This document shows, in pieces, positions 1-64,000 of a stretch of DNA of 64,000 nt (the stretch's first letter is position 1; every line of letters starts with the position of its first letter). The position numbers and the translations under genes are program-made. The DNA lies in contig NZ_CP016474.1 of NCBI RefSeq assembly GCF_001693255.1, positions 2,436,661 to 2,500,660 of the forward strand, given 5' to 3'. The notes under the pieces were generated by a model, which worked only from the letters and a program-made list of their open reading frames with translations, had not been told where the DNA came from and made no database searches. The stretch comes from Picosynechococcus sp. PCC 7003 (GTDB taxonomy: Bacteria; Cyanobacteriota; Cyanobacteriia; Cyanobacteriales; MRBY01).

Positions 1-3000
1 CCCAAAGCCACCCGTTTCCAAGTCACCTTAAAGGCTGGCCTCCAAGACTTAGAAAATCACCAACTTGCCCAAGACCTGGCCTGGACATTTCAGACAACCC
101 AAATTCGCCTCAGTAATTTACCCGGTGTGGTCGGCACTTTACCTGAAGAGGCAGAACCCCTGGGCCTAGAAGAAGAAAGCACGATCACTAGCAACACCCA
201 ACTCGATCTCGATTCCCTGAAGCAACACACCGTTTTTGTGAGCGGTCAAAGCAGAGTGAAAGCGGTTGTGACGCCTCAAACGCCTCCAGAAGATCCCATT
301 GCAGACGGTCAATTCGATCCCGAAAAAACCTGGCAATACATTGTTAAACCCCGTCAACCTTTACAGAAAGCAAGTCAATACACCCTAGAATTTCAACCCG
401 GCATCGCCCCTGACCAAGGTAATCTACCCACGGAAAAAAGTTTTCGCTCTGTCTTTAAAACCTATGCACCACTGCAATATGAAAAAATCGCTTTCTACGG
501 ACAGCCCGACGCGGGGGGAGCCTATGGCAGATTTGAAAAAGGGAGTGCGCAACTGGTTTTTAATAATGGTTTGGATGCCGATTCTGCCGTGGAAAATATT
601 AGCCTCAGTCCGAAACCGGAGGGGGATGATCTCGCCATTCGCACCTATCCCGGTAGCCGTTCGGTGGATCTGAATCCGTGGGTATTGAAACCGAATACCG
701 ATTACACCATTACCATCAGCAAAAATCTTAAGGATCAATACGGACAAACCCTCGGCAAGGATCAAACCCTTACCTATAACCCCGGTGATGTGGCGGCGGA
801 TATTTGGGCGCAACGGGATCTCAATATTTTTCCGGCGGGGACGGATTTAAATCTTGATATTGAAACAATTAATTTACCAGAAGGAAAATTTCAGGCGGGT
901 TATCGGGTCGTCCAACCGACGGATTTGGTTTACGCGGACACTGCTTATCCGCAAAGTAACAGCACTGATTTAGTGCCGCCAGAAAGCAATTGGGAAACCA
1001 TTACGGTTAAACAACCGAAAAATCAGTTGGTGAAAACGCCGATTCCGATTCAGGAAAAATTGAAAGGGAATACGGGTTTACTCGCCTACGGGATTACGGC
1101 AAAAACGAACACCTACAAGGATCAGAATAATCAAACCCAATGGCGATCGCCGCAATATTATGGCTTGGTGCAGCTCACGAATTTAGGGGTGTTTGCCCAG
1201 TGGTTTCCGGAGTCGGGGATTGTGCGGGTACATCATCTGGATACGGGGGAAGCGGTGCGTAATGCCAGGGTGGAAATTTATCAGTCGCAGTTAGACAAGA
1301 AAACAAAGGGCAATCCCACCGCTTGTTTTACGGGACAGACCGATGGGGGTGGCAATGTGGTGGTGACGGGGCGCGGTTGGCGCAGTTGTTTGCGGGGTCA
1401 GGATTACGCGCCGAAATTACTCGTGATTGCCCGCGAAAACTCAGATTGGGCATTTACGCGCACCGATGAATATAGCGGTTCCTATGGTTACGGGATTTAT
1501 GCCGATTGGGATAATGGGGAAAGCCAAGCGCGGGGCACAATTTTTAGCGATCGCCAACTCTATCAACCGGGCGAGAAAGCCTATTTTACGGGGGTTGCCT
1601 ATTATTTGAAAAATGGGAAATTGCGGCAGGATATCAACCAAAATTACAAGGTAATCCTGAGTAATCCTGAGGGGAAAGAGACGACGTTAGGGACGTTTCA
1701 GACGAATCGTTATGGCACATTTACCGCAGAATGGGATGTGCCCAAAACGCAGGATTTAGGCAATTACTACCTCCGCGCCGAAGCGTCGAATGGGGTGAAT
1801 ATTTACGGGGATTTTCGGGTCGCTGAATTCCGTCCGCCCAATTTCAAAGTGGATCTCAAGCTGGATCAAAAATTTGCCACGCTGGGCGATCGCCTCACTG
1901 CCACCACCCAGAGCGATTATTTGTTTGGTGCGCCCGTGAGCAACAGCAAAGTGAATTATTACGTCACCCGCAGTCGCGGTTATTTCCAGCCAGAGGGGTG
2001 GGACGAATTCCAGTTTGGGCGGCAGTGGCACTGGTCGGAAACGGAGCCGTCCATCAGTAGCGATGTGTTGCAAACAGAAAAAACCCTCAACGATGCGGGG
2101 AAAAGTTCCCAAACTATTGACGTGGCGCGGGATCTGCCCTATCCGGTGACCTATCGCGTGGAAACGGAAGTGACCGATGCAGCAAATCTATCCGTGTCCA
2201 ATACCCAAACCTTTACCGCGTTGCCCGGCGATCGCCTGATTGGGATTAACCATGATTTTGTTGCCGATGCTGAGAAACCCTTTAAAACCCAAGTGATTGT
2301 CACCAGCCCCGACGGCAAAGCGATGGAAGGGCAAACGGTCAAATTAGAACTCCAAAAAGTCAATTACAGCGAAGTGGCCCAAATTATTGAGGGATCTCAA
2401 GTCAAACGCCCGCAGGTGGAATACGAGGCGATCGCCAGCCAAAGCATTAAATCTGCCGCCAAACCCCAAACCGTTGAACTGACTGCCCCCGAAAGCGGTT
2501 CCTATCGCCTCCATGCCACGATCAACGGGCAACCCGCTGCCGCTGCCACCGATAGTTTTATTTGGGTCAGTGGTGCCGGTTGGTTCGATTGGGGCGATCG
2601 CTTTGACAATAACCGCGTCGAAGTGACCCTCGACAAAGACGAATACAAAATTGGCGACACCGCAACCGCATTGATTCAATCCCCCTATCCCGAAGCAGAA
2701 CTGTATTTTTCCGTGATTCGCCACGGCGTGCTGTATGAAACCCAGCAAACCGTTACTGGAGCCGCCCCCCAAGTGCAATTTACCGTGACACCGGAGATGT
2801 TGCCCAATGCTGCCATCGAAGCCGTTTTAATTCACAAAGGGGAATCCATCGAAGCCGCCCGCAAAAATGGTGTGGATAAGCTGATGAAAATTGGCTTTGA
2901 CGATTTCCGCACCAGCCTCGCCGAAAAAAAATTAACGGTCGAAATTCAGCCGCAACAGGATCAGGTGATGCCCGGTAACAAACAAACCTTAAATCTGCAA

Positions 3001-5355
3001 CTCAAGGATCAAACCGATCAACCCGTAGCCGGACAATTGACGGTGATGGTGGTCAATGAAGCGATTTTGCAATTGACGGGCTATCGTCCCCCCGATCTGC
3101 TGGATGAAATTTATCGCGACCAACCGATCACCACCCGCTGGGCAGATAATCGCCCCGATGTGACCATTGCGCCCATCAGTTCGACGGAACAAAAAGGTTG
3201 GGGCTATGACGGGGGGGCTTCCTCTGCGTTAGCCAATACCCGCACTCGCACTGATTTCAAGGCGATCGCCTTTTATGATGGTTCCGTTTTAACGGACAGC
3301 AACGGTCAAGCGGCAGTCTCCTTTACCCTGCCCGATGACCTGACCACATGGCGCGTCTTAGTTGTTGCGACGGATGATCAAATGCGCTTTGGGAATGGCG
3401 ACGCAACCTTTATCGCCACCCAACCCCTATTAACCAATCCTGTGTTACCTCAATTTGCGCGGGTAGGCGATCGCCTTGAGGGGGGCATAATGGTGACGAA
3501 TACGACGGGTGCCAAAGGTCGTTTAAACATCGAAGCTCAAGTACAAGGGGTGATGGAATTTGCCCAAGGCAATAAACAACGGCAAAGTCAAACCGCCGAA
3601 ATTGGCAATAATACTGAGGTGTACCGTTTCCCGATGGTCGCCAACGCCGCTGGCACTGCCACCTTTAAATTTACAACCCAGAAAAATGGGGTCGCCGATG
3701 CCTTTGAAATGCCCCTCGAAGTCAAACAGTTAAGCGTTCAAGAACAGGCGATCGCCACGGGGATTTTGACCGAGGCTGAAGTGAAGATTCCCCTGAACAT
3801 TGATCGGCAAGTCGTTCCCAACCAAGGCGGCTTAACGGTCACCGTTGCCAGTACCCTGATCCCAGAGTTAACGGCTCCTGCCCACGATACCTTTAACGAC
3901 GATGATTTCCCATTCCTCGAACCCACCGCCAGCCAGTTGCTCATCGCCGCGAATTTAGAAATCCTCAAACAGCGGTATGGTCAAGCTTTCGAGAATTTTG
4001 ACAGCCAAGCTGAAGCGAGCCAATCCCTCACCCATCTCACCCAATTGCAACTTGCCAGTGGCGGATTTGCGACCTTCCCCGGAGACGACACCCCCGATCC
4101 CTACGTCACTCCCTACGCCGCCGAGGCGATCGCCCTTGCCCAGCAAGCCGGATTATCCGTTGATGAAAATTTGGTGAATAAACTGAAAACCTATCTTGAT
4201 CAAACCCTTGCCAATCCCGCCCAATTTAGCGAATGCAGCAGCACTGATTGTAAAAATACCGTCCGCCTCGAAACCCTCTTAGCCCTCGATCAATTTGGGG
4301 ATGTGCGCGGCGATTTTGCGGCGACTCTGTATGATGCCCGCGCAGACTTTGATACCGTCGGCAAAATTAAATTAGCCCGCCACCTGTCCCAACTGCTCGA
4401 TTGGCAAATCCAAGCCCAAGACCTCGCCGCAGAGGTGAAAGAACTAGTCTACGAAACCGGACGCACCGCCCAGATTAACTTGCCCCAACGCTGGTTCTGG
4501 TATCACTCCAACACCACCGCCCAGTCCCAAGCCCTCCGGCTTTTTGTGGACATTGAGCAAACCCCCGCCACCCTCAGCCAAGTTTTACAAGGGTTGCTCG
4601 ATCAACGGCGCGATGGCACCTGGCGTAATAGTTATGACAACGCCCAAGCCCTCACCGCACTAACCGCTTATAGCGAAACCGAAGCCACGCCGCCCAGTTT
4701 TACCACCACCGTCAAACTCGATCGCCAACAATTGGGTGAATTTAACTTCCAAGGCTACGAAAACCCCAGTGCCACCGTTGATGTGCCGATGCAGGATCTC
4801 CCCAAAGGCAATAGAGATCTGATCATTCAAAAAGATGGCGACGGCAAACTCCATTACCTGAGCGAATTTCACTATCGCCTCCCCGGCAGCCAACCCGGCA
4901 AACTAAACGGACTGCGGGTCACCCGTTACATTCGTCCCGCCAACCAAACCGAAGTCGTCCGCCAATATGGACTGTACGACCTCAAAGAACCCTTTAGCGT
5001 CGAAGCCGGACAGGTCTTTGACGTTGGTTTAGAAGTGATTACCGATCATCCCGTAGATCATGTGTTGATTAGTGATCCCCTGCCCGCCGGCTTTGAAGCA
5101 ATTGACAGTGATTTTCAAACCGCTACTACCTATTACCAACCCCAACAGGACGCCTGGCAACTCAGCTACCAAAAAATCTATAAAGATAAAGTCGTTGCCT
5201 ATGGCGATCGCCTAAATGCGGGGGTTTACAATTTGCATTATTTGGTGCGTGCGATCACCCCCGGCAGTTTCGATTACCCTGGGGCAGAGGTTTCGTTGCA
5301 ATACAACCCCGAAACCTTTGGCAGAAGCACCTCTTCAATATTGCAGGTGAATTAG
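1..5355 (+). CDS. Alpha-2-macroglobulin-like protein without a thioester (5' truncated by window)
   Basis: The frame is open from base 1, so the true start lies outside the window; 1784 residues are visible. Bacterial macroglobulins are large envelope proteins thought to trap proteases. The visible part starts with an Ig-like (Big_5-type) segment, continues through many beta-sandwich MG-like segments, and has the typical A2M stretch near bases 3250-3460 (FYDGSVLTDSNG, then LPDDLTTWRV). An alpha-helical thioester-domain-like region with LQLASGGFATFPG follows near 4040-4080. The usual thioester CxEQ is missing: the equivalent stretch near 3907-3935 reads FPFLEPTASQ. It would therefore have to work non-covalently, if it is a protease trap at all. 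The stop codon overlaps that of the convergent gene by 4 bases (TTAG). Confidence 0.88.
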   Translation, partial: PKATRFQVTLKAGLQDLENHQLAQDLAWTFQTTQIRLSNLPGVVGTLPEEAEPLGLEEESTITSNTQLDLDSLKQHTVFVSGQSRVKAVVTPQTPPEDPIADGQFDPEKTWQYIVKPRQPLQKASQYTLEFQPGIAPDQGNLPTEKSFRSVFKTYAPLQYEKIAFYGQPDAGGAYGRFEKGSAQLVFNNGLDADSAVENISLSPKPEGDDLAIRTYPGSRSVDLNPWVLKPNTDYTITISKNLKDQYGQTLGKDQTLTYNPGDVAADIWAQRDLNIFPAGTDLNLDIETINLPEGKFQAGYRVVQPTDLVYADTAYPQSNSTDLVPPESNWETITVKQPKNQLVKTPIPIQEKLKGNTGLLAYGITAKTNTYKDQNNQTQWRSPQYYGLVQLTNLGVFAQWFPESGIVRVHHLDTGEAVRNARVEIYQSQLDKKTKGNPTACFTGQTDGGGNVVVTGRGWRSCLRGQDYAPKLLVIARENSDWAFTRTDEYSGSYGYGIYADWDNGESQARGTIFSDRQLYQPGEKAYFTGVAYYLKNGKLRQDINQNYKVILSNPEGKETTLGTFQTNRYGTFTAEWDVPKTQDLGNYYLRAEASNGVNIYGDFRVAEFRPPNFKVDLKLDQKFATLGDRLTATTQSDYLFGAPVSNSKVNYYVTRSRGYFQPEGWDEFQFGRQWHWSETEPSISSDVLQTEKTLNDAGKSSQTIDVARDLPYPVTYRVETEVTDAANLSVSNTQTFTALPGDRLIGINHDFVADAEKPFKTQVIVTSPDGKAMEGQTVKLELQKVNYSEVAQIIEGSQVKRPQVEYEAIASQSIKSAAKPQTVELTAPESGSYRLHATINGQPAAAATDSFIWVSGAGWFDWGDRFDNNRVEVTLDKDEYKIGDTATALIQSPYPEAELYFSVIRHGVLYETQQTVTGAAPQVQFTVTPEMLPNAAIEAVLIHKGESIEAARKNGVDKLMKIGFDDFRTSLAEKKLTVEIQPQQDQVMPGNKQTLNLQLKDQTDQPVAGQLTVMVVNEAILQLTGYRPPDLLDEIYRDQPITTRWADNRPDVTIAPISSTEQKGWGYDGGASSALANTRTRTDFKAIAFYDGSVLTDSNGQAAVSFTLPDDLTTWRVLVVATDDQMRFGNGDATFIATQPLLTNPVLPQFARVGDRLEGGIMVTNTTGAKGRLNIEAQVQGVMEFAQGNKQRQSQTAEIGNNTEVYRFPMVANAAGTATFKFTTQKNGVADAFEMPLEVKQLSVQEQAIATGILTEAEVKIPLNIDRQVVPNQGGLTVTVASTLIPELTAPAHDTFNDDDFPFLEPTASQLLIAANLEILKQRYGQAFENFDSQAEASQSLTHLTQLQLASGGFATFPGDDTPDPYVTPYAAEAIALAQQAGLSVDENLVNKLKTYLDQTLANPAQFSECSSTDCKNTVRLETLLALDQFGDVRGDFAATLYDARADFDTVGKIKLARHLSQLLDWQIQAQDLAAEVKELVYETGRTAQINLPQRWFWYHSNTTAQSQALRLFVDIEQTPATLSQVLQGLLDQRRDGTWRNSYDNAQALTALTAYSETEATPPSFTTTVKLDRQQLGEFNFQGYENPSATVDVPMQDLPKGNRDLIIQKDGDGKLHYLSEFHYRLPGSQPGKLNGLRVTRYIRPANQTEVVRQYGLYDLKEPFSVEAGQVFDVGLEVITDHPVDHVLISDPLPAGFEAIDSDFQTATTYYQPQQDAWQLSYQKIYKDKVVAYGDRLNAGVYNLHYLVRAITPGSFDYPGAEVSLQYNPETFGRSTSSILQVN

Positions 5356-7127
5356 GCTGGAAAAATCCGCAGGCGGCGGTTGGGTTCCTCCCCAAAGCTG
5401 GAAGATTGTAAACGGTAATGTTCGATTAGTTCGTGCTGCATTTTGCGAATTTTGGCCGAACGGGGCAACAGTTCCACCGGTTGACCCTGGGGAATGACTA
5501 TCTGCTCCACCGCTAAACGGGCTTCTTCGAGGGCATCGATTTCATCGTCACTGTTGCTCTGGGCAAATAACCGTAAATCCGTCGGTTCTTGGTTTTGGGG
5601 ATCATCTAAATTCAAAATGCGCCGCAAACCCCGTGTGATTTGGGGGATTGTATTAGACTTCACCGCATGGATCGGCACATGGCAAGTTTGGGCGATTTGA
5701 CGCAATTTAGAATGATTTTTCAACTGCGATCGCAGGGCTAAAACCGCATCGGCCCCTTCGAGGTCTTTAGTGAGTTCGATGGGCAGCCGCAAAATTTCGA
5801 TCACCTGCTCTAGCTGCGATCGCCCGACGCCGTAGGGATAGACATAAACCGGATAATCTTCGCCGTTGGGGCCAGGCACCCGAACTTTTTCCTGCTGTTG
5901 CGGATCGCGGGCAATCCAGGACTGATCAATGAGGGGCTCAAGGGCGTTGCTTCTAGGGGAAACTAATTTTTTTTTCTGGCTACCGAAGGGGAGAGGGGCC
6001 ATTTTTCCAGAAGCCCGTAATCCCCTCGGCCGACTAGGTTCCGGGGCCATGGGTGTTTGGGGGTTCCAGTTGGGAATTTCAACGGGATGCTCCATTTCTT
6101 CGGAGATCTTCACATTGCCCTGATCATCGACGGTGCGCACTTCCAATAGCGGTTGGTGGCCCCGCAAGAGGGTATCAATGGTGATCGACACATCACTATG
6201 AACAACCCAGCGTTGCCGTTCCAGCATTTCTACGGCCACATCAAAGGTTGGGGGCGCTTTTCGTTCAAGGACAGTTTTTTGCGATCGCCGTTTACGGGCT
6301 TCCTCATCTCCGAGGGTTACCGCTTGAATACCCCCGACGAGATCCGAGAGGGTGGGGTTTTTAATTAGGTTTTCGATGCGATTGCCGTGGGCCGTCCCAA
6401 CGAGTTGTACCCCCCGCTCCGCAATAGTTCTGGCGGCCTGGGCTTCGAGTTCGGTGCCAATTTCATCGATGATAATCACTTCGGGCATATGGTTTTCCAC
6501 CGCCTCGATCATCACCTTATGTTGCAGTTCCGGGGTGGCCACCTGCATCCGGCGGGCGCGACCAATGGCGGAATGGGGAATATCACCGTCCCCGGCAATT
6601 TCGTTGGAGGTATCAATAATCACGACCCGTTTGCCAAAATCATCGGCCAAGACCCGCGCAATTTCCCGCAGGGCTGTGGTTTTACCGACCCCAGGCCGTC
6701 CCAAGAGCAGAATAGACTTTCCACTTTCCACTAGCTCCTGAATCATCAAAATCGTGCCAAAAACGGCACGACCGATGCGGCAGGTTAAACCGACAATGTC
6801 TCCCTGGCGGTTGCGCATGGCACTGATCCGGTGCAGGGTGCGTTCAATGCCTGCCCGGTTGTCGCCACTAAACATCCCCACCCGCTCTACGGAATATTGC
6901 AAATCTTCGCGGCTAATGGGGCGATCGCCCAGGTCTTCGGTACTGCTTTCAAAGCGAGCTTCGGGGATGCGACCGAGATCCATCACTACTTCGATGAGGG
7001 CATTTTTATCGGGGTGGTCGGCGAGGCGATCGCGGATCGAATCGGGCAAAATCGTCAGCAATTTTTCGAGATCGTCCGTTACGAGGCGACGGTGGGCCGG
7101 AAAAGTCGGGGATTGGGGTGCGGTCAT
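5352..7127 (-). CDS. ycf45: Ycf45-type AAA ATPase with C-terminal R3H domain
   Basis: A 591-residue P-loop ATPase related to SpoIIIAA and plastid Ycf45; the cellular role is not established. Walker A is GRPGVGKTT at about residues 143-151, followed by a Walker B-like VIIIDEIGTE and a TAHG sensor. The C-terminus (PRSAKIRKMQHELIEHY) has the Arg-x3-His signature of an R3H single-strand nucleic-acid-binding domain. I chose ATG at 7127 because it overlaps the stop of the upstream ldpA gene as ATGA, indicating translational coupling; an in-frame start 24 codons upstream would lie inside ldpA. It converges on the macroglobulin gene with a 4-base stop overlap. Confidence 0.88.
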   Translation of the reverse strand: MTAPQSPTFPAHRRLVTDDLEKLLTILPDSIRDRLADHPDKNALIEVVMDLGRIPEARFESSTEDLGDRPISREDLQYSVERVGMFSGDNRAGIERTLHRISAMRNRQGDIVGLTCRIGRAVFGTILMIQELVESGKSILLLGRPGVGKTTALREIARVLADDFGKRVVIIDTSNEIAGDGDIPHSAIGRARRMQVATPELQHKVMIEAVENHMPEVIIIDEIGTELEAQAARTIAERGVQLVGTAHGNRIENLIKNPTLSDLVGGIQAVTLGDEEARKRRSQKTVLERKAPPTFDVAVEMLERQRWVVHSDVSITIDTLLRGHQPLLEVRTVDDQGNVKISEEMEHPVEIPNWNPQTPMAPEPSRPRGLRASGKMAPLPFGSQKKKLVSPRSNALEPLIDQSWIARDPQQQEKVRVPGPNGEDYPVYVYPYGVGRSQLEQVIEILRLPIELTKDLEGADAVLALRSQLKNHSKLRQIAQTCHVPIHAVKSNTIPQITRGLRRILNLDDPQNQEPTDLRLFAQSNSDDEIDALEEARLAVEQIVIPQGQPVELLPRSAKIRKMQHELIEHYRLQSSSFGEEPNRRLRIFPA

Positions 7128-8188
7128 AGACTCAGGCTTGGGTTTAACGAAGATTTTAATGGATTTATCAACTGGGTGGCGTGGGCGATCGCCGACCAAA
7201 ACCGTTCGGGATCGCTTTCGAGGGGTTGCGGGTTCATTTCAGCACCATTTTCTAAAATTGGCTGGAGGATTTTTCGGGCATAACCGCCAAAGGCAATTCC
7301 AGCAATAAACGGCGTTTGACCGTCATTCAGCAGGCCGAGCCGTTGCAGCTTTTCAATGGTGTGATTATTCGTGCCACCCGCCAGTTGCACATACCCCGGT
7401 AAATCGCTCTGGAGAACCTTTTGGGCAAACTGAATGCTGGCATGGATCGTTCCTTTGCCGATGTCGCCACTCATGGGACGTCCATCGGTCTGCCAGAGGA
7501 GGAGGCAGTCGAGGGGTTGAATTTCGGTGAGCAGTCGCCGCAAATAGGGCAAAACGTCAGGATGATCCTGGCAACTGATCGCCAACAGCTTCAAATGATG
7601 ATGAACCGGTTTGAGGGTCTGCCAAAGCCGTTGAAAATCGGCAAAATGGCCCACTTGGGTATGGATTTCCACCGCATCGATCGCCATGGTCGTGATCATC
7701 TCGGCAGCACTTTGAGGACTAGACAGATAATTTTTCGCTTCAATCAGACCCAGGGGACAAATGGGCAGACAGCGACCACAGCCATAACAGCGATCGCCAA
7801 TTACGCCCTTGTGATCAATCGCTAACGCCGGACAAACCGTTTCGCAGGGGCGTGGACAATCGGCGGGACAACAGCTCGGATCAAAAAAAGCCTTACGAAA
7901 ATGGGGATCTTCGGCATCATTGAGGCTGATCATCAACCAGGGTTTCCCCTGCCATTGGGAAAATTTTGCTGAATTTTGACAGGCGATCGCCTCGGCTTGG
8001 ACTAGGGCTTCTTGGGCCATGGTCACCACCGCCGGATCCGCTGCCACATCAATACAATCGGCGCCCACTAAGCTGTAAACAAGGGTCAAATCACGGATGG
8101 CGGGGAGATGCTGAAAACTGGCACCACAGATGAGTTTAAACCAGTGGCCAGCAGCGAGGGATTGGGCAGGAAAAGAATGGTGCTTCAC
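7124..8188 (-). CDS. ldpA: LdpA, Fe-S protein of circadian clock input
   Basis: A 354-residue protein matching LdpA, known in Synechococcus elongatus as an iron-sulfur protein that senses redox state and modulates the circadian period according to light. The sequence has two ferredoxin-like cysteine clusters near residues 100-150 (a CCPADCPRPCETVCP stretch and CYGCGRCLPICPLG), which fit [4Fe-4S] centres. The N-terminal GHWFKLICGASFQ is typical of the family. The start is GTG at 8188. It overlaps the following Ycf45-type ATPase gene by ATGA, so both are probably one operon. What the ATPase contributes to clock input, if anything, is unknown. Confidence 0.88.
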   Translation of the reverse strand: MKHHSFPAQSLAAGHWFKLICGASFQHLPAIRDLTLVYSLVGADCIDVAADPAVVTMAQEALVQAEAIACQNSAKFSQWQGKPWLMISLNDAEDPHFRKAFFDPSCCPADCPRPCETVCPALAIDHKGVIGDRCYGCGRCLPICPLGLIEAKNYLSSPQSAAEMITTMAIDAVEIHTQVGHFADFQRLWQTLKPVHHHLKLLAISCQDHPDVLPYLRRLLTEIQPLDCLLLWQTDGRPMSGDIGKGTIHASIQFAQKVLQSDLPGYVQLAGGTNNHTIEKLQRLGLLNDGQTPFIAGIAFGGYARKILQPILENGAEMNPQPLESDPERFWSAIAHATQLINPLKSSLNPSLSL

Positions 8189-8326
8189 CCCTTTATCGTA
8201 ACGCTCTCATTTTCCCTTTGGAAAGTCTTGCTCAAGCGGCAGAGATGTAAAAAACCGTAAGGGCGATCGCCTTTCTTTCTGACCGCTGACCCACAATAGA
8301 AAGAATACCCCCTGAGCTTTGTGGAT

Positions 8327-10054
8327 ATGTTGCAACACGACGTCATTATTGTTGGTGGTGGTTTAGCCGGCTGCCGCGCTGCCCTTGAGATTAAAAAAAA
8401 GAATCCTAACTTTGATGTGGGACTCGTCGCAAAAACCCATCCGATCCGCTCCCATTCCGTTGCCGCTCAGGGGGGGATTGCCGCCAGCTTAAAAAATGTT
8501 GACCCAGAAGATAATTGGGAAGCCCACGCCTTCGATACGGTCAAAGGTTCCGATTACCTCGCCGATCAAGATGCCGTCGAAATCTTAGCGAAAGAAGCCC
8601 CGGACGTGATTATCGAGTTGGAACATTTAGGGGTTTTGTTTTCTCGCCTAGAGGATGGTCGCATTGCCCAGCGCGCCTTTGGGGGCCACTCCCATAAACG
8701 GACTTGCTACGCCGCCGATAAAACGGGCCACGCCATTTTGCACGAACTGGTGAATAATTTGCGGCGCAGTGGGGTCACAATCTACGACGAATGGTACGTG
8801 ATGAACCTGATTTTTGAGGAGAATCAGGCGAAGGGCATCGTCATGTACCACATCGAAACAGGGCACCTAGAAATTGTTCAAGCAAAGGCGGTGATGTTTG
8901 CGACGGGGGGTTATGGCCGGGTGTTTAATACCACTTCTAATGATTTCGCCTCCACGGGGGATGGTCTGGCGATGACGGCGGCGGTGGGTTTACCCCTGGA
9001 AGATATGGAATTTGTGCAGTTTCATCCGACCGGACTTTTTCCCGTCGGTGTTTTGATTTCTGAGGCGGTGCGGGGAGAAGGAGCTTACCTAAGAAATAGT
9101 GAAGGCGATCGCTTTATGGAAAAGTATGCACCGAAGCAGATGGAATTGGCCCCTAGGGATATTACCTCCCGGGCGATCACCCTAGAAATTCGGGCTGGAC
9201 GGGGTATTCATCCCGATGGCAGTGCCGGGGGAAATTTTGTCCATCTCGATCTGACCCACATGGGCAAAGAAAAAATTATGGAGCGGGTGCCCTTTTGTTG
9301 GGAAGAAGCCCACCGTCTTGTCGGCGTTGATGCGATTCGTGAACCGATGCCTGTACGGCCTACGGCTCACTATTCCATGGGCGGCATTCCCGTTAATACC
9401 GATGGTCGGGTGCGGCGCAATGGCACGGAACTCACCGAAGGCTTTTTTGCGGCGGGGGAATGTGCCTGTGTCTCAGTTCATGGCGCGAATCGCCTGGGCA
9501 GTAATTCCCTCTTAGAGTGTGTGGTCTATGGCCAGCGGGTCGGTGGCAAGATTGCTGATTATCTTGGCGATCGCCCTTTCCCCGAGATTAACGAACAACA
9601 ATATCTAGACGAAGCCAAAAATCGTATTGGTCAACTTTTAAATCAATCTGGAAATCTGCGCATCCATGACCTCAGGCAGCAGTTTCAAGACACCATGAGC
9701 GACCATTGCGGTGTCTTTAGAACTGAGGCAACCATGGCGGCAGGACTAGAACAAATTCAACACCTGAAAGACCAATACAACCATCTTTTTCTGGATGATA
9801 AAGATATCCATTGGAATACGGAACTCATTGAAGCCCTAGAGTTGCAAAGCATTTTAAAAGTTGGGGAAGCCATTCTCACTTCTGCCTACCACCGCAAAGA
9901 AAGCCGGGGAGCGCACTCCAGGGAAGATTTCCCCACCAGAGATGATCAAACCTACTTAGCCCATACCCTGAGTTTTTGCAACGACGCAGGTGTGACGATT
10001 GAGTATATGCCTGTCGTCATCAACCGTTTTGAACCTAAAGAGCGCAAGTATTAA
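8327..10054 (+). CDS. sdhA: Succinate dehydrogenase/fumarate reductase flavoprotein subunit
   Basis: The 575-residue flavoprotein subunit oxidises succinate to fumarate and feeds electrons, through SdhB, to thylakoid or plasma-membrane quinones. The FAD-binding GGGLAG lies near the N-terminus; RSHSVAAQGG holds the histidine that carries covalent FAD in this family. The dicarboxylate-site stretches (FHPTGL and the later HSMGG-like segment YSMGGIPV) and the capping C-terminal domain are present. ATG at 8327 is preferred to the in-frame GTG two codons upstream. The gene stands alone; no sdhB or membrane anchor gene is next to it, as is common in cyanobacteria. Confidence 0.93.
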   Translation: MLQHDVIIVGGGLAGCRAALEIKKKNPNFDVGLVAKTHPIRSHSVAAQGGIAASLKNVDPEDNWEAHAFDTVKGSDYLADQDAVEILAKEAPDVIIELEHLGVLFSRLEDGRIAQRAFGGHSHKRTCYAADKTGHAILHELVNNLRRSGVTIYDEWYVMNLIFEENQAKGIVMYHIETGHLEIVQAKAVMFATGGYGRVFNTTSNDFASTGDGLAMTAAVGLPLEDMEFVQFHPTGLFPVGVLISEAVRGEGAYLRNSEGDRFMEKYAPKQMELAPRDITSRAITLEIRAGRGIHPDGSAGGNFVHLDLTHMGKEKIMERVPFCWEEAHRLVGVDAIREPMPVRPTAHYSMGGIPVNTDGRVRRNGTELTEGFFAAGECACVSVHGANRLGSNSLLECVVYGQRVGGKIADYLGDRPFPEINEQQYLDEAKNRIGQLLNQSGNLRIHDLRQQFQDTMSDHCGVFRTEATMAAGLEQIQHLKDQYNHLFLDDKDIHWNTELIEALELQSILKVGEAILTSAYHRKESRGAHSREDFPTRDDQTYLAHTLSFCNDAGVTIEYMPVVINRFEPKERKY

Positions 10055-10129
10055 AGCCCTCAGCCTTTCTCAAGGATGGTGCTGTGAAAATTGCCAAAGG
10101 ATACAGATTGAGGTTCCTTAAAAAGAAAC

Positions 10130-11674
10130 CTACCACGTCAGGGGAAGCGTCACCGTTGCGGGACGTTGGCTGGCCGTCTCTAAATCCAAAGCTTGCTCGA
10201 CCTGCTGATAAATTTGGGCTGCTTCTTCGGGGGAGTTGCCAATGCTAGTCAGCCCTAATTTACCAAATTCTGAAAGGGTGCCCATCAGGTGAAACACGCT
10301 CCCTGTTTTGGTGCTGCTGTCGAAATGAAGACCATGGGCGGCGATGATATCCATCAAATCACTGGGCAGGAGGCCTTGGTATTGGGGTTTCTGGAGATTG
10401 TCGGAGGCAATGTAATATTTTTTCTGGTGTTGGGGCGTGAAAAATGACCCTGTGGCGCAGTCATAAAAGCCGTTGGTTAACAGTTGCAATGTCATCAACG
10501 GATGGGTGGTGCCCCCTTTGCGGAGGTTGATTTCAATGGCCTGGAGATCCCAACTGTGATCAGGATTTTCGGTGGCGATGAAATCGACGCCATAGCGCTC
10601 CATTGCCCCTTTTTCGGCGAGGATTTTACCGACTTTTAGGCCCAATTCCTGTAACTGTAGGCGATATTCGCTGGCGGCGGGGAAATGGCATCCCAAGTAA
10701 ATTTGGCCATCTTTTCCCCCTAGGATTTGGTCGTGGGTCGAGAGAATTTGTACTTCGCCACTGGGTGTGATTAACCCCTGGACACTGGGCGATCGCTTTA
10801 TTTCTCCTTCCACAAAGGCTTCGGCGATCGCCCCTAATTCGGGAATGCGCGAGGCAAAATTATCCCAGGTTTCGCCGCTGGCCTGGAAACTGAGCTTGGG
10901 CAAAGCAGCGGCAATCTGCTCACAACGTTCCGTAAAACTGGCACCTGGAGACTGAGCAGGCAAATTCAACACCGCATTCCCTTCCCCCGAAAACCCCTCG
11001 TTTAGCTTAATCACGATCCGTTTGAGGTGGGGTTGCCGCTCCCACAGTTGCGCCGTGACCTGGATCAATTCCGGTACCGTTTTCACTAAAGCACTGCCAT
11101 CGGGAAACGGAACGCCCGCCGTTTGAAAGATCTCACGACTGCCACTTTTTGAACCCCAATAGTTCAGGCTGGGGCTAGCGGCAAAGAGGGGAATTTGTAG
11201 TTTTTCCGATAGCTCCTGTTCTAGGGGCGTTGAGTTATAACACACCATGTAAGACTGGTTCGGACGCAGGGCGCGGCGAATTCTTTCCACCAGGCGGGGC
11301 CGCTCCAAAATCTTTTGGGTTAAAGGCTTGTAGGAGTTGTCATAGGTGGTCACCAACAACAGGCGATCGCGGGCGTGGGAAAACGGAATCCCCGATAGAA
11401 GCTGGAGATAATAATCAATAATTAAGGGAGCCAGGGGTTGGGCGGTGACATAAATCAGGCGCGTATGGGGATTGCGTAGGCGAATCAGCGAGAACAGTAA
11501 CCGCTCCTCATAATGCAAAAATCCAGGCACCTTTTGGCCGACCCGCTGATCCACACTAAAAGAAGGCACCACTAAAATATCCTGATCGTCCGCCTCAAAA
11601 TCAGCAGAATCTTGCCAACGTTGGCGCAGTTGCTGTTGTAATGCCGCAAAGGTCTGGAAAGAAGGATTATTCAC
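10130..11674 (-). CDS. PGM1-like ATP-grasp peptide ligase family protein
   Basis: A 514-residue protein resembling the ATP-grasp family named for PGM1, the peptide ligase of pheganomycin synthesis. Segments supporting an ATP-grasp fold are a lysine-containing strand RIVIKLNEGFSGEGNAVL in the middle and a metal-binding stretch AIEINLRKGGTTHP (Glu and Asn) near residue 390. Such proteins are widespread in cyanobacteria without an assigned substrate. No carrier peptide, transporter or partner enzyme is next to it: neighbours are sdhA (convergent) and a DUF751 gene. The start is GTG at 11674 with no clear ribosome-binding site. The family call is fairly firm; the reaction is unknown. Confidence 0.75.
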   Translation of the reverse strand: MNNPSFQTFAALQQQLRQRWQDSADFEADDQDILVVPSFSVDQRVGQKVPGFLHYEERLLFSLIRLRNPHTRLIYVTAQPLAPLIIDYYLQLLSGIPFSHARDRLLLVTTYDNSYKPLTQKILERPRLVERIRRALRPNQSYMVCYNSTPLEQELSEKLQIPLFAASPSLNYWGSKSGSREIFQTAGVPFPDGSALVKTVPELIQVTAQLWERQPHLKRIVIKLNEGFSGEGNAVLNLPAQSPGASFTERCEQIAAALPKLSFQASGETWDNFASRIPELGAIAEAFVEGEIKRSPSVQGLITPSGEVQILSTHDQILGGKDGQIYLGCHFPAASEYRLQLQELGLKVGKILAEKGAMERYGVDFIATENPDHSWDLQAIEINLRKGGTTHPLMTLQLLTNGFYDCATGSFFTPQHQKKYYIASDNLQKPQYQGLLPSDLMDIIAAHGLHFDSSTKTGSVFHLMGTLSEFGKLGLTSIGNSPEEAAQIYQQVEQALDLETASQRPATVTLPLTW

Positions 11675-11760
11675 CGTTTTTTGCCCAGATCGAACTCATA
11701 GGATCGTTTTTGACTACCCTACGTCTGATCTTAAATTTTTCCGTCCAGCTTACAAAAAAG

Positions 11761-11967
11761 CTAAACAACACTTAAACCAAGCATTGCCCGCAGGGTGAAG
11801 TAGAGAAACGCAAAGAGACCCACCAAAAGCCCAATCGTTGCGGTGGCAGTCGCTTTATTTTTAAAAAATAACGGCTTCAGCCATTCAAACACGCTGATGA
11901 AAATCCCTAGGATCAAACTGATCATGTAACGGGGATAGCGGAGGACATTCTCAAAAAACTCTTGCAT
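11761..11967 (-). CDS. DUF751-type small membrane protein
   Basis: A 68-residue protein beginning MQEFFENVLRYPRYM, which fits the DUF751 family found in cyanobacteria and some plastids. Two hydrophobic segments (about residues 15-32 and 42-66) separated by a charged FFKNKA loop predict two membrane helices. The function is unknown. It lies alone between the PGM1-like gene, on the same strand about 86 bases downstream, and the divergent natD-like permease. Confidence 0.75.
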   Translation of the reverse strand: MQEFFENVLRYPRYMISLILGIFISVFEWLKPLFFKNKATATATIGLLVGLFAFLYFTLRAMLGLSVV

Positions 11968-12135
11968 AGCACCGGAGGGGGAATTATAGATTTAATTTTA
12001 TCGGTTTAAACAGGGAAGATTTTATGGCTTCAAATTGTAGCATTCCCCTCTGCGTTCCCAGTTTTCCCCTGCCAAGGTAGGCTTGGTAAGATTAATTCAT
12101 TTTTTATTCCCTTAGCCCTTAGCTTCACCCTCACC

Positions 12136-13026
12136 ATGGACACCCTTCAACTCGTTCTCAATGGTTTGTCGGTCGGGAGTATCCTGGCCCTTGCTGCCGT
12201 GGGACTGACCCTGACCTACGGGATTCTGCGCTTATCCAACTTTGCCCATGGGGATTACATGACATTAGGCGCCTACATTACCTGGTTAAGTAATTCCCTG
12301 GGGTTAAATATTTGGCTCTCGATGGTGGTAGGGGCGTTTGGCACCATTGGCGGGATGCTCGTGGCAGAAAAATTGCTCTGGCAGCCGATGCGGGATAAGC
12401 GGGCGACACCGACAACCTTGATCATTATCTCTATTGGTTTGGCACTATTTATCCGTAGTGCTGTGCTGTTTATTTGGGGGAGTGGCAATCAACAATACGA
12501 TCTCCCGGTAGTGCGGGCCATTAACTTAACCGACCTTGTGGGACTCCCGGAAACGGTGCCAGATTTGCGCATTGCCTACTATCGGGTCGTGGTGATGGTG
12601 CTGACGGTCTTGGTAATTTTAGGGCTGCATTTCATCCTGCAAAACAGCAAGATTGGCAAGGCCATGCGGGCGGTGGCAGACAATATTGACCTGGCACGGG
12701 TGTCTGGCATTGATGTGGAACGGGTGGTGCTCTGGACTTGGATTATTACAGGGACTTTAACGGCGATCGCCGGCAGTATGTATGGGCTGATCACCACGGT
12801 GCGACCGAATATGGGCTGGTTTTTGATTTTGCCGATGTTTGCCTCGGTGATCCTGGGGGGCATTGGTAATCCCTACGGGGCGATCGCCGGTGCTTTTGTG
12901 ATTGGCATCGCCCAGGAACTCAGTGTCTCTTGGCTTGGCCCAGACTACAAGCTGGGGGTCGCGCTGTTCATTATGGTGGTCTTATTGTTGGTGCGGCCCC
13001 AGGGTCTCTTTAAGGGCACCATGTAA
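12136..13026 (+). CDS. natD: LivH-type ABC permease for amino acids (NatD-like)
   Basis: A 296-residue inner-membrane permease of the branched-chain/neutral amino acid ABC family. It opens with MDTLQLVLNGLSVGSILAL and the family's GLTLTYGILRLSNFAHGD, and contains the EAA-like loop ADNIDLARVSGID that contacts the ATPase. Hydrophobic segments predict about eight membrane helices. In cyanobacteria such a subunit (NatD) belongs to the N-I neutral amino acid transporter, whose other genes are typically scattered; none is adjacent here. The symbol is given by analogy to the Nat system; the LivH family call is much firmer than the exact substrate. Confidence 0.8.
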   Translation: MDTLQLVLNGLSVGSILALAAVGLTLTYGILRLSNFAHGDYMTLGAYITWLSNSLGLNIWLSMVVGAFGTIGGMLVAEKLLWQPMRDKRATPTTLIIISIGLALFIRSAVLFIWGSGNQQYDLPVVRAINLTDLVGLPETVPDLRIAYYRVVVMVLTVLVILGLHFILQNSKIGKAMRAVADNIDLARVSGIDVERVVLWTWIITGTLTAIAGSMYGLITTVRPNMGWFLILPMFASVILGGIGNPYGAIAGAFVIGIAQELSVSWLGPDYKLGVALFIMVVLLLVRPQGLFKGTM

Positions 13027-13106
13027 AAGCATTTCAAGGTTCATACCGATGAATCCTGTTCTAAAATTGCTCTTGTTAACTGATATGTTGAGAAAACACG
13101 AGCTCC

Positions 13107-14186
13107 ATGGGTAATCGAAAGGCATTGGTAACGGGGATCACTGGACAAGATGGTTCCTATTTAGCGGAACTACTCCTCGACAAGGGTTATGAAGTCCATG
13201 GCATCATTCGCCGTGCTTCTACCTTTAATACCGACCGCATTGATCATCTCTATGTCGATCCCCATACCCCCGATGCTCGGTTTTTTCTCCATTATGGGGA
13301 TCTCACCGATGGCACATCCCTGGGCAAATTAATCGAAAAAATTCAACCCCATGAAGTTTACAATCTGGGCGCCCAATCCCATGTGCGGGTGAGCTTTGAT
13401 TCACCGGAATATACCGTAGACACCGTGGCGATGGGCACGCTGCGCATCCTAGAAGCCATTCGGGACTACCAGGAGCGGACGGGCAATGAGGTGCGTTTCT
13501 ACCAGGCGGGCTCCTCGGAAATGTTTGGCCTCGTGCAAGAGGTGCCCCAGAAGGAAACAACTCCCTTTTATCCCCGCAGTCCCTATGCCTGTGCCAAAGT
13601 CTATGGCTACTGGCAAACGGTAAACTACCGCGAATCCTATGATCTATTCGCTTGCAATGGCATTTTGTTTAACCATGAAGGGCCGCGCCGGGGGGAAACC
13701 TTCGTGACTCGGAAAATCACCAGGGCGATCGCCAGAATTATCGCCGGACAGCAGGACAAACTTTACCTCGGCAACCTCGACTCCAAACGGGACTGGGGTT
13801 ATGCCAAAGACTATGTCCGGGCAATGTGGTTAATGTTGCAGCAGGACAAACCCGACGATTATGTCATTGCCACAGGGGAAACCTATTCCGTCCGCCAATT
13901 TTTAGAAACGGCCTTCGCTTACGTTAATTTAAACTGGGCAGATTATGTGGCCTTTGACCGCCGCTATCTCCGCCCTGCTGAGGTGGACTTGCTCATTGGC
14001 GATCCCACGAAGGCTAAAAAACAACTGAACTGGGAGCCGAGCATTGATTTTCCGACCCTTGTCGGGATCATGGTCGAAGCAGATCTTGCCATTCTGGGTT
14101 TACCCCCCCAAAATCCAGCGATGGGCAAACTTTATGAAGCAGATCAAGCCTATATCCGCCAAGCAACCGGAAGTCGCGTTGATTAG
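13107..14186 (+). CDS. gmd: GDP-mannose 4,6-dehydratase
   Basis: A 359-residue short-chain dehydrogenase-fold enzyme that converts GDP-mannose to GDP-4-keto-6-deoxymannose, the first step to GDP-fucose and related deoxysugars for surface glycans. The NADP-binding [12 protein letters not shown] is at residues 9-20. The catalytic region has the Ser/Thr-Glu pair in GSSEMFG and the [10 protein letters not shown] motif (Tyr-x3-Lys). [16 protein letters not shown] is a family signature. The partner fucose synthase gene (fcl) is not next to it. Its stop overlaps the convergent smtB stop by 4 bases (TTAG). Confidence 0.95.
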
Positions 14187-14509
14187 TGGGTGTGCCCGTC
14201 CTCTGGTTCATCTAAATGCTCTGAGGCATCACGATAGAGATTGAGAATGTGGTGATCCTTGAGGCGATAAATCACATTTCGTCCTTCCTTGCGATAGCTT
14301 ACTAAACGCGCTGTGCGCAGGGTTCTTAGTTGGTGAGAGACGGCAGATTCACTCATCTCTACGGCGGCGGCAAGTTCCCCCACTCGCATCTCTCCGGTGG
14401 CCAGGGCCGAAAGAATACGCCAGCGGTTGGCATCTCCTAAGACACCAAAAAATTCAGCCATCCGTTGGGCCTTGGCTTGGTTCAAAATCTTGCCACTGTG
14501 GTCTGTCAT
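14183..14509 (-). CDS. smtB: SmtB-type zinc-responsive ArsR-family repressor
   Basis: A 108-residue winged-helix repressor that in Synechococcus elongatus represses smtA and is released by zinc. The recognition-helix segment [13 protein letters not shown] is almost identical to the model protein. The alpha-5 zinc ligands are kept in register: the Asp and second His of KDHHI, then the His and Glu of EHLDE. The alpha-3N site has lost its cysteine (EMRVGE where SmtB has ELCVGD), and the protein ends in a short His-containing tail (DGHTH). It is divergent from smtA across about 100 bases holding the operators, so it very likely represses both genes. Confidence 0.88.
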
Positions 14510-14532
14510 AGTTCGTTAATTTAAAAAATACC

Positions 14533-14578
14533 TGAGTAGTTGTTCATGTGTTAATCTAAAAGTGTGAACAATTGTTCA
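14533..14578. promoter_or_regulatory. Two SmtB-type operator sites between smtB and smtA
   Basis: A perfect palindrome TGAACAATTGTTCA occupies 14565-14578, matching the 6-2-6 core of ArsR/SmtB operators. A second, imperfect copy TGAGTAGTTGTTCA lies at 14533-14546, 32 bases away (about three helical turns). In S. elongatus the smt intergenic region also carries paired sites, so this spacing suggests two SmtB dimers covering the divergent promoters. Confidence 0.85.
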
Positions 14579-14611
14579 GCTATTTAAGAAAATACCTTGG
14601 AGGTTTAAACT

Positions 14612-14782
14612 ATGGTAACTGTGACCCAAATGAAGTGTGCCTGTGAATCTTGCCTTTGCATTGTGGATCTCAATAACGCTATCCAAAAAGCAGGCAAGAG
14701 CTATTGCAGCCAAGCCTGCGCCGACGGTCATCCGGCAGGGAGTGAGGGCTGTGGCCACGAGGGCTGTACTTGTCACCAGTAG
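14612..14782 (+). CDS. smtA: SmtA zinc metallothionein
   Basis: A 56-residue Cys-rich protein beginning MVTVTQMKCACESCLC. Nine cysteines are at residues 9, 11, 14, 16, 32, 36, 47, 52 and 54 and histidines at 40, 49 and 55, which matches the ligand layout of S. elongatus SmtA; that protein holds a Zn4Cys9His2 cluster. It buffers cytosolic zinc and gives tolerance to zinc and cadmium. A strong ribosome-binding site GGAGG lies at 14599-14603, 8 bases before ATG. Two SmtB-type operators lie just upstream, so transcription should rise with zinc. Confidence 0.94.
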   Translation: MVTVTQMKCACESCLCIVDLNNAIQKAGKSYCSQACADGHPAGSEGCGHEGCTCHQ

Positions 14783-14865
14783 GAAACTTGATCAAACCCA
14801 TAGTCTAAAGAAATACCTGTCGCGCAAGATGGGGATTTTTTGTAAAAGGCTGACTTCTCTTAAAG

Positions 14866-16293
14866 TTACTCTAGGGCAGTTTGGGCGCTTTCTCGGTTGA
14901 TCAAAGCGTCTTCGTAGTCTGGATCAATGGCGAGGGCTTGGTCATAGCTGGCGATCGCCTCAGCATAGCGCCCCAGTGCTTCTAGGGAAATACCGTGATT
15001 ATTCCAAGCTTCGGCGTCGTTAGGATTTAAGGCTAGCAGAGCATCATAGCTGAGAATGGCTTCTTCATGACGATCCAAATCAGCAAGAGCAAGTCCCTTA
15101 TTGAATAAAGCATCTTCATGGCTAGGGTCAATAGTGAGAGCCTGATTATAACTATTGAGTTCTTCTTCGTATTGTTCGATTTCACCTAACGCGACGCCAT
15201 GATTATTCCAGATGTAGGCATAGTTGGGGTCAATGGTTAGTGCTTGCTCATAGCTAGCAATAGCTTCTTCGTAACGACCCAACCCTTCAAGAGAGACACC
15301 ACGGTTATTCCACGCATCAATATCTCCTGGATTGAGGGCGATCGCCTGATCGTAGCTGCCAATAGCTGCTTCATGGCGATCCAGTTTACCGAAGATAACT
15401 CCCTGGTTATACCAAGCATCCGCATCTTCTGGATCCAAAACCAAAACTTGCTCATAACCAACGAGGGCCTCTTCGTAGCGCTCTAACTCTTCAAAAGCAA
15501 GACTTTGGTTAAACCAGGCATCGGCATCTTCTGGATTCAGAGCAAGGGCCTGGTCATAGCTGGCGATTTCTTCCTCATAACGATTCAGTTCCCCTAGAGC
15601 AATGCCTCGGTTATACCAAATATCAGCATCTTCCGGATTCAGGGCGAGGGCCTGGTCATAGCTGGCGATTTCTTCCTCATAGCGACCCAGTTTCCCTAGA
15701 GCAATACCTCGGTTGTACCAAGCACCAACATCTTCAGGATCAAGGGCAAGGGCCTGGTCATAGCTAGCAATTTCTTCTTCATAATGACCTAATTCTCCTA
15801 AAGCGATGCCTCGGTTATACCAGGCATTGACATACCTTGGATCACGGGCAAGGGCTTGGTCATAGCTAGCAATTTCTTCTTCATAACGACCTAGTTTACC
15901 GAAAGCAACTCCCCGGTTGTACCAAACTATGTGGTTGTTTTGATCTGTATCAAGGGCGATCGCCTGATCATAGCTAGCTAATTCTTCTTCATAACGCTCT
16001 AAAGCCCCTAGGGCAATGCCCCGCCAGATCCAAAGTTCTGCATCGTTCGCATTCAAAATTAAAGCAGCATCGTAGGCGGCGAGGGCCAGTTCGTATTGCC
16101 CTTGGTCATAATATTCATTGCCTTGAAATACCAGTTCATCCACTGAATCGGCTGTGATACCAGCGCTTTGGGCTAATAAAAGACAGGGAGTGGCACCACA
16201 GGGGCGAGCTTGGGCGATCGCCGGCGTTAGCGTTCCTCCCAAAGCCAAGGCTAGACCCACACCACCCAACAGCCCAGAGAAAATACGCACCAT
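14866..16293 (-). CDS. Exported tetratricopeptide-repeat protein
   Basis: A 475-residue protein with a signal-like N-terminus (MVRIFSGLLGGVGLALALGG, then an Ala-x-Ala site) followed by about twelve tandem 34-residue TPR units and part of a thirteenth. Repeats such as AWYNRGIALGKLGRYEEEIA recur with few changes, which suggests recent internal duplication. TPR arrays bind peptides or partner proteins; the partner here is unknown. ATG at 16293 is chosen because a GGTGGAG ribosome-binding site lies just upstream; an in-frame GTG ten codons earlier would weaken the signal peptide. An alternative role could be periplasmic or thylakoid-lumen assembly. Confidence 0.8.
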   Translation of the reverse strand: MVRIFSGLLGGVGLALALGGTLTPAIAQARPCGATPCLLLAQSAGITADSVDELVFQGNEYYDQGQYELALAAYDAALILNANDAELWIWRGIALGALERYEEELASYDQAIALDTDQNNHIVWYNRGVAFGKLGRYEEEIASYDQALARDPRYVNAWYNRGIALGELGHYEEEIASYDQALALDPEDVGAWYNRGIALGKLGRYEEEIASYDQALALNPEDADIWYNRGIALGELNRYEEEIASYDQALALNPEDADAWFNQSLAFEELERYEEALVGYEQVLVLDPEDADAWYNQGVIFGKLDRHEAAIGSYDQAIALNPGDIDAWNNRGVSLEGLGRYEEAIASYEQALTIDPNYAYIWNNHGVALGEIEQYEEELNSYNQALTIDPSHEDALFNKGLALADLDRHEEAILSYDALLALNPNDAEAWNNHGISLEALGRYAEAIASYDQALAIDPDYEDALINRESAQTALE

Positions 16294-16419
16294 GGGAAAA
16301 CTCCACCAAATATTGCCGTTCACTTGATATTTTCCATGATAGTCAGAATTACTATTACCGCTGCTTTTTCTGGGGAGAGATGTTTACAATCAACAATCGT
16401 CCCAGGGAGGTTAGCCTGA

Positions 16420-16908
16420 CTAAATTTTTTGAATGCCAGTGAGGAGAAGCTGTTTCTTAAGGGTTTGAATGGTCTGTTGGGTGCGGGGATCACGCCAATG
16501 GGGCGCAATTTCTGCTAGGGGCACCAATACAAAGGCCCGTTCCTGCATCCGGGGGTGGGGCACCTGCAAATAGGGCAAATGAATAATTTCTTGGCCATAC
16601 AAAAGCAAATCCAAATCCAACGTGCGCGCTCCCCAACGTTCCCGCCGCTCCCGCCCAAACAGTTGCTCTACTTTCAACAAGATTTCGAGGAGGGCTTCAG
16701 GACTAAGATTTTCAACCTGAACCGTCACACAGCCATTGATATAGTCCGGTTGGGGGGGGCCGACCGGGGCAGTACGATACCAAGCTGACCGAGCCGTTAG
16801 GGCGATCGCCGGATGTTCGCTTAAGTGTTTAATGGCATTTTCTAAGATTTCCAAGGAGTTGCCCAGGTTACTCCCAAGGGCGATCGCCACATCCACTACC
16901 CGTCCCAT
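16420..16908 (-). CDS. folK: 2-amino-4-hydroxy-6-hydroxymethyldihydropteridine pyrophosphokinase
   Basis: A 162-residue enzyme of folate synthesis that transfers pyrophosphate from ATP to 6-hydroxymethyl-dihydropterin. Family marks are ALGSNLGN near the N-terminus, the loop with YRTAPVG, the signature RWGARTLDLDLLLYG (metal-binding Asp pair) and HPRMQERAFVL. ATG at 16908 is preferred to an in-frame TTG two codons upstream. It is divergent from the histidine phosphatase gene and not linked to other fol genes. Confidence 0.92.
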   Translation of the reverse strand: MGRVVDVAIALGSNLGNSLEILENAIKHLSEHPAIALTARSAWYRTAPVGPPQPDYINGCVTVQVENLSPEALLEILLKVEQLFGRERRERWGARTLDLDLLLYGQEIIHLPYLQVPHPRMQERAFVLVPLAEIAPHWRDPRTQQTIQTLKKQLLLTGIQKI

Positions 16909-17045
16909 TACCAAAAATTTTCCTATATTAATGCCCCAAAATCATAGCCTGAACTTTACCTTTTCCCTTGACCCCGAACCAGATACTATGGTGTAGGCAA
17001 AAATCCCCCCCGCAACACCACACCCAAATAATGGAGGAAACCAAG

Positions 17046-18380
17046 GTGGCAACCCGCGTCATAATCGTGCGTCACGGACAAAGTAGCTATAACGCCCTCA
17101 AAATGATCCAGGGCCGTTGTGATGAATCAGTGCTCACCGATAAAGGTTGTGCCGACGCCGCCACCGTAGGCCAAACTCTCCAGGGCATCAACTTTGCTGC
17201 GATCTACTGCAGCCCTCTCCAACGGGCCAAGCAAACCGCCGAAATCATTCACCAGCACCTCGACAACGCCCCCGCCCCTATCACCAGTGAGGGCCTTTTA
17301 GAGATCAATTTACCCCAGTGGGAAAAACTCCTCAAAAGTGACGTCAAAGAACAATATCCAGAAGCCTATCGCCTCTGGCACGAAAATCCTGCTGAGTTTG
17401 TGATGACCCACGCCGATGGGAGCGAGCATTCCCCCGTCAAAGATCTCTACGACCAAGCCCGGCAATTTTGGCAAGAAATCCTCGCAAAACACCAAGGGGA
17501 GACTATCTTAATCGTCGCCCACAATGGCATCAACCGCTGTTTATTGATGAGTGCGGCGGGTATCCCCCCCAGTAAATACCAGAGCATTCAGCAATCCAAC
17601 TGCTGCATCAATGTGCTGAACTTTGTCGGCCAATTAGGAGACATTGTTCAATTCGAATCAATTAACCAAACGGCCCACCTCGGCCTCCCCCTCCCCACCT
17701 ATCGTCCTGGCCACAAAGGCCTCCGTTTACTACTGGTGCGCCACGGGGAAACCAACTGGAATAAAGAAGGGCGTTTCCAAGGCACGATGGATATTCCTTT
17801 AAACGAGAATGGCCAAGCCCAGGCGATGAAAGCCCAAGAGTTTCTCAAGGATGTGACCCTGCATTTTGCCATGACTAGCCCCATGAGTCGGCCCAAGGAA
17901 ACCGCTGAAATTATTCTGCAAGCCCATCCTGGGGTAGTGTTGGGCACCCATCCCAAATTAGAGGAAATTGGCCATGGTCTCTGGGAAGGCAAACTAGAAG
18001 CTGACATTGAAGCTGGTTTCCCCGGAATGCTGGCCCAGTGGAAAACGAAGCCAGAAACCGTCCAGATGCCAGAGGGAGAAAATCTCCAACAGGTGTGGGA
18101 CCGGGCCAACGAAGCCTGGGATGAGATTGTGGCGCAGTATAGCCAAACCCCGAACCAAGTGGGTTTAGTCGTCGCCCATGATGCCATCAACAAGGTGATT
18201 CTTTGCCGCTTGATGGGGTTAGAACCCAAGGATATTTGGGCGGTAAAACAGGGTAACTGTGCAGTGACAGTGATCGACTACCTCCAGGGGGCAGACAGTG
18301 AACCTGTGCTCCAGGCGTTAAATATTACGTCGCACCTCGGCTTTGGGGTGATTGATCAAACGGCAGCCGGGGCCTTGTAA
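17046..18380 (+). CDS. Two-domain histidine phosphatase (phosphoglycerate mutase-like)
   Basis: A 444-residue cytosolic protein with two tandem histidine-phosphatase domains. Each has its own catalytic motif: RHGQSSYN near the N-terminus and RHGETNWN in the second half, with the later histidines in VAHNGINR and VAHDAINK. Members of this cyanobacterial group are annotated as phosphoglycerate mutases, but some act as metal-independent phosphoserine phosphatases, so the substrate is open. I chose GTG at 17046, giving MATRVIIVRHG, because GGAGG at 17033-17037 is suitably spaced; an ATG at 17031 lies directly before that GGAGG and has no ribosome-binding site of its own. Confidence 0.83.
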   Translation: MATRVIIVRHGQSSYNALKMIQGRCDESVLTDKGCADAATVGQTLQGINFAAIYCSPLQRAKQTAEIIHQHLDNAPAPITSEGLLEINLPQWEKLLKSDVKEQYPEAYRLWHENPAEFVMTHADGSEHSPVKDLYDQARQFWQEILAKHQGETILIVAHNGINRCLLMSAAGIPPSKYQSIQQSNCCINVLNFVGQLGDIVQFESINQTAHLGLPLPTYRPGHKGLRLLLVRHGETNWNKEGRFQGTMDIPLNENGQAQAMKAQEFLKDVTLHFAMTSPMSRPKETAEIILQAHPGVVLGTHPKLEEIGHGLWEGKLEADIEAGFPGMLAQWKTKPETVQMPEGENLQQVWDRANEAWDEIVAQYSQTPNQVGLVVAHDAINKVILCRLMGLEPKDIWAVKQGNCAVTVIDYLQGADSEPVLQALNITSHLGFGVIDQTAAGAL

Positions 18381-18463
18381 GTCTCAGAAAAAATGAGGGG
18401 CGATCGCCATCCCCTATAATCAAGTCTGGAAAATTTTTGTAGCAACAATAACGAGCGTGTGTA

Positions 18464-19342
18464 ATGGGTAAAATTGCGTGGGTCTTTCCGGGCCAAGGAT
18501 CTCAAACGGTGGGCATGGGCGTTGATCTCGCCGAACATCCCGTCGCCAAAGCAAGATTTGCCGAGGCAGAGGCGATCCTCGGCTGGTCGATTTTGGAAAA
18601 ATGCCAGGGAGACGAAACAATCCTCTCCCGCACCCTTTACACCCAACCCTGTCTCTATGTACTGGAGGCAATTCTCTGTGATCTTTACCGGGAAAAAGCC
18701 TCTCAAGTGGACTTTGTGGCGGGCCATAGCCTCGGTGAATATTCCGCCCTCTATGCGGCTGGGGTCTATGATTTCGCCGCTGGTTTGCAATTAGTCCAAA
18801 AGCGCGCCCAACTGATGGATCAAGCTTCTGGGGGAAAAATGGCGGCCCTAATGAAGTTTGACCGCACCGAATTGCTAGAAAAAATTGCGGCGACCGAAGG
18901 CGTCACCCTCGCCAACGACAACAGCGAACAGCAGGTGGTCATCTCTGGTACCCCAGAAGCCGTTGATGCGATTATGAATGGCGTCAAAACCAAACGGGCG
19001 ATCGCCCTAAATGTTTCCGGGGCGTTCCATTCTCCGTTTATGGCCGAAGCCGCTGCCCAATTTGAAGCAGTCCTGGCTGCCGTTGAATTTTCTGATGCTA
19101 GAATCCCCGTACTGTCTAATGTCGATCCCCAACCAGAAACCCAGGCAGCCACCCTCAAAGCTCGACTCCAAAAGCAAATGACGGGTTCTGTGCGCTGGCT
19201 CGAAATTATGCAGCAGTTGAGCGCCCTAGAAGTCGCAGAGGCAGTAGAAATTGGCCCCGGCAAAGTGTTGACGGGCCTGATTAAACGCACCTGCAAGGAC
19301 ATGGCCACAGAGAATATTGATACCCTCGCCAGTATTGGCTAG
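18464..19342 (+). CDS. fabD: Malonyl-CoA:ACP transacylase
   Basis: A 292-residue enzyme that moves malonyl groups from CoA to acyl carrier protein for fatty acid elongation. It shows the PGQGSQ start motif, the nucleophile motif GHSLGEY with Ser at about residue 89, the catalytic histidine in GAFHSPFM and the closing EIGPGKVL. Length is normal. It lies 84 bases after the phosphatase gene and about 30 bases before a transaldolase-like gene on the same strand, so a short operon is possible; other fab genes are not nearby. Confidence 0.95.
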   Translation: MGKIAWVFPGQGSQTVGMGVDLAEHPVAKARFAEAEAILGWSILEKCQGDETILSRTLYTQPCLYVLEAILCDLYREKASQVDFVAGHSLGEYSALYAAGVYDFAAGLQLVQKRAQLMDQASGGKMAALMKFDRTELLEKIAATEGVTLANDNSEQQVVISGTPEAVDAIMNGVKTKRAIALNVSGAFHSPFMAEAAAQFEAVLAAVEFSDARIPVLSNVDPQPETQAATLKARLQKQMTGSVRWLEIMQQLSALEVAEAVEIGPGKVLTGLIKRTCKDMATENIDTLASIG

Positions 19343-19369
19343 GCTCAAGGGGAAGTTACAACAGCGCCC

Positions 19370-20002
19370 ATGATTTATTTAGATTCGGCGATCGCCACCG
19401 AAGCCACCGAGGCCATGGCCTGGGGTTGGGTCAAAGGCATTACGACCAATCCCACCCTCCTGGCCAAAAGTGACGCGCCCCCGGAAGTGACCCTAAAAAC
19501 CCTGGCAGCCATCACTCCCGGAGAACTGTATTACCAGTTAGTCAGTGAAGACTATGAGGGTATGATCCGCGAGGCCCACCGGGCGCGGGAAATCATTGGC
19601 GATAAACTTGTGCTCAAAATTCCCGCTACCTTCAACGGCTTTCAAGCTTTGCCCAGGCTCGCCCCAGAAATTAGCTGCTCTGTCACCGCCATCTATCAAC
19701 CGACCCAGGCGTTAATTGCGGCAGAAGGTGGCGCCAAATATGCGATCGCCTATGTGAACCGTGCCACGAACCTCCAGGGTGATGGTGGTGCCCTCCTCCG
19801 CTCCATGAAAGCTCTGTTACAAGGGAGTGAAACCACGATCCTGGCCGCAAGCCTCAAATCCGCCGCTGAAATTACCTACGCGATGGTCTCCGGGGCAGAC
19901 CACATTACCGTCCCCTTTGCCCTGCTGAAAACCTTGACCACACACCCTCTATCAGAAGAAACCAAAGCCGAATTTAATCGCTTAGGGTGCGGTTTACGCT
20001 AA
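19370..20002 (+). CDS. Transaldolase-family protein (fructose-6-phosphate aldolase-like)
   Basis: A 210-residue single-domain barrel of the short transaldolase/F6P-aldolase family. GITTNPTLLAK near the N-terminus, the Schiff-base lysine in LVLKIPAT and the late GADHITVPF are typical. The family cleaves or transfers dihydroxyacetone units from sugar phosphates, but members differ in substrate, so the exact reaction is open. It follows fabD by about 27 bases on the same strand. Confidence 0.82.
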   Translation: MIYLDSAIATEATEAMAWGWVKGITTNPTLLAKSDAPPEVTLKTLAAITPGELYYQLVSEDYEGMIREAHRAREIIGDKLVLKIPATFNGFQALPRLAPEISCSVTAIYQPTQALIAAEGGAKYAIAYVNRATNLQGDGGALLRSMKALLQGSETTILAASLKSAAEITYAMVSGADHITVPFALLKTLTTHPLSEETKAEFNRLGCGLR

Positions 20003-20071
20003 ACAGATTTCAGAAAAGGTTGTCTATACTGAGAAAAGACTTTACAAAACTTCATCATAAGCGTTCCCTTG

Positions 20072-21496
20072 ATGACCTTTCTCGACAATCTCAAAAAACC
20101 AACCCTCTTCGGCCATGCTGTCACCCCAGAGTTGTTTGCCCTGCTGACGGTCTATTTCGTCCAGGGGATTCTCAATCTCTCGCGGCTTGCGGTGAGCTTT
20201 TTCCTCAAAGATGACCTCGGCCTGACCCCGGCAGAAGTGGCGGCCCTCACAGGCCTGGCGGCATTTCCCTGGGTCGTGAAGCCCCTCTTCGGCTTTTTGT
20301 CGGATGGCTTTCCGATCTTTGGGTATCGACGCCGCTCCTACCTCATTTTGGCGGGCTTGCTCGGTTGTGGTGCTTGGGCGGCAATGGCAACCATTGTCCA
20401 AGCGCCTTGGTTGGCCGCGACGATGATTGTCTTGAGTTCCATCTCTGTGGCGATTAGTGATGTGATTGTTGATTCGGTGGTGGTCGAACGCGCCCGGGCT
20501 GAATCTTTAGATAAGGTGGGCTCGCTCCAATCCTTAACCTGGGCTGTGGCGGCGGTAGGGAGTTTGACAACGGCCTATCTGAGCGGCTGGTTACTAGAGC
20601 AGTTTAGTACCCGGGTTGTGTTTGGGATTACGGCCATTTTTCCGTTGTTGGTATCGGCGATCGCCTTGTTAATTATTGAGCAACCCCGTGAAGCCATATC
20701 CATCAAAGCCACCACAGATAATATTGGCAACCAGATGAAAACCCTCTGGGGAGCAGTACGGCAGAAAAAAATTCTGTTGCCCACGGCCTTTGTTTTCCTC
20801 TGGCAAGCAACCCCCAGCGCAGACTCTGCCTTTTTCTTTTTTGTCACCAACGAGCTGGACTTTAACCCCGAATTTTTAGGGCGGGTGCGCTTAGTCACTA
20901 GCTTTGCGGCCCTGGCAGGCATCGCCATCTACCAAAAATATCTCAAGCAAGTTTCGTTCCGAAAAATGTTGGGTTGGAGTACTGTCATTTCCGCTGTGCT
21001 TGGTTTTACTACCCTCATTCTCGTAACCCATGCCAACCGTGCCCTGGGCATTGACGATCGCTGGTTTAGCTTGGGGGACAACTTGATTTTGACCGTGACT
21101 GGCGAAATTGCCCTGATGCCCATTCTGGTGCTATCGGCGCGTCTTTGTCCGCCCGGTGTCGAGGCGACTATGTTTGCCCTGTTGATGTCGAGTTGGAACC
21201 TGGCGGGTTTGCTCTCCCATGAGTTGGGTGCCCTCCTCACCCAATGGCTCGGGGTGACAGAAACCAATTTTGACCGGCTTTGGCTTTTAGTCACCATCAC
21301 AAATCTGACGACCCTACTACCCCTGGTCTTCTTAAAATGGCTCCCGGCAGGCGATCCCCAGGCTGATCTTGAAGAACACACGACGCCCCCTGTGGAGCTT
21401 TATGAACATCATGCGGCGATTTCGGGAACAGAATCGGCCCTTTTCCCGACGGTAGAACCAAATTTGGTGAGTTCCCAGCCAGAAAAACAATCTTAA
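20072..21496 (+). CDS. Folate/biopterin transporter (BT1/FBT family)
   Basis: A 474-residue membrane protein with about twelve hydrophobic segments. The N-terminal half has the FBT-family patterns LNLSRLAVSFFLKDDLGL, WVVKPLFGFLSDGFPI and SVAISDVIVDSVVVERAR. Homologues in Synechocystis and plant plastids transport folates. ATG at 20072 is preferred to the TTG directly before it. The C-terminal 45 residues are polar and probably cytoplasmic. Confidence 0.85.
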   Translation: MTFLDNLKKPTLFGHAVTPELFALLTVYFVQGILNLSRLAVSFFLKDDLGLTPAEVAALTGLAAFPWVVKPLFGFLSDGFPIFGYRRRSYLILAGLLGCGAWAAMATIVQAPWLAATMIVLSSISVAISDVIVDSVVVERARAESLDKVGSLQSLTWAVAAVGSLTTAYLSGWLLEQFSTRVVFGITAIFPLLVSAIALLIIEQPREAISIKATTDNIGNQMKTLWGAVRQKKILLPTAFVFLWQATPSADSAFFFFVTNELDFNPEFLGRVRLVTSFAALAGIAIYQKYLKQVSFRKMLGWSTVISAVLGFTTLILVTHANRALGIDDRWFSLGDNLILTVTGEIALMPILVLSARLCPPGVEATMFALLMSSWNLAGLLSHELGALLTQWLGVTETNFDRLWLLVTITNLTTLLPLVFLKWLPAGDPQADLEEHTTPPVELYEHHAAISGTESALFPTVEPNLVSSQPEKQS

Positions 21497-21639
21497 AAAA
21501 TGTCGTGCCAGCAGTGGTGCGGGTCAAAAATCTGTGAAACAAAAGTGCGCAGACTAAAGACTAGACTTACAATGGTTTGTCAACATGATCTTTTTTGTCT
21601 GGGACATCCCCTTACCATGGATTTTAGGCTTTGATGTAA

Positions 21640-22299
21640 ATGCTTAACCTACAGTTTTATCTTCGTCGCGCTCGCCGCTGGATTAAACCAATCCTGCTGG
21701 GAGTTGTGACTTTGGCCCTTGTGTTGGGGTTTAATCTCCTGCCTCAGCCCCAATCAACGCCCCTGGCGATCGCCCAGGCCCAAACCCGCATTAGTATCAA
21801 CAACAGTTGGCGTCAGGCTTCCTTTCCCGTCGAAAATTTCCAAAGCTACACATCTGGGTTTGGCTACCGCACTTCTCCCACCAGTGGCCAACGCCAATTT
21901 CACCAAGGCTTAGACATTGCCGCCCCCCTCGGAAGTTACATCCGTAACTGGTGGAGTGGTAAAGTTGTGGGCCTCTCGGATAACACCGCCTGCGGCACAA
22001 TGATCCAAATTAAATCCGGTGATTGGGAACATATCTACTGTCACCTCAGTGGCTATGTTTCTTCCTCTGGTCAAGGGACTTTCCTCATGGATCGCAACGG
22101 TGGCATTCAGCTTTGGCTTGGTCAGGAAGTGAGCGCTGGCACTCGCATTGGTCGTGTTGGCATGACTGGACGCACCACTGGCCCCCATCTCCATTGGGGT
22201 TTAAAACATGCAGGCAAGTATATCGATCCAGCCCTTGTGCTCCAGGCCATGTACAACCAGCCCACGGCTTCCCTGGATGATTTGGTACAGCCCACGTAG
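21640..22299 (+). CDS. M23-family (LytM-type) metallopeptidase
   Basis: A 219-residue exported protein. An Arg-rich start (LRRARRWIK) and a hydrophobic core are followed by an Ala-x-Ala-like site near residue 45, fitting a signal peptide or anchor. The zinc motifs of the family are present: HQGLD (His-x3-Asp) and, later, HLHW in TTGPHLHWG. It should cut peptidoglycan cross-bridges in the periplasm or serve as an activator of amidases; the key ligands are intact, which favours a working enzyme. Confidence 0.87.
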   Translation: MLNLQFYLRRARRWIKPILLGVVTLALVLGFNLLPQPQSTPLAIAQAQTRISINNSWRQASFPVENFQSYTSGFGYRTSPTSGQRQFHQGLDIAAPLGSYIRNWWSGKVVGLSDNTACGTMIQIKSGDWEHIYCHLSGYVSSSGQGTFLMDRNGGIQLWLGQEVSAGTRIGRVGMTGRTTGPHLHWGLKHAGKYIDPALVLQAMYNQPTASLDDLVQPT

Positions 22300-22311
22300 T
22301 TAGTTTTTTGC

Positions 22312-23199
22312 TTATTCAAATGGGGTGATCGCCCTTTGTGATAAATCCCCCCGTGCCGCCACTGAGGCTAACAATTGCAGGGGGGTTAATTTTTTCAGCA
22401 AGCTCAACTGCATCTGATTGCGCACCAATAAAGCTCCTGCAAAACCCAAGGAATTCACCGGAATTTTTTCATACTGATCCTGGGCCCGTTGCACCAGCAA
22501 CATCCAACGGCGAGTGACAAGCAGATTGTAGGCTTGGGTTTGCCAACCGGGGTTGAACGGCCCGTCAATAAAGCGGAGGAAACGCAGCAGGGCACGGTAA
22601 CAATCGAACAAAATTTTGCCGTCGTAATCCTGGGGCAGCGGCACAATGCCATGCACAAAAGGAAAGAGGGAAATCTGCTGGGGCTGCATATCTTCCTTAA
22701 GGTGGGACAGCACTTGGTCGATGGGCACCGCAAAAGTCTCCCCATTGCTCTGGAAGGGAATCAATTGCAGATGTTTGTGGGGTTGACTCGCCCCGGCGAT
22801 CGCCCCGGCATTATAAAAAGCCAGCCCATCAAGGCGTTGGAGACAATGGGCCAGGGCGGTAAAATCCGCCTCCATTAACCAAGTTTCCTGGGGCTGAAAC
22901 TCCCGGGTAATAATCAAAATGTGGTGATCGACGACGTTGAATTTATTCAGCAGACAGACATGGTGGGGCGTCAGATCACAAACAAATAAATCCTGCTCGT
23001 AGGGCAAAAAAGGATTCACTTTCGCTTTTTCTTGCTTTGCTTGGTAATTTTCCTTGCGGTCGAGTTGCTCTAAAATGCGCACCACAAAAGGAATTCCATG
23101 GTCAACAATCACTTCCTGGGCCGTGGTTAGGGAGTGAAGCGCCCCTACCTGTTTGGCGTGGCGCGTGGTGTGTTGAATTTTGGTCAGCAGTTCATTCAT
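22312..23199 (-). CDS. ATP adenylyltransferase / Ap4A phosphorylase
   Basis: A 295-residue HIT-superfamily enzyme that breaks diadenosine tetraphosphate by phosphorolysis to ATP and ADP. The catalytic stretch QPHKHLQLIPF carries the His-x-His-x-Gln motif of the Ap4A phosphorylase branch, and an N-terminal NPFLPYEQDLFV is also typical. ATG at 23199 (MNELLTKIQ) is preferred to an upstream in-frame start. It lies downstream of the ABC ATPase gene on the same strand, 42 bases away. Confidence 0.85.
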   Translation of the reverse strand: MNELLTKIQHTTRHAKQVGALHSLTTAQEVIVDHGIPFVVRILEQLDRKENYQAKQEKAKVNPFLPYEQDLFVCDLTPHHVCLLNKFNVVDHHILIITREFQPQETWLMEADFTALAHCLQRLDGLAFYNAGAIAGASQPHKHLQLIPFQSNGETFAVPIDQVLSHLKEDMQPQQISLFPFVHGIVPLPQDYDGKILFDCYRALLRFLRFIDGPFNPGWQTQAYNLLVTRRWMLLVQRAQDQYEKIPVNSLGFAGALLVRNQMQLSLLKKLTPLQLLASVAARGDLSQRAITPFE

Positions 23200-23241
23200 A
23201 CGGTGCTGGGGCGATCGCCACACGACTCAACATCCCAAAGT

Positions 23242-24468
23242 TTAACGGATCAGTTGTTCCGCTTCACCCTTGGGGTGGGGTTGGCCGAGGCTAAATTCCG
23301 TCTCTGGATCAAAAAAGTGGAGTTGTTCTCGATCAAAGGCCAGCCAAACTTTTTCCTGGGGGATCACCTTCGCCTTGGGGGGAATGCGCACCTTGAGATT
23401 CAGCAGCGGCAAGTCAACGGGGTGGGCTGAGAGAAAGGTCTCATTGCCAAGGGCTTCGACAAGATCAATGGCCACTTCAAGGTTTTGGGGGGCGGCGGTG
23501 CTGAGGCTGAGGTGTTCGGGTCGGATGCCGAGGAGGAGCGATCGCCCCTGGTAGGGCTGGAGTAAGGGCCGCCAACCTTCTGGGATAGGAAAGCGAAATT
23601 GGGGATGTTCAATGACACTCTCAGTGGTCACCTGCACGGGCAGAAAGTTCATCGGTGGAGAGCCAATAAATTCCGCCACAAAGCGATTTACCGGGCGGTT
23701 GTAGACCTCAAGGGGTGGGGCCACCTGGAGAATTTCCCCTTGGTGCATCACCGCAATGCGATCGCCCATGGTCATTGCTTCGGTTTGGTCATGGGTCACG
23801 TAGATGGTGGTGATCCCCAGTTGACGTTGGAGTTGGACGATCTGAGCGCGGGTTTCACTGCGGAGGGCCGCATCCAAATTAGAAAGGGGTTCGTCCATGA
23901 GAAAAACCTGGGGATTACGGGCGATCGCCCGCCCCAGAGCGACCCGTTGTTTTTGGCCGCCGGACAATTGTTTCGGGAGCCGCGTCAGAAGATGATCAAT
24001 TTGCAGCAGTTGGGCGACCTGCTGTACCTTTTGGCGAATTTGTAATTCGGCAGTCGGTTGATAACGCAGGGATTGCGGGAGTGGTCTGGTGACGCCCCGC
24101 CAGGTATTTTGCAGCCAATGGCTTTTGGTTTCTGCTGTAGGCATCCGCCGCAACCCAAAGGCAATGTTGTCATAGACATTGAGGTGGGGATACAGGGCGT
24201 AATTTTGGAACACCATGGCAATGTCGCGCTGTTTAGACGGGAGATCATTAACCGGGCGATCGCCAATGGCAATTTGTCCCGTTGTCACCGTTTCGAGGCC
24301 CGCAATGAGGCGCAGTAATGTGCTTTTGCCACAGCCTGAGGCCCCCACCAGCACCATGAATTCACCGGCCTGAATTTGGAGGTTAATCCCTCGCAAGACG
24401 GCGGTCATTTTCCCGGTGGAGCGATCCGCAAAGGATTTGTGAATATCGTTAAGTAGAACCTGGGCCAC
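23242..24468 (-). CDS. MalK/UgpC-type sugar ABC transporter ATPase
   Basis: A 408-residue ATPase of carbohydrate importers, of the type that energises glucosylglycerol, sucrose or glycerol-phosphate uptake in cyanobacteria. Walker A is GASGCGKSTL, the Q-loop lies in VFQNYALYPH, the signature is LSGGQKQRVALGRA, Walker B is VFLMDEPLSNLD and the switch histidine is in VTHDQTEA. A C-terminal TOBE/OB-like regulatory region follows. About 40 extra residues (from MPTAETK to AELQIRQK) lie between the Q-loop and signature. No permease or binding-protein gene is adjacent; GgtA is one candidate identity. The start is GTG. Confidence 0.87.
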   Translation of the reverse strand: MAQVLLNDIHKSFADRSTGKMTAVLRGINLQIQAGEFMVLVGASGCGKSTLLRLIAGLETVTTGQIAIGDRPVNDLPSKQRDIAMVFQNYALYPHLNVYDNIAFGLRRMPTAETKSHWLQNTWRGVTRPLPQSLRYQPTAELQIRQKVQQVAQLLQIDHLLTRLPKQLSGGQKQRVALGRAIARNPQVFLMDEPLSNLDAALRSETRAQIVQLQRQLGITTIYVTHDQTEAMTMGDRIAVMHQGEILQVAPPLEVYNRPVNRFVAEFIGSPPMNFLPVQVTTESVIEHPQFRFPIPEGWRPLLQPYQGRSLLLGIRPEHLSLSTAAPQNLEVAIDLVEALGNETFLSAHPVDLPLLNLKVRIPPKAKVIPQEKVWLAFDREQLHFFDPETEFSLGQPHPKGEAEQLIR

Positions 24469-24527
24469 GGCAATGTTTTCCCATCAACAGAGAAGCAAGT
24501 GATGCTTATGGTATCGCACCCTTGTCC

Positions 24528-25409
24528 CTAGGGTTCCATCTCCGGTTGAAATGCCCGGCGGTCGAGTTCTGTGAAAAAAGCTTGGACGGTTGGCGTATCA
24601 AACACAGCCTGGGTGGCCTGGATCAACTTTTCACCCCAGAGGTTTTCGATAAGGAAATCAATTTCGCCATAGCGACCATCGAGATCCAGGGCGCTGCGGG
24701 TTAGTTCTAAGCCCTTCGCGCGATCGCCTTTGGTGTAGGTAGCCACCGCAACGGCGAGTTGGGGTTCTGCGGCGGTGGGGTCGAGGGCGATCGCCTTTTG
24801 CCAACTGTCAATGGCCGCATCAACTTTGCCCTGCTCGTACTGAATCAAGCCAATGTTATTAATTCCCGGCCAAAAGGTGGCATCGATGGCAACGGCTTGG
24901 TTGTAGGTGGCGATCGCCGCGTCATATTGCTTGAGCTTGTATTGGGTATTGCCAAGATCAAAAAGGGTTTCAATGGAATTATCGCCAAGCTGGGTAGCTG
25001 TTTTCAGAGACCGGAGCGCCCCTTCGTAGTCTCCCTGCTGGAAATAGGCCGAGCCTAAAATACTATGGACGCCACTTTCGCGGGGGTTGAGTCGTTTTGC
25101 GGTGGTGAGGGCTTGAATCCCGGCATCAAGGTCTCGCTCTTGTACTAAAAGAGTGCCAAGGATATACCAGGCTTCAAAACGTTCTGGTACCAGTTGGGTG
25201 GCGAGTTTTGCCCGGGGAATCGCCCATTCATACTGTTGGAAACGGGAAAGCTGAATTGCATCTTCAATAAGCATGAGCCCCTGTTGTTCCATTTGGTCCT
25301 GGTCAAAATCTCGCCTTAGGGGGAGTACCGCCTGCGATCGCACAGGACTTCCCATCGACAACACACTAATACAGGCTCCAAGGGCAACTAACCAACGATG
25401 TTTAGGCAC
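24528..25409 (-). CDS. Exported tetratricopeptide-repeat protein
   Basis: A 293-residue protein with a signal-like N-terminus (RWLVALGACISVLSMGSPVRSQA) and about five TPR units in the middle, for example AIATYNQAVAIDATFWPGIN and AIDSWQKAIALDPTAAEPQ. The last 70 residues form a non-TPR tail with a FLIENLWGEKLI stretch. No enzymatic motif is seen; it is probably a periplasmic or lumenal scaffold. The start is GTG at 25409. It shares a strand with the ABC ATPase, 59 bases upstream of it. Confidence 0.75.
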   Translation of the reverse strand: MPKHRWLVALGACISVLSMGSPVRSQAVLPLRRDFDQDQMEQQGLMLIEDAIQLSRFQQYEWAIPRAKLATQLVPERFEAWYILGTLLVQERDLDAGIQALTTAKRLNPRESGVHSILGSAYFQQGDYEGALRSLKTATQLGDNSIETLFDLGNTQYKLKQYDAAIATYNQAVAIDATFWPGINNIGLIQYEQGKVDAAIDSWQKAIALDPTAAEPQLAVAVATYTKGDRAKGLELTRSALDLDGRYGEIDFLIENLWGEKLIQATQAVFDTPTVQAFFTELDRRAFQPEMEP

Positions 25410-25580
25410 GGTTCAACTCTTCACGAAACAACGATTCTTAAAATCAAGTCTAGCGACTTTCCCCCGCAATTGACGTAAAACCATTGTAAAAAGATTCCCT
25501 ACTAGGGGCTATTTCAATTTTTGAGGATTACAGTAGACTACGGATTAGTCCTATTTACCCAACCCCCCGCAAAAATTCCT

Positions 25581-27005
25581 ATGATTGGTGCCCTTGTCAC
25601 CCCGAAAAAAGTTGTTTTGTCTTTGGTTGCCTTAGCTGGTGGGGTACTACTCATTGGTCTGCCGGTGGCCAGAATATTTGGCGATCGCCGAGAAGGGGTG
25701 AGTGAAGAACAACTCGTGGCCCTCACCGTTCCGGTTGAAGTAGAGAATTTAGCGGTACGCATTGAGGCCAACGGCATTGTTGAACCCATCCAGAGCGTCA
25801 ACATCAGCCCCAAAACCCCCGGTCGTCTAGCGCAATTGCTCGTCGAACAGGGTGATACCGTCACCGAAGGCCAAGAACTGGCAATTATGGACAATAGTGA
25901 GCTGTATGCCGAGGGGATTCGCACCGAGTCACTGATTAAACAGCGCATTGCCGAACTCCGGGCCACAGAAACCCGCATCCAAGGAGAAATCGAAGAGGCC
26001 CGTGCTCGCTACATCCGCACCCAGGCCCAACTCCAGCAGGCGGAACAACGCATCCCCAAGGACATCGACCAAGCCAACGCGCAACTGGCGGCAGCCCAGG
26101 CTAATCTCCAACGTACTCAGGATAAAGTCCAACGCTTTGAGACGCTCCTCGACAGTGGGGCGATCGCCCAGGAAACCTATGACGATGTCCGCAACGAATT
26201 TGACAACGCCAATGCTCGCTTCTTTGAAGCCCAGCAACGGTTAGCCCAGGTCAGAAATACCGCCAATCCCGAACTCGAAGCCCTTACCGCTGCCACCGTC
26301 GAGGCCAAAGTAACCCTAGATCGCCTCGAACGCAACACCGAACCCCAACTCACTCAACTAACGGCAGCTCTCGAACAAGCCCAAGCCCAGCGGCAAATCG
26401 CATCGGTACAGTTTCAAGACACGATTATTCGGGCGCCCTTTGATGGGGTAATCACCCAAAAATTCGCCACCGAGGGGGCCTTTGTGACGCCAACCACTTC
26501 CGCTTCGAGCACCGCCTCTGCCACTTCTTCGTCGATTCTGGCCCTGGCACGGGGTTTGGAGGTGGTTGCCAAGGTGCCAGAAGTAGATATTCAGCAGATT
26601 GAACCGGGCCAGGATGTGGAAATTGTCGCTGATGCAGATCCTTCCCAGGTGTTCCGGGGGCGAGTGCTATTGGTGGCCCCAGAGGCGATTGTGGAAAATA
26701 ATGTCACTTCTTTTGAGGTACGCATTGCCCTGTTGTCGGGTCGGGAGTTTTTACGCTCGAAGATGAATACCGACGTTACTTTCATCGGCCAAAATTTAAC
26801 CAATGTGATGACTGTGCCCACGGTGGCGATCGCCACAGAAAATGGCGAAACTGGGGTACTCATTCCCGATGCCAATAACACCCCCCAATTTAAGCCTGTG
26901 ATCATTGGGGCTACCGTCGGCGATCGCACCCAAATTGTCCGGGGCGTTACCCCAGAAGACCGTGTATTCATTGATCTCCCAGAAAACCTAGAGCGCCCTG
27001 AATAA
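25581..27005 (+). CDS. RND-type efflux adaptor (membrane fusion protein, HlyD/AcrA family)
   Basis: A 474-residue periplasmic adaptor. A single N-terminal membrane helix (VVLSLVALAGGVLLIGLPVA) is followed by a lipoyl-like half (GRLAQLLVEQGDTVTEGQEL), a long alpha-hairpin coiled coil rich in Gln, Ala and Arg (about residues 110-290), the second lipoyl half (IIRAPFDGVITQKF) and beta-barrel domains. Such proteins link inner-membrane pumps to an outer-membrane channel. No pump gene is beside it, so its partner must be elsewhere. ATG at 25581 is used; an upstream in-frame TTG would add 20 residues before the helix. Confidence 0.85.
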   Translation: MIGALVTPKKVVLSLVALAGGVLLIGLPVARIFGDRREGVSEEQLVALTVPVEVENLAVRIEANGIVEPIQSVNISPKTPGRLAQLLVEQGDTVTEGQELAIMDNSELYAEGIRTESLIKQRIAELRATETRIQGEIEEARARYIRTQAQLQQAEQRIPKDIDQANAQLAAAQANLQRTQDKVQRFETLLDSGAIAQETYDDVRNEFDNANARFFEAQQRLAQVRNTANPELEALTAATVEAKVTLDRLERNTEPQLTQLTAALEQAQAQRQIASVQFQDTIIRAPFDGVITQKFATEGAFVTPTTSASSTASATSSSILALARGLEVVAKVPEVDIQQIEPGQDVEIVADADPSQVFRGRVLLVAPEAIVENNVTSFEVRIALLSGREFLRSKMNTDVTFIGQNLTNVMTVPTVAIATENGETGVLIPDANNTPQFKPVIIGATVGDRTQIVRGVTPEDRVFIDLPENLERPE

Positions 27006-27013
27006 TTTTTGAG

Positions 27014-28243
27014 CTACTGGGGCAGAGAATCTGATAAATCGATACCGCACTGGCGGCAAAATTCGGTGTATTTGTAAGTTTTTGCGGCACAGTTTGGGCA
27101 GCTAATCCATTGGTCAAACCCACAAAAAGGACAAAATTGGTCTCCTTTGCGGAGGTGACTACTACATTGAATGCAGCGCTGTTTTTGGATGCGACTTTTC
27201 GCCTGAACCTTGGGATTAAAAACAAACCGCTGGAGAAACTTAATCAAGCCAAAGCCCAACAGCGGAATAATCAGAATTAGTAGATAGCTAGAAATAAAAA
27301 CTAAGCCGCCAAAAATCGCAATCAAAACATCAAAAATTGCCCGCACCAGATTGCCAAACTGGATAAATTGGAGGATTTTAATCAGGAGGGGGATCAGGAA
27401 AATAAGTAATAAATGCCAACTTAAAAGCGCCTGGGTTCCCCGGTGTCGATCTACCGCCTGACGATGCCAAAAATAGCCAATGAGGATCAGTGGTAATAGG
27501 AAAAGGGTCTGCAAAAAGAATTGCCGATTGGGATGCCAAAATTCGGCCCGCTCAAAATCCTGTTTCAGGGAGGCAAAAAATTGGCGATCGCCGATGGCGG
27601 TTAAGTAGGCTTGTACCTCTGATTGACTGAGAAGCTCAGCTTTTTTACTGTCTAGGGTTTCAGTTAGGGCTGCTTTTTGGGCCTCGGCGGCCTCAATGTC
27701 TGCCTTTGTTTGGGCTGCCGCTGTTTCATTGATCGATTGACTCGGATCTTGCCCCGCAATTTCTTCTAAAAGCGTCGAATCATATTGCGCTTTGTAGGTA
27801 GCAATGCGTTGATTGACTTCATTGATTTGGGTCTGTAGATTTTGAATATCCTGGGATAAAGCCAGAGTTTCAGGGTTTTTTACCGTTGGTGTGAGGGCCA
27901 AGAGGCGATCGCACTGGCCAGAAACTTCCCCCAAACGTCCTTCTGTTTCGACGGGTTGAATCGTCTGGGAAGGATAATCCCCCAGCATTTCCATCACCCA
28001 AGTGAAGTCTTTATCAGAGTTATCGTTATTTTGATAGGTCTGATAAACGCGGTAGCAAGGATACCGTTCCTGGGGCGACAGAGGCCAGTTGCCAACATTA
28101 TCAATGCCTTGAAATACATTAATCAACACAAAAATGTCGATCAAAATCAGGATCACAATACTAACTTTATTGAGTGGCTCCTGACGGACATGGGTCGATT
28201 TACGGACAAAATTCCGCAAGAAACGCTTCAGCCAACGCACCAT
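27014..28243 (-). CDS. Membrane protein with C-terminal double zinc ribbon
   Basis: A 409-residue protein I recognise only as a conserved-looking cyanobacterial type. Visible architecture: one membrane helix near residues 28-46, a soluble coiled-coil-like stretch rich in Gln, Ala and Glu (about 120-215), three or more further helices (about 245-340), and a C-terminal pair of zinc ribbons: CIQC...CPFC and CPNC...CRQC (four CxxC knuckles). The ribbons probably lie in the cytoplasm and bind a protein or nucleic acid. It is convergent with the efflux adaptor gene, 8 bases apart. Function unknown. Confidence 0.7.
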   Translation of the reverse strand: MVRWLKRFLRNFVRKSTHVRQEPLNKVSIVILILIDIFVLINVFQGIDNVGNWPLSPQERYPCYRVYQTYQNNDNSDKDFTWVMEMLGDYPSQTIQPVETEGRLGEVSGQCDRLLALTPTVKNPETLALSQDIQNLQTQINEVNQRIATYKAQYDSTLLEEIAGQDPSQSINETAAAQTKADIEAAEAQKAALTETLDSKKAELLSQSEVQAYLTAIGDRQFFASLKQDFERAEFWHPNRQFFLQTLFLLPLILIGYFWHRQAVDRHRGTQALLSWHLLLIFLIPLLIKILQFIQFGNLVRAIFDVLIAIFGGLVFISSYLLILIIPLLGFGLIKFLQRFVFNPKVQAKSRIQKQRCIQCSSHLRKGDQFCPFCGFDQWISCPNCAAKTYKYTEFCRQCGIDLSDSLPQ

Positions 28244-28343
28244 AAAATAAGTCCCCCGTCTTTTTCTCTACTCTAGGAAAAGAAACCTCAACGGGGGAGC
28301 CTTAGTTATAAATCTTTGCTCCGGTGGAATAACGGGAAAATAG

Positions 28344-29363
28344 TTACTTTAAATCATTCAAACTAATGCGAGGGTCGGCAAACTTTAACATCAAATCCGC
28401 CAGGAGGTTGCCCACAATGAGCATGGTTGCACTCATCATCAGGGCCGCCATGACTAAATATAAATCCTGGGATTGCACCGCTTGTAAAGTTAATGTCCCT
28501 AGGCCAGGCCAATTAAAGAAAAATTCAGAAATAAACGATCCACTTAAGAGACTGGCAAATTCAAAGCCCAGCAGGGTAATCAGGGGGTTGATCGCATTGC
28601 GTAGGGCATGGACATAGATCACCCGATTTTCTGGTAAGCCCTTGGCCCGTGCCGTTTGAATATAATCTTGCCGCAATACATCCAGAAGTTGCCCCCGGGT
28701 GAGCCGTTGCAGCCCCGCAAAGCCCGTTAAGCTCAGGGCGATGGTGGGCAGGATCATATGCCAGCCAATATCTAGAATTTTGCTGTACCAGGGGAGATCC
28801 ACGAAATTAATACTGGTCATGCCCCCCACCGGGAGCAAAGGGGAAACCTGTTGGGCCACCATCAGCAACGCCAGGGCTGTGATAAAGCTAGGCAAACCCT
28901 GGCCGAGGTAACTGATCACCCGCAAAAATTTATCGAGGACGGTATTTTGCTTCACGGCACTGAGAATCCCCAAAGGAATGGCGATCGCCCAGGTGCCGAC
29001 AATTGACGTAATCGCTAGGAGCAGAGTCGCAGGCATCCGTTCTAGGAGCAGCTCGTGGACAGGCCGGAAAGACTCAAAACTAATGCCAAAATCGAAGTAG
29101 CGTACCACCCGCCACAACCAACGGCCATATTGGGTCAGAATCGGTTGATCGAGGCCAAAACGACTTTGGAGATCTAAGAGTGTCTCTTCGGTCATCTTGG
29201 GGTTTTGCCTGAGGGCATCAAGGTAATCCCCTGGAGCCAGTTGGATGATCACAAAGCTCAGGATTGAAGCCAAAAACAGAGTAAAGATCGCCTGGAGCAG
29301 GCGCTTCAAAACATAAAGAATTGTTTCTCGGTCGAAGATCGTCAGGGGATTACGAATGCTCAT
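28344..29363 (-). CDS. DppB/OppB-type ABC transporter permease
   Basis: A 339-residue inner-membrane permease of the dipeptide/oligopeptide/nickel importer family. It has the N-terminal helix, the long periplasmic loop (PGDYLDALRQNPKMTEETL and LQSRFGLDQPILTQY) and the EAA loop DYIQTARAKGLPENRVIYVHALRNA (given as two parts: DYIQTARAKGLPE, VIYVHALRNA). About six helices are predicted. The other permease, ATPase and binding protein are not adjacent, a common cyanobacterial arrangement. Confidence 0.88.
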   Translation of the reverse strand: MSIRNPLTIFDRETILYVLKRLLQAIFTLFLASILSFVIIQLAPGDYLDALRQNPKMTEETLLDLQSRFGLDQPILTQYGRWLWRVVRYFDFGISFESFRPVHELLLERMPATLLLAITSIVGTWAIAIPLGILSAVKQNTVLDKFLRVISYLGQGLPSFITALALLMVAQQVSPLLPVGGMTSINFVDLPWYSKILDIGWHMILPTIALSLTGFAGLQRLTRGQLLDVLRQDYIQTARAKGLPENRVIYVHALRNAINPLITLLGFEFASLLSGSFISEFFFNWPGLGTLTLQAVQSQDLYLVMAALMMSATMLIVGNLLADLMLKFADPRISLNDLK

Positions 29364-29394
29364 TTGGGGTTAAATCGAGTTTTCCAAATCATGC

Positions 29395-29913
29395 CTAGTA
29401 TTGTATGAGGGAAAGCACAGGGGCGTCTGGCAGGCGATCACGGCCCTTGAGATCTAGCAGTTCGACGATAAACACAAAGCCAATAATGTCACAGCCAATT
29501 TTTTTTAGCAGTTCAGCAGTGGCTTTGGCGGTGCCCCCGGTGGCGATGAGGTCATCGACGATGACAATTTTGTCCCCAGGCCCCACGGCATCCTGGTGAA
29601 TTTCGAGGGTGTCGGTGCCGTATTCGAGTTCGTATTCGACGGTGTGGACGGCGGCAGGGAGTTTGCCTGGTTTACGCACGGGAACAAAGCCAGCATTGAG
29701 GTTATAGGCGAGGGTTGGCCCAAAGATAAACCCCCTAGACTCCATCCCCACCACATGATTAGGCTTGAGGTTTGCTTCAAGGCAGAGTTGCACCAGGGCG
29801 TCCATGGTATAGCGCATTCCTTCGGGGTGATTGAGGAGGGTGGTAATGTCGCGGAAAAGGATGCCAGGTTTGGGGAAATCGGGGATGTCACGAATCAGGG
29901 ATTTTAGATCCAT
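29395..29913 (-). CDS. apt: Adenine phosphoribosyltransferase
   Basis: A 172-residue purine-salvage enzyme that makes AMP from adenine and PRPP. It shows [12 protein letters not shown] at the N-terminus, the ESRGFIFG segment, the flexible-loop RKPGKLP and the PRPP-binding [13 protein letters not shown]. Length is standard. It lies 31 bases upstream of the DppB-type permease on the same strand; co-transcription is possible but no functional link is evident. Confidence 0.95.
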
Positions 29914-30071
29914 AGTTTTTAAGGCAGTTTAACAAGAATAAAAGGCGATCGCCCCTCATCTTAGCGATTTCTGGAGCCTTAAAGCACAGCATCATGATTT
30001 CCATTTTTTCTGCGTCCTCTTGAAGAGTATCTCCAGAGTTTCTTTCTCAACCCTAATTCTATTGTCGAATG

Positions 30072-30476
30072 CTACTTGCCAAAATGTTGCCGAACCTTTG
30101 CCGCAATTTGACGATCCGTCATCTTGTCCGTCGTTTCAATGCCGACAATGCGTCCATTAAGATTATTTTTTTCAAGACGTTTTTTTAGCTCACCCTTTGC
30201 TTCACCAGGACCAAATATCAAAACAGACTCTGCATCACGAATAGATGCGATAACAGCATCATAATACATGTTCAAATGTCCTGTTAAAGCCTTTTGACGA
30301 CTATCACTTTTTGGTACTTGCTGAGATTCATAGGCACCACTCAGTGGTGCATCCCCGGAACGACGGAGCTGTTTTTCTACCTGAGATATTATTAGTCCTA
30401 GCTCTTCCCCTTGGTCTGTAATGGAGACCACAATAGCCTGCCGATGATCGATCCATAAACCTATTTGCATGCCCAT
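30072..30476 (-). CDS. Small eRF1-like domain protein (uncertain)
   Basis: A 134-residue protein with MQIGLWIDHRQAIVVSI at the N-terminus and a C-terminal domain containing VLIFGPGEAKGELKKRL and IVGIETTDKMTDRQIAAKV. The GPGEAK-containing part resembles the C-terminal domain of eRF1/Pelota-type proteins, and bacterial proteins of this shape are sometimes annotated as translation-associated. I cannot assign a function. A ribosome-binding site AAAGGAG precedes ATG at 30476 well. The gene stands alone between apt and a 600-base gene-free stretch. Confidence 0.6.
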   Translation of the reverse strand: MGMQIGLWIDHRQAIVVSITDQGEELGLIISQVEKQLRRSGDAPLSGAYESQQVPKSDSRQKALTGHLNMYYDAVIASIRDAESVLIFGPGEAKGELKKRLEKNNLNGRIVGIETTDKMTDRQIAAKVRQHFGK

Positions 30477-31087
30477 TAGTTTCTCCTTTTTTTATGGATA
30501 TTACTCAAAATCTGCAATGAGATGATTGGTCACGCAAAGAAGTAAGAAATGACAACTTTACTTCTTGGATTTTGACTTAGGTCACTCGCTAACAATTCCA
30601 AGCTTGCTAGTTGCTTGTGCCTTTGATCGAGAACATTCAAAAACGACTATATCTCTAATCTGGAACAGCATGATTTTTATGTGACAAATTATCTGTGAGT
30701 ATACTTAGCTATACTTGTCTCTCACAGAAGTAAAAGCGTAAATCGCGTCGTGATCCTTATATCTCTTATTATAACCTTGTCGTATTTGGTCAGAAAATAT
30801 TGTAATGTTCTGGTACCTACTTTTGCCTAAGCATCTCAGCTAAGTTTCAAATTATGTGATTTACAAGTAAGCATCAGCTAGGCAATATATCTTTTATCCA
30901 TCATTTTTTGACTCTTAGTAATCATCAAATATCTTCGAGCGACTTCCCAAAATCGTTGACAACCGATCAAAACTGTACGGGTCATGTCGTTTTCCTAGCG
31001 GAATTCTTTTCCCATGCTAATCAAAACCCCCCACCAATTTCGGCAGAGGGTGATGATCTTGAACTGTAAATGTTGTTTTGCTGTGGC
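30477..31087. other. 611-base AT-rich stretch without a recognised gene
   Basis: No coding frame with a credible start, ribosome-binding site or family resemblance was seen on either strand. The stretch is more AT-rich than its flanks and includes the promoter region of the eRF1-like gene and the 3' end of ndhB. It may be decayed sequence or hold an untranslated RNA; nothing in it supports a specific call. Confidence 0.5.
31023..31052 (-). terminator. Possible terminator of ndhB
   Basis: On the minus strand, about 35 bases past the ndhB stop, ACCCTC can pair with a GGGGGGT stretch around an inner GCC/GGT stem, followed by only four T. The short T-run keeps confidence low. Confidence 0.4.
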
Positions 31088-32668
31088 TTAATGATCGGCG
31101 ATCGCCACTTCAACCATTTCACTTTCTACTTGGGCAACGACCTGTTCCGTGGGATGATTCGCTGCTTGCAACATTGGGGTACTGGTCACAGATTGATCCG
31201 CAATCACAAACAACGGATTCGAGAGAATCCCTGCCAAAGAGGTGATAATCACTGATAGCACCAGACCCACTTGTAAGGGCTTCATCCCTACAGCAGTCCA
31301 AGTCACAGCCGGATAATTACGCACAGAATCAGACATTTCCTGGGGCTCTTTGACCACCATCATCTTGATGACGCGGATATAGTAATAGATCGAAATCACA
31401 CTGGTGATCAAACCCAACAGCACTAGACCATAGAGTCCCGCTTGCCAGCCAGCCCAGAACAGATAAATTTTCCCGAAGAACCCAGCCAATGGTGGAATTC
31501 CCCCAAGGGATAATAGACAAACACTGAGGCCGAGGGTTAGTAACGGATCTTTTTGGTAAAGTCCCGCGTACTCCGCGATTTGGTCTGTGCCAGTCCGGAG
31601 GGAGAAGAGAATCACACAGGTAAACGCGCCGAGGTTCATGAACAGATACACCAGCAGATAGAAAATTACGCTGGAGTAGCCCGCATCAGTTCCGGCAACG
31701 AGGCCAATCATCACAAAACCCGCCTGGGCAATGGAAGAATAGGCGAGCATCCGCTTCATACTGGTTTGCGCCAGGGCAACTACGTTCCCCAAGACCATAC
31801 TGAGGATCGCGAGCGCCGTAAAAATGAAGTGCCATTCTTCGCTCACGGGGTTGAAGACAGTCACTAACAAACGAATCGCCAGGGCAAAACCGGCCGCTTT
31901 AGATCCGACTGAGAGGAAGGCAACAACGGGGGTGGGTGAACCCTCGTAAACGTCAGGGGTCCATTGGTGGAACGGTACTGCTGAAATCTTAAAGGCGATC
32001 CCGGCGATCGCAAACACTAGGGCGATCGCCAAGGCGAGGGATTGTCCCCCCTGGGGATCTGTAAAGCCAACGGCAATTTCCGACAAGATTGTTTTGCCAC
32101 CCGATAGGCCATAGAGCAAAGACACACCATAGAGGAAAATGGCAGAGCTGGCAGCACCGATTAACAAATACTTGAGGGCGGCCTCATTGGAACGGGGGTC
32201 TCGTTTCATATAACCCGTCAATAAATAAGACGAGATACTGAGCATTTCGAGGGAGACAAAAATCATCACCAACTCATTTGCCCCAGAGAGGAACATCCCC
32301 CCCAATGTGGCCGTGAGCAAGATGCAGATAAATTCAGAGAGGGCGGTGCCGGAACGTTCGACATAACGCACCGACATCATGATCGTGAAGGCCGTAGACA
32401 GGACAATGATGCCCCGGAATAAAATACTGAGGTTATCGCTGTTAAATGCCCCCAAAAATGCAACGGGATGAGGGTTATCCCAACCCAGGTATAAGGCGAA
32501 TACTGACCCCAACAGTCCGGCGATCGCCGCGTAGGGAATCCAACCCGAACGGGTGCGCCCGACAATTAAATCCCCCACCAAGACGACGATGAGGGTCAAA
32601 ATAACGATACTTTCCGGCAGAATTGCCCCAGTGTATAACTGGCTTGCCACAGTGCTTGAAAAATCCAT
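31088..32668 (-). CDS. ndhB: NAD(P)H-quinone oxidoreductase subunit 2 (NdhB)
   Basis: A 526-residue proton-pumping membrane subunit of NDH-1, used in respiration, cyclic electron flow around photosystem I and CO2 uptake. About fourteen hydrophobic segments are visible, with the conserved [13 protein letters not shown], the lysine-bearing [18 protein letters not shown] and [13 protein letters not shown] stretches. The start ATG is at 32668; a putative IS200/IS605-type relic begins 34 bases upstream, so its leader or promoter must lie in or across that relic. A loose hairpin follows the stop. Confidence 0.96.
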
Positions 32669-32701
32669 CTTTGCTCTTCGGCTTAGTGAACCAACTTCCA
32701 G

Positions 32702-33010
32702 TGAACTACCCCACCGTAAACGGAAGGGGCTTCCTGATTCGACGGCAATGGCCTCTAGATCTTAGTCGTTCCTTCGGTCTTACATTGCCTCCACAGGCAG
32801 GCGTCCGGGTTCCCCAGACCCAATACTTTTTCTTGGGACACGACCCGCTGCGCTTAAGTTTGCGCTTTGGGATGCAGTGGTCAAGATGTATCAACCCATG
32901 GTACGCCCCAAAGGACGGGGATTTCAACCCGTTGCCGTTAAACAAAGCCATGAAAAATAGGGCAAACGCCTGTATTTCCAGTTCTATCCCGGAGACTTAG
33001 AAAAATTTAA
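32702..33010 (-). mobile_element. Orphan IS200/IS605-type right-end / guide-RNA-like remnant
   Basis: Read on the minus strand, the segment ends in a stem-loop CCCC-TT-CCGT-TT-ACGG-T-GGGG (32709-32729) followed by TAGTTCA, the same end motif found at the intact tnpB near 53173-53202. Inside it are blocks such as ATCTTGACCAC, CCCAAAG and AAGAAAAAGTAT that recur in the copy at 52872-53120. An 81-codon open frame spans it and stops inside the terminal motif, but has no RuvC residues. It therefore looks like the 3' end of a TnpB element, the place where omega (guide) RNAs are encoded, stripped of its nuclease gene. The assignment is by resemblance only. Confidence 0.55.
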
Positions 33011-33104
33011 TCCTTGACGAAACAGGGGCTTATGGGCCATTGATTAGATATGTAAGGTATATCAGAAGCCTAAACACCTAAACCCTCACTTTTTTTGACA
33101 GCCC

Positions 33105-35747
33105 ATGTCTACCCTTGTCATTGTTGAATCCCCGACTAAAGCCCGCACCATTCGGAACTATTTACCGAAGGGGTATCATGTGACGGCATCCATGGGCCAT
33201 ATCCGCGATTTGCCCTCCTCGGCGGAGGAAATCCCCAAGGATCAAAAAGGACAGCCTTGGTCCCAGCTTGGGGTCAACGTGGAAAACAACTTCGCGCCCC
33301 TCTACATCGTGCCGAAGAAAAAAAAGAAAGTCGTTACCGAACTCAAGCAAGCCCTCAAAGAAGCCGACGAGTTAATTCTGGCGACGGACGAAGACCGCGA
33401 AGGGGAAAGTATTAGCTGGCATTTGCTGGAAGTGCTTAAACCCAAGGTGCCGATTAAACGGATGGTCTTCCATGAGATTACCCAAGAAGCCATCCAAAAG
33501 GCTTTAACTAACTGTCGGGAAATTGACGAAAATCTTGTCCATGCCCAGGAAACCCGCCGCATTTTAGACCGTTTAGTGGGCTATACCCTTTCTCCTTTGC
33601 TCTGGCGCAAAATTGCCAAGGGTCTCTCAGCGGGACGAGTACAGTCGGTATCGGTGCGTTTATTGGTGCAACGGGAACGGGAACGGCAAGCTTTCCAATC
33701 GGCCAATTATTGGGATCTCAAGGCAGAACTGCTCCAGAAAAAATCGAAATTTGAGGCGAAATTAATCACCCTCGGCGGTAAAAAGCTGGCCTCAGGGAGT
33801 GATTTTGATGCGGCAACGGGGAAACTCAGCAAGGGCAAAAAGGTCGTTGTTCTCTCCCAAGCAGAGGCGATCGCCCTCAAGGATCGTCTCAAAGATCAAC
33901 CTTGGACGGTGAGCAAAACCGAGGAGAAACCCAGCACCCGCAAACCCTCTGCCCCCTTCACCACCTCTACTCTGCAACAGGAAGCGAACCGCAAACTCGG
34001 TATTTCGGCGCGGGACACCATGCGCACTGCCCAGAAGCTCTACGAAGAGGGCTACATTACCTACATGCGGACGGATTCGGTGCATCTCTCGGAACAGGCG
34101 ATCGCCGCGGCGCGTAGTTGTGTTGAAGAAAAATACGGCAAAGAATACCTCAGCCCCAAGGTGCGCCAATACAAAACCAAGAGCAAAGGTGCCCAGGAAG
34201 CCCACGAAGCGATCCGGCCCGCGGGCAACAGCTTTCGTACGCCCCAGGAAACCGGCCTTAGTGGTCGGGAGTTAGCCCTCTATGACCTCATTTGGAAACG
34301 AACCGTTGCCTGTCAGATGGCCGATGCCCGTCTCACCCAATTGTCGGTCATTCTTAAAGTCGATGATGCCGAGTTTCGCTCCGCTGGTAAACGCATTGAT
34401 TTTCCGGGTTTTTTCCGGGCCTATGTGGAAGGGTCTGATGATCCCGATGCCGCCCTCGAAAACCAAGAAGTGGTGCTCCCTGATCTCAAGGAAGGCGATC
34501 AGCCCACCTGCAAAAAATTAGAGGAAGTCGATCACAATACCCAACCCCCGGCCCGTTATACCGAGGCCAGTTTGGTCAAAGCTCTTGAAAGTAAAGGTAT
34601 TGGTCGCCCCAGTACCTACGCCACAATCATCGGCACCATTGTTGATCGCGGTTATGTCCAAATTCGTGACAAGGCATTAACCCCTACCTTTACTGCCTTT
34701 GCGGTGACGGCTCTTCTGGAGGAACATTTTCCTAACTTAGTAGATACAGATTTCACCTCCCAAATGGAGCAGACCCTCGATGAAATTGCCACCGGGAAAG
34801 CCCAATGGTTACCCTATCTGAAGAATTTCTACCTCGGAGATGATGGCCTAGGCACCCAAGTCAAAGTGCGTGAAGAAAATATTGATCCGGCCACCGCAAA
34901 GGCGATCGCCATCGAAAATCTCCCCGTCAAAGTTAAAATCGGCCGCTTTGGCCCCTACATTGAGGCAGCTAACGGCGAAGAAACAATCACTGCTTCCCTA
35001 CCAGCGGACTTAACCCCCGCTGATCTCGATCCTGAGCAAGTCGAAACAATCCTCAAACAAAAAACCGAAGGCCCCGAACAATTGGGGACGCACCCTGAAA
35101 CAGGCGATCCGATCTATTTACTCGTCGGCAGCTATGGCCCCTACGTCCAACTGGGCGAAGTCACCGAAGAAAAGAAAAAGCCCAAGCGTGCTTCCCTCCC
35201 CAAAACCGTTAAACCCGAAGAACTCACTCTACAAATGGCGGTGGATCTATTAGCGTTACCGCGCCTATTGGGGGAACATCCCGAAACTGGCAAACCCGTC
35301 AAAGTGGGCCTCGGTCGCTTTGGCCCCTACGTTGTCCACGACCAAGGGAAAGAAGGCAAAGATTACCGCTCTCTCAAAAAAGAAGACAATCTTTTTGCGA
35401 TCGACTTTGAACGGGCGATGGAACTGTTAGCGCAACCTAAACGTTCCCGCGGCCGGGGTAAAACAAAGACTCCCCTCAAGGAATTAGGGCAACATCCTGC
35501 TGATAACGAGCCAGTTAATGTTTACGAAGGCCCCTACGGCATTTACGTGAATCACCTGAAAGTTAATGCAGGTTTGCCAGAAGGAGAAACGGTAGAAACA
35601 ATCACCCTCGAAAAAGCCCTCGAGCTGATCGCGGAAAAAGCCGGTAGCAAAGCAACCAAGAAACGTTCAACCTCCAAGAAAAAGAGCACCACGAAAAAAA
35701 CAGCGGCAAAGAAAACTACCAGCCGTAAAACAAAAACTTCTTCATGA
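33105..35747 (+). CDS. topA: DNA topoisomerase I
   Basis: An 880-residue type IA topoisomerase that relaxes negative supercoils. The N-terminal TOPRIM domain has VIVESPTKA and the acidic ATDEDREGE; the active-site tyrosine lies in [19 protein letters not shown] is conserved. Instead of Cys-type zinc fingers, the C-terminus has repeated modules with [22 protein letters not shown] motifs and a tail of Lys, Thr and Ser (about 35 residues) likely to grip DNA. Its stop TGA overlaps the start of the next gene (ATGA), so the two are translationally coupled. Confidence 0.95.
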
Positions 35748-37312
35748 GCCATAGCAAGTGCTGTTGGGAAGGTTGGGGTCAAGCCCTTGGCGATCGCCAA
35801 ATTATTCTCGGCTTAAGTCTGGCGGCCCTTTTTTTGTTTTGCCTGAATCTGGGAAATATGCCCCTACGAGATTGGGATGAAGGCACCAGGGCAATGGTGG
35901 CGCGGGAAATTTTCCGTACTGGCAACTGGTTGCATCCCACCCAATTTGGTGCCCCTTATCTGCTGAAGCCTCCCTTAATGGATTGGTTGGTAGCCAGCAG
36001 CTATGCCCTTGGCGGCGTTAATGAATGGACAAGTCGCTTACCGGGGGCTGTGGGAAGTGCTCTAGGAGTGCCTCTCCTTTACTGTCTTGGGCGGCAATTA
36101 TTCCAGGGGCGATCGCCTGCTTTGTGGAGTGCGCTAGTTTATCTCACCCTCCTCCCAGTAGTGCGTCATGGTCGTCTGTTGATGCTCGATGGTCTGGTTT
36201 TAACGGCCCTCATCTTGAGTCTCTGGTGTTTACTCAAGGCGCAAAAATCCCCCATCTGGGGGCTGGGCTTCGGTCTTGGCTTGGGTATCATTGCCTTTGT
36301 CAAAGGGTTATTAATGCTTCCCCTAGGGGCGATCGCCCTATTGTTTGTGATTTGGGATCGCCGCTGGTTTGTGTTTACAATTCCCTACATTTGGCTGGGT
36401 TTGGGCCTAGGAGTTTTTCCGGTACTTCTCTGGTATGGGGCGCAAATTCAGCATTATGGTGCAACTTTTATTCAGGTTCATTTTCTCAATCAAGGGTTTG
36501 ATCGGGTTGCCAGTACCGTTGAGAGTCACCAAGAGCCCCCCTGGTTTTATTTACTAGAGATTGCAAAATATACGGCCCCTTGGTTATTTTTCCTTCCCCA
36601 AAGCTATCAATACCTTTGGCAGGCCCGCCAAAGGTCCAGCAGCAAATTAATTTTGACGGGCAGTATCTTTTATCTGGGGTTAATTTCTGTGATGGGAACC
36701 AAGTTGCCCTGGTATGTGATGCCTGTTTACCCCTTTGTTGCCCTTGCTCTAGGCAACTATTTAGCACAGCTCTGGGTGAAACCACCACGTAAGTCGATGT
36801 TTCTGCGGGGGCTATTTGGGCTGTTGGCGATCGCTGCTTTGGGGGGAGGCATTTATCTCTACTTCACAGATCCCCAAATCCCCTTGATTTTGATGGCCTT
36901 GACCCTAGGGGGGATGTTTGCTGTCACTACCTGGCTTTGGCCCCGACCCCAGGCTCTTTATGCTTTGGTAGGGGGAATGTACTGCGGCTTAATTCTATTG
37001 TTTTGCTCCCAGGCTTGGGTCTGGGAAATTAACGAAGCTTTTCCTGTCAAACCCATCGCTGCGATCATTCGGACGGAAACCCCAGAAGATGCCGTTATTT
37101 TTACGACCTTTGATTACAGTCGGCCCAGTTTAGATTTTTATGGCGATCGCCCTGTGCGGCCCCAGACCCTCGAAGCTCCCGTGGGCGATCAATATTGGCT
37201 CATTCACCAAGATCTTTTGACAGAACAATCGGCCCTAAAAGAAGAATTGCCTCCCTTTGAACTGCTGGGACAAGCTTCAGGATTTAACCTGGTGCATTTT
37301 TTCCCGGACTAA
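35744..37312 (+). CDS. Glycosyltransferase family 39-like membrane protein (ArnT-like)
   Basis: A 522-residue membrane protein with about eleven helices. The N-terminal loop [18 protein letters not shown] carries the DE/DxE-like acidic pair of GT39/ArnT-type transferases, which move sugars from lipid-linked donors to lipids or proteins in the periplasm; [11 protein letters not shown] is also typical. A soluble C-terminal region contains FYGDRPVRP. The start overlaps the topA stop (ATGA). The donor and acceptor are not known. Confidence 0.82.
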
Positions 37313-37360
37313 AGGAGGCAATTGCTCGATAATTTGATTATTTTGGGTGCTAAGTCTGCG

Positions 37361-37750
37361 TTAAAAAATATTAAAAGAATCGACTTCTAAAGCCTTTGAG
37401 CCACCTTCCCGGAGAATCATAAAGACCCGCTCCAATTGCTTCCACAAAAGCCCCACAGTACCGATGGTTAGGGGCAAGGACAAACTATAGGCAAACCAAG
37501 CGGGGATAAAAAAGACTTCTAAACCACTGGCAAGAAAAATACTCATTCCCATACCAATGCCAAAGAGAGGGAGTTGCAAATCAATAACAGATAATTGTTT
37601 GCGAATACTTTCGTTGTTGGCGACGATCCCCCGTGCTTTAAGTTTGAGGGTGCTCTGGAACGCGAGGCCGCTGGTTAGGGCAATAAACAAGCCAAGGCCC
37701 ACCAACAAAAACGGCGGCTGAGGAATGTAGTAGTAATAATATTCTTCCAT
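37361..37750 (-). CDS. Unrecognised small membrane protein with Tyr-rich N-terminus
   Basis: A 129-residue protein beginning MEEYYYYYIPQPP, with helices at about residues 14-30, 60-75 and 80-100, and a final soluble ERVFMILREGGSKALEVDSF segment. I do not recognise the family. A well-placed ATG and normal composition support a real gene. It lies between the convergent GT39-like gene and the ABC1 kinase gene on the same strand, 35 bases downstream of the latter. Confidence 0.65.
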   Translation of the reverse strand: MEEYYYYYIPQPPFLLVGLGLFIALTSGLAFQSTLKLKARGIVANNESIRKQLSVIDLQLPLFGIGMGMSIFLASGLEVFFIPAWFAYSLSLPLTIGTVGLLWKQLERVFMILREGGSKALEVDSFNIF

Positions 37751-37785
37751 GAACTTTTTAACAAAACTTTATTAACTAGCCTTCA

Positions 37786-39507
37786 TTATGACCGAGATTG
37801 GGCGAAACTCGGTAAAACAGCCGTTAAACGCTCACCGGAAAATTGGCGGAGGTTTGACCAGGCAGCCCCCAGTAATTTTTGGGGTTGAAATTCGTCCTTT
37901 AGAAGTGCCCAGATCCGTTGCACTTCTTCGGTGTGGAGACGATCGTCTTCCGTTAAGGCCAAGAGGATCATCCGCCGGATTTCTGCACCCTCTTCGGACA
38001 TTAAATATTGGAAACCCATTTGGGCCGTGGGTAAAATATCAAACTGATTATCGGCCTGGGCGATCGCCAACATATTTTCGAGGCGATGCCACTGGAATTT
38101 CCCGTCTTTAAAGAGCACTTCTAACAACTTGCGGCGTAGTTCTGGGGTTTCAGCAGTTAACAAACGCCGAGAAACATAAGGATAAGAAATTTCAACAATC
38201 TTAAAATCTGGATTCAAACTCAGGGCCAGTCCCTCCTGGGTCACAAGGGAGCGAATAATCAGCGCAAATTTGGCCGGTACCCGGAACGGATATTCGTACA
38301 TCAGCGCCGAAAATTCATCGGTAATCGTCTTAAAGTTAAAATCACCAACGCTTTCTCCCACCGCTTTCCCCAATACCTTTTCTAAGGCCGGAATAATCGG
38401 GCGGATATCCGTTTTCGGCGCGAGGAAACCCAATTCCACAAAGTCCTTCGCTAGGGTTTGATAATCCTGGTTGATCAACTGCACGACGGAACTAGCAATG
38501 GTCTCTTTGGTGGTGTTATCCAACTGATCCATCATGCCGAAGTCAATGTAAGCCATGCGTCCGTCAAAGGTGGCAAACAAATTACCAGGGTGGGGATCGG
38601 CATGGAAAAACCCATGTTCTAGCAATTGTCGCAGTCCCGTGGTCACACCAATTTCAATGATTCTGTTCGGGTCGAGGCCAGCGGCGCGGATGCGGTCTAA
38701 TTCGTTGAGTTTGTAACCTTGAATCCACTCCAAAGTGAGGAGGCGATGGCTCGTATATTCCCAATAAATAGCGGGCACTTTAACGGTGGGATCATCACGA
38801 AAATTAGCGGCAAATTTCTCGGCGTTGCGACCTTCGTTAATGTAGTCAATTTCTTCGAAAAGTTTGGTGCCAAATTCATCCACAATCAAGGTCAGGTCAT
38901 GGCCCAAGTTGAGGGGAAGATAGGGCGCAAACAAACTCGCCCCTAAACGCATCAAATACAGATCAAGGGTTAAAACAGGCAGTAATTTAGGCCGTTGTAC
39001 CTTAACCGCAACTTCTTCACCGCTATAAAGGCGCGCCCGATACACCTGGGCTAAGCTCGCGGCAGCCACGGGATGGGGGGAAATTTCTTGGTAAACGTCA
39101 TCGACGGGGCGACCGAGGTCTTTTTCGATGATCGCAAAGGCAATCTCATTATCAAAGGAAGGGAGTTGGTCTTGGAGCTTGATTAATTCTTCGAGAAAGT
39201 CGGGACGAATCAGGTCAGGCCGGGTCGAAAGGGCTTGCCCCACTTTGATAAATGTCGGCCCTAGGCGGGTCAGAATTTCACGCAATTCGTTGGCGCGACG
39301 GACCCGGGTTACTGGCTCCTCTTCCCGTTTGCTGTCTAGCCACAATTTGAGGGAAAACCACCCAAATAACCAAATAATCGTAAAGGCACGCCACAGGGAT
39401 TGCCAGGGTCGCCAACGGTAATGTTTGGCGATCGCCTTGGCGTCATAGCGGGTCAAGGTGGTAGAACCAAGTTTATGGTCGGGGGCAACGGAAGGAGACT
39501 GGGTCAC
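37786..39507 (-). CDS. ABC1/AarF/UbiB-family atypical kinase
   Basis: A 573-residue member of the ABC1 (ADCK/UbiB) family, which supports isoprenoid-quinone synthesis or lipid metabolism in bacteria and plastids. The KxGQ motif is in FIKVGQALSTRPDL, the Ala-rich nucleotide loop in AAASLAQVYRA, the lysine in VAVKVQRP, and the catalytic stretch in HADPHPGN and YIDFGMM. A membrane-facing helix lies near the N-terminus (WQSLWRAFTIIWLFGWF). Cyanobacteria carry several paralogues, so the specific pathway is open. The start is GTG at 39507. Confidence 0.9.
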   Translation of the reverse strand: MTQSPSVAPDHKLGSTTLTRYDAKAIAKHYRWRPWQSLWRAFTIIWLFGWFSLKLWLDSKREEEPVTRVRRANELREILTRLGPTFIKVGQALSTRPDLIRPDFLEELIKLQDQLPSFDNEIAFAIIEKDLGRPVDDVYQEISPHPVAAASLAQVYRARLYSGEEVAVKVQRPKLLPVLTLDLYLMRLGASLFAPYLPLNLGHDLTLIVDEFGTKLFEEIDYINEGRNAEKFAANFRDDPTVKVPAIYWEYTSHRLLTLEWIQGYKLNELDRIRAAGLDPNRIIEIGVTTGLRQLLEHGFFHADPHPGNLFATFDGRMAYIDFGMMDQLDNTTKETIASSVVQLINQDYQTLAKDFVELGFLAPKTDIRPIIPALEKVLGKAVGESVGDFNFKTITDEFSALMYEYPFRVPAKFALIIRSLVTQEGLALSLNPDFKIVEISYPYVSRRLLTAETPELRRKLLEVLFKDGKFQWHRLENMLAIAQADNQFDILPTAQMGFQYLMSEEGAEIRRMILLALTEDDRLHTEEVQRIWALLKDEFQPQKLLGAAWSNLRQFSGERLTAVLPSFAQSRS

Positions 39508-39635
39508 AGTGGTTTCGCCGTCAATGAATTGTGTGGTTTTGTAAAGTAAATCACACTATATTGTATCGAAATTTTTCGCAGCAACACCAACCCAAACCTT
39601 CGCCTGGGATCAAGTGCCGCGATTTTCTGGCTCAA

Positions 39636-40412
39636 TTAAGGGGATTGTCGTGGGGTGATTTGGGTGGCAAGGGCTTGGAGGAGGGCAAACCGATCGTCTG
39701 TTGCTGGTGGTTCAGGGGTCTCGTCTGTGGGCACTGATGATGGCATTAATTTTTGTAAAGCAACCTGAGCAGCGACTTTTTGGGCTTGCTTTTTTGAGGC
39801 GGCTTGACCCCGGCCCCATTCTTGCCCTTGCAGATAAACGGCCACCGTAAAAGTTTTGGCGTGATCGGCCCCAGATTCATCTAGGGTTTTGTATTTTGGA
39901 ATTTTGCCATGGTTGGCCAAGGCCCATTCCTGCAATTGGCCTTTGAAGTTTTGGGCCAGGGGATCGCTTGGTTGCTGCACCAGGCGATCAGCCACGGGAA
40001 TGACTAAGGTTTCGACAAAGGCGATCGCCGCTTCGATCCCTGCATCCAAAAAATAAGCCCCGACGACCGCCTCAAAGGTATTGCTCAAAATTTCCGGGTT
40101 TTGTCTAGCCCCTTCCTTTTCCGCCCCTTTCCCAAGACGCAAGATCTGATCGAGGCCCAACGCCTGGGCAAATTCCGCTAACTGATGGCGATTATTTTCT
40201 AAGCTGGCCCGCAGTCGGCTCAGTTCCCCTTCCTGAAAGTCCGGATAACGCTCATACAGCAGCTTCCCCATGATGAACTTGAGCACCGCATCTCCCAAAA
40301 ATTCAAGGCGCTCATTATCTTGGATTGTCTCTGGTTGTTCGTTGGCAAAGGAGCGGTGGGTCAACGCCTGTAACAGGAGAGGCGATCGCCGAAAGGGAGG
40401 CAAGCTTGTCAT
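39636..40412 (-). CDS. rnc: Ribonuclease III
   Basis: A 258-residue double-strand RNA endonuclease for rRNA and mRNA processing. The catalytic signature NERLEFLGDAVL and the downstream Glu in NTFEAVVGAYFLDAG are intact. The C-terminal dsRNA-binding domain (from NFKGQLQEWA to KKQAQKVAAQVALQ) is complete, followed by a polar 35-residue tail. Length is normal. Confidence 0.93.
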   Translation of the reverse strand: MTSLPPFRRSPLLLQALTHRSFANEQPETIQDNERLEFLGDAVLKFIMGKLLYERYPDFQEGELSRLRASLENNRHQLAEFAQALGLDQILRLGKGAEKEGARQNPEILSNTFEAVVGAYFLDAGIEAAIAFVETLVIPVADRLVQQPSDPLAQNFKGQLQEWALANHGKIPKYKTLDESGADHAKTFTVAVYLQGQEWGRGQAASKKQAQKVAAQVALQKLMPSSVPTDETPEPPATDDRFALLQALATQITPRQSP

Positions 40413-40592
40413 GGTTAAGCGAAACTTTATAATGTTCAGAGAATAAATAAACCTAGCGTCAAACCAGCCGAAAACCCACCACTCATAAGCGACGGTGATT
40501 CAGGAGATTGGAAAAACGCAATTCACGAACGCACCATCTAACCCCATCACCAGATTTAATTTAAATAAGCATAACGGAAGACCTGCGGATCC

Positions 40593-41777
40593 ATGACAAG
40601 AATTGAAACTCGTACCGAACCTATGGTGATTAACATGGGGCCTCACCACCCCTCCATGCACGGCGTATTGCGCTTGATCGTCACCCTTGACGGGGAAGAC
40701 GTCGTTGATTGCGAACCCGTCATCGGCTATCTACACCGGGGCATGGAAAAAATTGCCGAAAATCGCACCAATGTCATGTACGTCCCCTATGTGAGTCGTT
40801 GGGACTATGCCGCAGGGATGTTCAATGAAGCGATTACCGTCAATGCCCCCGAAAAGCTTGCTGATATCGAAGTGCCCAAGCGCGCCCAGTATATCCGAGT
40901 GATTATGCTGGAGCTGAACCGCATTGCCAATCACCTCCTTTGGCTTGGCCCTTTCCTCGCTGATGTGGGGGCCCAGACTCCCTTCTTCTACATCTTCCGG
41001 GAACGGGAAATGATCTATGACCTGTGGGAAGCGGCGACAGGAATGCGCCTGATCAATAACAACTACTTCCGCATTGGTGGTGTGGCCGTCGATCTGCCCT
41101 ACGGCTGGAACGATAAATGTTTAGATTTCTGCGACTATTTCGATCCCAAAATTGACGAATACGAAAAACTAATCACCAATAACCCCATTTTCCGCCGCCG
41201 GGTAGAAGGGGTCGGCACGATTACCCGCGATGAAGCGATTAACTGGAGTCTGTCGGGGCCAATGCTCCGGGCCTCTGGAGTGAAGTGGGACCTCCGCAAA
41301 GTTGATCATTATGAGTGCTATGACGATTTCGATTGGGATGTGCAGTGGGAAACCGCTGGCGATTGCTTTGCCCGCTATCTGGTGCGGATTCGGGAAATGC
41401 GCGAGTCGGTGAAAATTATTCGTCAGGCCCTCAAGGGAATGCCCGGTGGCCCCTACGAAAACCTCGAAGCCAAGCGGATGTTAGAAGGGAAAAAGTCTGA
41501 ATGGAACGACTTTGATTACCAATACATCGCGAAGAAAGTTGCGCCTACCTTTAAAATTCCCGATGGCGAACATTATGTCCGTCTCGAAAGCGGCAAGGGA
41601 GAAATCGGCATTTTCATCCAGGGTAATAACAATGTGTTCCCCTGGCGCTGGAAAATTCGTTCGGCGGATTTCAACAACCTGCAAATTCTCCCTCACCTGC
41701 TGAAAGGCGTGAAGGTGGCGGACATTATGGCAATTCTCGGTAGCATTGACGTGATTATGGGTTCGGTTGACCGTTAA
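40593..41777 (+). CDS. ndhH: NAD(P)H-quinone oxidoreductase subunit H (NdhH)
   Basis: A 394-residue peripheral-arm subunit of NDH-1, next to the quinone site. [15 protein letters not shown] near the N-terminus, [10 protein letters not shown], and the C-terminal [18 protein letters not shown] are all family signatures. The start ATG at 40593 is conserved in length. The gene is monocistronic here and followed by a good terminator at 41801. Confidence 0.96.
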
Positions 41778-41800
41778 TTGTTTGGAATGAGAAAGGTGAA

Positions 41801-41827
41801 AGAGGGCTGTGGTGGCTCTCTTTTTTT
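41801..41827 (+). terminator. Rho-independent terminator after ndhH
   Basis: AGAGGGC pairs with GCTCTCT (one G-T wobble) around a short loop, followed by seven T. It lies 24 bases past the ndhH stop and before the esterase start. Confidence 0.8.
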
Positions 41828-41870
41828 GTTTGCAGTATTGAGTTCATTGGAAATTTGGAGAATAGAAAAA

Positions 41871-42506
41871 ATGGCGATCGCCCCGTTAGAAAGTTTAGAG
41901 TTTGCCAACTGCCCAGCGGAGACCGCGCAATATTTGGTGGTGATGCTCCATGGCTGGGGGGCCAACTACCACGACCTAAAGCCCTTGGCCCGGATGCTGG
42001 ATTTGCCCCACTGCCGCTTTCTTTTCCCCAATGCGCCTTTCCCCCATTACCAAAGTCCCCAGGGACGGGCTTGGTATGCCCTGGAACGGGAAGATTTTCA
42101 AGGTTTACCAGAAGCGCGCGATCGCCTTTTTCGGTGGTTACAAACCTTGCCAGAAAGTACGGATATTCCTCCGGAACGGACGGCGATGATTGGCTTTTCT
42201 CAGGGAGGTGCCATGACCCTCGATGTCGGTTTACAGTTTAATTTTGCGGCCCTTTGTAGTTGTAGTGGTTATCTCCATTACGAACCCCAAAGACGGCCGG
42301 GGAATTTTTCGCCAACGCTACTGATCCATGGCACCCAAGATCCCGTTGTGCCGATCCAAGCAGCCCACCAAGCCAAAACCCAACTGGGTCAAGTGGGCGT
42401 CCCCCTCGATTATTTTGAATTTTCCGGGGGCCACGAAATTCCGGCGATCGCCTTGGCCCAAATATCACAGTTTCTCAACCAGCATTTGTTTCAAAAAGAA
42501 ACCTAA
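41871..42506 (+). CDS. Phospholipase/carboxylesterase-type alpha/beta hydrolase
   Basis: A 211-residue serine hydrolase of the acyl-protein-thioesterase/carboxylesterase family. The strand VVMLHGWGANYHD forms the oxyanion side; the nucleophile is in GFSQGGAM, the acid in GTQDPVV and the histidine in GGHEIP. No signal peptide, so cytosolic. ATG at 41871 is chosen: GGAG lies 12 bases upstream and the coding start falls after the ndhH terminator. Its stop overlaps the convergent EamA gene stop by 4 bases (CTAA). Confidence 0.88.
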   Translation: MAIAPLESLEFANCPAETAQYLVVMLHGWGANYHDLKPLARMLDLPHCRFLFPNAPFPHYQSPQGRAWYALEREDFQGLPEARDRLFRWLQTLPESTDIPPERTAMIGFSQGGAMTLDVGLQFNFAALCSCSGYLHYEPQRRPGNFSPTLLIHGTQDPVVPIQAAHQAKTQLGQVGVPLDYFEFSGGHEIPAIALAQISQFLNQHLFQKET

Positions 42507-43522
42507 TTTTGTTTGCCACTTTCGACGGGAATTTTACTGTCCTGGGGCGCACTTACCTCTGCGACAGCTTCGGCTTGGGAAAACCAGGCCGCAATTTTTT
42601 CCCGTTGGTTAATTAAATAAATGCTCACCAAGGTCAAACCTACACCGACCCATTGCAGGGGGCTTAATTTTTCGTTGAGGAGAACATTGCCGAAAATTAA
42701 GGCGAAAACAGGGGTAAGAAAGGTCAGAGCACTAAGGCTTGTCAAATTGCCCTCGGAGGCAAGGTAGAAAAATAAACCATAGGCGATCGCACTCCCAAAA
42801 ATCGTCGCATAGGCGAGAGACCACCAGCCTGAGGTGTTAATAAATTGCCATTGCAACGTTTCCAATTGATCCGAAGCGATAAAGAGGGGGATGCCGCCGA
42901 GAACCATGTGCCAGCCCGTTGCCATCACCGGATCCGCGTGACGACTGACATAGCGAATTAAAATCGTGCCCACCGCCATCGATAGGGAAGCCCCCAGCAT
43001 TAACACCTCACCACTAACGCCGAGGTTTTCCCACTGAAAAAAAGAAAAATCTCCCTGCAGCAGCGCCAAAATCCAAGCATCGGGGATCCCAATTAAGCTA
43101 ATCCCTAAAATCCCGAAACCGAGACCCAACCAACCCCAGAGCCCGATCACTTCCCCAAATAACCAACTCGATAAAAGGGCCACAGCAAGGGGTTGCGAGT
43201 CAATCATCACGGAACCTAACCCCGCCCCCGTTTTTACCAAACCCTCTGCCAAAAAGCCCTGGAACATGAGGCCATCGACCAGGGCAAAGAGACCAATCCA
43301 GAGCCAACCTTGCCAGGAAATGTGGCGATCGCGTCCCGACAGGAGTCCAAACAGTAGCACCAATAACCCCGCTGGTAGTAAACGCAAACCGCCTAGAAAT
43401 AGGGGGGTCGTTTGGGGAATCACGCCCTTCATGGCCACCATGGCTGTACCCCACAGAAAAAAGGGCGCAATCAGTACCAAGGGAAATTGATTAAAGTTCG
43501 ACTTCGAGAGATTGAGGGCCAT
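42503..43522 (-). CDS. EamA/DMT-family transporter
   Basis: A 339-residue membrane protein with ten predicted helices in two EamA repeats; the patterns LIAPFFLWGTAMVAMKG and PVFALIFGNVLLNEKLSPLQW are typical. The family exports amino acids, metabolites or is of unknown substrate. The last 30 residues are polar. ATG at 43522 is preferred to an in-frame GTG nine codons upstream. Convergent 4-base overlap with the esterase. Confidence 0.87.
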   Translation of the reverse strand: MALNLSKSNFNQFPLVLIAPFFLWGTAMVAMKGVIPQTTPLFLGGLRLLPAGLLVLLFGLLSGRDRHISWQGWLWIGLFALVDGLMFQGFLAEGLVKTGAGLGSVMIDSQPLAVALLSSWLFGEVIGLWGWLGLGFGILGISLIGIPDAWILALLQGDFSFFQWENLGVSGEVLMLGASLSMAVGTILIRYVSRHADPVMATGWHMVLGGIPLFIASDQLETLQWQFINTSGWWSLAYATIFGSAIAYGLFFYLASEGNLTSLSALTFLTPVFALIFGNVLLNEKLSPLQWVGVGLTLVSIYLINQREKIAAWFSQAEAVAEVSAPQDSKIPVESGKQN

Positions 43523-43764
43523 AAATTTAGGGCAACGATAAGGACTCACTGTAATGTGTAGTAATGTTAAGCATAGGGGAAATTTATAATTTTTGTTGTT
43601 CTTTCCCGTACAGTCCCCCCGCCGCTGGCCCCAAAAACTTGCCCATTTCCGCCCCGAAAAACACGGTAAGACCCAGAGGATCAGTTAGCATAGGGGATTA
43701 GTGCCCTCAAAGTCTAACCTGCGGGGCCTGCTAACATTTCGTTATTTATTTTTGACAAATCCCT

Positions 43765-44583
43765 ATGGTGTGGCCGTTTCCTCCGAAAACCCGTAAACAA
43801 GTTGCGCGTATTGAAATCACCGGGGCGATCGCCGCTGATACCCGAAAACGAGTCCTTAAAGCCCTCGAAGAAGTCGAAGAAAAAAAATATCCGGCCCTGC
43901 TGTTGCGGATCGATTCCCCTGGGGGCACCGTGGGCGACTCCCAAGAAATTTATTACGCCCTGAAAAAACTTCAAGAAAAAACCAAAATCGTCGCCAGCTT
44001 TGGGAATATTTCGGCGTCTGGGGGCGTTTACATTGGCATGGGGGCGCAACACATCGTTGCAAATCCGGGGACAATCACAGGCAGTATTGGCGTCATTTTG
44101 CGGGGCAATAACCTAGAGCGGCTCCTCGAAAAAGTGGGTGTCTCTTTTAAGGTGATTAAATCTGGCCCCTACAAAGATATTTTGTCCTTTGATCGGGAGT
44201 TAACCGAGGCGGAAGAAAATATTCTCCAGGAAATGATCGACATCAGCTATGGCCAGTTTATAAACACCGTCGCCGAAGCCCGCAGTCTAGATGTAGAAAC
44301 GGTGAAAACCTTTGCCGATGGCCGCATTTTTACTGGAGAGCAGGCCAAGGAGCTGGGGGTCGTTGATCGCCTCGGCACCGAGGAAGATGCCCGCATTTGG
44401 GCCGCAAAATTAGCAGGCTTGGATCCAGACAAAGCAGAATGCCGCACCATCGAAGAACCCAAACCCCTGATTACTCGCCTTTTGAGCCGCAATCAATTGA
44501 GTTCACCCGTGGGGAACGCCCTTAATTGGGTAGAATTTGAACTGGCAACGGCGGGACAACCCCTGTGGCTCTATCGACCCTAA
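43765..44583 (+). CDS. sppA: Signal peptide peptidase SppA (short form)
   Basis: A 272-residue serine protease of the S49 family, which degrades cleaved signal peptides at the membrane. The catalytic Ser is in SASGGVYIG, and the Lys-bearing KSGPYKDI fits the dyad; LLRIDSPGGTVGDSQEI is the oxyanion strand. It is the short single-domain form, with no obvious signal or anchor segment at the N-terminus. It lies 40 bases before the chorismate mutase gene, on the same strand. Confidence 0.9.
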   Translation: MVWPFPPKTRKQVARIEITGAIAADTRKRVLKALEEVEEKKYPALLLRIDSPGGTVGDSQEIYYALKKLQEKTKIVASFGNISASGGVYIGMGAQHIVANPGTITGSIGVILRGNNLERLLEKVGVSFKVIKSGPYKDILSFDRELTEAEENILQEMIDISYGQFINTVAEARSLDVETVKTFADGRIFTGEQAKELGVVDRLGTEEDARIWAAKLAGLDPDKAECRTIEEPKPLITRLLSRNQLSSPVGNALNWVEFELATAGQPLWLYRP

Positions 44584-44623
44584 TTTCGAAAAAATTTTGA
44601 TGCTTGAGGCGGAGGAAACCAAC

Positions 44624-45013
44624 GTGGACTGGAAGGTGCGGGCTATTCGAGGTGCAATTACAGCAACGGCCAATACCAAGGAGGCGATCGCCGATGCGGT
44701 GCGGGAACTACTCGATGACATTGAAGTCCGCAACCAACTAGACCCCGAAGAAATTATCAGTGTGGTGTTTACGGCTACCGCTGATTTGGACGCAATTTTT
44801 CCGGCGGCGATCGCCCGGCAACGACCCAACTGGGATAATGTCCCCCTCTTGGATGTGCAGCAGATGGCCGTCCAAGGGAGCCTAGAGCGTTGTATCCGTG
44901 TTTTAATTCACCTCAATACCCCCAAACCCCAGGCCGAAATTTACCACTCCTACCTACGCTACGCCCAAAACCTCCGCCCCGATTGGCACCTCGCCCAAAT
45001 TGCGAGCCGTTAA
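44624..45013 (+). CDS. aroH: Chorismate mutase (AroH type)
   Basis: A 129-residue monofunctional mutase that converts chorismate to prephenate for Phe and Tyr synthesis. VRAIRGAITATANTKEAI near the start, SVVFTATADLDAIFPA and the Arg of SLERCIRVL fit the Bacillus-type trimeric enzyme. I chose GTG at 44624 because GGAGG at 44611-44615 is well placed and the length then equals the family's; an upstream ATG at 44600 would add eight residues and has no ribosome-binding site. Confidence 0.9.
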   Translation: MDWKVRAIRGAITATANTKEAIADAVRELLDDIEVRNQLDPEEIISVVFTATADLDAIFPAAIARQRPNWDNVPLLDVQQMAVQGSLERCIRVLIHLNTPKPQAEIYHSYLRYAQNLRPDWHLAQIASR

Positions 45014-45090
45014 GGCTGAACTGTACTTGGAAAAACAGTCCAGTACAATGAAGAAGCAATGAAGCTGTTTCTCTGAAGAAACCTCCGTCC

Positions 45091-45651
45091 ATGGTTGCCA
45101 CCTCGACAAACCGTTATAGCTTTGAAGCGTATTGCCAATATGATGACGGCACCGATACCCGCTATGAACTTGAGGATGGCGATTTAGTTGCGATGACGCC
45201 CCCCACCTTTCGCCATATTTTACTTGCGGAAAAACTCAGCGATCGCCTGAAACAAGAAATCGCGCGCTTAAACCTGCCTCTATATTGCCTCCGGGAAACC
45301 GGGTTGCGGGTCGGTTACGCAAAATCAAGGATTGCCGATTTGATGGTGGTTGATCAACAAAAGGTTGCCGCTGCAATGGATCAAGCGGGTATCTATCAAG
45401 CGACCCCCAACTTGGTTGTGGAAATTGTCAGTCCAGAGTCGGTAACTCGAGATTACCGTTATAAACGTTCTGAATATGCGGCGATCGCCATTCCAGAATA
45501 TTGGCTCATTGATCCCAGCGCCAAAAAAATTACGATTCTGACTTTCAATGAAGGTCTATACGATGAACGTGTTTTCACTAGCGAAGAGAAGATTATTTCA
45601 CAACAGTTTCCTGAACTGACCCTGACCCCATACGATCTTTTCAATCTCTAA
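45091..45651 (+). CDS. Uma2-family (DUF820) putative endonuclease
   Basis: A 186-residue PD-(D/E)xK-fold protein of the family greatly expanded in cyanobacteria. Conserved stretches are YELEDGDLVAMTPP, the acidic RIADLMVV, NLVVEIVSPES (Glu) and YRYKRSEYA with lysine, ending in IPEYWLID. Cellular role unsettled; often called restriction-endonuclease-like. It stands alone between aroH and gatB. Confidence 0.85.
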   Translation: MVATSTNRYSFEAYCQYDDGTDTRYELEDGDLVAMTPPTFRHILLAEKLSDRLKQEIARLNLPLYCLRETGLRVGYAKSRIADLMVVDQQKVAAAMDQAGIYQATPNLVVEIVSPESVTRDYRYKRSEYAAIAIPEYWLIDPSAKKITILTFNEGLYDERVFTSEEKIISQQFPELTLTPYDLFNL

Positions 45652-45768
45652 GCTTTAATGACAACGCTTTTTTCTCTGTCAAGACCCTAGCCGAGTACAG
45701 TAACGCTCCCTGCCAAGGATAGAATAGAGGCTATCGATTTTTGTACGTTTCCTAAAATAAAAAGTCCT

Positions 45769-47259
45769 ATGGCAGTTGCAGCACCCCGCAAAACCGAGTA
45801 TGAAGCGATTATTGGACTAGAAACCCATTGTCAACTCAATACCGCCAGCAAAATTTTTTGTCATTGTTCCACTAAGTTTGACAGCGACCCCAACAGCAAC
45901 GTTTGTCCCGTCTGCCTAGGCTATCCTGGAGTTTTGCCCGTTCTTAACGAAAAAGTGCTTGAATCGGCGGTAAAAATGGGCCTGGCCCTCAAGGCAAAAA
46001 TCAGCCCCTACAGCAAATTTGACCGGAAACAATATTTTTATCCTGATCTGCCGAAAAATTACCAAATCTCTCAATTTGATCTCCCCATTGTTGAACAGGG
46101 TCACCTAGAGATTGAGATCGCCGACAAACCCAGTGACCCTCCAGTCAAGAAAACCATCGGTGTGACTCGCCTCCACATGGAAGAAGACGCCGGAAAATTA
46201 GTCCATGCCGGGAGCGATCGCCTCGCGGGTTCGACCTACTCCAAAGTAGATTTCAATCGTACTGGGATTCCCCTCTTAGAAATTGTCTCAGAACCGGATA
46301 TCCGTTCTGGCAAAGAAGCCGCTGAATATGCCCAGGAACTACGCCGCCTCGTCCGCTATCTTGGCGTCGGTGATGGCAACATGCAGGAAGGGTCTCTCCG
46401 CTGTGATGTGAATATTTCCATTCGTCCCGTCGGCCAGGAAGAATTTGGCACTAAGGTCGAAATCAAAAACATGAACTCCTTCAGCGCGATCCAAAAGGCG
46501 ATTGACTACGAAATCGAGCGACAAATCAAAGCTGTTGAAGCCGGCGAACCCATATACCAAGAAACGCGCCTCTGGGATGAAAGCAGTCAACGCACCTTCA
46601 GCATGCGTAAAAAAGAAGGCTCTAGCGATTACCGTTATTTCCCGGAACCGGATTTGCCCCCCATCGAAGTGACCCCAGCGCAACTGGAAAAATGGGCCGC
46701 CGAACTTCCCGAAACCCCCGCCCAAAAACGAGAGCGTTATGAAACTGAGTATGGTTTATCTTCCTATGACACGAGGGTTTTAACCGATGATCGTGACGTG
46801 GCGGAATACTTTGAAGCGGCAGTGGCGGCTGGGGCAGATCCCAAACAAGTGACGAACTGGGTTACCCAAGACATCGCGGCTCACCTCAATAAAAATGTCG
46901 GTCTAACGATTGTCGAGCTTCCCCTAAAAGCAACGCAACTAGCCGAACTCGTCAATTTAATTAATGACGGTACCATTAGTGGCAAAATTGCCAAGGAAAT
47001 TCTCCCGGAACTTCTGGAGCAAGGCGGTTCGCCCAAGGCAATTGTGGAAAGCCGGGGTCTGACTCAGATTTCTGACACCAGTGCCCTCGAAGCAATGATT
47101 GATGAAGTGCTGGCTGCTAATCCGGAGAAGGTGGAGCAATTCCGCGCCGGGAAAACGAAGCTACAGGGCTTTTTTGTGGGGCAACTGATGAAGAAAACCA
47201 GCGGTCGCGCTGATCCGAAACTACTCAACCAAATCCTGGCGCAGAAACTGCGTGGCTAG
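45769..47259 (+). CDS. gatB: Asp/Glu-tRNA amidotransferase subunit B
   Basis: A 496-residue subunit of the GatCAB enzyme that amidates Glu-tRNA(Gln) (and Asp-tRNA(Asn)). The start motif [11 protein letters not shown], the zinc cysteines of FCHCSTKF and CPVCLGYPG, and [11 protein letters not shown] are present; the C-terminal YqeY-like tail ([20 protein letters not shown]) is complete. gatA and gatC are elsewhere. A strong terminator lies 80 bases past the stop. Confidence 0.96.
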
Positions 47260-47338
47260 GAATTTTCTTGGGGTGAGGGGATTGTCCCCCCAGGTGGACT
47301 GGGCTATATTAAAAGTAGTAGATGCACCCTGATGATTG

Positions 47339-47368
47339 GGGGAGTCACAAGGTGGCTCTCCTTTTTTT
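47339..47368 (+). terminator. Rho-independent terminator after gatB
   Basis: GGGGAGTCAC pairs over ten bases with GTGGCTCTCC (two G-T wobbles) around the loop AAG, followed by seven T. Confidence 0.85.
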
Positions 47369-47391
47369 CGTGGGTTAGAAAAAATTGCTCT

Positions 47392-47709
47392 TTAGGCGAT
47401 GCCAGCCTCGCTCAGGTATCGCTGCATCTTTTCTAGGGAAAGGTTTTGTTCGAGAAAAATAGGCTGGTTTGGATTGTAGGGACTTTGGAGACGATCAATC
47501 CTGAGAATTGGCATCTCTGCTAGAACTGGGTTATCGGGATTAAAGTCTGTCGGCTGCATTAGAGAACTGGAAAAGCCTTTAAAGATGATAATTTGGTCTT
47601 CTATTTCCCCGTGGCCGAGGTGCAGTAATAAAACTTCATGGGCATACTTACGGGTATAGGCTTCTAATTGTTTGGCTAAATGGGAAAAATCTGTACTGTG
47701 GTGTGTCAT
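47392..47709 (-). CDS. Conserved-looking small protein of unknown function (DUF7734-like)
   Basis: A 105-residue soluble protein with YAHEVLLLHLGHGEIEDQIIIFKGFSSSLMQPT and RIDRLQSPYNPNQPIFLEQNL, split here as key pieces IIIFKGFSSSLMQPT and LQSPYNPNQP. This pattern recalls a family seen in cyanobacteria and plastid-bearing plants (DUF7734), function unknown. ATG at 47709; convergent with gatB. Confidence 0.62.
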   Translation of the reverse strand: MTHHSTDFSHLAKQLEAYTRKYAHEVLLLHLGHGEIEDQIIIFKGFSSSLMQPTDFNPDNPVLAEMPILRIDRLQSPYNPNQPIFLEQNLSLEKMQRYLSEAGIA

Positions 47710-47829
47710 GGTGATGATACAGACGGAATAAATGGCTTAGTATTGAGTATTAGTGTAGACAATCACTGCGGTTTATTTGTCAACTAATATTGCAGTGGTG
47801 TTTCTATTTTGCAGCTTAAGGGTTATGCG

Positions 47830-49023
47830 ATGACAAAGGCCAATTTACCCCCTGAAATTCCGATTCGCAATTTTGATGCCGCGAAACAGACAACCCTTTT
47901 TCAGACCCTTAAAATGCCGCAGTTTACGGGTCGCTTGATCTTGACGGATCCGCGATCGCATCAGTGGTCTTTTTTCTTGTATTTTGGTCGCCTGGTCTAT
48001 GCGTCGGGGGGAACCCACTCGGTAAGGCGCTGGCGGCGTCATTTGACGGCTCAAATGCCTCATATTGCGGCCAATACGCAACTGTTGCAACAGAGTTTAT
48101 CGGCTATTACATCCCATACAATTAAACTGCACTGGGAATATGATTTGATTCAAACTTGGCATTCGCAACAACGCATTACGCGGGATCAAATTCGCCGCAT
48201 GATTGAGGCGATCGCCACCGAGATTTTTTTCGAAATGAGCCAGAGCACCCAAATCACCTACCATTTCGACCCCGTCACAGAACAACAGGAAGATCCGCTC
48301 ATTTTAATTGACCCCGCCCAAAGTATTTTGCGATCTTGGCGGCTCTTTGAGCAGTGGAATAATCTAGAGATTGCTCACCTCTCGCCCCAAGTAGCCCCGG
48401 TCATCGTCAAACCCGATCTATTAAAAGCGCGTTCTTCTGAGACCAATTACCAGTTACTGACGAGTTTGATCACGGGACGGCGAACTTTTTGGGATTTATC
48501 GATCCGTCTGAAACAGGAGGTTGCCCAGGTCGCCCGACTCCTGATGCCCTACATGAAACTAGGATTTATTGATGTGAAAATGTTAGAGGATCTGGCGTCA
48601 CCACTGACGAATGCTCCCCCACAACCGACGGCTGCCGCACCCGTGATTGTTGAAAATAAGCCGCTCATCGCCTATCTAAGCCTAGACCCCAAACAACATC
48701 AAGACTTCAGTCAAATCCTTAAGCAACAACGTTATCGTTATTTGGCGATCGCCGATCTCACGAAGGCACTGCCCAATTTATTAACAGAAAAACCAAACCT
48801 CATTCTTTTAGATCTAGAGCTTGATGGCAATACAGACGGCCTTGAATTTTGTACCCAACTGAAAAAGTTATCACTGTTTCGTCAAACACCAGTCTTGATC
48901 ATGACCGATAACAACCGTCTTTTTGATCGCGTTAAAGGACGCCTAACTGGAGTCACAGATTTTATTTCAAAAACGAGTACACCAGACGAATTACTCAAAG
49001 CACTACAAAAATATCTTCGTTAG
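47830..49023 (+). CDS. PATAN/DUF4388 response regulator with C-terminal receiver domain
   Basis: A 397-residue protein. The N-terminal region (PQFTGRLILTD, then FFLYFGRLVYASGG) is the PatA N-terminal/DUF4388 type found in cyanobacterial regulators of phototaxis, motility or heterocyst pattern. The middle 150 residues include IKLHWEYDLIQTWHSQQ. The last 125 residues form a receiver: phospho-acceptor Asp in LILLDLELDG, Thr/Ser in VLIMTDN and Lys in DFISKTST; only one Asp is seen at the first acidic site (LSLDP). There is no DNA-binding domain, so it should act by protein contact. ATG at 47830 is preferred to the upstream TTG. No kinase is adjacent. Confidence 0.8.
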   Translation: MTKANLPPEIPIRNFDAAKQTTLFQTLKMPQFTGRLILTDPRSHQWSFFLYFGRLVYASGGTHSVRRWRRHLTAQMPHIAANTQLLQQSLSAITSHTIKLHWEYDLIQTWHSQQRITRDQIRRMIEAIATEIFFEMSQSTQITYHFDPVTEQQEDPLILIDPAQSILRSWRLFEQWNNLEIAHLSPQVAPVIVKPDLLKARSSETNYQLLTSLITGRRTFWDLSIRLKQEVAQVARLLMPYMKLGFIDVKMLEDLASPLTNAPPQPTAAAPVIVENKPLIAYLSLDPKQHQDFSQILKQQRYRYLAIADLTKALPNLLTEKPNLILLDLELDGNTDGLEFCTQLKKLSLFRQTPVLIMTDNNRLFDRVKGRLTGVTDFISKTSTPDELLKALQKYLR

Positions 49024-49097
49024 AGGAAGTAAATGAATTTCTTAATTTCCCCCAAATCTCCTCACTAAAGTTCCGGCAAAATAGTGGATTGTGATCT

Positions 49098-49121
49098 AAA
49101 AAATCTCCCCCAGACCGGGGG
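49098..49121 (-). terminator. Terminator downstream of the sulfotransferase-like gene
   Basis: On the minus strand CCCCC-GGTCT-GGGGG is followed by AGATTTTTT, about 60 bases past the stop at 49183. An adjoining GGCCGGGGGGC could extend or compete with the stem. Confidence 0.65.
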
Positions 49122-49182
49122 CCGGGGGGCTTTATGAATCAGCTATTAGGTTATTTATAGCAGAAGATTATAAAAAATTGAG

Positions 49183-49893
49183 TTAACCAAGCTTCGGATA
49201 ATAATAATGCAACACTGAATCATCTATCCGCTCATTAATCATACTAGCAATGTCATCAGTGATGGGTTCAAGGGGTTTTTGAGGGGCACTAGAATTACTG
49301 GCATCCACTGGGAATTGGAGCCAATGTTGATAAATAAGCTTGTCAATTGTGCGATTTGTTAAGGTCAAATTCCAGCCAACACCACCATGCATATATTGGT
49401 TAAAGATTTCCGGTTTTTCTGGCCGAGGTAACCACTGATATAAATCTTGGAGAACAGCTAATTGATCTTTTTTAAAATCTTCGTATCGAATAACTTTTAC
49501 ATAGGGCACCAGATCGATAAACTTTCGGTAGCTAGCATATTTTTGATTCCACATATCTAAAATACTTGCGTAGTCTTCAATGGGATAGTCTAAGAATCGC
49601 TTGAAGCTATACCGGTGAATGACTGCATCAGAATCACAGTATGGCCAACGGTGCATTGCCGCCGCCCACTCATAGGGATGGCGTACCGTAATAATAAATA
49701 ATGTACGCGCAACTAAGGGCTTATTTTGTAGTTCCTCTGCATTAGGGGCTTTTCGATGTTTCCAGCCAAGGAAATCGTAGTAAGGATAATCTAAATCAAA
49801 GTTTTGTATCAGTAATCTTGCAATCGCATTGGTCGCCGTGTGACGTTCCCCAAAAATTTTAAATTGAATAATTTGATTTTGATATTTATTCAT
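49183..49893 (-). CDS. Sulfotransferase-like protein
   Basis: A 236-residue protein with FKIFGERHTATNAIARLL at the N-terminus, which resembles the 5'-phosphosulfate-binding P-loop-like motif of PAPS-dependent sulfotransferases, and FIITVRHPYEWAAAMHRW, resembling the 3'-phosphate-binding motif. VKVIRYEDFKKDQLAVLQDL is also typical of the fold. It may sulfate a surface glycan or protein. It is downstream of the repeat adhesin on the same strand but separated from it by a strong terminator, so it should have its own promoter in the 200-base gap. Low GC and absence of HIP1 suggest transfer. Confidence 0.65.
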   Translation of the reverse strand: MNKYQNQIIQFKIFGERHTATNAIARLLIQNFDLDYPYYDFLGWKHRKAPNAEELQNKPLVARTLFIITVRHPYEWAAAMHRWPYCDSDAVIHRYSFKRFLDYPIEDYASILDMWNQKYASYRKFIDLVPYVKVIRYEDFKKDQLAVLQDLYQWLPRPEKPEIFNQYMHGGVGWNLTLTNRTIDKLIYQHWLQFPVDASNSSAPQKPLEPITDDIASMINERIDDSVLHYYYPKLG

Positions 49894-49999
49894 TATATTG
49901 GTTGGTACTAATAAGAGCTTTGTTTAGTGGATATACCAAACTACTTTGGCACAATAACGGTCTATGCTTGGTATCAGTATCGATAAGTTATTACTTTAC

Positions 50000-50043
50000 A
50001 AAAAATAAACCCCATACCTAAAGACATAAAGTACGAGGTTTAT
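50000..50043 (-). terminator. Rho-independent terminator of the adhesin gene
   Basis: On the minus strand ATAAACCTCGTAC pairs over 13 bases with GTATGGGGTTTAT (two G-T wobbles) around a 13-base loop, followed by TTTTTTG. It begins 49 bases past the stop at 50092. Confidence 0.85.
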
Positions 50044-50091
50044 CTTGCTTAAAGTAGAGAAAAAACTCTACTAAATCAACAGGATGTGATC

Positions 50092-50988
50092 TTAGAAACT
50101 AATACCAATACCAGCACCTGCTGAGAATGTATCTTCATTCAATCCCCACCCAGCACTACCTTTAAAGGTAACAGCTGTGCCAGTACTGTTTGGATCTGTA
50201 AAGAGGAATTTTGCAGCAGCGCCAAGTGCTGTTTCATCTTGGAATGTACCAAAACCAACACCAATACCAAAGCGGTGACCAGGACGTAGTTCAGGTTCAG
50301 CATTATCCATTGCAATGACGCTCGCTACACCAGCTCTGAGCTCTTTGACATCTTGCTTGAGATCCGCGATATCAGTCGCGTTACTCACGATGTTGGTGGA
50401 GTTGGTCGCGATGTCAGTCGCGTTACTCACGATGTTGGTGGAGTTGGTCGCGATATCAGTCGCGTTACTCACGATGTTGGTGGAGTTGGTCGCGATGTCA
50501 GTCGCGTTACTCACGATATTGGTGGAGTTGGTCGCGATGTCAGTCGCGTTACTCACGATATTGGTGGAGTTGGTCGCGATATCAGTCGCGTTACTCACGA
50601 TATTGGTGGAGTTGGTCGCGATATCAGTCGCGTTACTCACGATGTTGGTGGAGTTGGTCGCGATATCAGTCGCGTTACTCACGATGTTGGTGGAGTTGGT
50701 CGCGATATCAGTCGCGTTACTCACGATGTTGGTGGAGTTGACATTGTTACAACTAACTAAATTATCAACAGCAGTTTGAGTGGAACCTTCAGTTGCCACT
50801 TCTGTAGTAGTGATGTTTAGACCAGTCTGAAACGAGAAAGAAACAGTACTAATCACAGTAACACCGTCAATTGCTTGGGCAGGACAAGCTTGTGCCGCTG
50901 CGCGAGGCGATGCAAAAGACCAACCACTGAGGAGGACGGCAAGTCCAAGGATGTTGTTGAATACGAGACTATAATTTTTGATTTTCAT
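50092..50988 (-). CDS. Small YadA-like trimeric autotransporter/adhesin with nine 14-residue repeats
   Basis: A 298-residue exported protein. A signal peptide ends near AAAQA (about residue 34). Residues 84-209 are nine tandem copies of NSTNIVSNATDIAT, each with two N-x-T sequons (NST, NAT), so 18 in the repeats plus one NIT before them. The period of 14 residues and heptad-like Ile/Val spacing fit a trimeric coiled-coil stalk. DLKQDVKELRAGVASVIAM then leads to a C-terminal region of alternating strands ending in GAGIGISF, like the YadA membrane anchor. It should be an outer-membrane surface protein. Such adhesins are unusual in cyanobacteria. The upstream gene encodes a DUF2827-type glycosyltransferase. 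Confidence 0.8.
   Translation of the reverse strand: MKIKNYSLVFNNILGLAVLLSGWSFASPRAAAQACPAQAIDGVTVISTVSFSFQTGLNITTTEVATEGSTQTAVDNLVSCNNVNSTNIVSNATDIATNSTNIVSNATDIATNSTNIVSNATDIATNSTNIVSNATDIATNSTNIVSNATDIATNSTNIVSNATDIATNSTNIVSNATDIATNSTNIVSNATDIATNSTNIVSNATDIADLKQDVKELRAGVASVIAMDNAEPELRPGHRFGIGVGFGTFQDETALGAAAKFLFTDPNSTGTAVTFKGSAGWGLNEDTFSAGAGIGISF
50365..50740. repeat. Nine-copy 42-bp tandem repeat within the adhesin gene
   Basis: Units of 42 bases (14 codons) vary at only two positions, GATATC/GATGTC and GATGTT/GATATT on the plus strand. Both are synonymous on the coding strand (Asp GAT/GAC; Asn AAC/AAT). The unit length keeps frame, so copy-number change would lengthen or shorten the stalk without a frameshift. 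It is not a CRISPR array: there are no unique spacers. Confidence 0.95.
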
Positions 50989-51017
50989 TGGAGAATTGTT
51001 TCCCTAGTTGTACTGGC

Positions 51018-51132
51018 TAGACTAGTCACTTGTTAATGCCTTGGTTTTACAACCCAAGGTGCTAAATTTTCGAACCACAGAGGATTTTGCATGGATCCTT
51101 GGGTGATCATCTAGATTCCAAGGACTAGTCTA
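51018..51132. repeat. Compound inverted repeat upstream of the adhesin gene
   Basis: TAGACTAGTC at 51018-51027 is repeated inverted at 51123-51132. Between them are two smaller stem-loops with CCTTGG/CCAAGG arms. It lies in the 400-base gap between the adhesin start (50988) and the end of the glycosyltransferase gene (51390), which otherwise shows no gene. It could be an untranslated leader structure, a regulatory site or a decayed small mobile element. Confidence 0.5.
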
Positions 51133-51389
51133 AGTGAGCGCAATTCGGAGGAGACGAAACAAAAGTGTGAACTGATTGCTACCAAAGTATAATTCAAAAC
51201 CTTCCGGAAAACATTAAAATGTTTCTGTATTGATTTATTTGTTTCACCTAGCTTTTTTTTGTGATGCATAAATATATCTTATGTTTTTGTTGGTGTAAAT
51301 CTTATGGCTTTCTGGTGTTGAGCATCATGAATTCAATCTGCTTTCGAAATACACATGAAACACAAACGTATTTTTTGTGCTTACTTAAG

Positions 51390-52550
51390 TTAAGCATTAA
51401 CTAAATTTTGGATAATGTTTCGGTAGCCACGAACATTGTCTGGATTCTTGGTACTGTACCGATACAACGTTTTTTTTGCTTGTTCTTTGTATTCATCCAA
51501 TCTCAGATCATGTTCTGTCAGAGCTTGTCTGAGTGCCTGCGCCCCTTTTTTGACATCAAATTCCGGATAATAGTAGCCACAGTCTTGTAATAAAGGGGAG
51601 TTGTGAACTAGAGGAATATCGTAATACAAAGCATCAAGGTAAAGATAATTTAGTTCACAAAGATGTTGGTGACTGATCACCAGACTGCAGTCAGAATGAA
51701 AGATGTCAATTACTGGATAGCGTTTTTCAGAAGATAAAATCTTTTGGCAACTTAGGTAGCCATAAAAGTGTTTGAAAGCCTGACGTTCAATGATATGGTT
51801 AGAGCAATAAATTCGAGCGTTTTTGCGGCCAAAAATAGATGCATTTTGAGAATATAAAGATTCCACAATTGTTGTTGGAATGACAAAATTTTTTACAAGA
51901 TTAATATTGGGTTCTAATATACCAATATGCTTATTGTTATTCTTTTGGTAACGAGGATTAAAAGTGGGATTGACCGTTGTTCGATCAATCTCTAGTTTCT
52001 GCAAAAACCAAGGTTCATACAGATAAGGGCTAATTGTCACCCGGGATTTGGAGACGGTCTCGACATAGGATTTATGATAAGCATGGTGAGGTGACATCCA
52101 AATCTCATCAACCAGGCCGGGTTCGCGTTTTAGAAGTGCGCCACTAAAACGGTTCTCGATGTTATAAATAACATCCTCCATCAGTCCCCACATGATAATT
52201 CCAGCATGAAATTCAACAATTTTAGTGGAGTACTTTTCTTTGATTTTTTTCATCAAGTCAGGCGCAAGATAAGCCTCTGTCGTGATCAAAACATCATAGA
52301 TTAAGTGATTATCTAAATCTGGGTTGAGGTCTTTTTGTTCGATTAATGGTGTATCTTCCCCAACCTCGGTACGATTTTTTAGAGATTCCTCCAGGACATT
52401 TTCCTCACAAATGACATAGGAAACATCAAACTCTGGAATAGAGCGAAATAACTGCACCAGAAAATAAGTGTTTTGTTCTAGCCCATAATTATATTTGGTA
52501 GCTAGTCCTTTGTACTTAGAAATGATAAATCCAATTTTGATTTTTTTCAT
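51390..52550 (-). CDS. DUF2827-type glycosyltransferase
   Basis: A 386-residue soluble protein with the features of the DUF2827 family known mainly from Burkholderia-type bacteria: GILEPNINLVKNFVIPT in the middle, CELNYLYLDALYYDIPLVHNS with the later GYYYPEFDVKKGAQAL (key pieces EPNINLVKN, LNYLYLDAL, PLVHNS). The layout is that of a GT-B glycosyltransferase with the donor site in the C-terminal half. No signal peptide, so it acts in the cytoplasm. It is transcribed in the same direction as the sequon-rich adhesin 400 bases downstream, which suggests the adhesin as its target. The composition is AT-rich and HIP1-free. Confidence 0.72.
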   Translation of the reverse strand: MKKIKIGFIISKYKGLATKYNYGLEQNTYFLVQLFRSIPEFDVSYVICEENVLEESLKNRTEVGEDTPLIEQKDLNPDLDNHLIYDVLITTEAYLAPDLMKKIKEKYSTKIVEFHAGIIMWGLMEDVIYNIENRFSGALLKREPGLVDEIWMSPHHAYHKSYVETVSKSRVTISPYLYEPWFLQKLEIDRTTVNPTFNPRYQKNNNKHIGILEPNINLVKNFVIPTTIVESLYSQNASIFGRKNARIYCSNHIIERQAFKHFYGYLSCQKILSSEKRYPVIDIFHSDCSLVISHQHLCELNYLYLDALYYDIPLVHNSPLLQDCGYYYPEFDVKKGAQALRQALTEHDLRLDEYKEQAKKTLYRYSTKNPDNVRGYRNIIQNLVNA

Positions 52551-52734
52551 TGCTTACTTATTGATTATTTTGGAGATTTGATCGATTTAATCAATTAAAA
52601 GTATAGAGGATTTCAATGAGGCCATAGTCCTAATGAGGTCATTGCTTTCCTTCTTTATTTTATTTCTTAGTAAAACAAAAAAGGAATCAACATAACTATC
52701 TGTCAATTCCTTACATATTTTTTAAGATGATTAA

Positions 52735-52756
52735 GTGAACCACCCCGCCAGGGGCT
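52735..52756 (-). mobile_element. Isolated IS200/IS605-type right-end hairpin
   Basis: On the minus strand GCCCC-TGG-CGGGGT is followed by GGTTCAC, matching the end motif of the neighbouring copies (GTAGTTCA, GGTCA). No gene or RNA-like body is attached; it is a stub next to the inverted-repeat segment 52757-52865. Confidence 0.5.
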
Positions 52757-52865
52757 ACGCATCTAATTTGCGAAAAGCAGGCTATACAAGCTTTTCAGAG
52801 ATGGTCGTAATTTTCACTAAATTCTCAAACCTTTATCTGGTAAAGGTTTGAGAATTTAGATGCGT
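52757..52865. repeat. 109-bp element with outer 10-bp and inner 19-bp inverted repeats
   Basis: ACGCATCTAA (52757-52766) is inverted at 52856-52865. Inside, a perfect 19-bp inverted repeat (52817-52835 and 52841-52859, beginning CTAAATTCTC) closes on a five-base loop TCTGG and overlaps the outer right arm. It lies between two right-end motifs, as if inserted there or separating two duplicated ends. It has no coding content. Confidence 0.7.
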
Positions 52866-52871
52866 TTACCC

Positions 52872-53120
52872 TGACCACCCCGCCGCAAGTGGACGGAGCT
52901 TCCTGTTTCAATGGGATGCGCTTTTTACCCCTAAAGATAGCAAGTCTTATCATCCCTCACCAGGCAGAAGTCCTAGTTCCTAAGACCCATACTTTTTCTT
53001 GCAACACGTCCCTTTAGCTTGGTTTTCACTTTGGGAGTTGGTGGTCAAGATGATCATATTGTACGCCACAAGCGGCGGGGAATTTACCCTGAGAGATTAA
53101 AGGAAACCTCGAAAAATTTA
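52872..53120 (-). mobile_element. Second IS200/IS605-type right-end / guide-RNA-like remnant
   Basis: On the minus strand it shares blocks with the orphan copy at 32702-33010: GGCGTAC, CATCTTGACCAC, CCCAAAG, AAGAAAAAGTAT, then CAGGAAGC before a terminal GC-rich stem and GGTCA. It has no TnpB frame of its own and sits just beyond the right end of the intact tnpB element. It could be a decayed older element or a trans-acting guide RNA source. Confidence 0.5.
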
Positions 53121-53172
53121 AAATTTCGCTAGATCAGTAACGTATTTTTGTTGTTTCAGGCTTAAAAAATTA

Positions 53173-53202
53173 TGAACTACTCCAGCCTAAGAGGCATGGA
53201 GT
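53173..53202 (-). mobile_element. Right-end hairpin of the tnpB element
   Basis: On the minus strand ACTCCA-T-GCCT-CTT-AGGC-TGGAGT is followed by AGTTCA. The tnpB stop codon lies inside the hairpin, typical of IS200/IS605-type elements whose 3' end doubles as the transposon end and guide-RNA scaffold. Confidence 0.65.
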
Positions 53203-54434
53203 TTCCGTCGTTTCATCACCCCAAGTTGCCTCATGCTTCCGCAATCGGTAGAGCTTGGCGGCTCCGCGACTGAAGAGGCCAGTTCCTGACCCCTTGCCCA
53301 GGCTAAATTAACCTGAGCTGCATTGATATCTCTATCCTCCCTGTGGCCACAGTTTGGGTTTGAGCAAATATGTACCCTGTCTGCCAATGTCTTTGGCGTT
53401 AGCTCCCAACATTTAGCGCAACGCTGAGAGGGCTTAAGCGTCCTTGTCGGGGACTCCACATAAAATCCTCCTGCCTCTGCCAGCTTGTATTCCAGCATTG
53501 AACCAATCATGCCGAAGCCAACCGAGAGAATGGAGCGGTTAAGCCCTGTTTTTTGAGCTTTCCGTTTGCTGCCTTTTTTGGCTTTGCGGGTCATGTTTTT
53601 GACGTTTAACTGCTCACCTGCAACCAGGCTATTACCGCTGACTATGTCGCTTGTGATTTGATGCAGCCAATCTTCGCGCTGACGGGTAATTTTGCGTTGC
53701 CGCATTGATACCTGCCGTCTCGCTTTTTGCCACCGCCGCGATGCTTTAACTCGCTTATTTCGGTTTGGTGCACGCTTTCGTCTGAGTTGCTTGGATGCTT
53801 GCTTAACCTGTTGTTCTCCCTCCTTAATAAAATCTGGCTTGCTGATTTGCTCCCCTGTCGAAAGGGCAATTGCTTCCTTGCAACCTAAATCAATCCCCAC
53901 AGACCCACCCTCGGTTTCCCGCTTGGGTTCACATTTGACGGTGATTGAGGCGTACCACTTACCCTGGCGGAAGAATATCGTGCAGGTTGTTGGCTTTCCC
54001 CAGGTACGGGCCTTGCCCCTCATCTGCAACCTTCCCACATTGCTCAACTTGAGAAAGCCATGGTGACCTCCTGTTTCTACCTTCCAGCCTGCACCACAAG
54101 GATATGTCCACCCCGAATACTTCCGAGATGCCTTGAACTTTGGATATCCCCCCAATCCCTTAAAAAATCGGTTGAAGGCAAAGTCCACTCGCTTTAACGT
54201 TGCCTGTAGGGCATGGGAACCCAGTTCTTTAAATTCTGGCCATACTTGCTTGAACCCTGGCAGACTATTTTGCTGCTCAAAGTAATCGACTGCATGGTTG
54301 AACTTTTGGTACTGGGTTTTACGGTTAGCGATTGCTGCGTTGTACAAACTGCAATGTAAACGCCGCCAATAGTGCAGCTTTTTTTGCTGTTGGCGACTTG
54401 GATAGAGCCTGTAAGTGATTCGGCGTGTTACCAT
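53187..54434 (-). CDS. tnpB: TnpB (IS200/IS605-type RNA-guided nuclease/transposon protein)
   Basis: A 415-residue TnpB (OrfB). The RuvC-like catalytic residues are all present: Asp182 in VGIDLGCKEA, Glu274 in VAGEQLNV and Asp369 in HREDRDINAAQ. The zinc ribbon is intact (Cys339, Cys342, Cys357, Cys362). The N-terminal YRLYPSRQQQKKLHYW is typical. TnpB proteins are guide-RNA-directed DNA nucleases that help retain their element. I start at ATG 54434; a longer frame would run into the divergent small gene. No tnpA lies nearby, so the element is of the tnpB-only (IS1341-like) kind and needs a transposase in trans. Confidence 0.9.
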   Translation of the reverse strand: MVTRRITYRLYPSRQQQKKLHYWRRLHCSLYNAAIANRKTQYQKFNHAVDYFEQQNSLPGFKQVWPEFKELGSHALQATLKRVDFAFNRFFKGLGGYPKFKASRKYSGWTYPCGAGWKVETGGHHGFLKLSNVGRLQMRGKARTWGKPTTCTIFFRQGKWYASITVKCEPKRETEGGSVGIDLGCKEAIALSTGEQISKPDFIKEGEQQVKQASKQLRRKRAPNRNKRVKASRRWQKARRQVSMRQRKITRQREDWLHQITSDIVSGNSLVAGEQLNVKNMTRKAKKGSKRKAQKTGLNRSILSVGFGMIGSMLEYKLAEAGGFYVESPTRTLKPSQRCAKCWELTPKTLADRVHICSNPNCGHREDRDINAAQVNLAWARGQELASSVAEPPSSTDCGSMRQLGVMKRRKLHAS

Positions 54435-54462
54435 ACTCTTATTGTAGTCTATTGTACCCACA

Positions 54463-54600
54463 ATGAACAAGTCAGAAGTACTAAAAATAAGGCTAACATC
54501 AGAGGATCTGGCAAGACTCAAGGCGTTCGCGTCCAACAAGGATGTCAGCATGGCTCAAATTATCAGAGAGTACATAAGGCGATTGCCTAAGCCTGATTGA
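54463..54600 (+). CDS. Small ribbon-helix-helix protein divergent from tnpB
   Basis: A 45-residue frame beginning MNKSEVLKIRLTSEDL, with a middle FASNKDVSMAQIIREYIRR. The beta-strand (VLKIRL), the turn and the two helices match the ribbon-helix-helix (CopG/Arc-like) DNA-binding fold. It starts 28 bases from the divergent tnpB start, so it likely binds the shared promoter and controls tnpB. It is too short for most automatic gene calls. No ribosome-binding site is obvious, which lowers confidence. Confidence 0.7.
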   Translation: MNKSEVLKIRLTSEDLARLKAFASNKDVSMAQIIREYIRRLPKPD

Positions 54601-54706
54601 TTTGGCTACTTCCGTTTCTCTTCAGTAGCTGCGCTATCCTTCCCTACCCTAAAGAGGGATAGGGACTGCCGCGCCCAAGTTCAAAGAAGCAATTAATCGA
54701 GGTTCC

Positions 54707-55120
54707 CTAAATTCCACGCTTAACAGCAATATCAGCCTTTTCAAATTCAGTCGCTAAACGAGTTTTGAGCTTTTCAGGTAAGGGGCGACTCCCGAAAGAA
54801 CTGTAATAACCAGCCAAAGCATTCAACGCAGTCTGCATCGTGGTAAAAGAACGCAACCCAGAGGTTTTGGGGTCACGACGGTAGCGGGACATATATTCAT
54901 TCATCTGTAGGCGAGCCGCTTCCTGGACTTCGGTACGGTTGGGGGCATCGGCAGGGAGTTGAATCGCTTCGGTCAGATTTTCGACGACGAGTAAAGTATC
55001 ATCAACATATCTCCCGGTAAGGCCACTGGCACTGGCGCCACTACAGGCAGTTAGTCCGGTAACACTCACCATAACCACCAGGGCGATCGCCACGAGGCGA
55101 GATAAAAATTTCTTTAACAT
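54707..55120 (-). CDS. psb27: Photosystem II assembly lipoprotein Psb27
   Basis: A 137-residue lumenal lipoprotein that binds CP43 in immature photosystem II and keeps the oxygen-evolving complex from docking too early. The signal peptide ends in the lipobox LTAC, with the lipid-bearing Cys at residue 26. The four-helix body has TGRYVDDTLLVVENL, MNEYMSRYRRDP and SFTTMQTALNALAGYYSSFG (all typical). Length is normal. It follows the tnpB locus and is the first core gene after the HIP1-poor interval. Confidence 0.95.
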   Translation of the reverse strand: MLKKFLSRLVAIALVVMVSVTGLTACSGASASGLTGRYVDDTLLVVENLTEAIQLPADAPNRTEVQEAARLQMNEYMSRYRRDPKTSGLRSFTTMQTALNALAGYYSSFGSRPLPEKLKTRLATEFEKADIAVKRGI

Positions 55121-55211
55121 AGTTTTTCGGTATAAAAAAGCACGCTTAAAGCTAACTGCTATCCTACCGCGAAACTTTGACCAATGCTTGTGACTCCGCC
55201 TAGGGTATTTG

Positions 55212-55670
55212 TTAACCGATCAGCACTGCCCCATCTGCTGTCACTGAGTATTGATCTGTTACCTGTAAGTTCGCACCCACTTGGCCTTGGGGATCGAGGC
55301 GTTGTTCAAAAAAAGTCTGGCAGCGGTTTTCTTCATCGGTCAGGATCACCTTTGCCGTGTGACCTTGCGCTAAAACACTGGCGCGATCGCGTAATTCATA
55401 GGCTGCGACAATTAGGCGATCGCCTGGGGTACAAAGATGGGCCGCCGCTCCGTTGAGACAAACAACCCCACTATTGCGTTCGCCAGGGAGCACATAGGTC
55501 GTTAAACGATTACCGTTTTCGACATTCCAAATATTCACTTCTTCGAGGGGCAAGATTCCCACTTTTTCGATGAGGGCCTGGTCGATGGTGATGCTGCCCA
55601 CATAATCTAGCTCAGCCTGGGTCACCCGCAAATGGTGTAGTTTCGCGTGCATCAGTTTGATTTGAGCCAT
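55212..55670 (-). CDS. panD: Aspartate 1-decarboxylase
   Basis: A 152-residue pyruvoyl enzyme that makes beta-alanine for pantothenate and CoA. The self-cleavage site is Gly25-Ser26 in [25 protein letters not shown] and the CLNGAAAHL segment are standard. The C-terminal 30 residues extend beyond the E. coli length, as is usual in cyanobacteria. It is 91 bases from psb27 on the same strand. Confidence 0.95.
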
Positions 55671-55728
55671 GGTAAAGGAGAACGGTAAAGGTAAAGAAAG
55701 TTGCTTGGGAAGGGGACATCCCTCTAAA

Positions 55729-55747
55729 TCTCCCTTCGGAAGGGAGA
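55729..55747. repeat. Short intergenic stem-loop between hisH and panD
   Basis: TCTCCCTT (55729-55736) and AAGGGAGA (55740-55747) pair around the loop CGG, with a CTTTAATAAATC tail on the plus strand. It resembles short CCCT-type hairpin repeats scattered in cyanobacterial intergenic regions. Confidence 0.5.
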
Positions 55748-55794
55748 CTTTAATAAATCTCTAAATCATTGTTCTGTAGGAGACTTAAAGAGTT

Positions 55795-56421
55795 TCACTG
55801 TTGCTTAATCCAGTGCACAAAATTTTCGAGGATTTTTAGGCCAATTGCTGATGATTTCTCGGGGTGAAATTGCATCGCAACTAAATTATCTTTGGCGATC
55901 GCCGCCGTGACAGTTTGCTTACCATGGGTGACGGTGGCGGCATTTACTTTAGGATCTGTTGGGACAACATAAAAAGAGTGCACAAAATAAACGAAAGGAT
56001 CTTTGGGCAAATCTTGCCAAATGGGGTGAGCGGGCTGAGTCAGTTGCAGTTGGTTCCAGCCCATGTGGGGAATGGTAATCTCTGGTTCTGGCTGAAATCG
56101 CTTCACGGTGCCGGGAATGACCCCCAAGCCTTTTTCTGTCCCTTCGGCGGAACTGTCGAATAAAATTTGCATCCCCAAACAAATGCCGAGGAAGGGTTTG
56201 CCGCTGGCGATCGCCTGGTGAATCGAGGCTTCGAGGTGGCGATCGCGGAGATGTTGCATTGCCGGATCAAAGGCACCAACCCCAGGCAGAAGTACCGCAT
56301 CGGCCCCAAGGATTTGCTCTGGTTGATCCGTGATTGTGGGAGTTGCCCCCGCTTTTTCTAGGGCTTTGCAGGCGGAGTGGAGATTCCCCATGTCGTAGTC
56401 AACAACCGCAATATTCACCAT
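55795..56421 (-). CDS. hisH: Imidazole glycerol phosphate synthase glutaminase subunit
   Basis: A 208-residue class I glutaminase that supplies ammonia to HisF for histidine and AICAR synthesis. The nucleophile Cys81 is in FLGICLGMQ; the His and Glu of the triad are in FHPEKSS near residue 188. VVDYDMGNLHSA at the start and LPGVGAFDPAM are typical. hisF is not adjacent. Normal length. Confidence 0.95.
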   Translation of the reverse strand: MVNIAVVDYDMGNLHSACKALEKAGATPTITDQPEQILGADAVLLPGVGAFDPAMQHLRDRHLEASIHQAIASGKPFLGICLGMQILFDSSAEGTEKGLGVIPGTVKRFQPEPEITIPHMGWNQLQLTQPAHPIWQDLPKDPFVYFVHSFYVVPTDPKVNAATVTHGKQTVTAAIAKDNLVAMQFHPEKSSAIGLKILENFVHWIKQQ

Positions 56422-56511
56422 CTTCTCATTGCCCGAACGTTCACGTTAGAAACCCCTAACATACACCACAAAAGGAATTTCATCCTAACAATTTCTTTAG
56501 AATTTTGGCGC

Positions 56512-57063
56512 TTAACTGCCCTCGACCCATTCCGAAAACTGCCGGGTTACACCATGGCGAAATTCTAGCGGTAAGACCAGAACGATATTTTCATCATTCA
56601 AGCGACCATAGATTTTGGTTTGGTCAAAATTTTCTGTGCCGAGGCTCAGTTGGTAGGGTTGTGCTGCCGATGTTTGGAGCGTGATCACGGCCTTGGGTGC
56701 AAGCAAGCCATAATCAGCGAGTTCTTCAGCAGCGACGGGAAAACTATCGTAACGCTGGGGTTCGATGAGTAAATTTAACAGAAAGGCGATCGCCCCTCGA
56801 TTAGCGGGTTTTTCAACGGGACTGGTTAGCCACCATTGAGCTACGGGTTCAAAGCGTTGCTCAAAGTTGAGGGTCTCGCCCTGGATTTCTAGAGACAAAG
56901 AACGGATCGCTGCTGCCTGGACAGGGAAAAGAATCTCAGCATCGGCGGCGACAAACTCTGATTCTGAGGTTGTTAAGGTATTTTGTCGCTGTGTAACGAC
57001 CCACGCGATGCCTCCAAGCACCAAGGCGATCGCCAACCAAATTCCTGTACTCTGCTGCACCAT
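56512..57063 (-). CDS. DUF4340-like membrane-anchored protein
   Basis: A 183-residue protein with one N-terminal helix (GIWLAIALVLGGIAWVV) and a soluble domain probably outside the cytoplasm. QRFEPVAQWWLTSPVEKPAN and LADYGLLAPKAVITLQT resemble the DUF4340 family, found near gliding or surface-transport genes and of unknown role. ATG at 57063 is preferred to a TTG five codons upstream. The gene begins 20 bases after the aroQ stop on the same strand and may be co-transcribed. Confidence 0.65.
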   Translation of the reverse strand: MVQQSTGIWLAIALVLGGIAWVVTQRQNTLTTSESEFVAADAEILFPVQAAAIRSLSLEIQGETLNFEQRFEPVAQWWLTSPVEKPANRGAIAFLLNLLIEPQRYDSFPVAAEELADYGLLAPKAVITLQTSAAQPYQLSLGTENFDQTKIYGRLNDENIVLVLPLEFRHGVTRQFSEWVEGS

Positions 57064-57082
57064 GGCAATTTTTATCAAGGGC

Positions 57083-57526
57083 TTAGGAACGGATGTGGTT
57101 TACCAAAGCCCGTAAGCCGAGATAGTAACTTTCGGCCCCAAAGCCACAGATCTGACCCACCGCAATGGGCGCGATGTAGGAATGGTGGCGGAAAGTTTCG
57201 CGCTGGTGAATATTGCTGAGATGCACTTCTACGGTGGGTAAATTCACCGCCGCTAAAGCATCCCTGAGGGCAACGCTGGTGTGGGTATAGGCCGCCGGAT
57301 TGATCAAAATGCCAGAAAACTTGCCGAGGGCGGCTTGGATCTGATCGATTAACGCGCCCTCATGGTTGGATTGGAAACATTGCAGAGAAACATCAAGTCT
57401 TTGGGCCTCCTTTTCGAGGCGGGCATTGATGTCTTTGAGCGTTGTAGCGCCGTAGATTTCAGGCTCCCGTAAGCCCAACAAATTCAAATTGGGCCCGTGG
57501 AGCACAAGGATATTCAAAGTGGACAA
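57083..57526 (-). CDS. aroQ: Type II 3-dehydroquinate dehydratase
   Basis: A 147-residue enzyme of the shikimate pathway. [21 protein letters not shown] carries the N-terminal family pattern with the active-site Tyr; [27 protein letters not shown] and [11 protein letters not shown] are all present. The start appears to be TTG at 57526. It lies just upstream of the DUF4340-like gene on the same strand. Confidence 0.95.
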
Positions 57527-57584
57527 CGGTGGTGAACCTAAAGCAGATTAACTAATAAGGTTAGCATCCCAACGCCCAAGACCT

Positions 57585-57725
57585 TTAGTAGCGGCGACGT
57601 TGACGGTCGTGGACAGGGATCGGGATGAGTTCAGGCTCAGGTTCGGCCGCTGGCCCAAGGAGGGTTTCAACGACTTTTTCCGCCCACTCTCTGAGTTTTT
57701 CCAGTACTTTTTCGATATAGCCCAT
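57585..57725 (-). CDS. 46-residue small protein (MGYIEKVLEKLREW...)
   Basis: A frame of 46 codons beginning MGYIEKVLEKLREWAEK with an amphipathic helix followed by a Pro/Glu-rich hinge (PAAEPEPELIPIPV) and a basic end (DRQRRRY). GGAG lies nine bases before the ATG. The helix-hinge-basic layout and ribosome-binding site suggest a real gene; function unknown. It sits upstream of aroQ on the same strand, with 58 bases between. Confidence 0.6.
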   Translation of the reverse strand: MGYIEKVLEKLREWAEKVVETLLGPAAEPEPELIPIPVHDRQRRRY

Positions 57726-57913
57726 CAAAAAGACGACTCCTGTAAACTCGATGTACCACGCTCTGATTTATTCATCATAGATCTTGGCGTCTTTGGTACG
57801 TTGTTCTTATAGATATATTAAGAATAACATAAGCTTTTCGGGGGGCGATCGCCCAATCCTGAGTTCCGGCTTAGACTTTCCCCTCAGAAACCACCGATTT
57901 TCGTAACAAAACT

Positions 57914-59173
57914 TTAAGGTTTGTCGCTCTTGAAATACCGTCTGAGGCCATCGAGGGCATCACAGGCACTCAGATAACGAATCAATTCCCGGTCTCGGTC
58001 TGTGCCGTAGCGGTAGGTGTGGCTAAATACTTGATTTTGGGGATCGGCCCAGGCGACACAAACCAAGCCGACAGGTTTTGCGGAGTCATCACTCTTGGGG
58101 CCAGCAATGCCTGTAATGCCAATACCCCAATCGCTACCGATGGCTTGCTTGACCCCCAGGGCCATCTGTTGGGCAACGGTTTCACTGACAGCCCCTTGGT
58201 TTTGCAAGTCGGCAGAATTCACGCCCAAAAGGTTTATTTTTACGGCATTGGCATAAGCGGTAATGCCCCCCAAAAAGTAGTCGGAGCTTCCGGAAACGCT
58301 TGTAATCAATGCGCCTAGGCCGCCCCCTGTGCAAGATTCGGCAACAGCTAGGGTTTCCTGACGTGTCCGGAGGAAGTCGCCGATGACTTGGGGGAGACTA
58401 GCCCCATCGGAACCAAAGTAATCCAACCCGGCGATCGCCTTAATTTCTGCGACCACCGGATCCATTAATTTTTTTGCTGCCTCAACGGATTCTGCCCGGG
58501 CAGCCACCCGTAGTTTGACTTCTCCCTTAGAGGCGTAGGGGGCTACGGTCGGGTTTGTTAACTCAAAAAGGTGGTCAACTTTGGCGGCTAGACTCGACTC
58601 ACCAATGCCCCGGAAGCGCATCATTTCGCTATGAATCACAATTTGCCCATAGCCCTGGGCCTTGAGGTAGGGCACGGCGGTGTCTTGCCACATCCGCTTC
58701 ATTTCCCCAGGGACACCCGGAAACGTAAAAATCGTCAGTCCTGCAATGGGCTGCCAAATCAGACCAGGGGCAGTCCCCGTCGGGTTCGGGAGGATATCGG
58801 CCCCTTCCGGCAAAAGGGCTTGTTTGCGGTTGTTGGGGGTCATAACGCGCCCCCGTTGGGCAAATTTTGTGGTGATATCGGTGATAATCTCTGGCCGCTC
58901 GACGAGGGGGGTTTTGAAATAGGTGGCGATCGCCTCGGTGGTGAGGTCATCGGGGGTGGGGCCAAGGCCCCCTGTAAACACTAAAATTTTCGTTCCCCGT
59001 TGTACCGCAATCTCTAGCAGGGAATGGATGCGGGAAATATTGTCTCCCACCACAGACTGAAAGTAATGGGTGATGCCGAGTTTTGCGAACTCCCGGGCAA
59101 GGTACTGACTATTGCTATTAACGATATCTCCCAAGAGAATCTCGGTGCCGACACAGATAATTTCCGCCGCCAT
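57914..59173 (-). CDS. cinA: CinA-family protein
   Basis: A 419-residue protein with an N-terminal molybdopterin-binding-like domain (EIICVGTEILLGDIVNSN, VFTGGLGPTPDDLT) and a C-terminal amidohydrolase domain (ESCTGGGLGALITSVSGSSDYFLGG, split as ESCTGGGLG and GSSDYFLGG; GITGIAGP). CinA recycles NMN and processes oxidised pyridine nucleotides, and is also tied to competence. Complete length. GGAG lies six bases before ATG 59173. Confidence 0.93.
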   Translation of the reverse strand: MAAEIICVGTEILLGDIVNSNSQYLAREFAKLGITHYFQSVVGDNISRIHSLLEIAVQRGTKILVFTGGLGPTPDDLTTEAIATYFKTPLVERPEIITDITTKFAQRGRVMTPNNRKQALLPEGADILPNPTGTAPGLIWQPIAGLTIFTFPGVPGEMKRMWQDTAVPYLKAQGYGQIVIHSEMMRFRGIGESSLAAKVDHLFELTNPTVAPYASKGEVKLRVAARAESVEAAKKLMDPVVAEIKAIAGLDYFGSDGASLPQVIGDFLRTRQETLAVAESCTGGGLGALITSVSGSSDYFLGGITAYANAVKINLLGVNSADLQNQGAVSETVAQQMALGVKQAIGSDWGIGITGIAGPKSDDSAKPVGLVCVAWADPQNQVFSHTYRYGTDRDRELIRYLSACDALDGLRRYFKSDKP

Positions 59174-59237
59174 GGTACTCCTTCAGCAGAAGGCGATCGC
59201 CTTCCCTCGTGATGTTTGATAAACGCCTAATTTTAGA

Positions 59238-59310
59238 AGCCCACAACAGGACTTGAACCTGCGACCGGCTGATTACAAATCAGCTGCTCTACCAACTGAG
59301 CTACGTGGGC
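59238..59310 (-). tRNA. trnT: tRNA-Thr (anticodon UGU)
   Basis: On the minus strand the acceptor arm GCCCACG/TGTGGGC (one G-T pair), D-arm GCTC...GAGC, anticodon stem GCTGA/TCAGC with loop TTTGTAA (anticodon TGT), and T-arm GCAGG-TTCAAGT-CCTGT all fold normally. CCA is not encoded. It lies between cinA and the LuxR-type regulator. Confidence 0.96.
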
Positions 59311-59368
59311 ATTGGTCTCTAAACCGTATGCAAGTATAGCAAAAGCGCACCGGAAATTGTCAAGCCTT

Positions 59369-60013
59369 TTAGACCAATCGACTGTCCATGGCCCACCGCG
59401 CCAGTTCTGTACGGTTATTTAAGCTGGTTTTGTTCAACATATTTGACACATGGCTTTCGATGGTGCGCTGGCTCACATTGAGCTTTTCGGCGATTTCCCG
59501 GTTAGACAGTCCCTGGGCGACAAAGCCCACGACTTTGGTTTCCGTGGGGGTAAGCTCTACATGGCTCGGTACCTGGAAGGCCATTGAGGCGGTCGTCGCC
59601 CCCGAATGGCTGAGGATGCGCCGCGCCTGGTTTAAGGAGGATTCCACCTGAGCGACTAATTCTTCTGGCTCAAAAGGTTTCACGATGTACACATCAGCCC
59701 CCTGGTTAAGACCCTCGATGCGATCGCGGGTTTGTCCTTTTGCCGATAGGAAAATCACAGGGATCCAACTAATTTGCGGATTTTGACGGACATTTTGGAT
59801 GAAAGTATAACCATCCATTTCCGGCATCATCACATCACAAATAATCAAGTCAGGGGTTGTTTCTTCGAGGATTTGCAGTCCTTCTGCACCATTGGCCGCA
59901 GTCAGCATGTCATAACCGCGAAATTCGAGATAATCACGCACCAGCAAAATTAGATTGGGATCATCATCAATCAAGAGTAGAGTCGTACCTTGGGGATGCG
60001 GGAAATCGCTCAT
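59369..60013 (-). CDS. NarL/LuxR-type response regulator
   Basis: A 214-residue two-domain regulator. The receiver has the acidic pair in LLLIDDDPN, the phospho-acceptor Asp in LIICDVMMPEMDG, and Lys in VYIVKPFEPEE. The C-terminal LuxR-type helix-turn-helix is complete: ELTPTETKVVGFVAQGLSNR then EIAEKLNVSQRTIESHVSNM. It should bind DNA as a dimer after phosphorylation. The kinase is not adjacent. ATG at 60013 is preferred to an upstream TTG. Resembles the Ycf29-like regulators of cyanobacteria, but the exact orthology is not settled by eye. Confidence 0.87.
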   Translation of the reverse strand: MSDFPHPQGTTLLLIDDDPNLILLVRDYLEFRGYDMLTAANGAEGLQILEETTPDLIICDVMMPEMDGYTFIQNVRQNPQISWIPVIFLSAKGQTRDRIEGLNQGADVYIVKPFEPEELVAQVESSLNQARRILSHSGATTASMAFQVPSHVELTPTETKVVGFVAQGLSNREIAEKLNVSQRTIESHVSNMLNKTSLNNRTELARWAMDSRLV

Positions 60014-60076
60014 GGTAGGAATGGGGTCGCAAAGGTCAGGGTTAGCCAAATCTTAGCAAAGGAATTTTCGCTGGGA

Positions 60077-60493
60077 TTACGAATTTGGGATGGGGTTCGC
60101 TGGTGATGGCTCGGGTAGGGGATGGGCCATAAACACATAGTCCTGGACGGGGCGATCGCCGATTAAATGCTCTTGAATAATCCGTTCAATGACTGCTGGT
60201 GTCGCGCTGTGATACCAAATACCATCAGGATAGACCACCAAAATTGGCCCCTGACTACAGACCCGGAGACAGTTTGCTTTGGTGCGGAAAATGTGCGGTG
60301 AAGTGTCACTGGGGGCATCTAATCCCAATTCTTTCAGTCGTTTTTTGAGATAGTTCCAGGCGTCGATGCTGGCCTGCTTATCACAACATTTGGGCTTCGT
60401 TTGGTCAGCACAAATAAACACATGGCGATCAATTCGATCTAGGCCAAGATTTTGCGCACAGACCCTTAAGGTTGCATCACATTGTTCTGCCAT
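60077..60493 (-). CDS. Thioredoxin-like [2Fe-2S] ferredoxin-domain protein
   Basis: A 138-residue protein with the thioredoxin-like ferredoxin fold. [17 protein letters not shown] and [18 protein letters not shown] supply the cysteines expected for a [2Fe-2S] cluster (first Cys in FICAD, later pair in CLRVC). It probably transfers electrons, but no partner gene is adjacent. ATG at 60493 is preferred to GTG two codons upstream. The C-terminus ([17 protein letters not shown]) is Pro-rich and disordered-looking. Confidence 0.83.
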
Positions 60494-60614
60494 TACCAAG
60501 ATTCTCTAGAGGGACTCGAACAATTCTACCGAGTCATGCCCGCCAGCGACGAAGGAAGGAACATTGAAGGATACACTAGAGGGAAGCAAAAATTTTGAAT
60601 AACTGTTTGATTCT

Positions 60615-61355
60615 ATGGATCCCATGCTCAAAGATGCCTTTGCTCAACGTCGGGCATTAAAGGTCATTAGTGGTTTGAATAACTTTGATGCGGCCAATGT
60701 TCTCGCCGTGGCCCGTGCAGCCGAAGCCGGTGGCGCAACCTTTGTCGATATTGCCGCCGATGCAGATTTGATTCGTCAGGTGAAAGAAGCTATTTCTCTA
60801 CCTGTATGTGTCTCTGGGGTTGATGCTCAAGTTTTAGCTGATGCGGTTGAAGCGGGGGCTGATCTCGTGGAAATTGGTAACTTCGATGCGTTCTACGCCC
60901 AAGGAATTCGGTTTGAGGCTGAGGAAGTTCTCGCGATCACGAAAGCAACCCGTGCGTTATTACCCAACGTAACCCTTTCGGTGACGGTTCCCCATATCCT
61001 TGCCCTCGATGAGCAGGTTGCCCTCGCCGAACAACTCGTGGCAGCGGGTGCAGACATTATCCAAACAGAAGGGGGGACTTCTAGCCATCCGATCAGTGCT
61101 GGCACCCTTGGTTTAATCGAAAAAGCAGCGCCCACCTTGGCGGCAGCCCATGCCATTTCCCGGGCGGTAGATGTTCCTGTGATGTGTGCGTCTGGGTTGT
61201 CTGATGTGACGGCTCCCATGGCGATCGCCGCTGGTGCTGCTGGGATTGGCGTCGGCTCTGCAATCAACAAGCTCAACGATCCCCTGGCGATGGTGGCAAC
61301 GGTGCGCCAATTAGTCGAGGCCCTCGATGGTGCCGTTGTGGGCATAGAAGCTTAA
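60615..61355 (+). CDS. DUF561 (Ycf23-type) TIM-barrel protein
   Basis: A 246-residue protein matching the DUF561 family, which includes plastid Ycf23. LKVISGLNNFDAANV at the start, GGATFVDIAADADL, VEIGNFDAFYAQG and CASGLSDVTAPMAIAAGAAGIGVGS (pieces GNFDAFYAQG, CASGLSDVTAPMA, GIGVGSAIN) form a phosphate-binding barrel like indole-glycerol or thiamine-phosphate synthases. The reaction is not known. ATG 60615 or 60624 could be the start. A hairpin terminator follows. Confidence 0.85.
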   Translation: MDPMLKDAFAQRRALKVISGLNNFDAANVLAVARAAEAGGATFVDIAADADLIRQVKEAISLPVCVSGVDAQVLADAVEAGADLVEIGNFDAFYAQGIRFEAEEVLAITKATRALLPNVTLSVTVPHILALDEQVALAEQLVAAGADIIQTEGGTSSHPISAGTLGLIEKAAPTLAAAHAISRAVDVPVMCASGLSDVTAPMAIAAGAAGIGVGSAINKLNDPLAMVATVRQLVEALDGAVVGIEA

Positions 61356-61395
61356 AATTTCGTTTCAACATTTTCAAGTTGAGACCAAAATAAAA

Positions 61396-61442
61396 CCCTC
61401 CATTGTGCATGGGGGGCTTTATGTTAGGGGTTTTATTTTTTG
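61396..61442. terminator. Terminator between the DUF561 gene and the small membrane gene
   Basis: CCCTCCAT pairs with ATGGGGGG around TGTGC (one T-G wobble), then CTTTATG, a further AGGGG-type return arm and TTTTATTTTTT. It can serve the plus-strand gene; an A-run before CCCTCC also lets it act on the convergent minus-strand gene. Confidence 0.75.
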
Positions 61443-61446
61443 CTTC

Positions 61447-61635
61447 TCAGGACAACAACAATTGGTGGAGACAGTTGTTCATCAAAAAGTACACAACCAT
61501 CATGGCAGCCGCTGCTGCTGCAACTAAGGTTCCCGCCAACATTAGAGAAAACTCCTGTTGGTCAAATGCCTGTTGCATCAGGTGGAGTGACCACGCAACT
61601 AAGGCAACATCAAAGATGAGAATCGGAACCAGCAT
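61447..61635 (-). CDS. Small two-helix membrane protein
   Basis: A 62-residue hydrophobic protein beginning MLVPILIFDVALVAWSL and with a second helix AGTLVAAAAAAMMVVYFL. It fits the pattern of small cyanobacterial membrane proteins of unknown function. The frame is convergent with the DUF561 gene beyond a terminator. No ribosome-binding site is clear, so the call is moderate. Confidence 0.55.
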   Translation of the reverse strand: MLVPILIFDVALVAWSLHLMQQAFDQQEFSLMLAGTLVAAAAAAMMVVYFLMNNCLHQLLLS

Positions 61636-61987
61636 ATTTTAATTTTTGTTAACTTGGCTCTATTCTAATACATTGTCTGGCGAATCAGCGGGAAAAGTTC
61701 AGGGTGTTTTAAGATTTGTGGGGTTGGCTAAAGCCTTATTTTATCGAAGCTTGCGGGGATCACCGCCAAAAACAACTTGAAAATTCACTGTTTTTTATTT
61801 TTGTCAAGTACAAATTGACAGACATCAAGTCCGGGGTTTGCCTGGGTTTAAGGCGATCGCCAAAGCAGTGACTTGGGTTGTTAGCCTAGGGGCGTGCGGC
61901 GATTGGGGAAGTTCCCAAGAAAAAGAAACAATGCTACAACAATTGGGTAGCAAAAACTCTCGATAATTATTCTGTAATTCTTTGGGC
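61636..61987. other. 352-base intergenic stretch, no gene seen
   Basis: Lies between the divergent small membrane gene and desaturase/SDR gene and should hold both promoters. TTGACA occurs near 61815 and one HIP1 octamer near 61852. No credible coding frame or RNA structure was recognised. Confidence 0.5.
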
Positions 61988-63214
61988 ATGATCAGCAGTA
62001 GCCAACTTGTTCTCGGTAGTGGCCTGATTTTTGGGTCTGTCTTTTGGGTGGAGCTGGTGCGGGATTTGTACCATGTCCTTGCCCATATGTGGGAGCCGGT
62101 GGGTCGCCTCCATGGATGGCACCATCGGGTTTTCCGGCGGGATCTAACGCCTGTCAACGAGGACATTTATCGTAAAGCCCATTGGTACAATGATGTGCCA
62201 GAGGCGTTGGTGATGCTCAGTTTTGGGTTATTGCTTTGGGGGCTGTTGGTGGCTTTGGCGGTACCCACGGCTTGGCTCGGTTTAGCGGGCTGTCTGTATA
62301 CGCTCTCGTTCTTGGGGGCGGCGATCGCCAGGGGCTTGGGTTTACCCTACGTGGATGAACTGACGGATCTAACCCACCGCCCCGGAGCTTTTACGGAGTT
62401 GCCAGGGGATTGGTTTGTGAATCGTCCTTACCACTGGCGGCACCATTTTGATAATCAAGAGGCTTATTATTGTGGCACCTTTACCCTCGTCGATAAATTA
62501 ATGGGCACCGCACTTTCTTTAAAAGGTAAACGCATTGCTGTGACCGGGGCTTCGGGTACCCTGGGCCATGCTCTCCTCACGGAATTACATCAGGCTGGGG
62601 CCAAGGTGATCGCCTTCACTTCTAGCCATGAAACAATTTCCCTGACCATTCAACAGCAAGAGGTTCCCCTGCAAACGGTGCCTTGGCAGATTGGCGCGGA
62701 AGCAGATTTATTAGAAACCTTAAAAAAAGTTGACATTCTTGTCCTGAACCATGGGATCAACGTCCATGGCGATCGCACTCCCGCAGCAATCCACAAATCC
62801 TACGCCATCAATACTTTTTCCCAGCAGCGTTTAATTGAGCTGTTCCTCAGCACCGTTGAAACCAACCAAGACCGGGTTCGCAAAGAAATTTGGGTAAACA
62901 CCTCCGAGGCGGAAGTGAGCCCCGCCGTCAGTCCCCTCTACGAACTCAGTAAGCGAGCCTTGGGCGACCTCGTTACCCTCCAGCGTTTAGATTCTCCCAT
63001 TGTGATCCGTAAGCTCATTTTGGGGCCGTTTAAGAGTGCCTTAAATCCTGTGGGCGTGATGTCGGCCCGCTGGGTCGCTAAAGGAATTGTCGGTGGCGCC
63101 AGACGAGATTTTCGCAACATCATTGTCACTATCAACCCCTTCACCTATCTGTTGTTTCCCATCAAGGAATTTTTTGTGGCAAGCTATTTCAAGCTGTTTA
63201 GTCGCGGAGCATAA
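61988..63214 (+). CDS. Fusion of fatty-acid/sterol-desaturase-like and short-chain dehydrogenase domains
   Basis: A 408-residue two-domain protein. The N-terminal ~175 residues have membrane helices and the His boxes of the fatty-acid-hydroxylase/sterol-desaturase family: DLYHVLAH, GWHHRVF and HWRHHFDNQ. The C-terminal ~225 residues are an NAD(P)-binding short-chain dehydrogenase-like domain: IAVTGASGTLGHALL, VLNHGINVHGD and the catalytic-like YELSKRAL (Tyr-x3-Lys). It probably oxidises a lipid or isoprenoid and then reduces or oxidises the product; the substrate is unknown. ATG 61988 is preferred to TTG two codons upstream. A LapA-like gene follows after 3 bases. Confidence 0.83.
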   Translation: MISSSQLVLGSGLIFGSVFWVELVRDLYHVLAHMWEPVGRLHGWHHRVFRRDLTPVNEDIYRKAHWYNDVPEALVMLSFGLLLWGLLVALAVPTAWLGLAGCLYTLSFLGAAIARGLGLPYVDELTDLTHRPGAFTELPGDWFVNRPYHWRHHFDNQEAYYCGTFTLVDKLMGTALSLKGKRIAVTGASGTLGHALLTELHQAGAKVIAFTSSHETISLTIQQQEVPLQTVPWQIGAEADLLETLKKVDILVLNHGINVHGDRTPAAIHKSYAINTFSQQRLIELFLSTVETNQDRVRKEIWVNTSEAEVSPAVSPLYELSKRALGDLVTLQRLDSPIVIRKLILGPFKSALNPVGVMSARWVAKGIVGGARRDFRNIIVTINPFTYLLFPIKEFFVASYFKLFSRGA

Positions 63215-63217
63215 CCG

Positions 63218-63427
63218 ATGCAGACCCTAGGCCGCTTGATTGCCATGTCTCTCCTGGCCGCTGTGATTGTGGTGGTGGCGGTGGTGTCGATCCAAAATAT
63301 TGAACTGGTGTCGATCCGGTTTCTCCTGTGGCAATCGGTGCGTTTACCCTTCGGTATCCTACTCGCCCTTGGGGTCGGACTGGGTCTCATCTTGGGCAGC
63401 TTAATTCCCTTGGGCTCCCGTCGTTAG
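63218..63427 (+). CDS. LapA-domain (DUF1049) small membrane protein
   Basis: A 69-residue protein with two helices: LLAAVIVVVAVVSIQN, then FGILLALGVGLGLILGSL, joined by the family's IELVSIRFLLWQSVRLP. It is of the LapA type, in E. coli linked to lipopolysaccharide assembly. It starts 3 bases after the desaturase/SDR stop, so it is almost certainly co-transcribed with it. Confidence 0.82.
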   Translation: MQTLGRLIAMSLLAAVIVVVAVVSIQNIELVSIRFLLWQSVRLPFGILLALGVGLGLILGSLIPLGSRR

Positions 63428-63484
63428 GGGAGTGGGAAAAAACCCTTTATGATGGTGTTTTTGTCGGTTCGGACTTGCTAACCC

Positions 63485-64000
63485 ATGGATGATTTGCTCA
63501 AAGGTTTAAATATTTATCTCATCGGCATGATGGGCACGGGAAAAAGTACCCTCGCAGAAATCATTGCGGAGTTGATGAACTACCGCAGTTTGGATTCGGA
63601 CAGCATCATTGAAACCCTAGCAAAACAGTCCATCAGTGAGATTTTTGCGGAGATGGGAGAGGCCGAATTTCGAAAACTAGAAACCCAAGTCCTCAAGCAA
63701 ATTGCGGTACAAACACGGACGGTCGTGGCGACGGGGGGCGGCATTGTTGTGTCCCAAGCCAATTGGTATTATCTGCGCCAGGGTTTGACCATTTGGTTAG
63801 ATGTGCCAGTGCCGATTTTGGTAGAACGGCTGCGGAGTGATACGTCGCGCCCCCTTTTGCAAAATGTTGATCTTGAGCGCAAATTAACGCAACTGCTCCA
63901 ACAACGGCGATCGCGTTATGCCGAGGCAGATTTACATATTCAAATTCCGGGTAATCGTCCCCCCCGGGCCGTTGCAGAGGATATCATCGCCCAAATTCCT
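63485..64000 (+). CDS. aroK: Shikimate kinase (3' end outside window)
   Basis: 172 residues are visible before the window ends in frame. It phosphorylates shikimate in the chorismate pathway. Walker A is GMMGTGKST, LDSDSIIE holds the substrate Asp, VATGGGIVV and RLRSDTSRPLL fit the lid and substrate-binding segments. ATG at 63485 begins MDDLLKGLNIYLIG. It follows the LapA-like gene by 57 bases and may belong to the same transcript. Confidence 0.93.
   Translation, partial: MDDLLKGLNIYLIGMMGTGKSTLAEIIAELMNYRSLDSDSIIETLAKQSISEIFAEMGEAEFRKLETQVLKQIAVQTRTVVATGGGIVVSQANWYYLRQGLTIWLDVPVPILVERLRSDTSRPLLQNVDLERKLTQLLQQRRSRYAEADLHIQIPGNRPPRAVAEDIIAQIP

Follow-up and report, generated by a model that had tools for sequence, protein, structure and literature searches.

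The window analysed here, the whole stretch of 64,000 nucleotides from Picosynechococcus sp. PCC 7003, contains an island, flanked by a response-regulator gene and psb27, that carries three genes, one of them with a tandem array (positions are those of the window):

49024..54706, no strand assigned: island between the response-regulator gene and psb27
51390..52550, minus strand: DUF2827 gene, ORF of 386 aa
50092..50988, minus strand: adhesin gene, ORF of 298 aa
50365..50740, minus strand: tandem array, 9.0 copies of a 42-bp unit, 98% identical (TRF)
49183..49893, minus strand: sulfotransferase-like gene, ORF of 236 aa

A first-pass annotation had described these as three consecutive minus-strand genes in an AT-rich, HIP1-free interval, and this description holds throughout. 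The GC content of the trio interval is 36-46% per kb, compared with ~50% in the surroundings. HIP1 occurs at 107 sites in the window and at none from 48752 to 55083; such a 6.3-kb gap has a probability of 0.002 under uniform site placement. The gap exceeds the trio and includes a TnpB gene (53187-54551). This gene was considered as a member of the cassette and ruled out, because in PCC 7117 the same flanking genes enclose the trio but no TnpB gene. In the congener G001 the two flanking genes are only 93 bp apart. Within the trio the intergenic gaps are 401 and 198 bp long, and gaps of this size do not show a single operon. A hairpin candidate upstream of the adhesin gene was not clearly above shuffled sequence (z=-1.4), and Rfam gave no match within 47-56 kb of the window.

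The three genes might be chance neighbours in an AT-rich island, functionally unlinked. The wide gaps and the adjoining TnpB element would fit such an explanation, as would the gene order, which varies among carriers. We nevertheless regard it as highly improbable. In 3/3 Picosynechococcus carriers DUF2827 has a YadA-type adhesin and the shared sulfotransferase-like gene as neighbours, and the trio occupies two different genomic positions; G005 has the same three gene types at a second locus. The sulfotransferase-like family and DUF2827 co-occur perfectly, in the same 3 of 386 cyanobacterial genomes, and the linkage of DUF2827 with adhesins crosses phyla (see below). A scan of genome contigs returned PCC 7117 as the sole match. 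We infer that the trio was gained horizontally, as a whole unit.

The 386-aa protein matches PF10933 (DUF2827) over the full length of the family (E=1.8e-68, 231.5 bits against a cut-off of 25, profile positions 2-361 of 362) and no other Pfam family. In the literature searched no function is described for DUF2827, which is named only in a cysteine/DUF database paper, and a PDB profile search with the sequence gave no significant match. The AlphaFold2 model (pLDDT 85.7, pTM 0.86) shows two Rossmann-like domains in GT-B arrangement, and comparison with GT-B enzymes by VIA-align yields Z scores of about 19-23 over 294-344 residues; Foldseek also returns GT-B matches. Thus, a GT-B fold is confidently predicted, as the first-pass annotation had suspected, and this likeness is one of fold, which alone sets neither donor, acceptor nor activity. 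The structural neighbours are UDP/GDP-sugar GT-B enzymes, among them TarM (Z 22), the adhesin-modifying O-GlcNAc transferase SdgB (Z 19.8) and the protein O-glycosyltransferases SPY and TtOGT (Z 19.2). Conserved residues in the family are E213-P-N-x4-K220, H294, N301, D/E306 and H316-N317, and the near-invariant ones (E213/K220 and H294/N301/D-or-E306) suggest compatibility with a functional donor site.

The nearest folds also include the lipid and LPS glycosyltransferases PimA and WaaG as well as polysaccharide enzymes. DUF2827 could hence make or modify a glycolipid, LPS or a surface polysaccharide; its proximity to adhesins would then reflect shared variable cell-surface islands; the resemblance of the interval to a horizontally acquired island is in line with this. 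However, the cassette holds no further polysaccharide genes, and the pairing of DUF2827 with adhesins spans two phyla, recurring at different sites and on different plasmids. Moreover, phage-borne DUF2827 lies within tail-fibre regions, although phage glycosyltransferases may also alter host LPS. We consider an action on polysaccharide or LPS rather unlikely.

The pairing recurs in Burkholderia and Caballeronia, where the survey of Proteobacteria covered plasmid and secondary-replicon records and found a giant YadA-type adhesin within about 5 kb of DUF2827 in 15 of 18 replicons, with a chance of such proximity of ~0.003-0.08 per replicon. Together with the 3/3 Picosynechococcus carriers, this answers in the positive the proposal that DUF2827 genes associate with surface proteins. 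Linked replicons usually hold 2-4 DUF2827 copies. In Caballeronia M1242 no adhesin lies within 18 kb of either of the two DUF2827 genes, and two B. glumae plasmids contain only decayed copies. The linked giant adhesins carry an SLST signature and are high in Ser/Thr, the mean fraction being 0.40 in linked and 0.28 in unlinked Burkholderia adhesins (p=0.036, a contrast of 12 with 7 related adhesins). Three of the unlinked adhesins are Ser/Thr-rich as well, and their source genomes have DUF2827 on another replicon.

DUF2827 is also found in viral sequence. A profile scan of IMG/VR viral contigs gave 23 matches, while a single-sequence scan of viral contigs gave none. The isolated phages in INPHARED returned no match with the window protein or two phage-type queries, and phage DUF2827 is therefore known here from IMG/VR contigs only. 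In these uncultivated phage contigs the gene lies among tail-fibre genes and adjoins GT25/GT8/GT34 proteins, once a Sulfotransfer_4-GT34 fusion. Repetitive neighbours are only slightly commoner near DUF2827 (11/67) than elsewhere (14/170, p=0.10), and the Ser plus Thr content of neighbours is higher near DUF2827 (p=0.0015).

The 298-aa protein is a predicted trimeric autotransporter adhesin (type Vc) of the short kind, composed of a signal peptide, an N-terminal segment of ~48 residues, an N@d coiled-coil stalk and a YadA anchor. The anchor (PF03895, aa 232-298) is matched above cut-off (E=3.6e-6, 27.4 bits against 22.7, profile positions 1-60 of 60), and export is predicted from a classical N-terminal signal peptide judged by eye; the earlier reading as an exported YadA-like adhesin thereby gains support. 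The repeat structure that had been described, nine 14-residue units with two N-x-T sequons each, is found exactly so. The nine 42-bp units encode 18 heptads [I-x-x-N-(A/S)-T-(D/N)] with 18 sequons at residues 84-203, spaced exactly 7 apart, and the whole adhesin has 21 sequons where 8.8 +/- 2.6 are expected from composition. The repeat Asn, however, lies in each heptad three residues past Ile, which is the known N@d motif, in which Asn occupies the coiled-coil core position d (PMC4786415). The best PDB matches of the stalk are the SadA fragments 2wpr/2wpq (E=3e-4 to 6e-4).

These regular sequons invite the reading that DUF2827 acts like HMW1C/NGT and glucosylates the stalk N-x-T Asn prior to folding. 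Their number exceeds what composition predicts, and the trimeric autotransporter Knh of Kingella is N-glycosylated by an HMW1C homologue (PMC9592894). GT41 (PF13844) is absent from the genome, and N-linkage would therefore require another enzyme. Against this stands, besides the core position of the Asn, the comparison of carriers and non-carriers. In PCC 7117, which carries DUF2827, NAN replaces NAT, such that one of two sequons per unit is gone while the Asn is kept, and only 6/16 of the Asn at I/L/V+3 lie within a sequon. Sequons do not track intact DUF2827: in two congeners without an intact gene the corresponding values are 227/259 (G004, where sequons are most numerous) and 5/15 and 4/21 (two values from G003). 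The linked Burkholderia adhesin in L050 has 27 sequons where 167 are expected, and no other linked one is more than 2 sd above expectation. We therefore judge N-linkage improbable, and the partner sites are not kept as sequons as they would be for a GT41 enzyme. The common feature of the linked Burkholderia adhesins is a Ser/Thr-rich stalk, and Ser/Thr is more likely than Asn to be the acceptor. Of the proposal that an unrelated glycosyltransferase modifies the adhesin at Asn, the GT-B prediction and the adhesin linkage stand, and N-x-T as acceptor is not supported. More generally, N-x-S/T motifs at regular spacing in a YadA-type stalk may represent core N@d layers and not glycosylation sites.

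The third protein of the trio is less clear. Its match to Sulfotransfer_3 lies below cut-off (E=2.9e-4, 21.6 bits against 27), the best PDB hit is weak (4gbm, E=0.05) and the predicted model is too low in pLDDT (38) for fold use. The protein has a GERHTATN loop and an R71-H-P-x-x-W motif, and its likeness to sulfotransferases is weak. Relatives were absent from the phages and viral contigs searched, and among plasmids the matches, all partial, came from Phaeobacter and its relatives.

On balance, we lean towards the trio being a dedicated fibre-modification unit, with DUF2827 as candidate glycosyltransferase that O-links sugar to a trimeric fibre before export. DUF2827 probably glycosylates fibres because its pairing with adhesins recurs in Burkholderia and because it is found in phage tail regions. 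As a cytoplasmic enzyme with the predicted GT-B fold, it would take a sugar from a nucleotide donor and attach it to the adjacent autotransporter's stalk, where solvent-facing Ser/Thr at heptad positions c, e and f would be the likeliest acceptors and the sequon Asn at core position d would serve trimer cohesion. The sulfotransferase-like protein might further decorate the glycan. Stalk length could shift through in-frame gain or loss of 42-bp units; the adhesin of PCC 7117, with a shorter array, has 269 aa compared with 298 aa here. More tentatively, DUF2827 may represent an uncharacterised glycosyltransferase family for trimeric coiled-coil and collagen-like fibres, namely the YadA-type adhesins of two phyla together with tail fibres from uncultivated phages, and it may occasionally be partnered by a sulfotransferase. 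The linkage offers a concrete, testable substrate class for DUF2827, S/T-rich trimeric fibres. If true, cyanobacteria would possess a dedicated adhesin-modification system in the tractable genus Picosynechococcus, and a modifying enzyme would be at hand for the giant BCAM2418-type Burkholderia adhesins, where O-glycosylation is suspected without a known enzyme.

Several known systems share parts of this arrangement. With HMW1C/NGT (Kingella Knh) it would have in common a dedicated cytoplasmic GT-B-type enzyme that acts on a trimeric autotransporter prior to export, but DUF2827 matches no GT41 model and the sequon evidence speaks against an Asn acceptor. SdgA/SdgB, which O-glycosylate staphylococcal serine-aspartate repeat adhesins (PMC8561734), likewise pair a GT-B enzyme with a long Ser-rich repeat stalk; they are, however, unrelated to DUF2827 in sequence at the level compared, and their targets are Gram-positive wall proteins and not trimeric autotransporters. 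The BCAM2418-type trimeric autotransporters of Burkholderia cenocepacia contain SLST repeats and resemble the DUF2827-linked giant adhesins in this signature and in high Ser/Thr; their O-glycosylation was speculated upon with no glycosyltransferase named (PMC7142374). The Picosynechococcus adhesin, in contrast, is tiny, carries a stalk of N@d heptads and showed no YadA head. The stalk design is shared with Salmonella SadA (2wpr, 2wpq), which has IxxN heptads and Asn at core position d (PMC4786415), whereas the Picosynechococcus stalk consists almost entirely of 18 near-identical heptads.

Three consecutive genes of the window (G000:C1:2436661-2500660, Picosynechococcus genome) lie in an AT-rich interval, where HIP1 sites are absent over 6.3 kb (P=0.002 under uniform placement):
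51390-52550, minus strand, DUF2827 protein, 386 aa (PF10933, E=1.8e-68)
50092-50988, minus strand, adhesin, 298 aa (YadA_anchor, E=3.6e-6, above cut-off)
49183-49893, minus strand, sulfotransferase-like protein, 236 aa (Sulfotransfer_3, E=2.9e-4, below cut-off)
The three open reading frames, the base composition and HIP1-free character of their interval, and the nine repeat units of the middle gene were recovered as the first-pass annotation had described them; the units, each of 42 bp, encode 18 heptads. Directly upstream of the adhesin start lies a nested inverted repeat (50989-51200, minus strand; TAGACTAGTC...GACTAGTCTA around CCTTGG...CCAAGG), whose folding energy is not clearly better than that of shuffles (z=-1.4).

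The island appears to move as a set. The response-regulator gene and psb27, which flank it in the window, are only 93 bp apart in the congener G001, hence the set was either inserted in the window genome or lost in G001. The relative Picosynechococcus sp. PCC 7117 (G002) carries the trio between the same flanking genes. On contig 9 of G005, another congener, lie an adhesin gene, two DUF2827 genes and a sulfotransferase-like gene, with psb27 of that genome elsewhere, on contig 19; the gene types are those of the window, in different order and at a different site. A TnpB gene adjoins the trio in the window (53187-54551; IS200/IS605-type RNA-guided endonuclease, NCBIfam NF040570, E=2.4e-77), and a palindrome near 52815-52860 (CTAAATTCTCAAACCTTTA...TAAAGGTTTGAGAATTTAG) may be an end of this element; TnpB was rejected as a member of the set because the PCC 7117 trio lacks it. 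DUF2827 occurs in exactly these 3 of 386 cyanobacterial genomes, as does the sulfotransferase-like family apart from one weak partial match. The three carriers are not three independent events, since all belong to one genus.

The association of DUF2827 with adhesins is stronger and wider than could be known at first pass, and it crosses phyla. In the plasmid collection DUF2827 is found on 18 replicons (17 Burkholderia, one Caballeronia). Matching its positions against those of a YadA-anchor search, and reading the loci, showed that 15 of the 18 have a giant YadA-anchored adhesin no more than about 5 kb away. The 15 include near-identical plasmids as well as four secondary-chromosome loci that are probably orthologues; no fewer than five plasmid contexts appear independent, with a chance probability of 0.03-0.08 each. 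Usually two to four DUF2827 genes follow the adhesin on the same strand, and OmpA, TPR or H-NS genes often lie between them or close by. Two Burkholderia plasmids encode, between their DUF2827 genes, related small proteins whose N-termini resemble signal peptides (L045 13134-13769, without a Pfam match, and L050 17273-17926). The exceptions are Caballeronia M1242 and two B. glumae plasmids on which DUF2827 is truncated, namely L051, where it lies amid insertion sequences, and a relative of L051. Linkage and co-occurrence are directly supported.

An IMG/VR profile scan recovered 23 phage contigs with one to three DUF2827 genes each. On L055, L059 and L065 they stand beside long coiled-coil proteins, near collagen-like proteins matching tail-fibre PHROGs, and on L058 they adjoin GT25-GT8-GT34 proteins. 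Two DUF2827 genes on the uncultivated phage contig L064 (9953-14461) are followed by a Sulfotransfer_4-GT34 fusion protein, an arrangement that parallels the pairing in the window. The neighbourhood control was lukewarm: adjoining genes are richer in Ser/Thr (0.172 vs 0.140, p=0.0015), but repetitive proteins are not significantly commoner near DUF2827 (11/67 vs 14/170, p=0.10). Such a protein stands no more than two genes away at only 10 of the 18 non-redundant loci. In a midpoint-rooted FastTree phylogeny the Picosynechococcus proteins fall among phage ones (support 0.79-0.91), which fits, without proving, a gain through phage-like DNA.

An AlphaFold2 model of DUF2827, built from window, IMG/VR and PCC 7117 sequences (pLDDT 85.7, pTM 0.86), is in line with the GT-B-like fold proposed initially. 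Its best structural matches are GT-B proteins (6eji, BshA, TarM, MshA, PimA, SdgB, SPY and TtOGT; Z 19-23), a list that shows fold and not substrate because many GT-B families tie. P175, E213, N301, P313, H316 and G325 show no variation in A2 and next to none in A1; K220 is nearly invariant. By analogy with GT4 enzymes, E213...K220 may correspond to the lysine region that binds phosphate, and H294/N301/D-or-E306 to the sugar site. Family and predicted fold are direct results; activity, acceptor and timing of modification we infer. A role in polysaccharide synthesis, a rival reading, appears rather unlikely, and we favour modification of the fibre.

Congeneric fibres are suggestive of a habitual pairing with modifying enzymes. 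In G003, which lacks DUF2827, downstream of an adhesin fragment (L036) come a small exported protein and then one of 2427 aa (6591-13877) matching TPR, GT9, GT4 and FkbM methyltransferase; in G004, the gene two places downstream of the adhesin encodes a methyltransferase. DUF2827 is reduced there to a 42-residue remnant (C1:2032746), and the YadA-type adhesin (L038 4970-10899; ~1,900 codons, roughly 230 NSS-type sequons) reads as three overlapping frames, reflecting real frameshifts or assembly errors. A second YadA-anchored protein of PCC 7117 (L040 8949-10265) has a collagen-like stalk, GATGATGDTGPTGPQGQQ, not a coiled coil.

The initial proposal that sequon Asn residues accept the glycan is not supported. 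In the window stalk Asn is spaced exactly seven residues apart, each three after Ile (IxxN), and the best PDB sequence matches are the trimeric-autotransporter fragments 2wpr/2wpq, which we take to be SadA N@d fragments. Asn at position d is a recurrent core motif of trimeric adhesins (the N@d layer) and coordinates anions at the trimer centre (PMC4786415). This coiled-coil motif is directly supported, and a glycan attached to an Asn in this layer would presumably keep the trimer from packing. Nor does the share of Asn three after I/L/V that falls inside sequons follow DUF2827: 17/20 in the window and 6/16 in PCC 7117, which have the gene, against 5/15 and 4/21 in G003 and 227/259 in G004, both without an intact copy. 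In the linked Burkholderia adhesins the number of sequons is close to or below that expected from composition (27 vs 167 expected in L050). The N-x-T sequons are thus probably not the relevant feature of the stalk, and N-linked glycosylation of the fibre is unlikely. Glycosylation of the fibre, probably O-linked, is the mechanism that we consider most likely, by a modest measure. In the window heptad, the exposed position f is occupied by Thr, and positions c and e by Ser/Thr. Ser/Thr-rich stalks are common to the linked Burkholderia adhesins (up to 49%; mean 0.40 vs 0.28 in unlinked ones, p=0.036), and these include BCAM2418-type SLST repeats, for which others have suggested O-glycosylation (PMC7142374).
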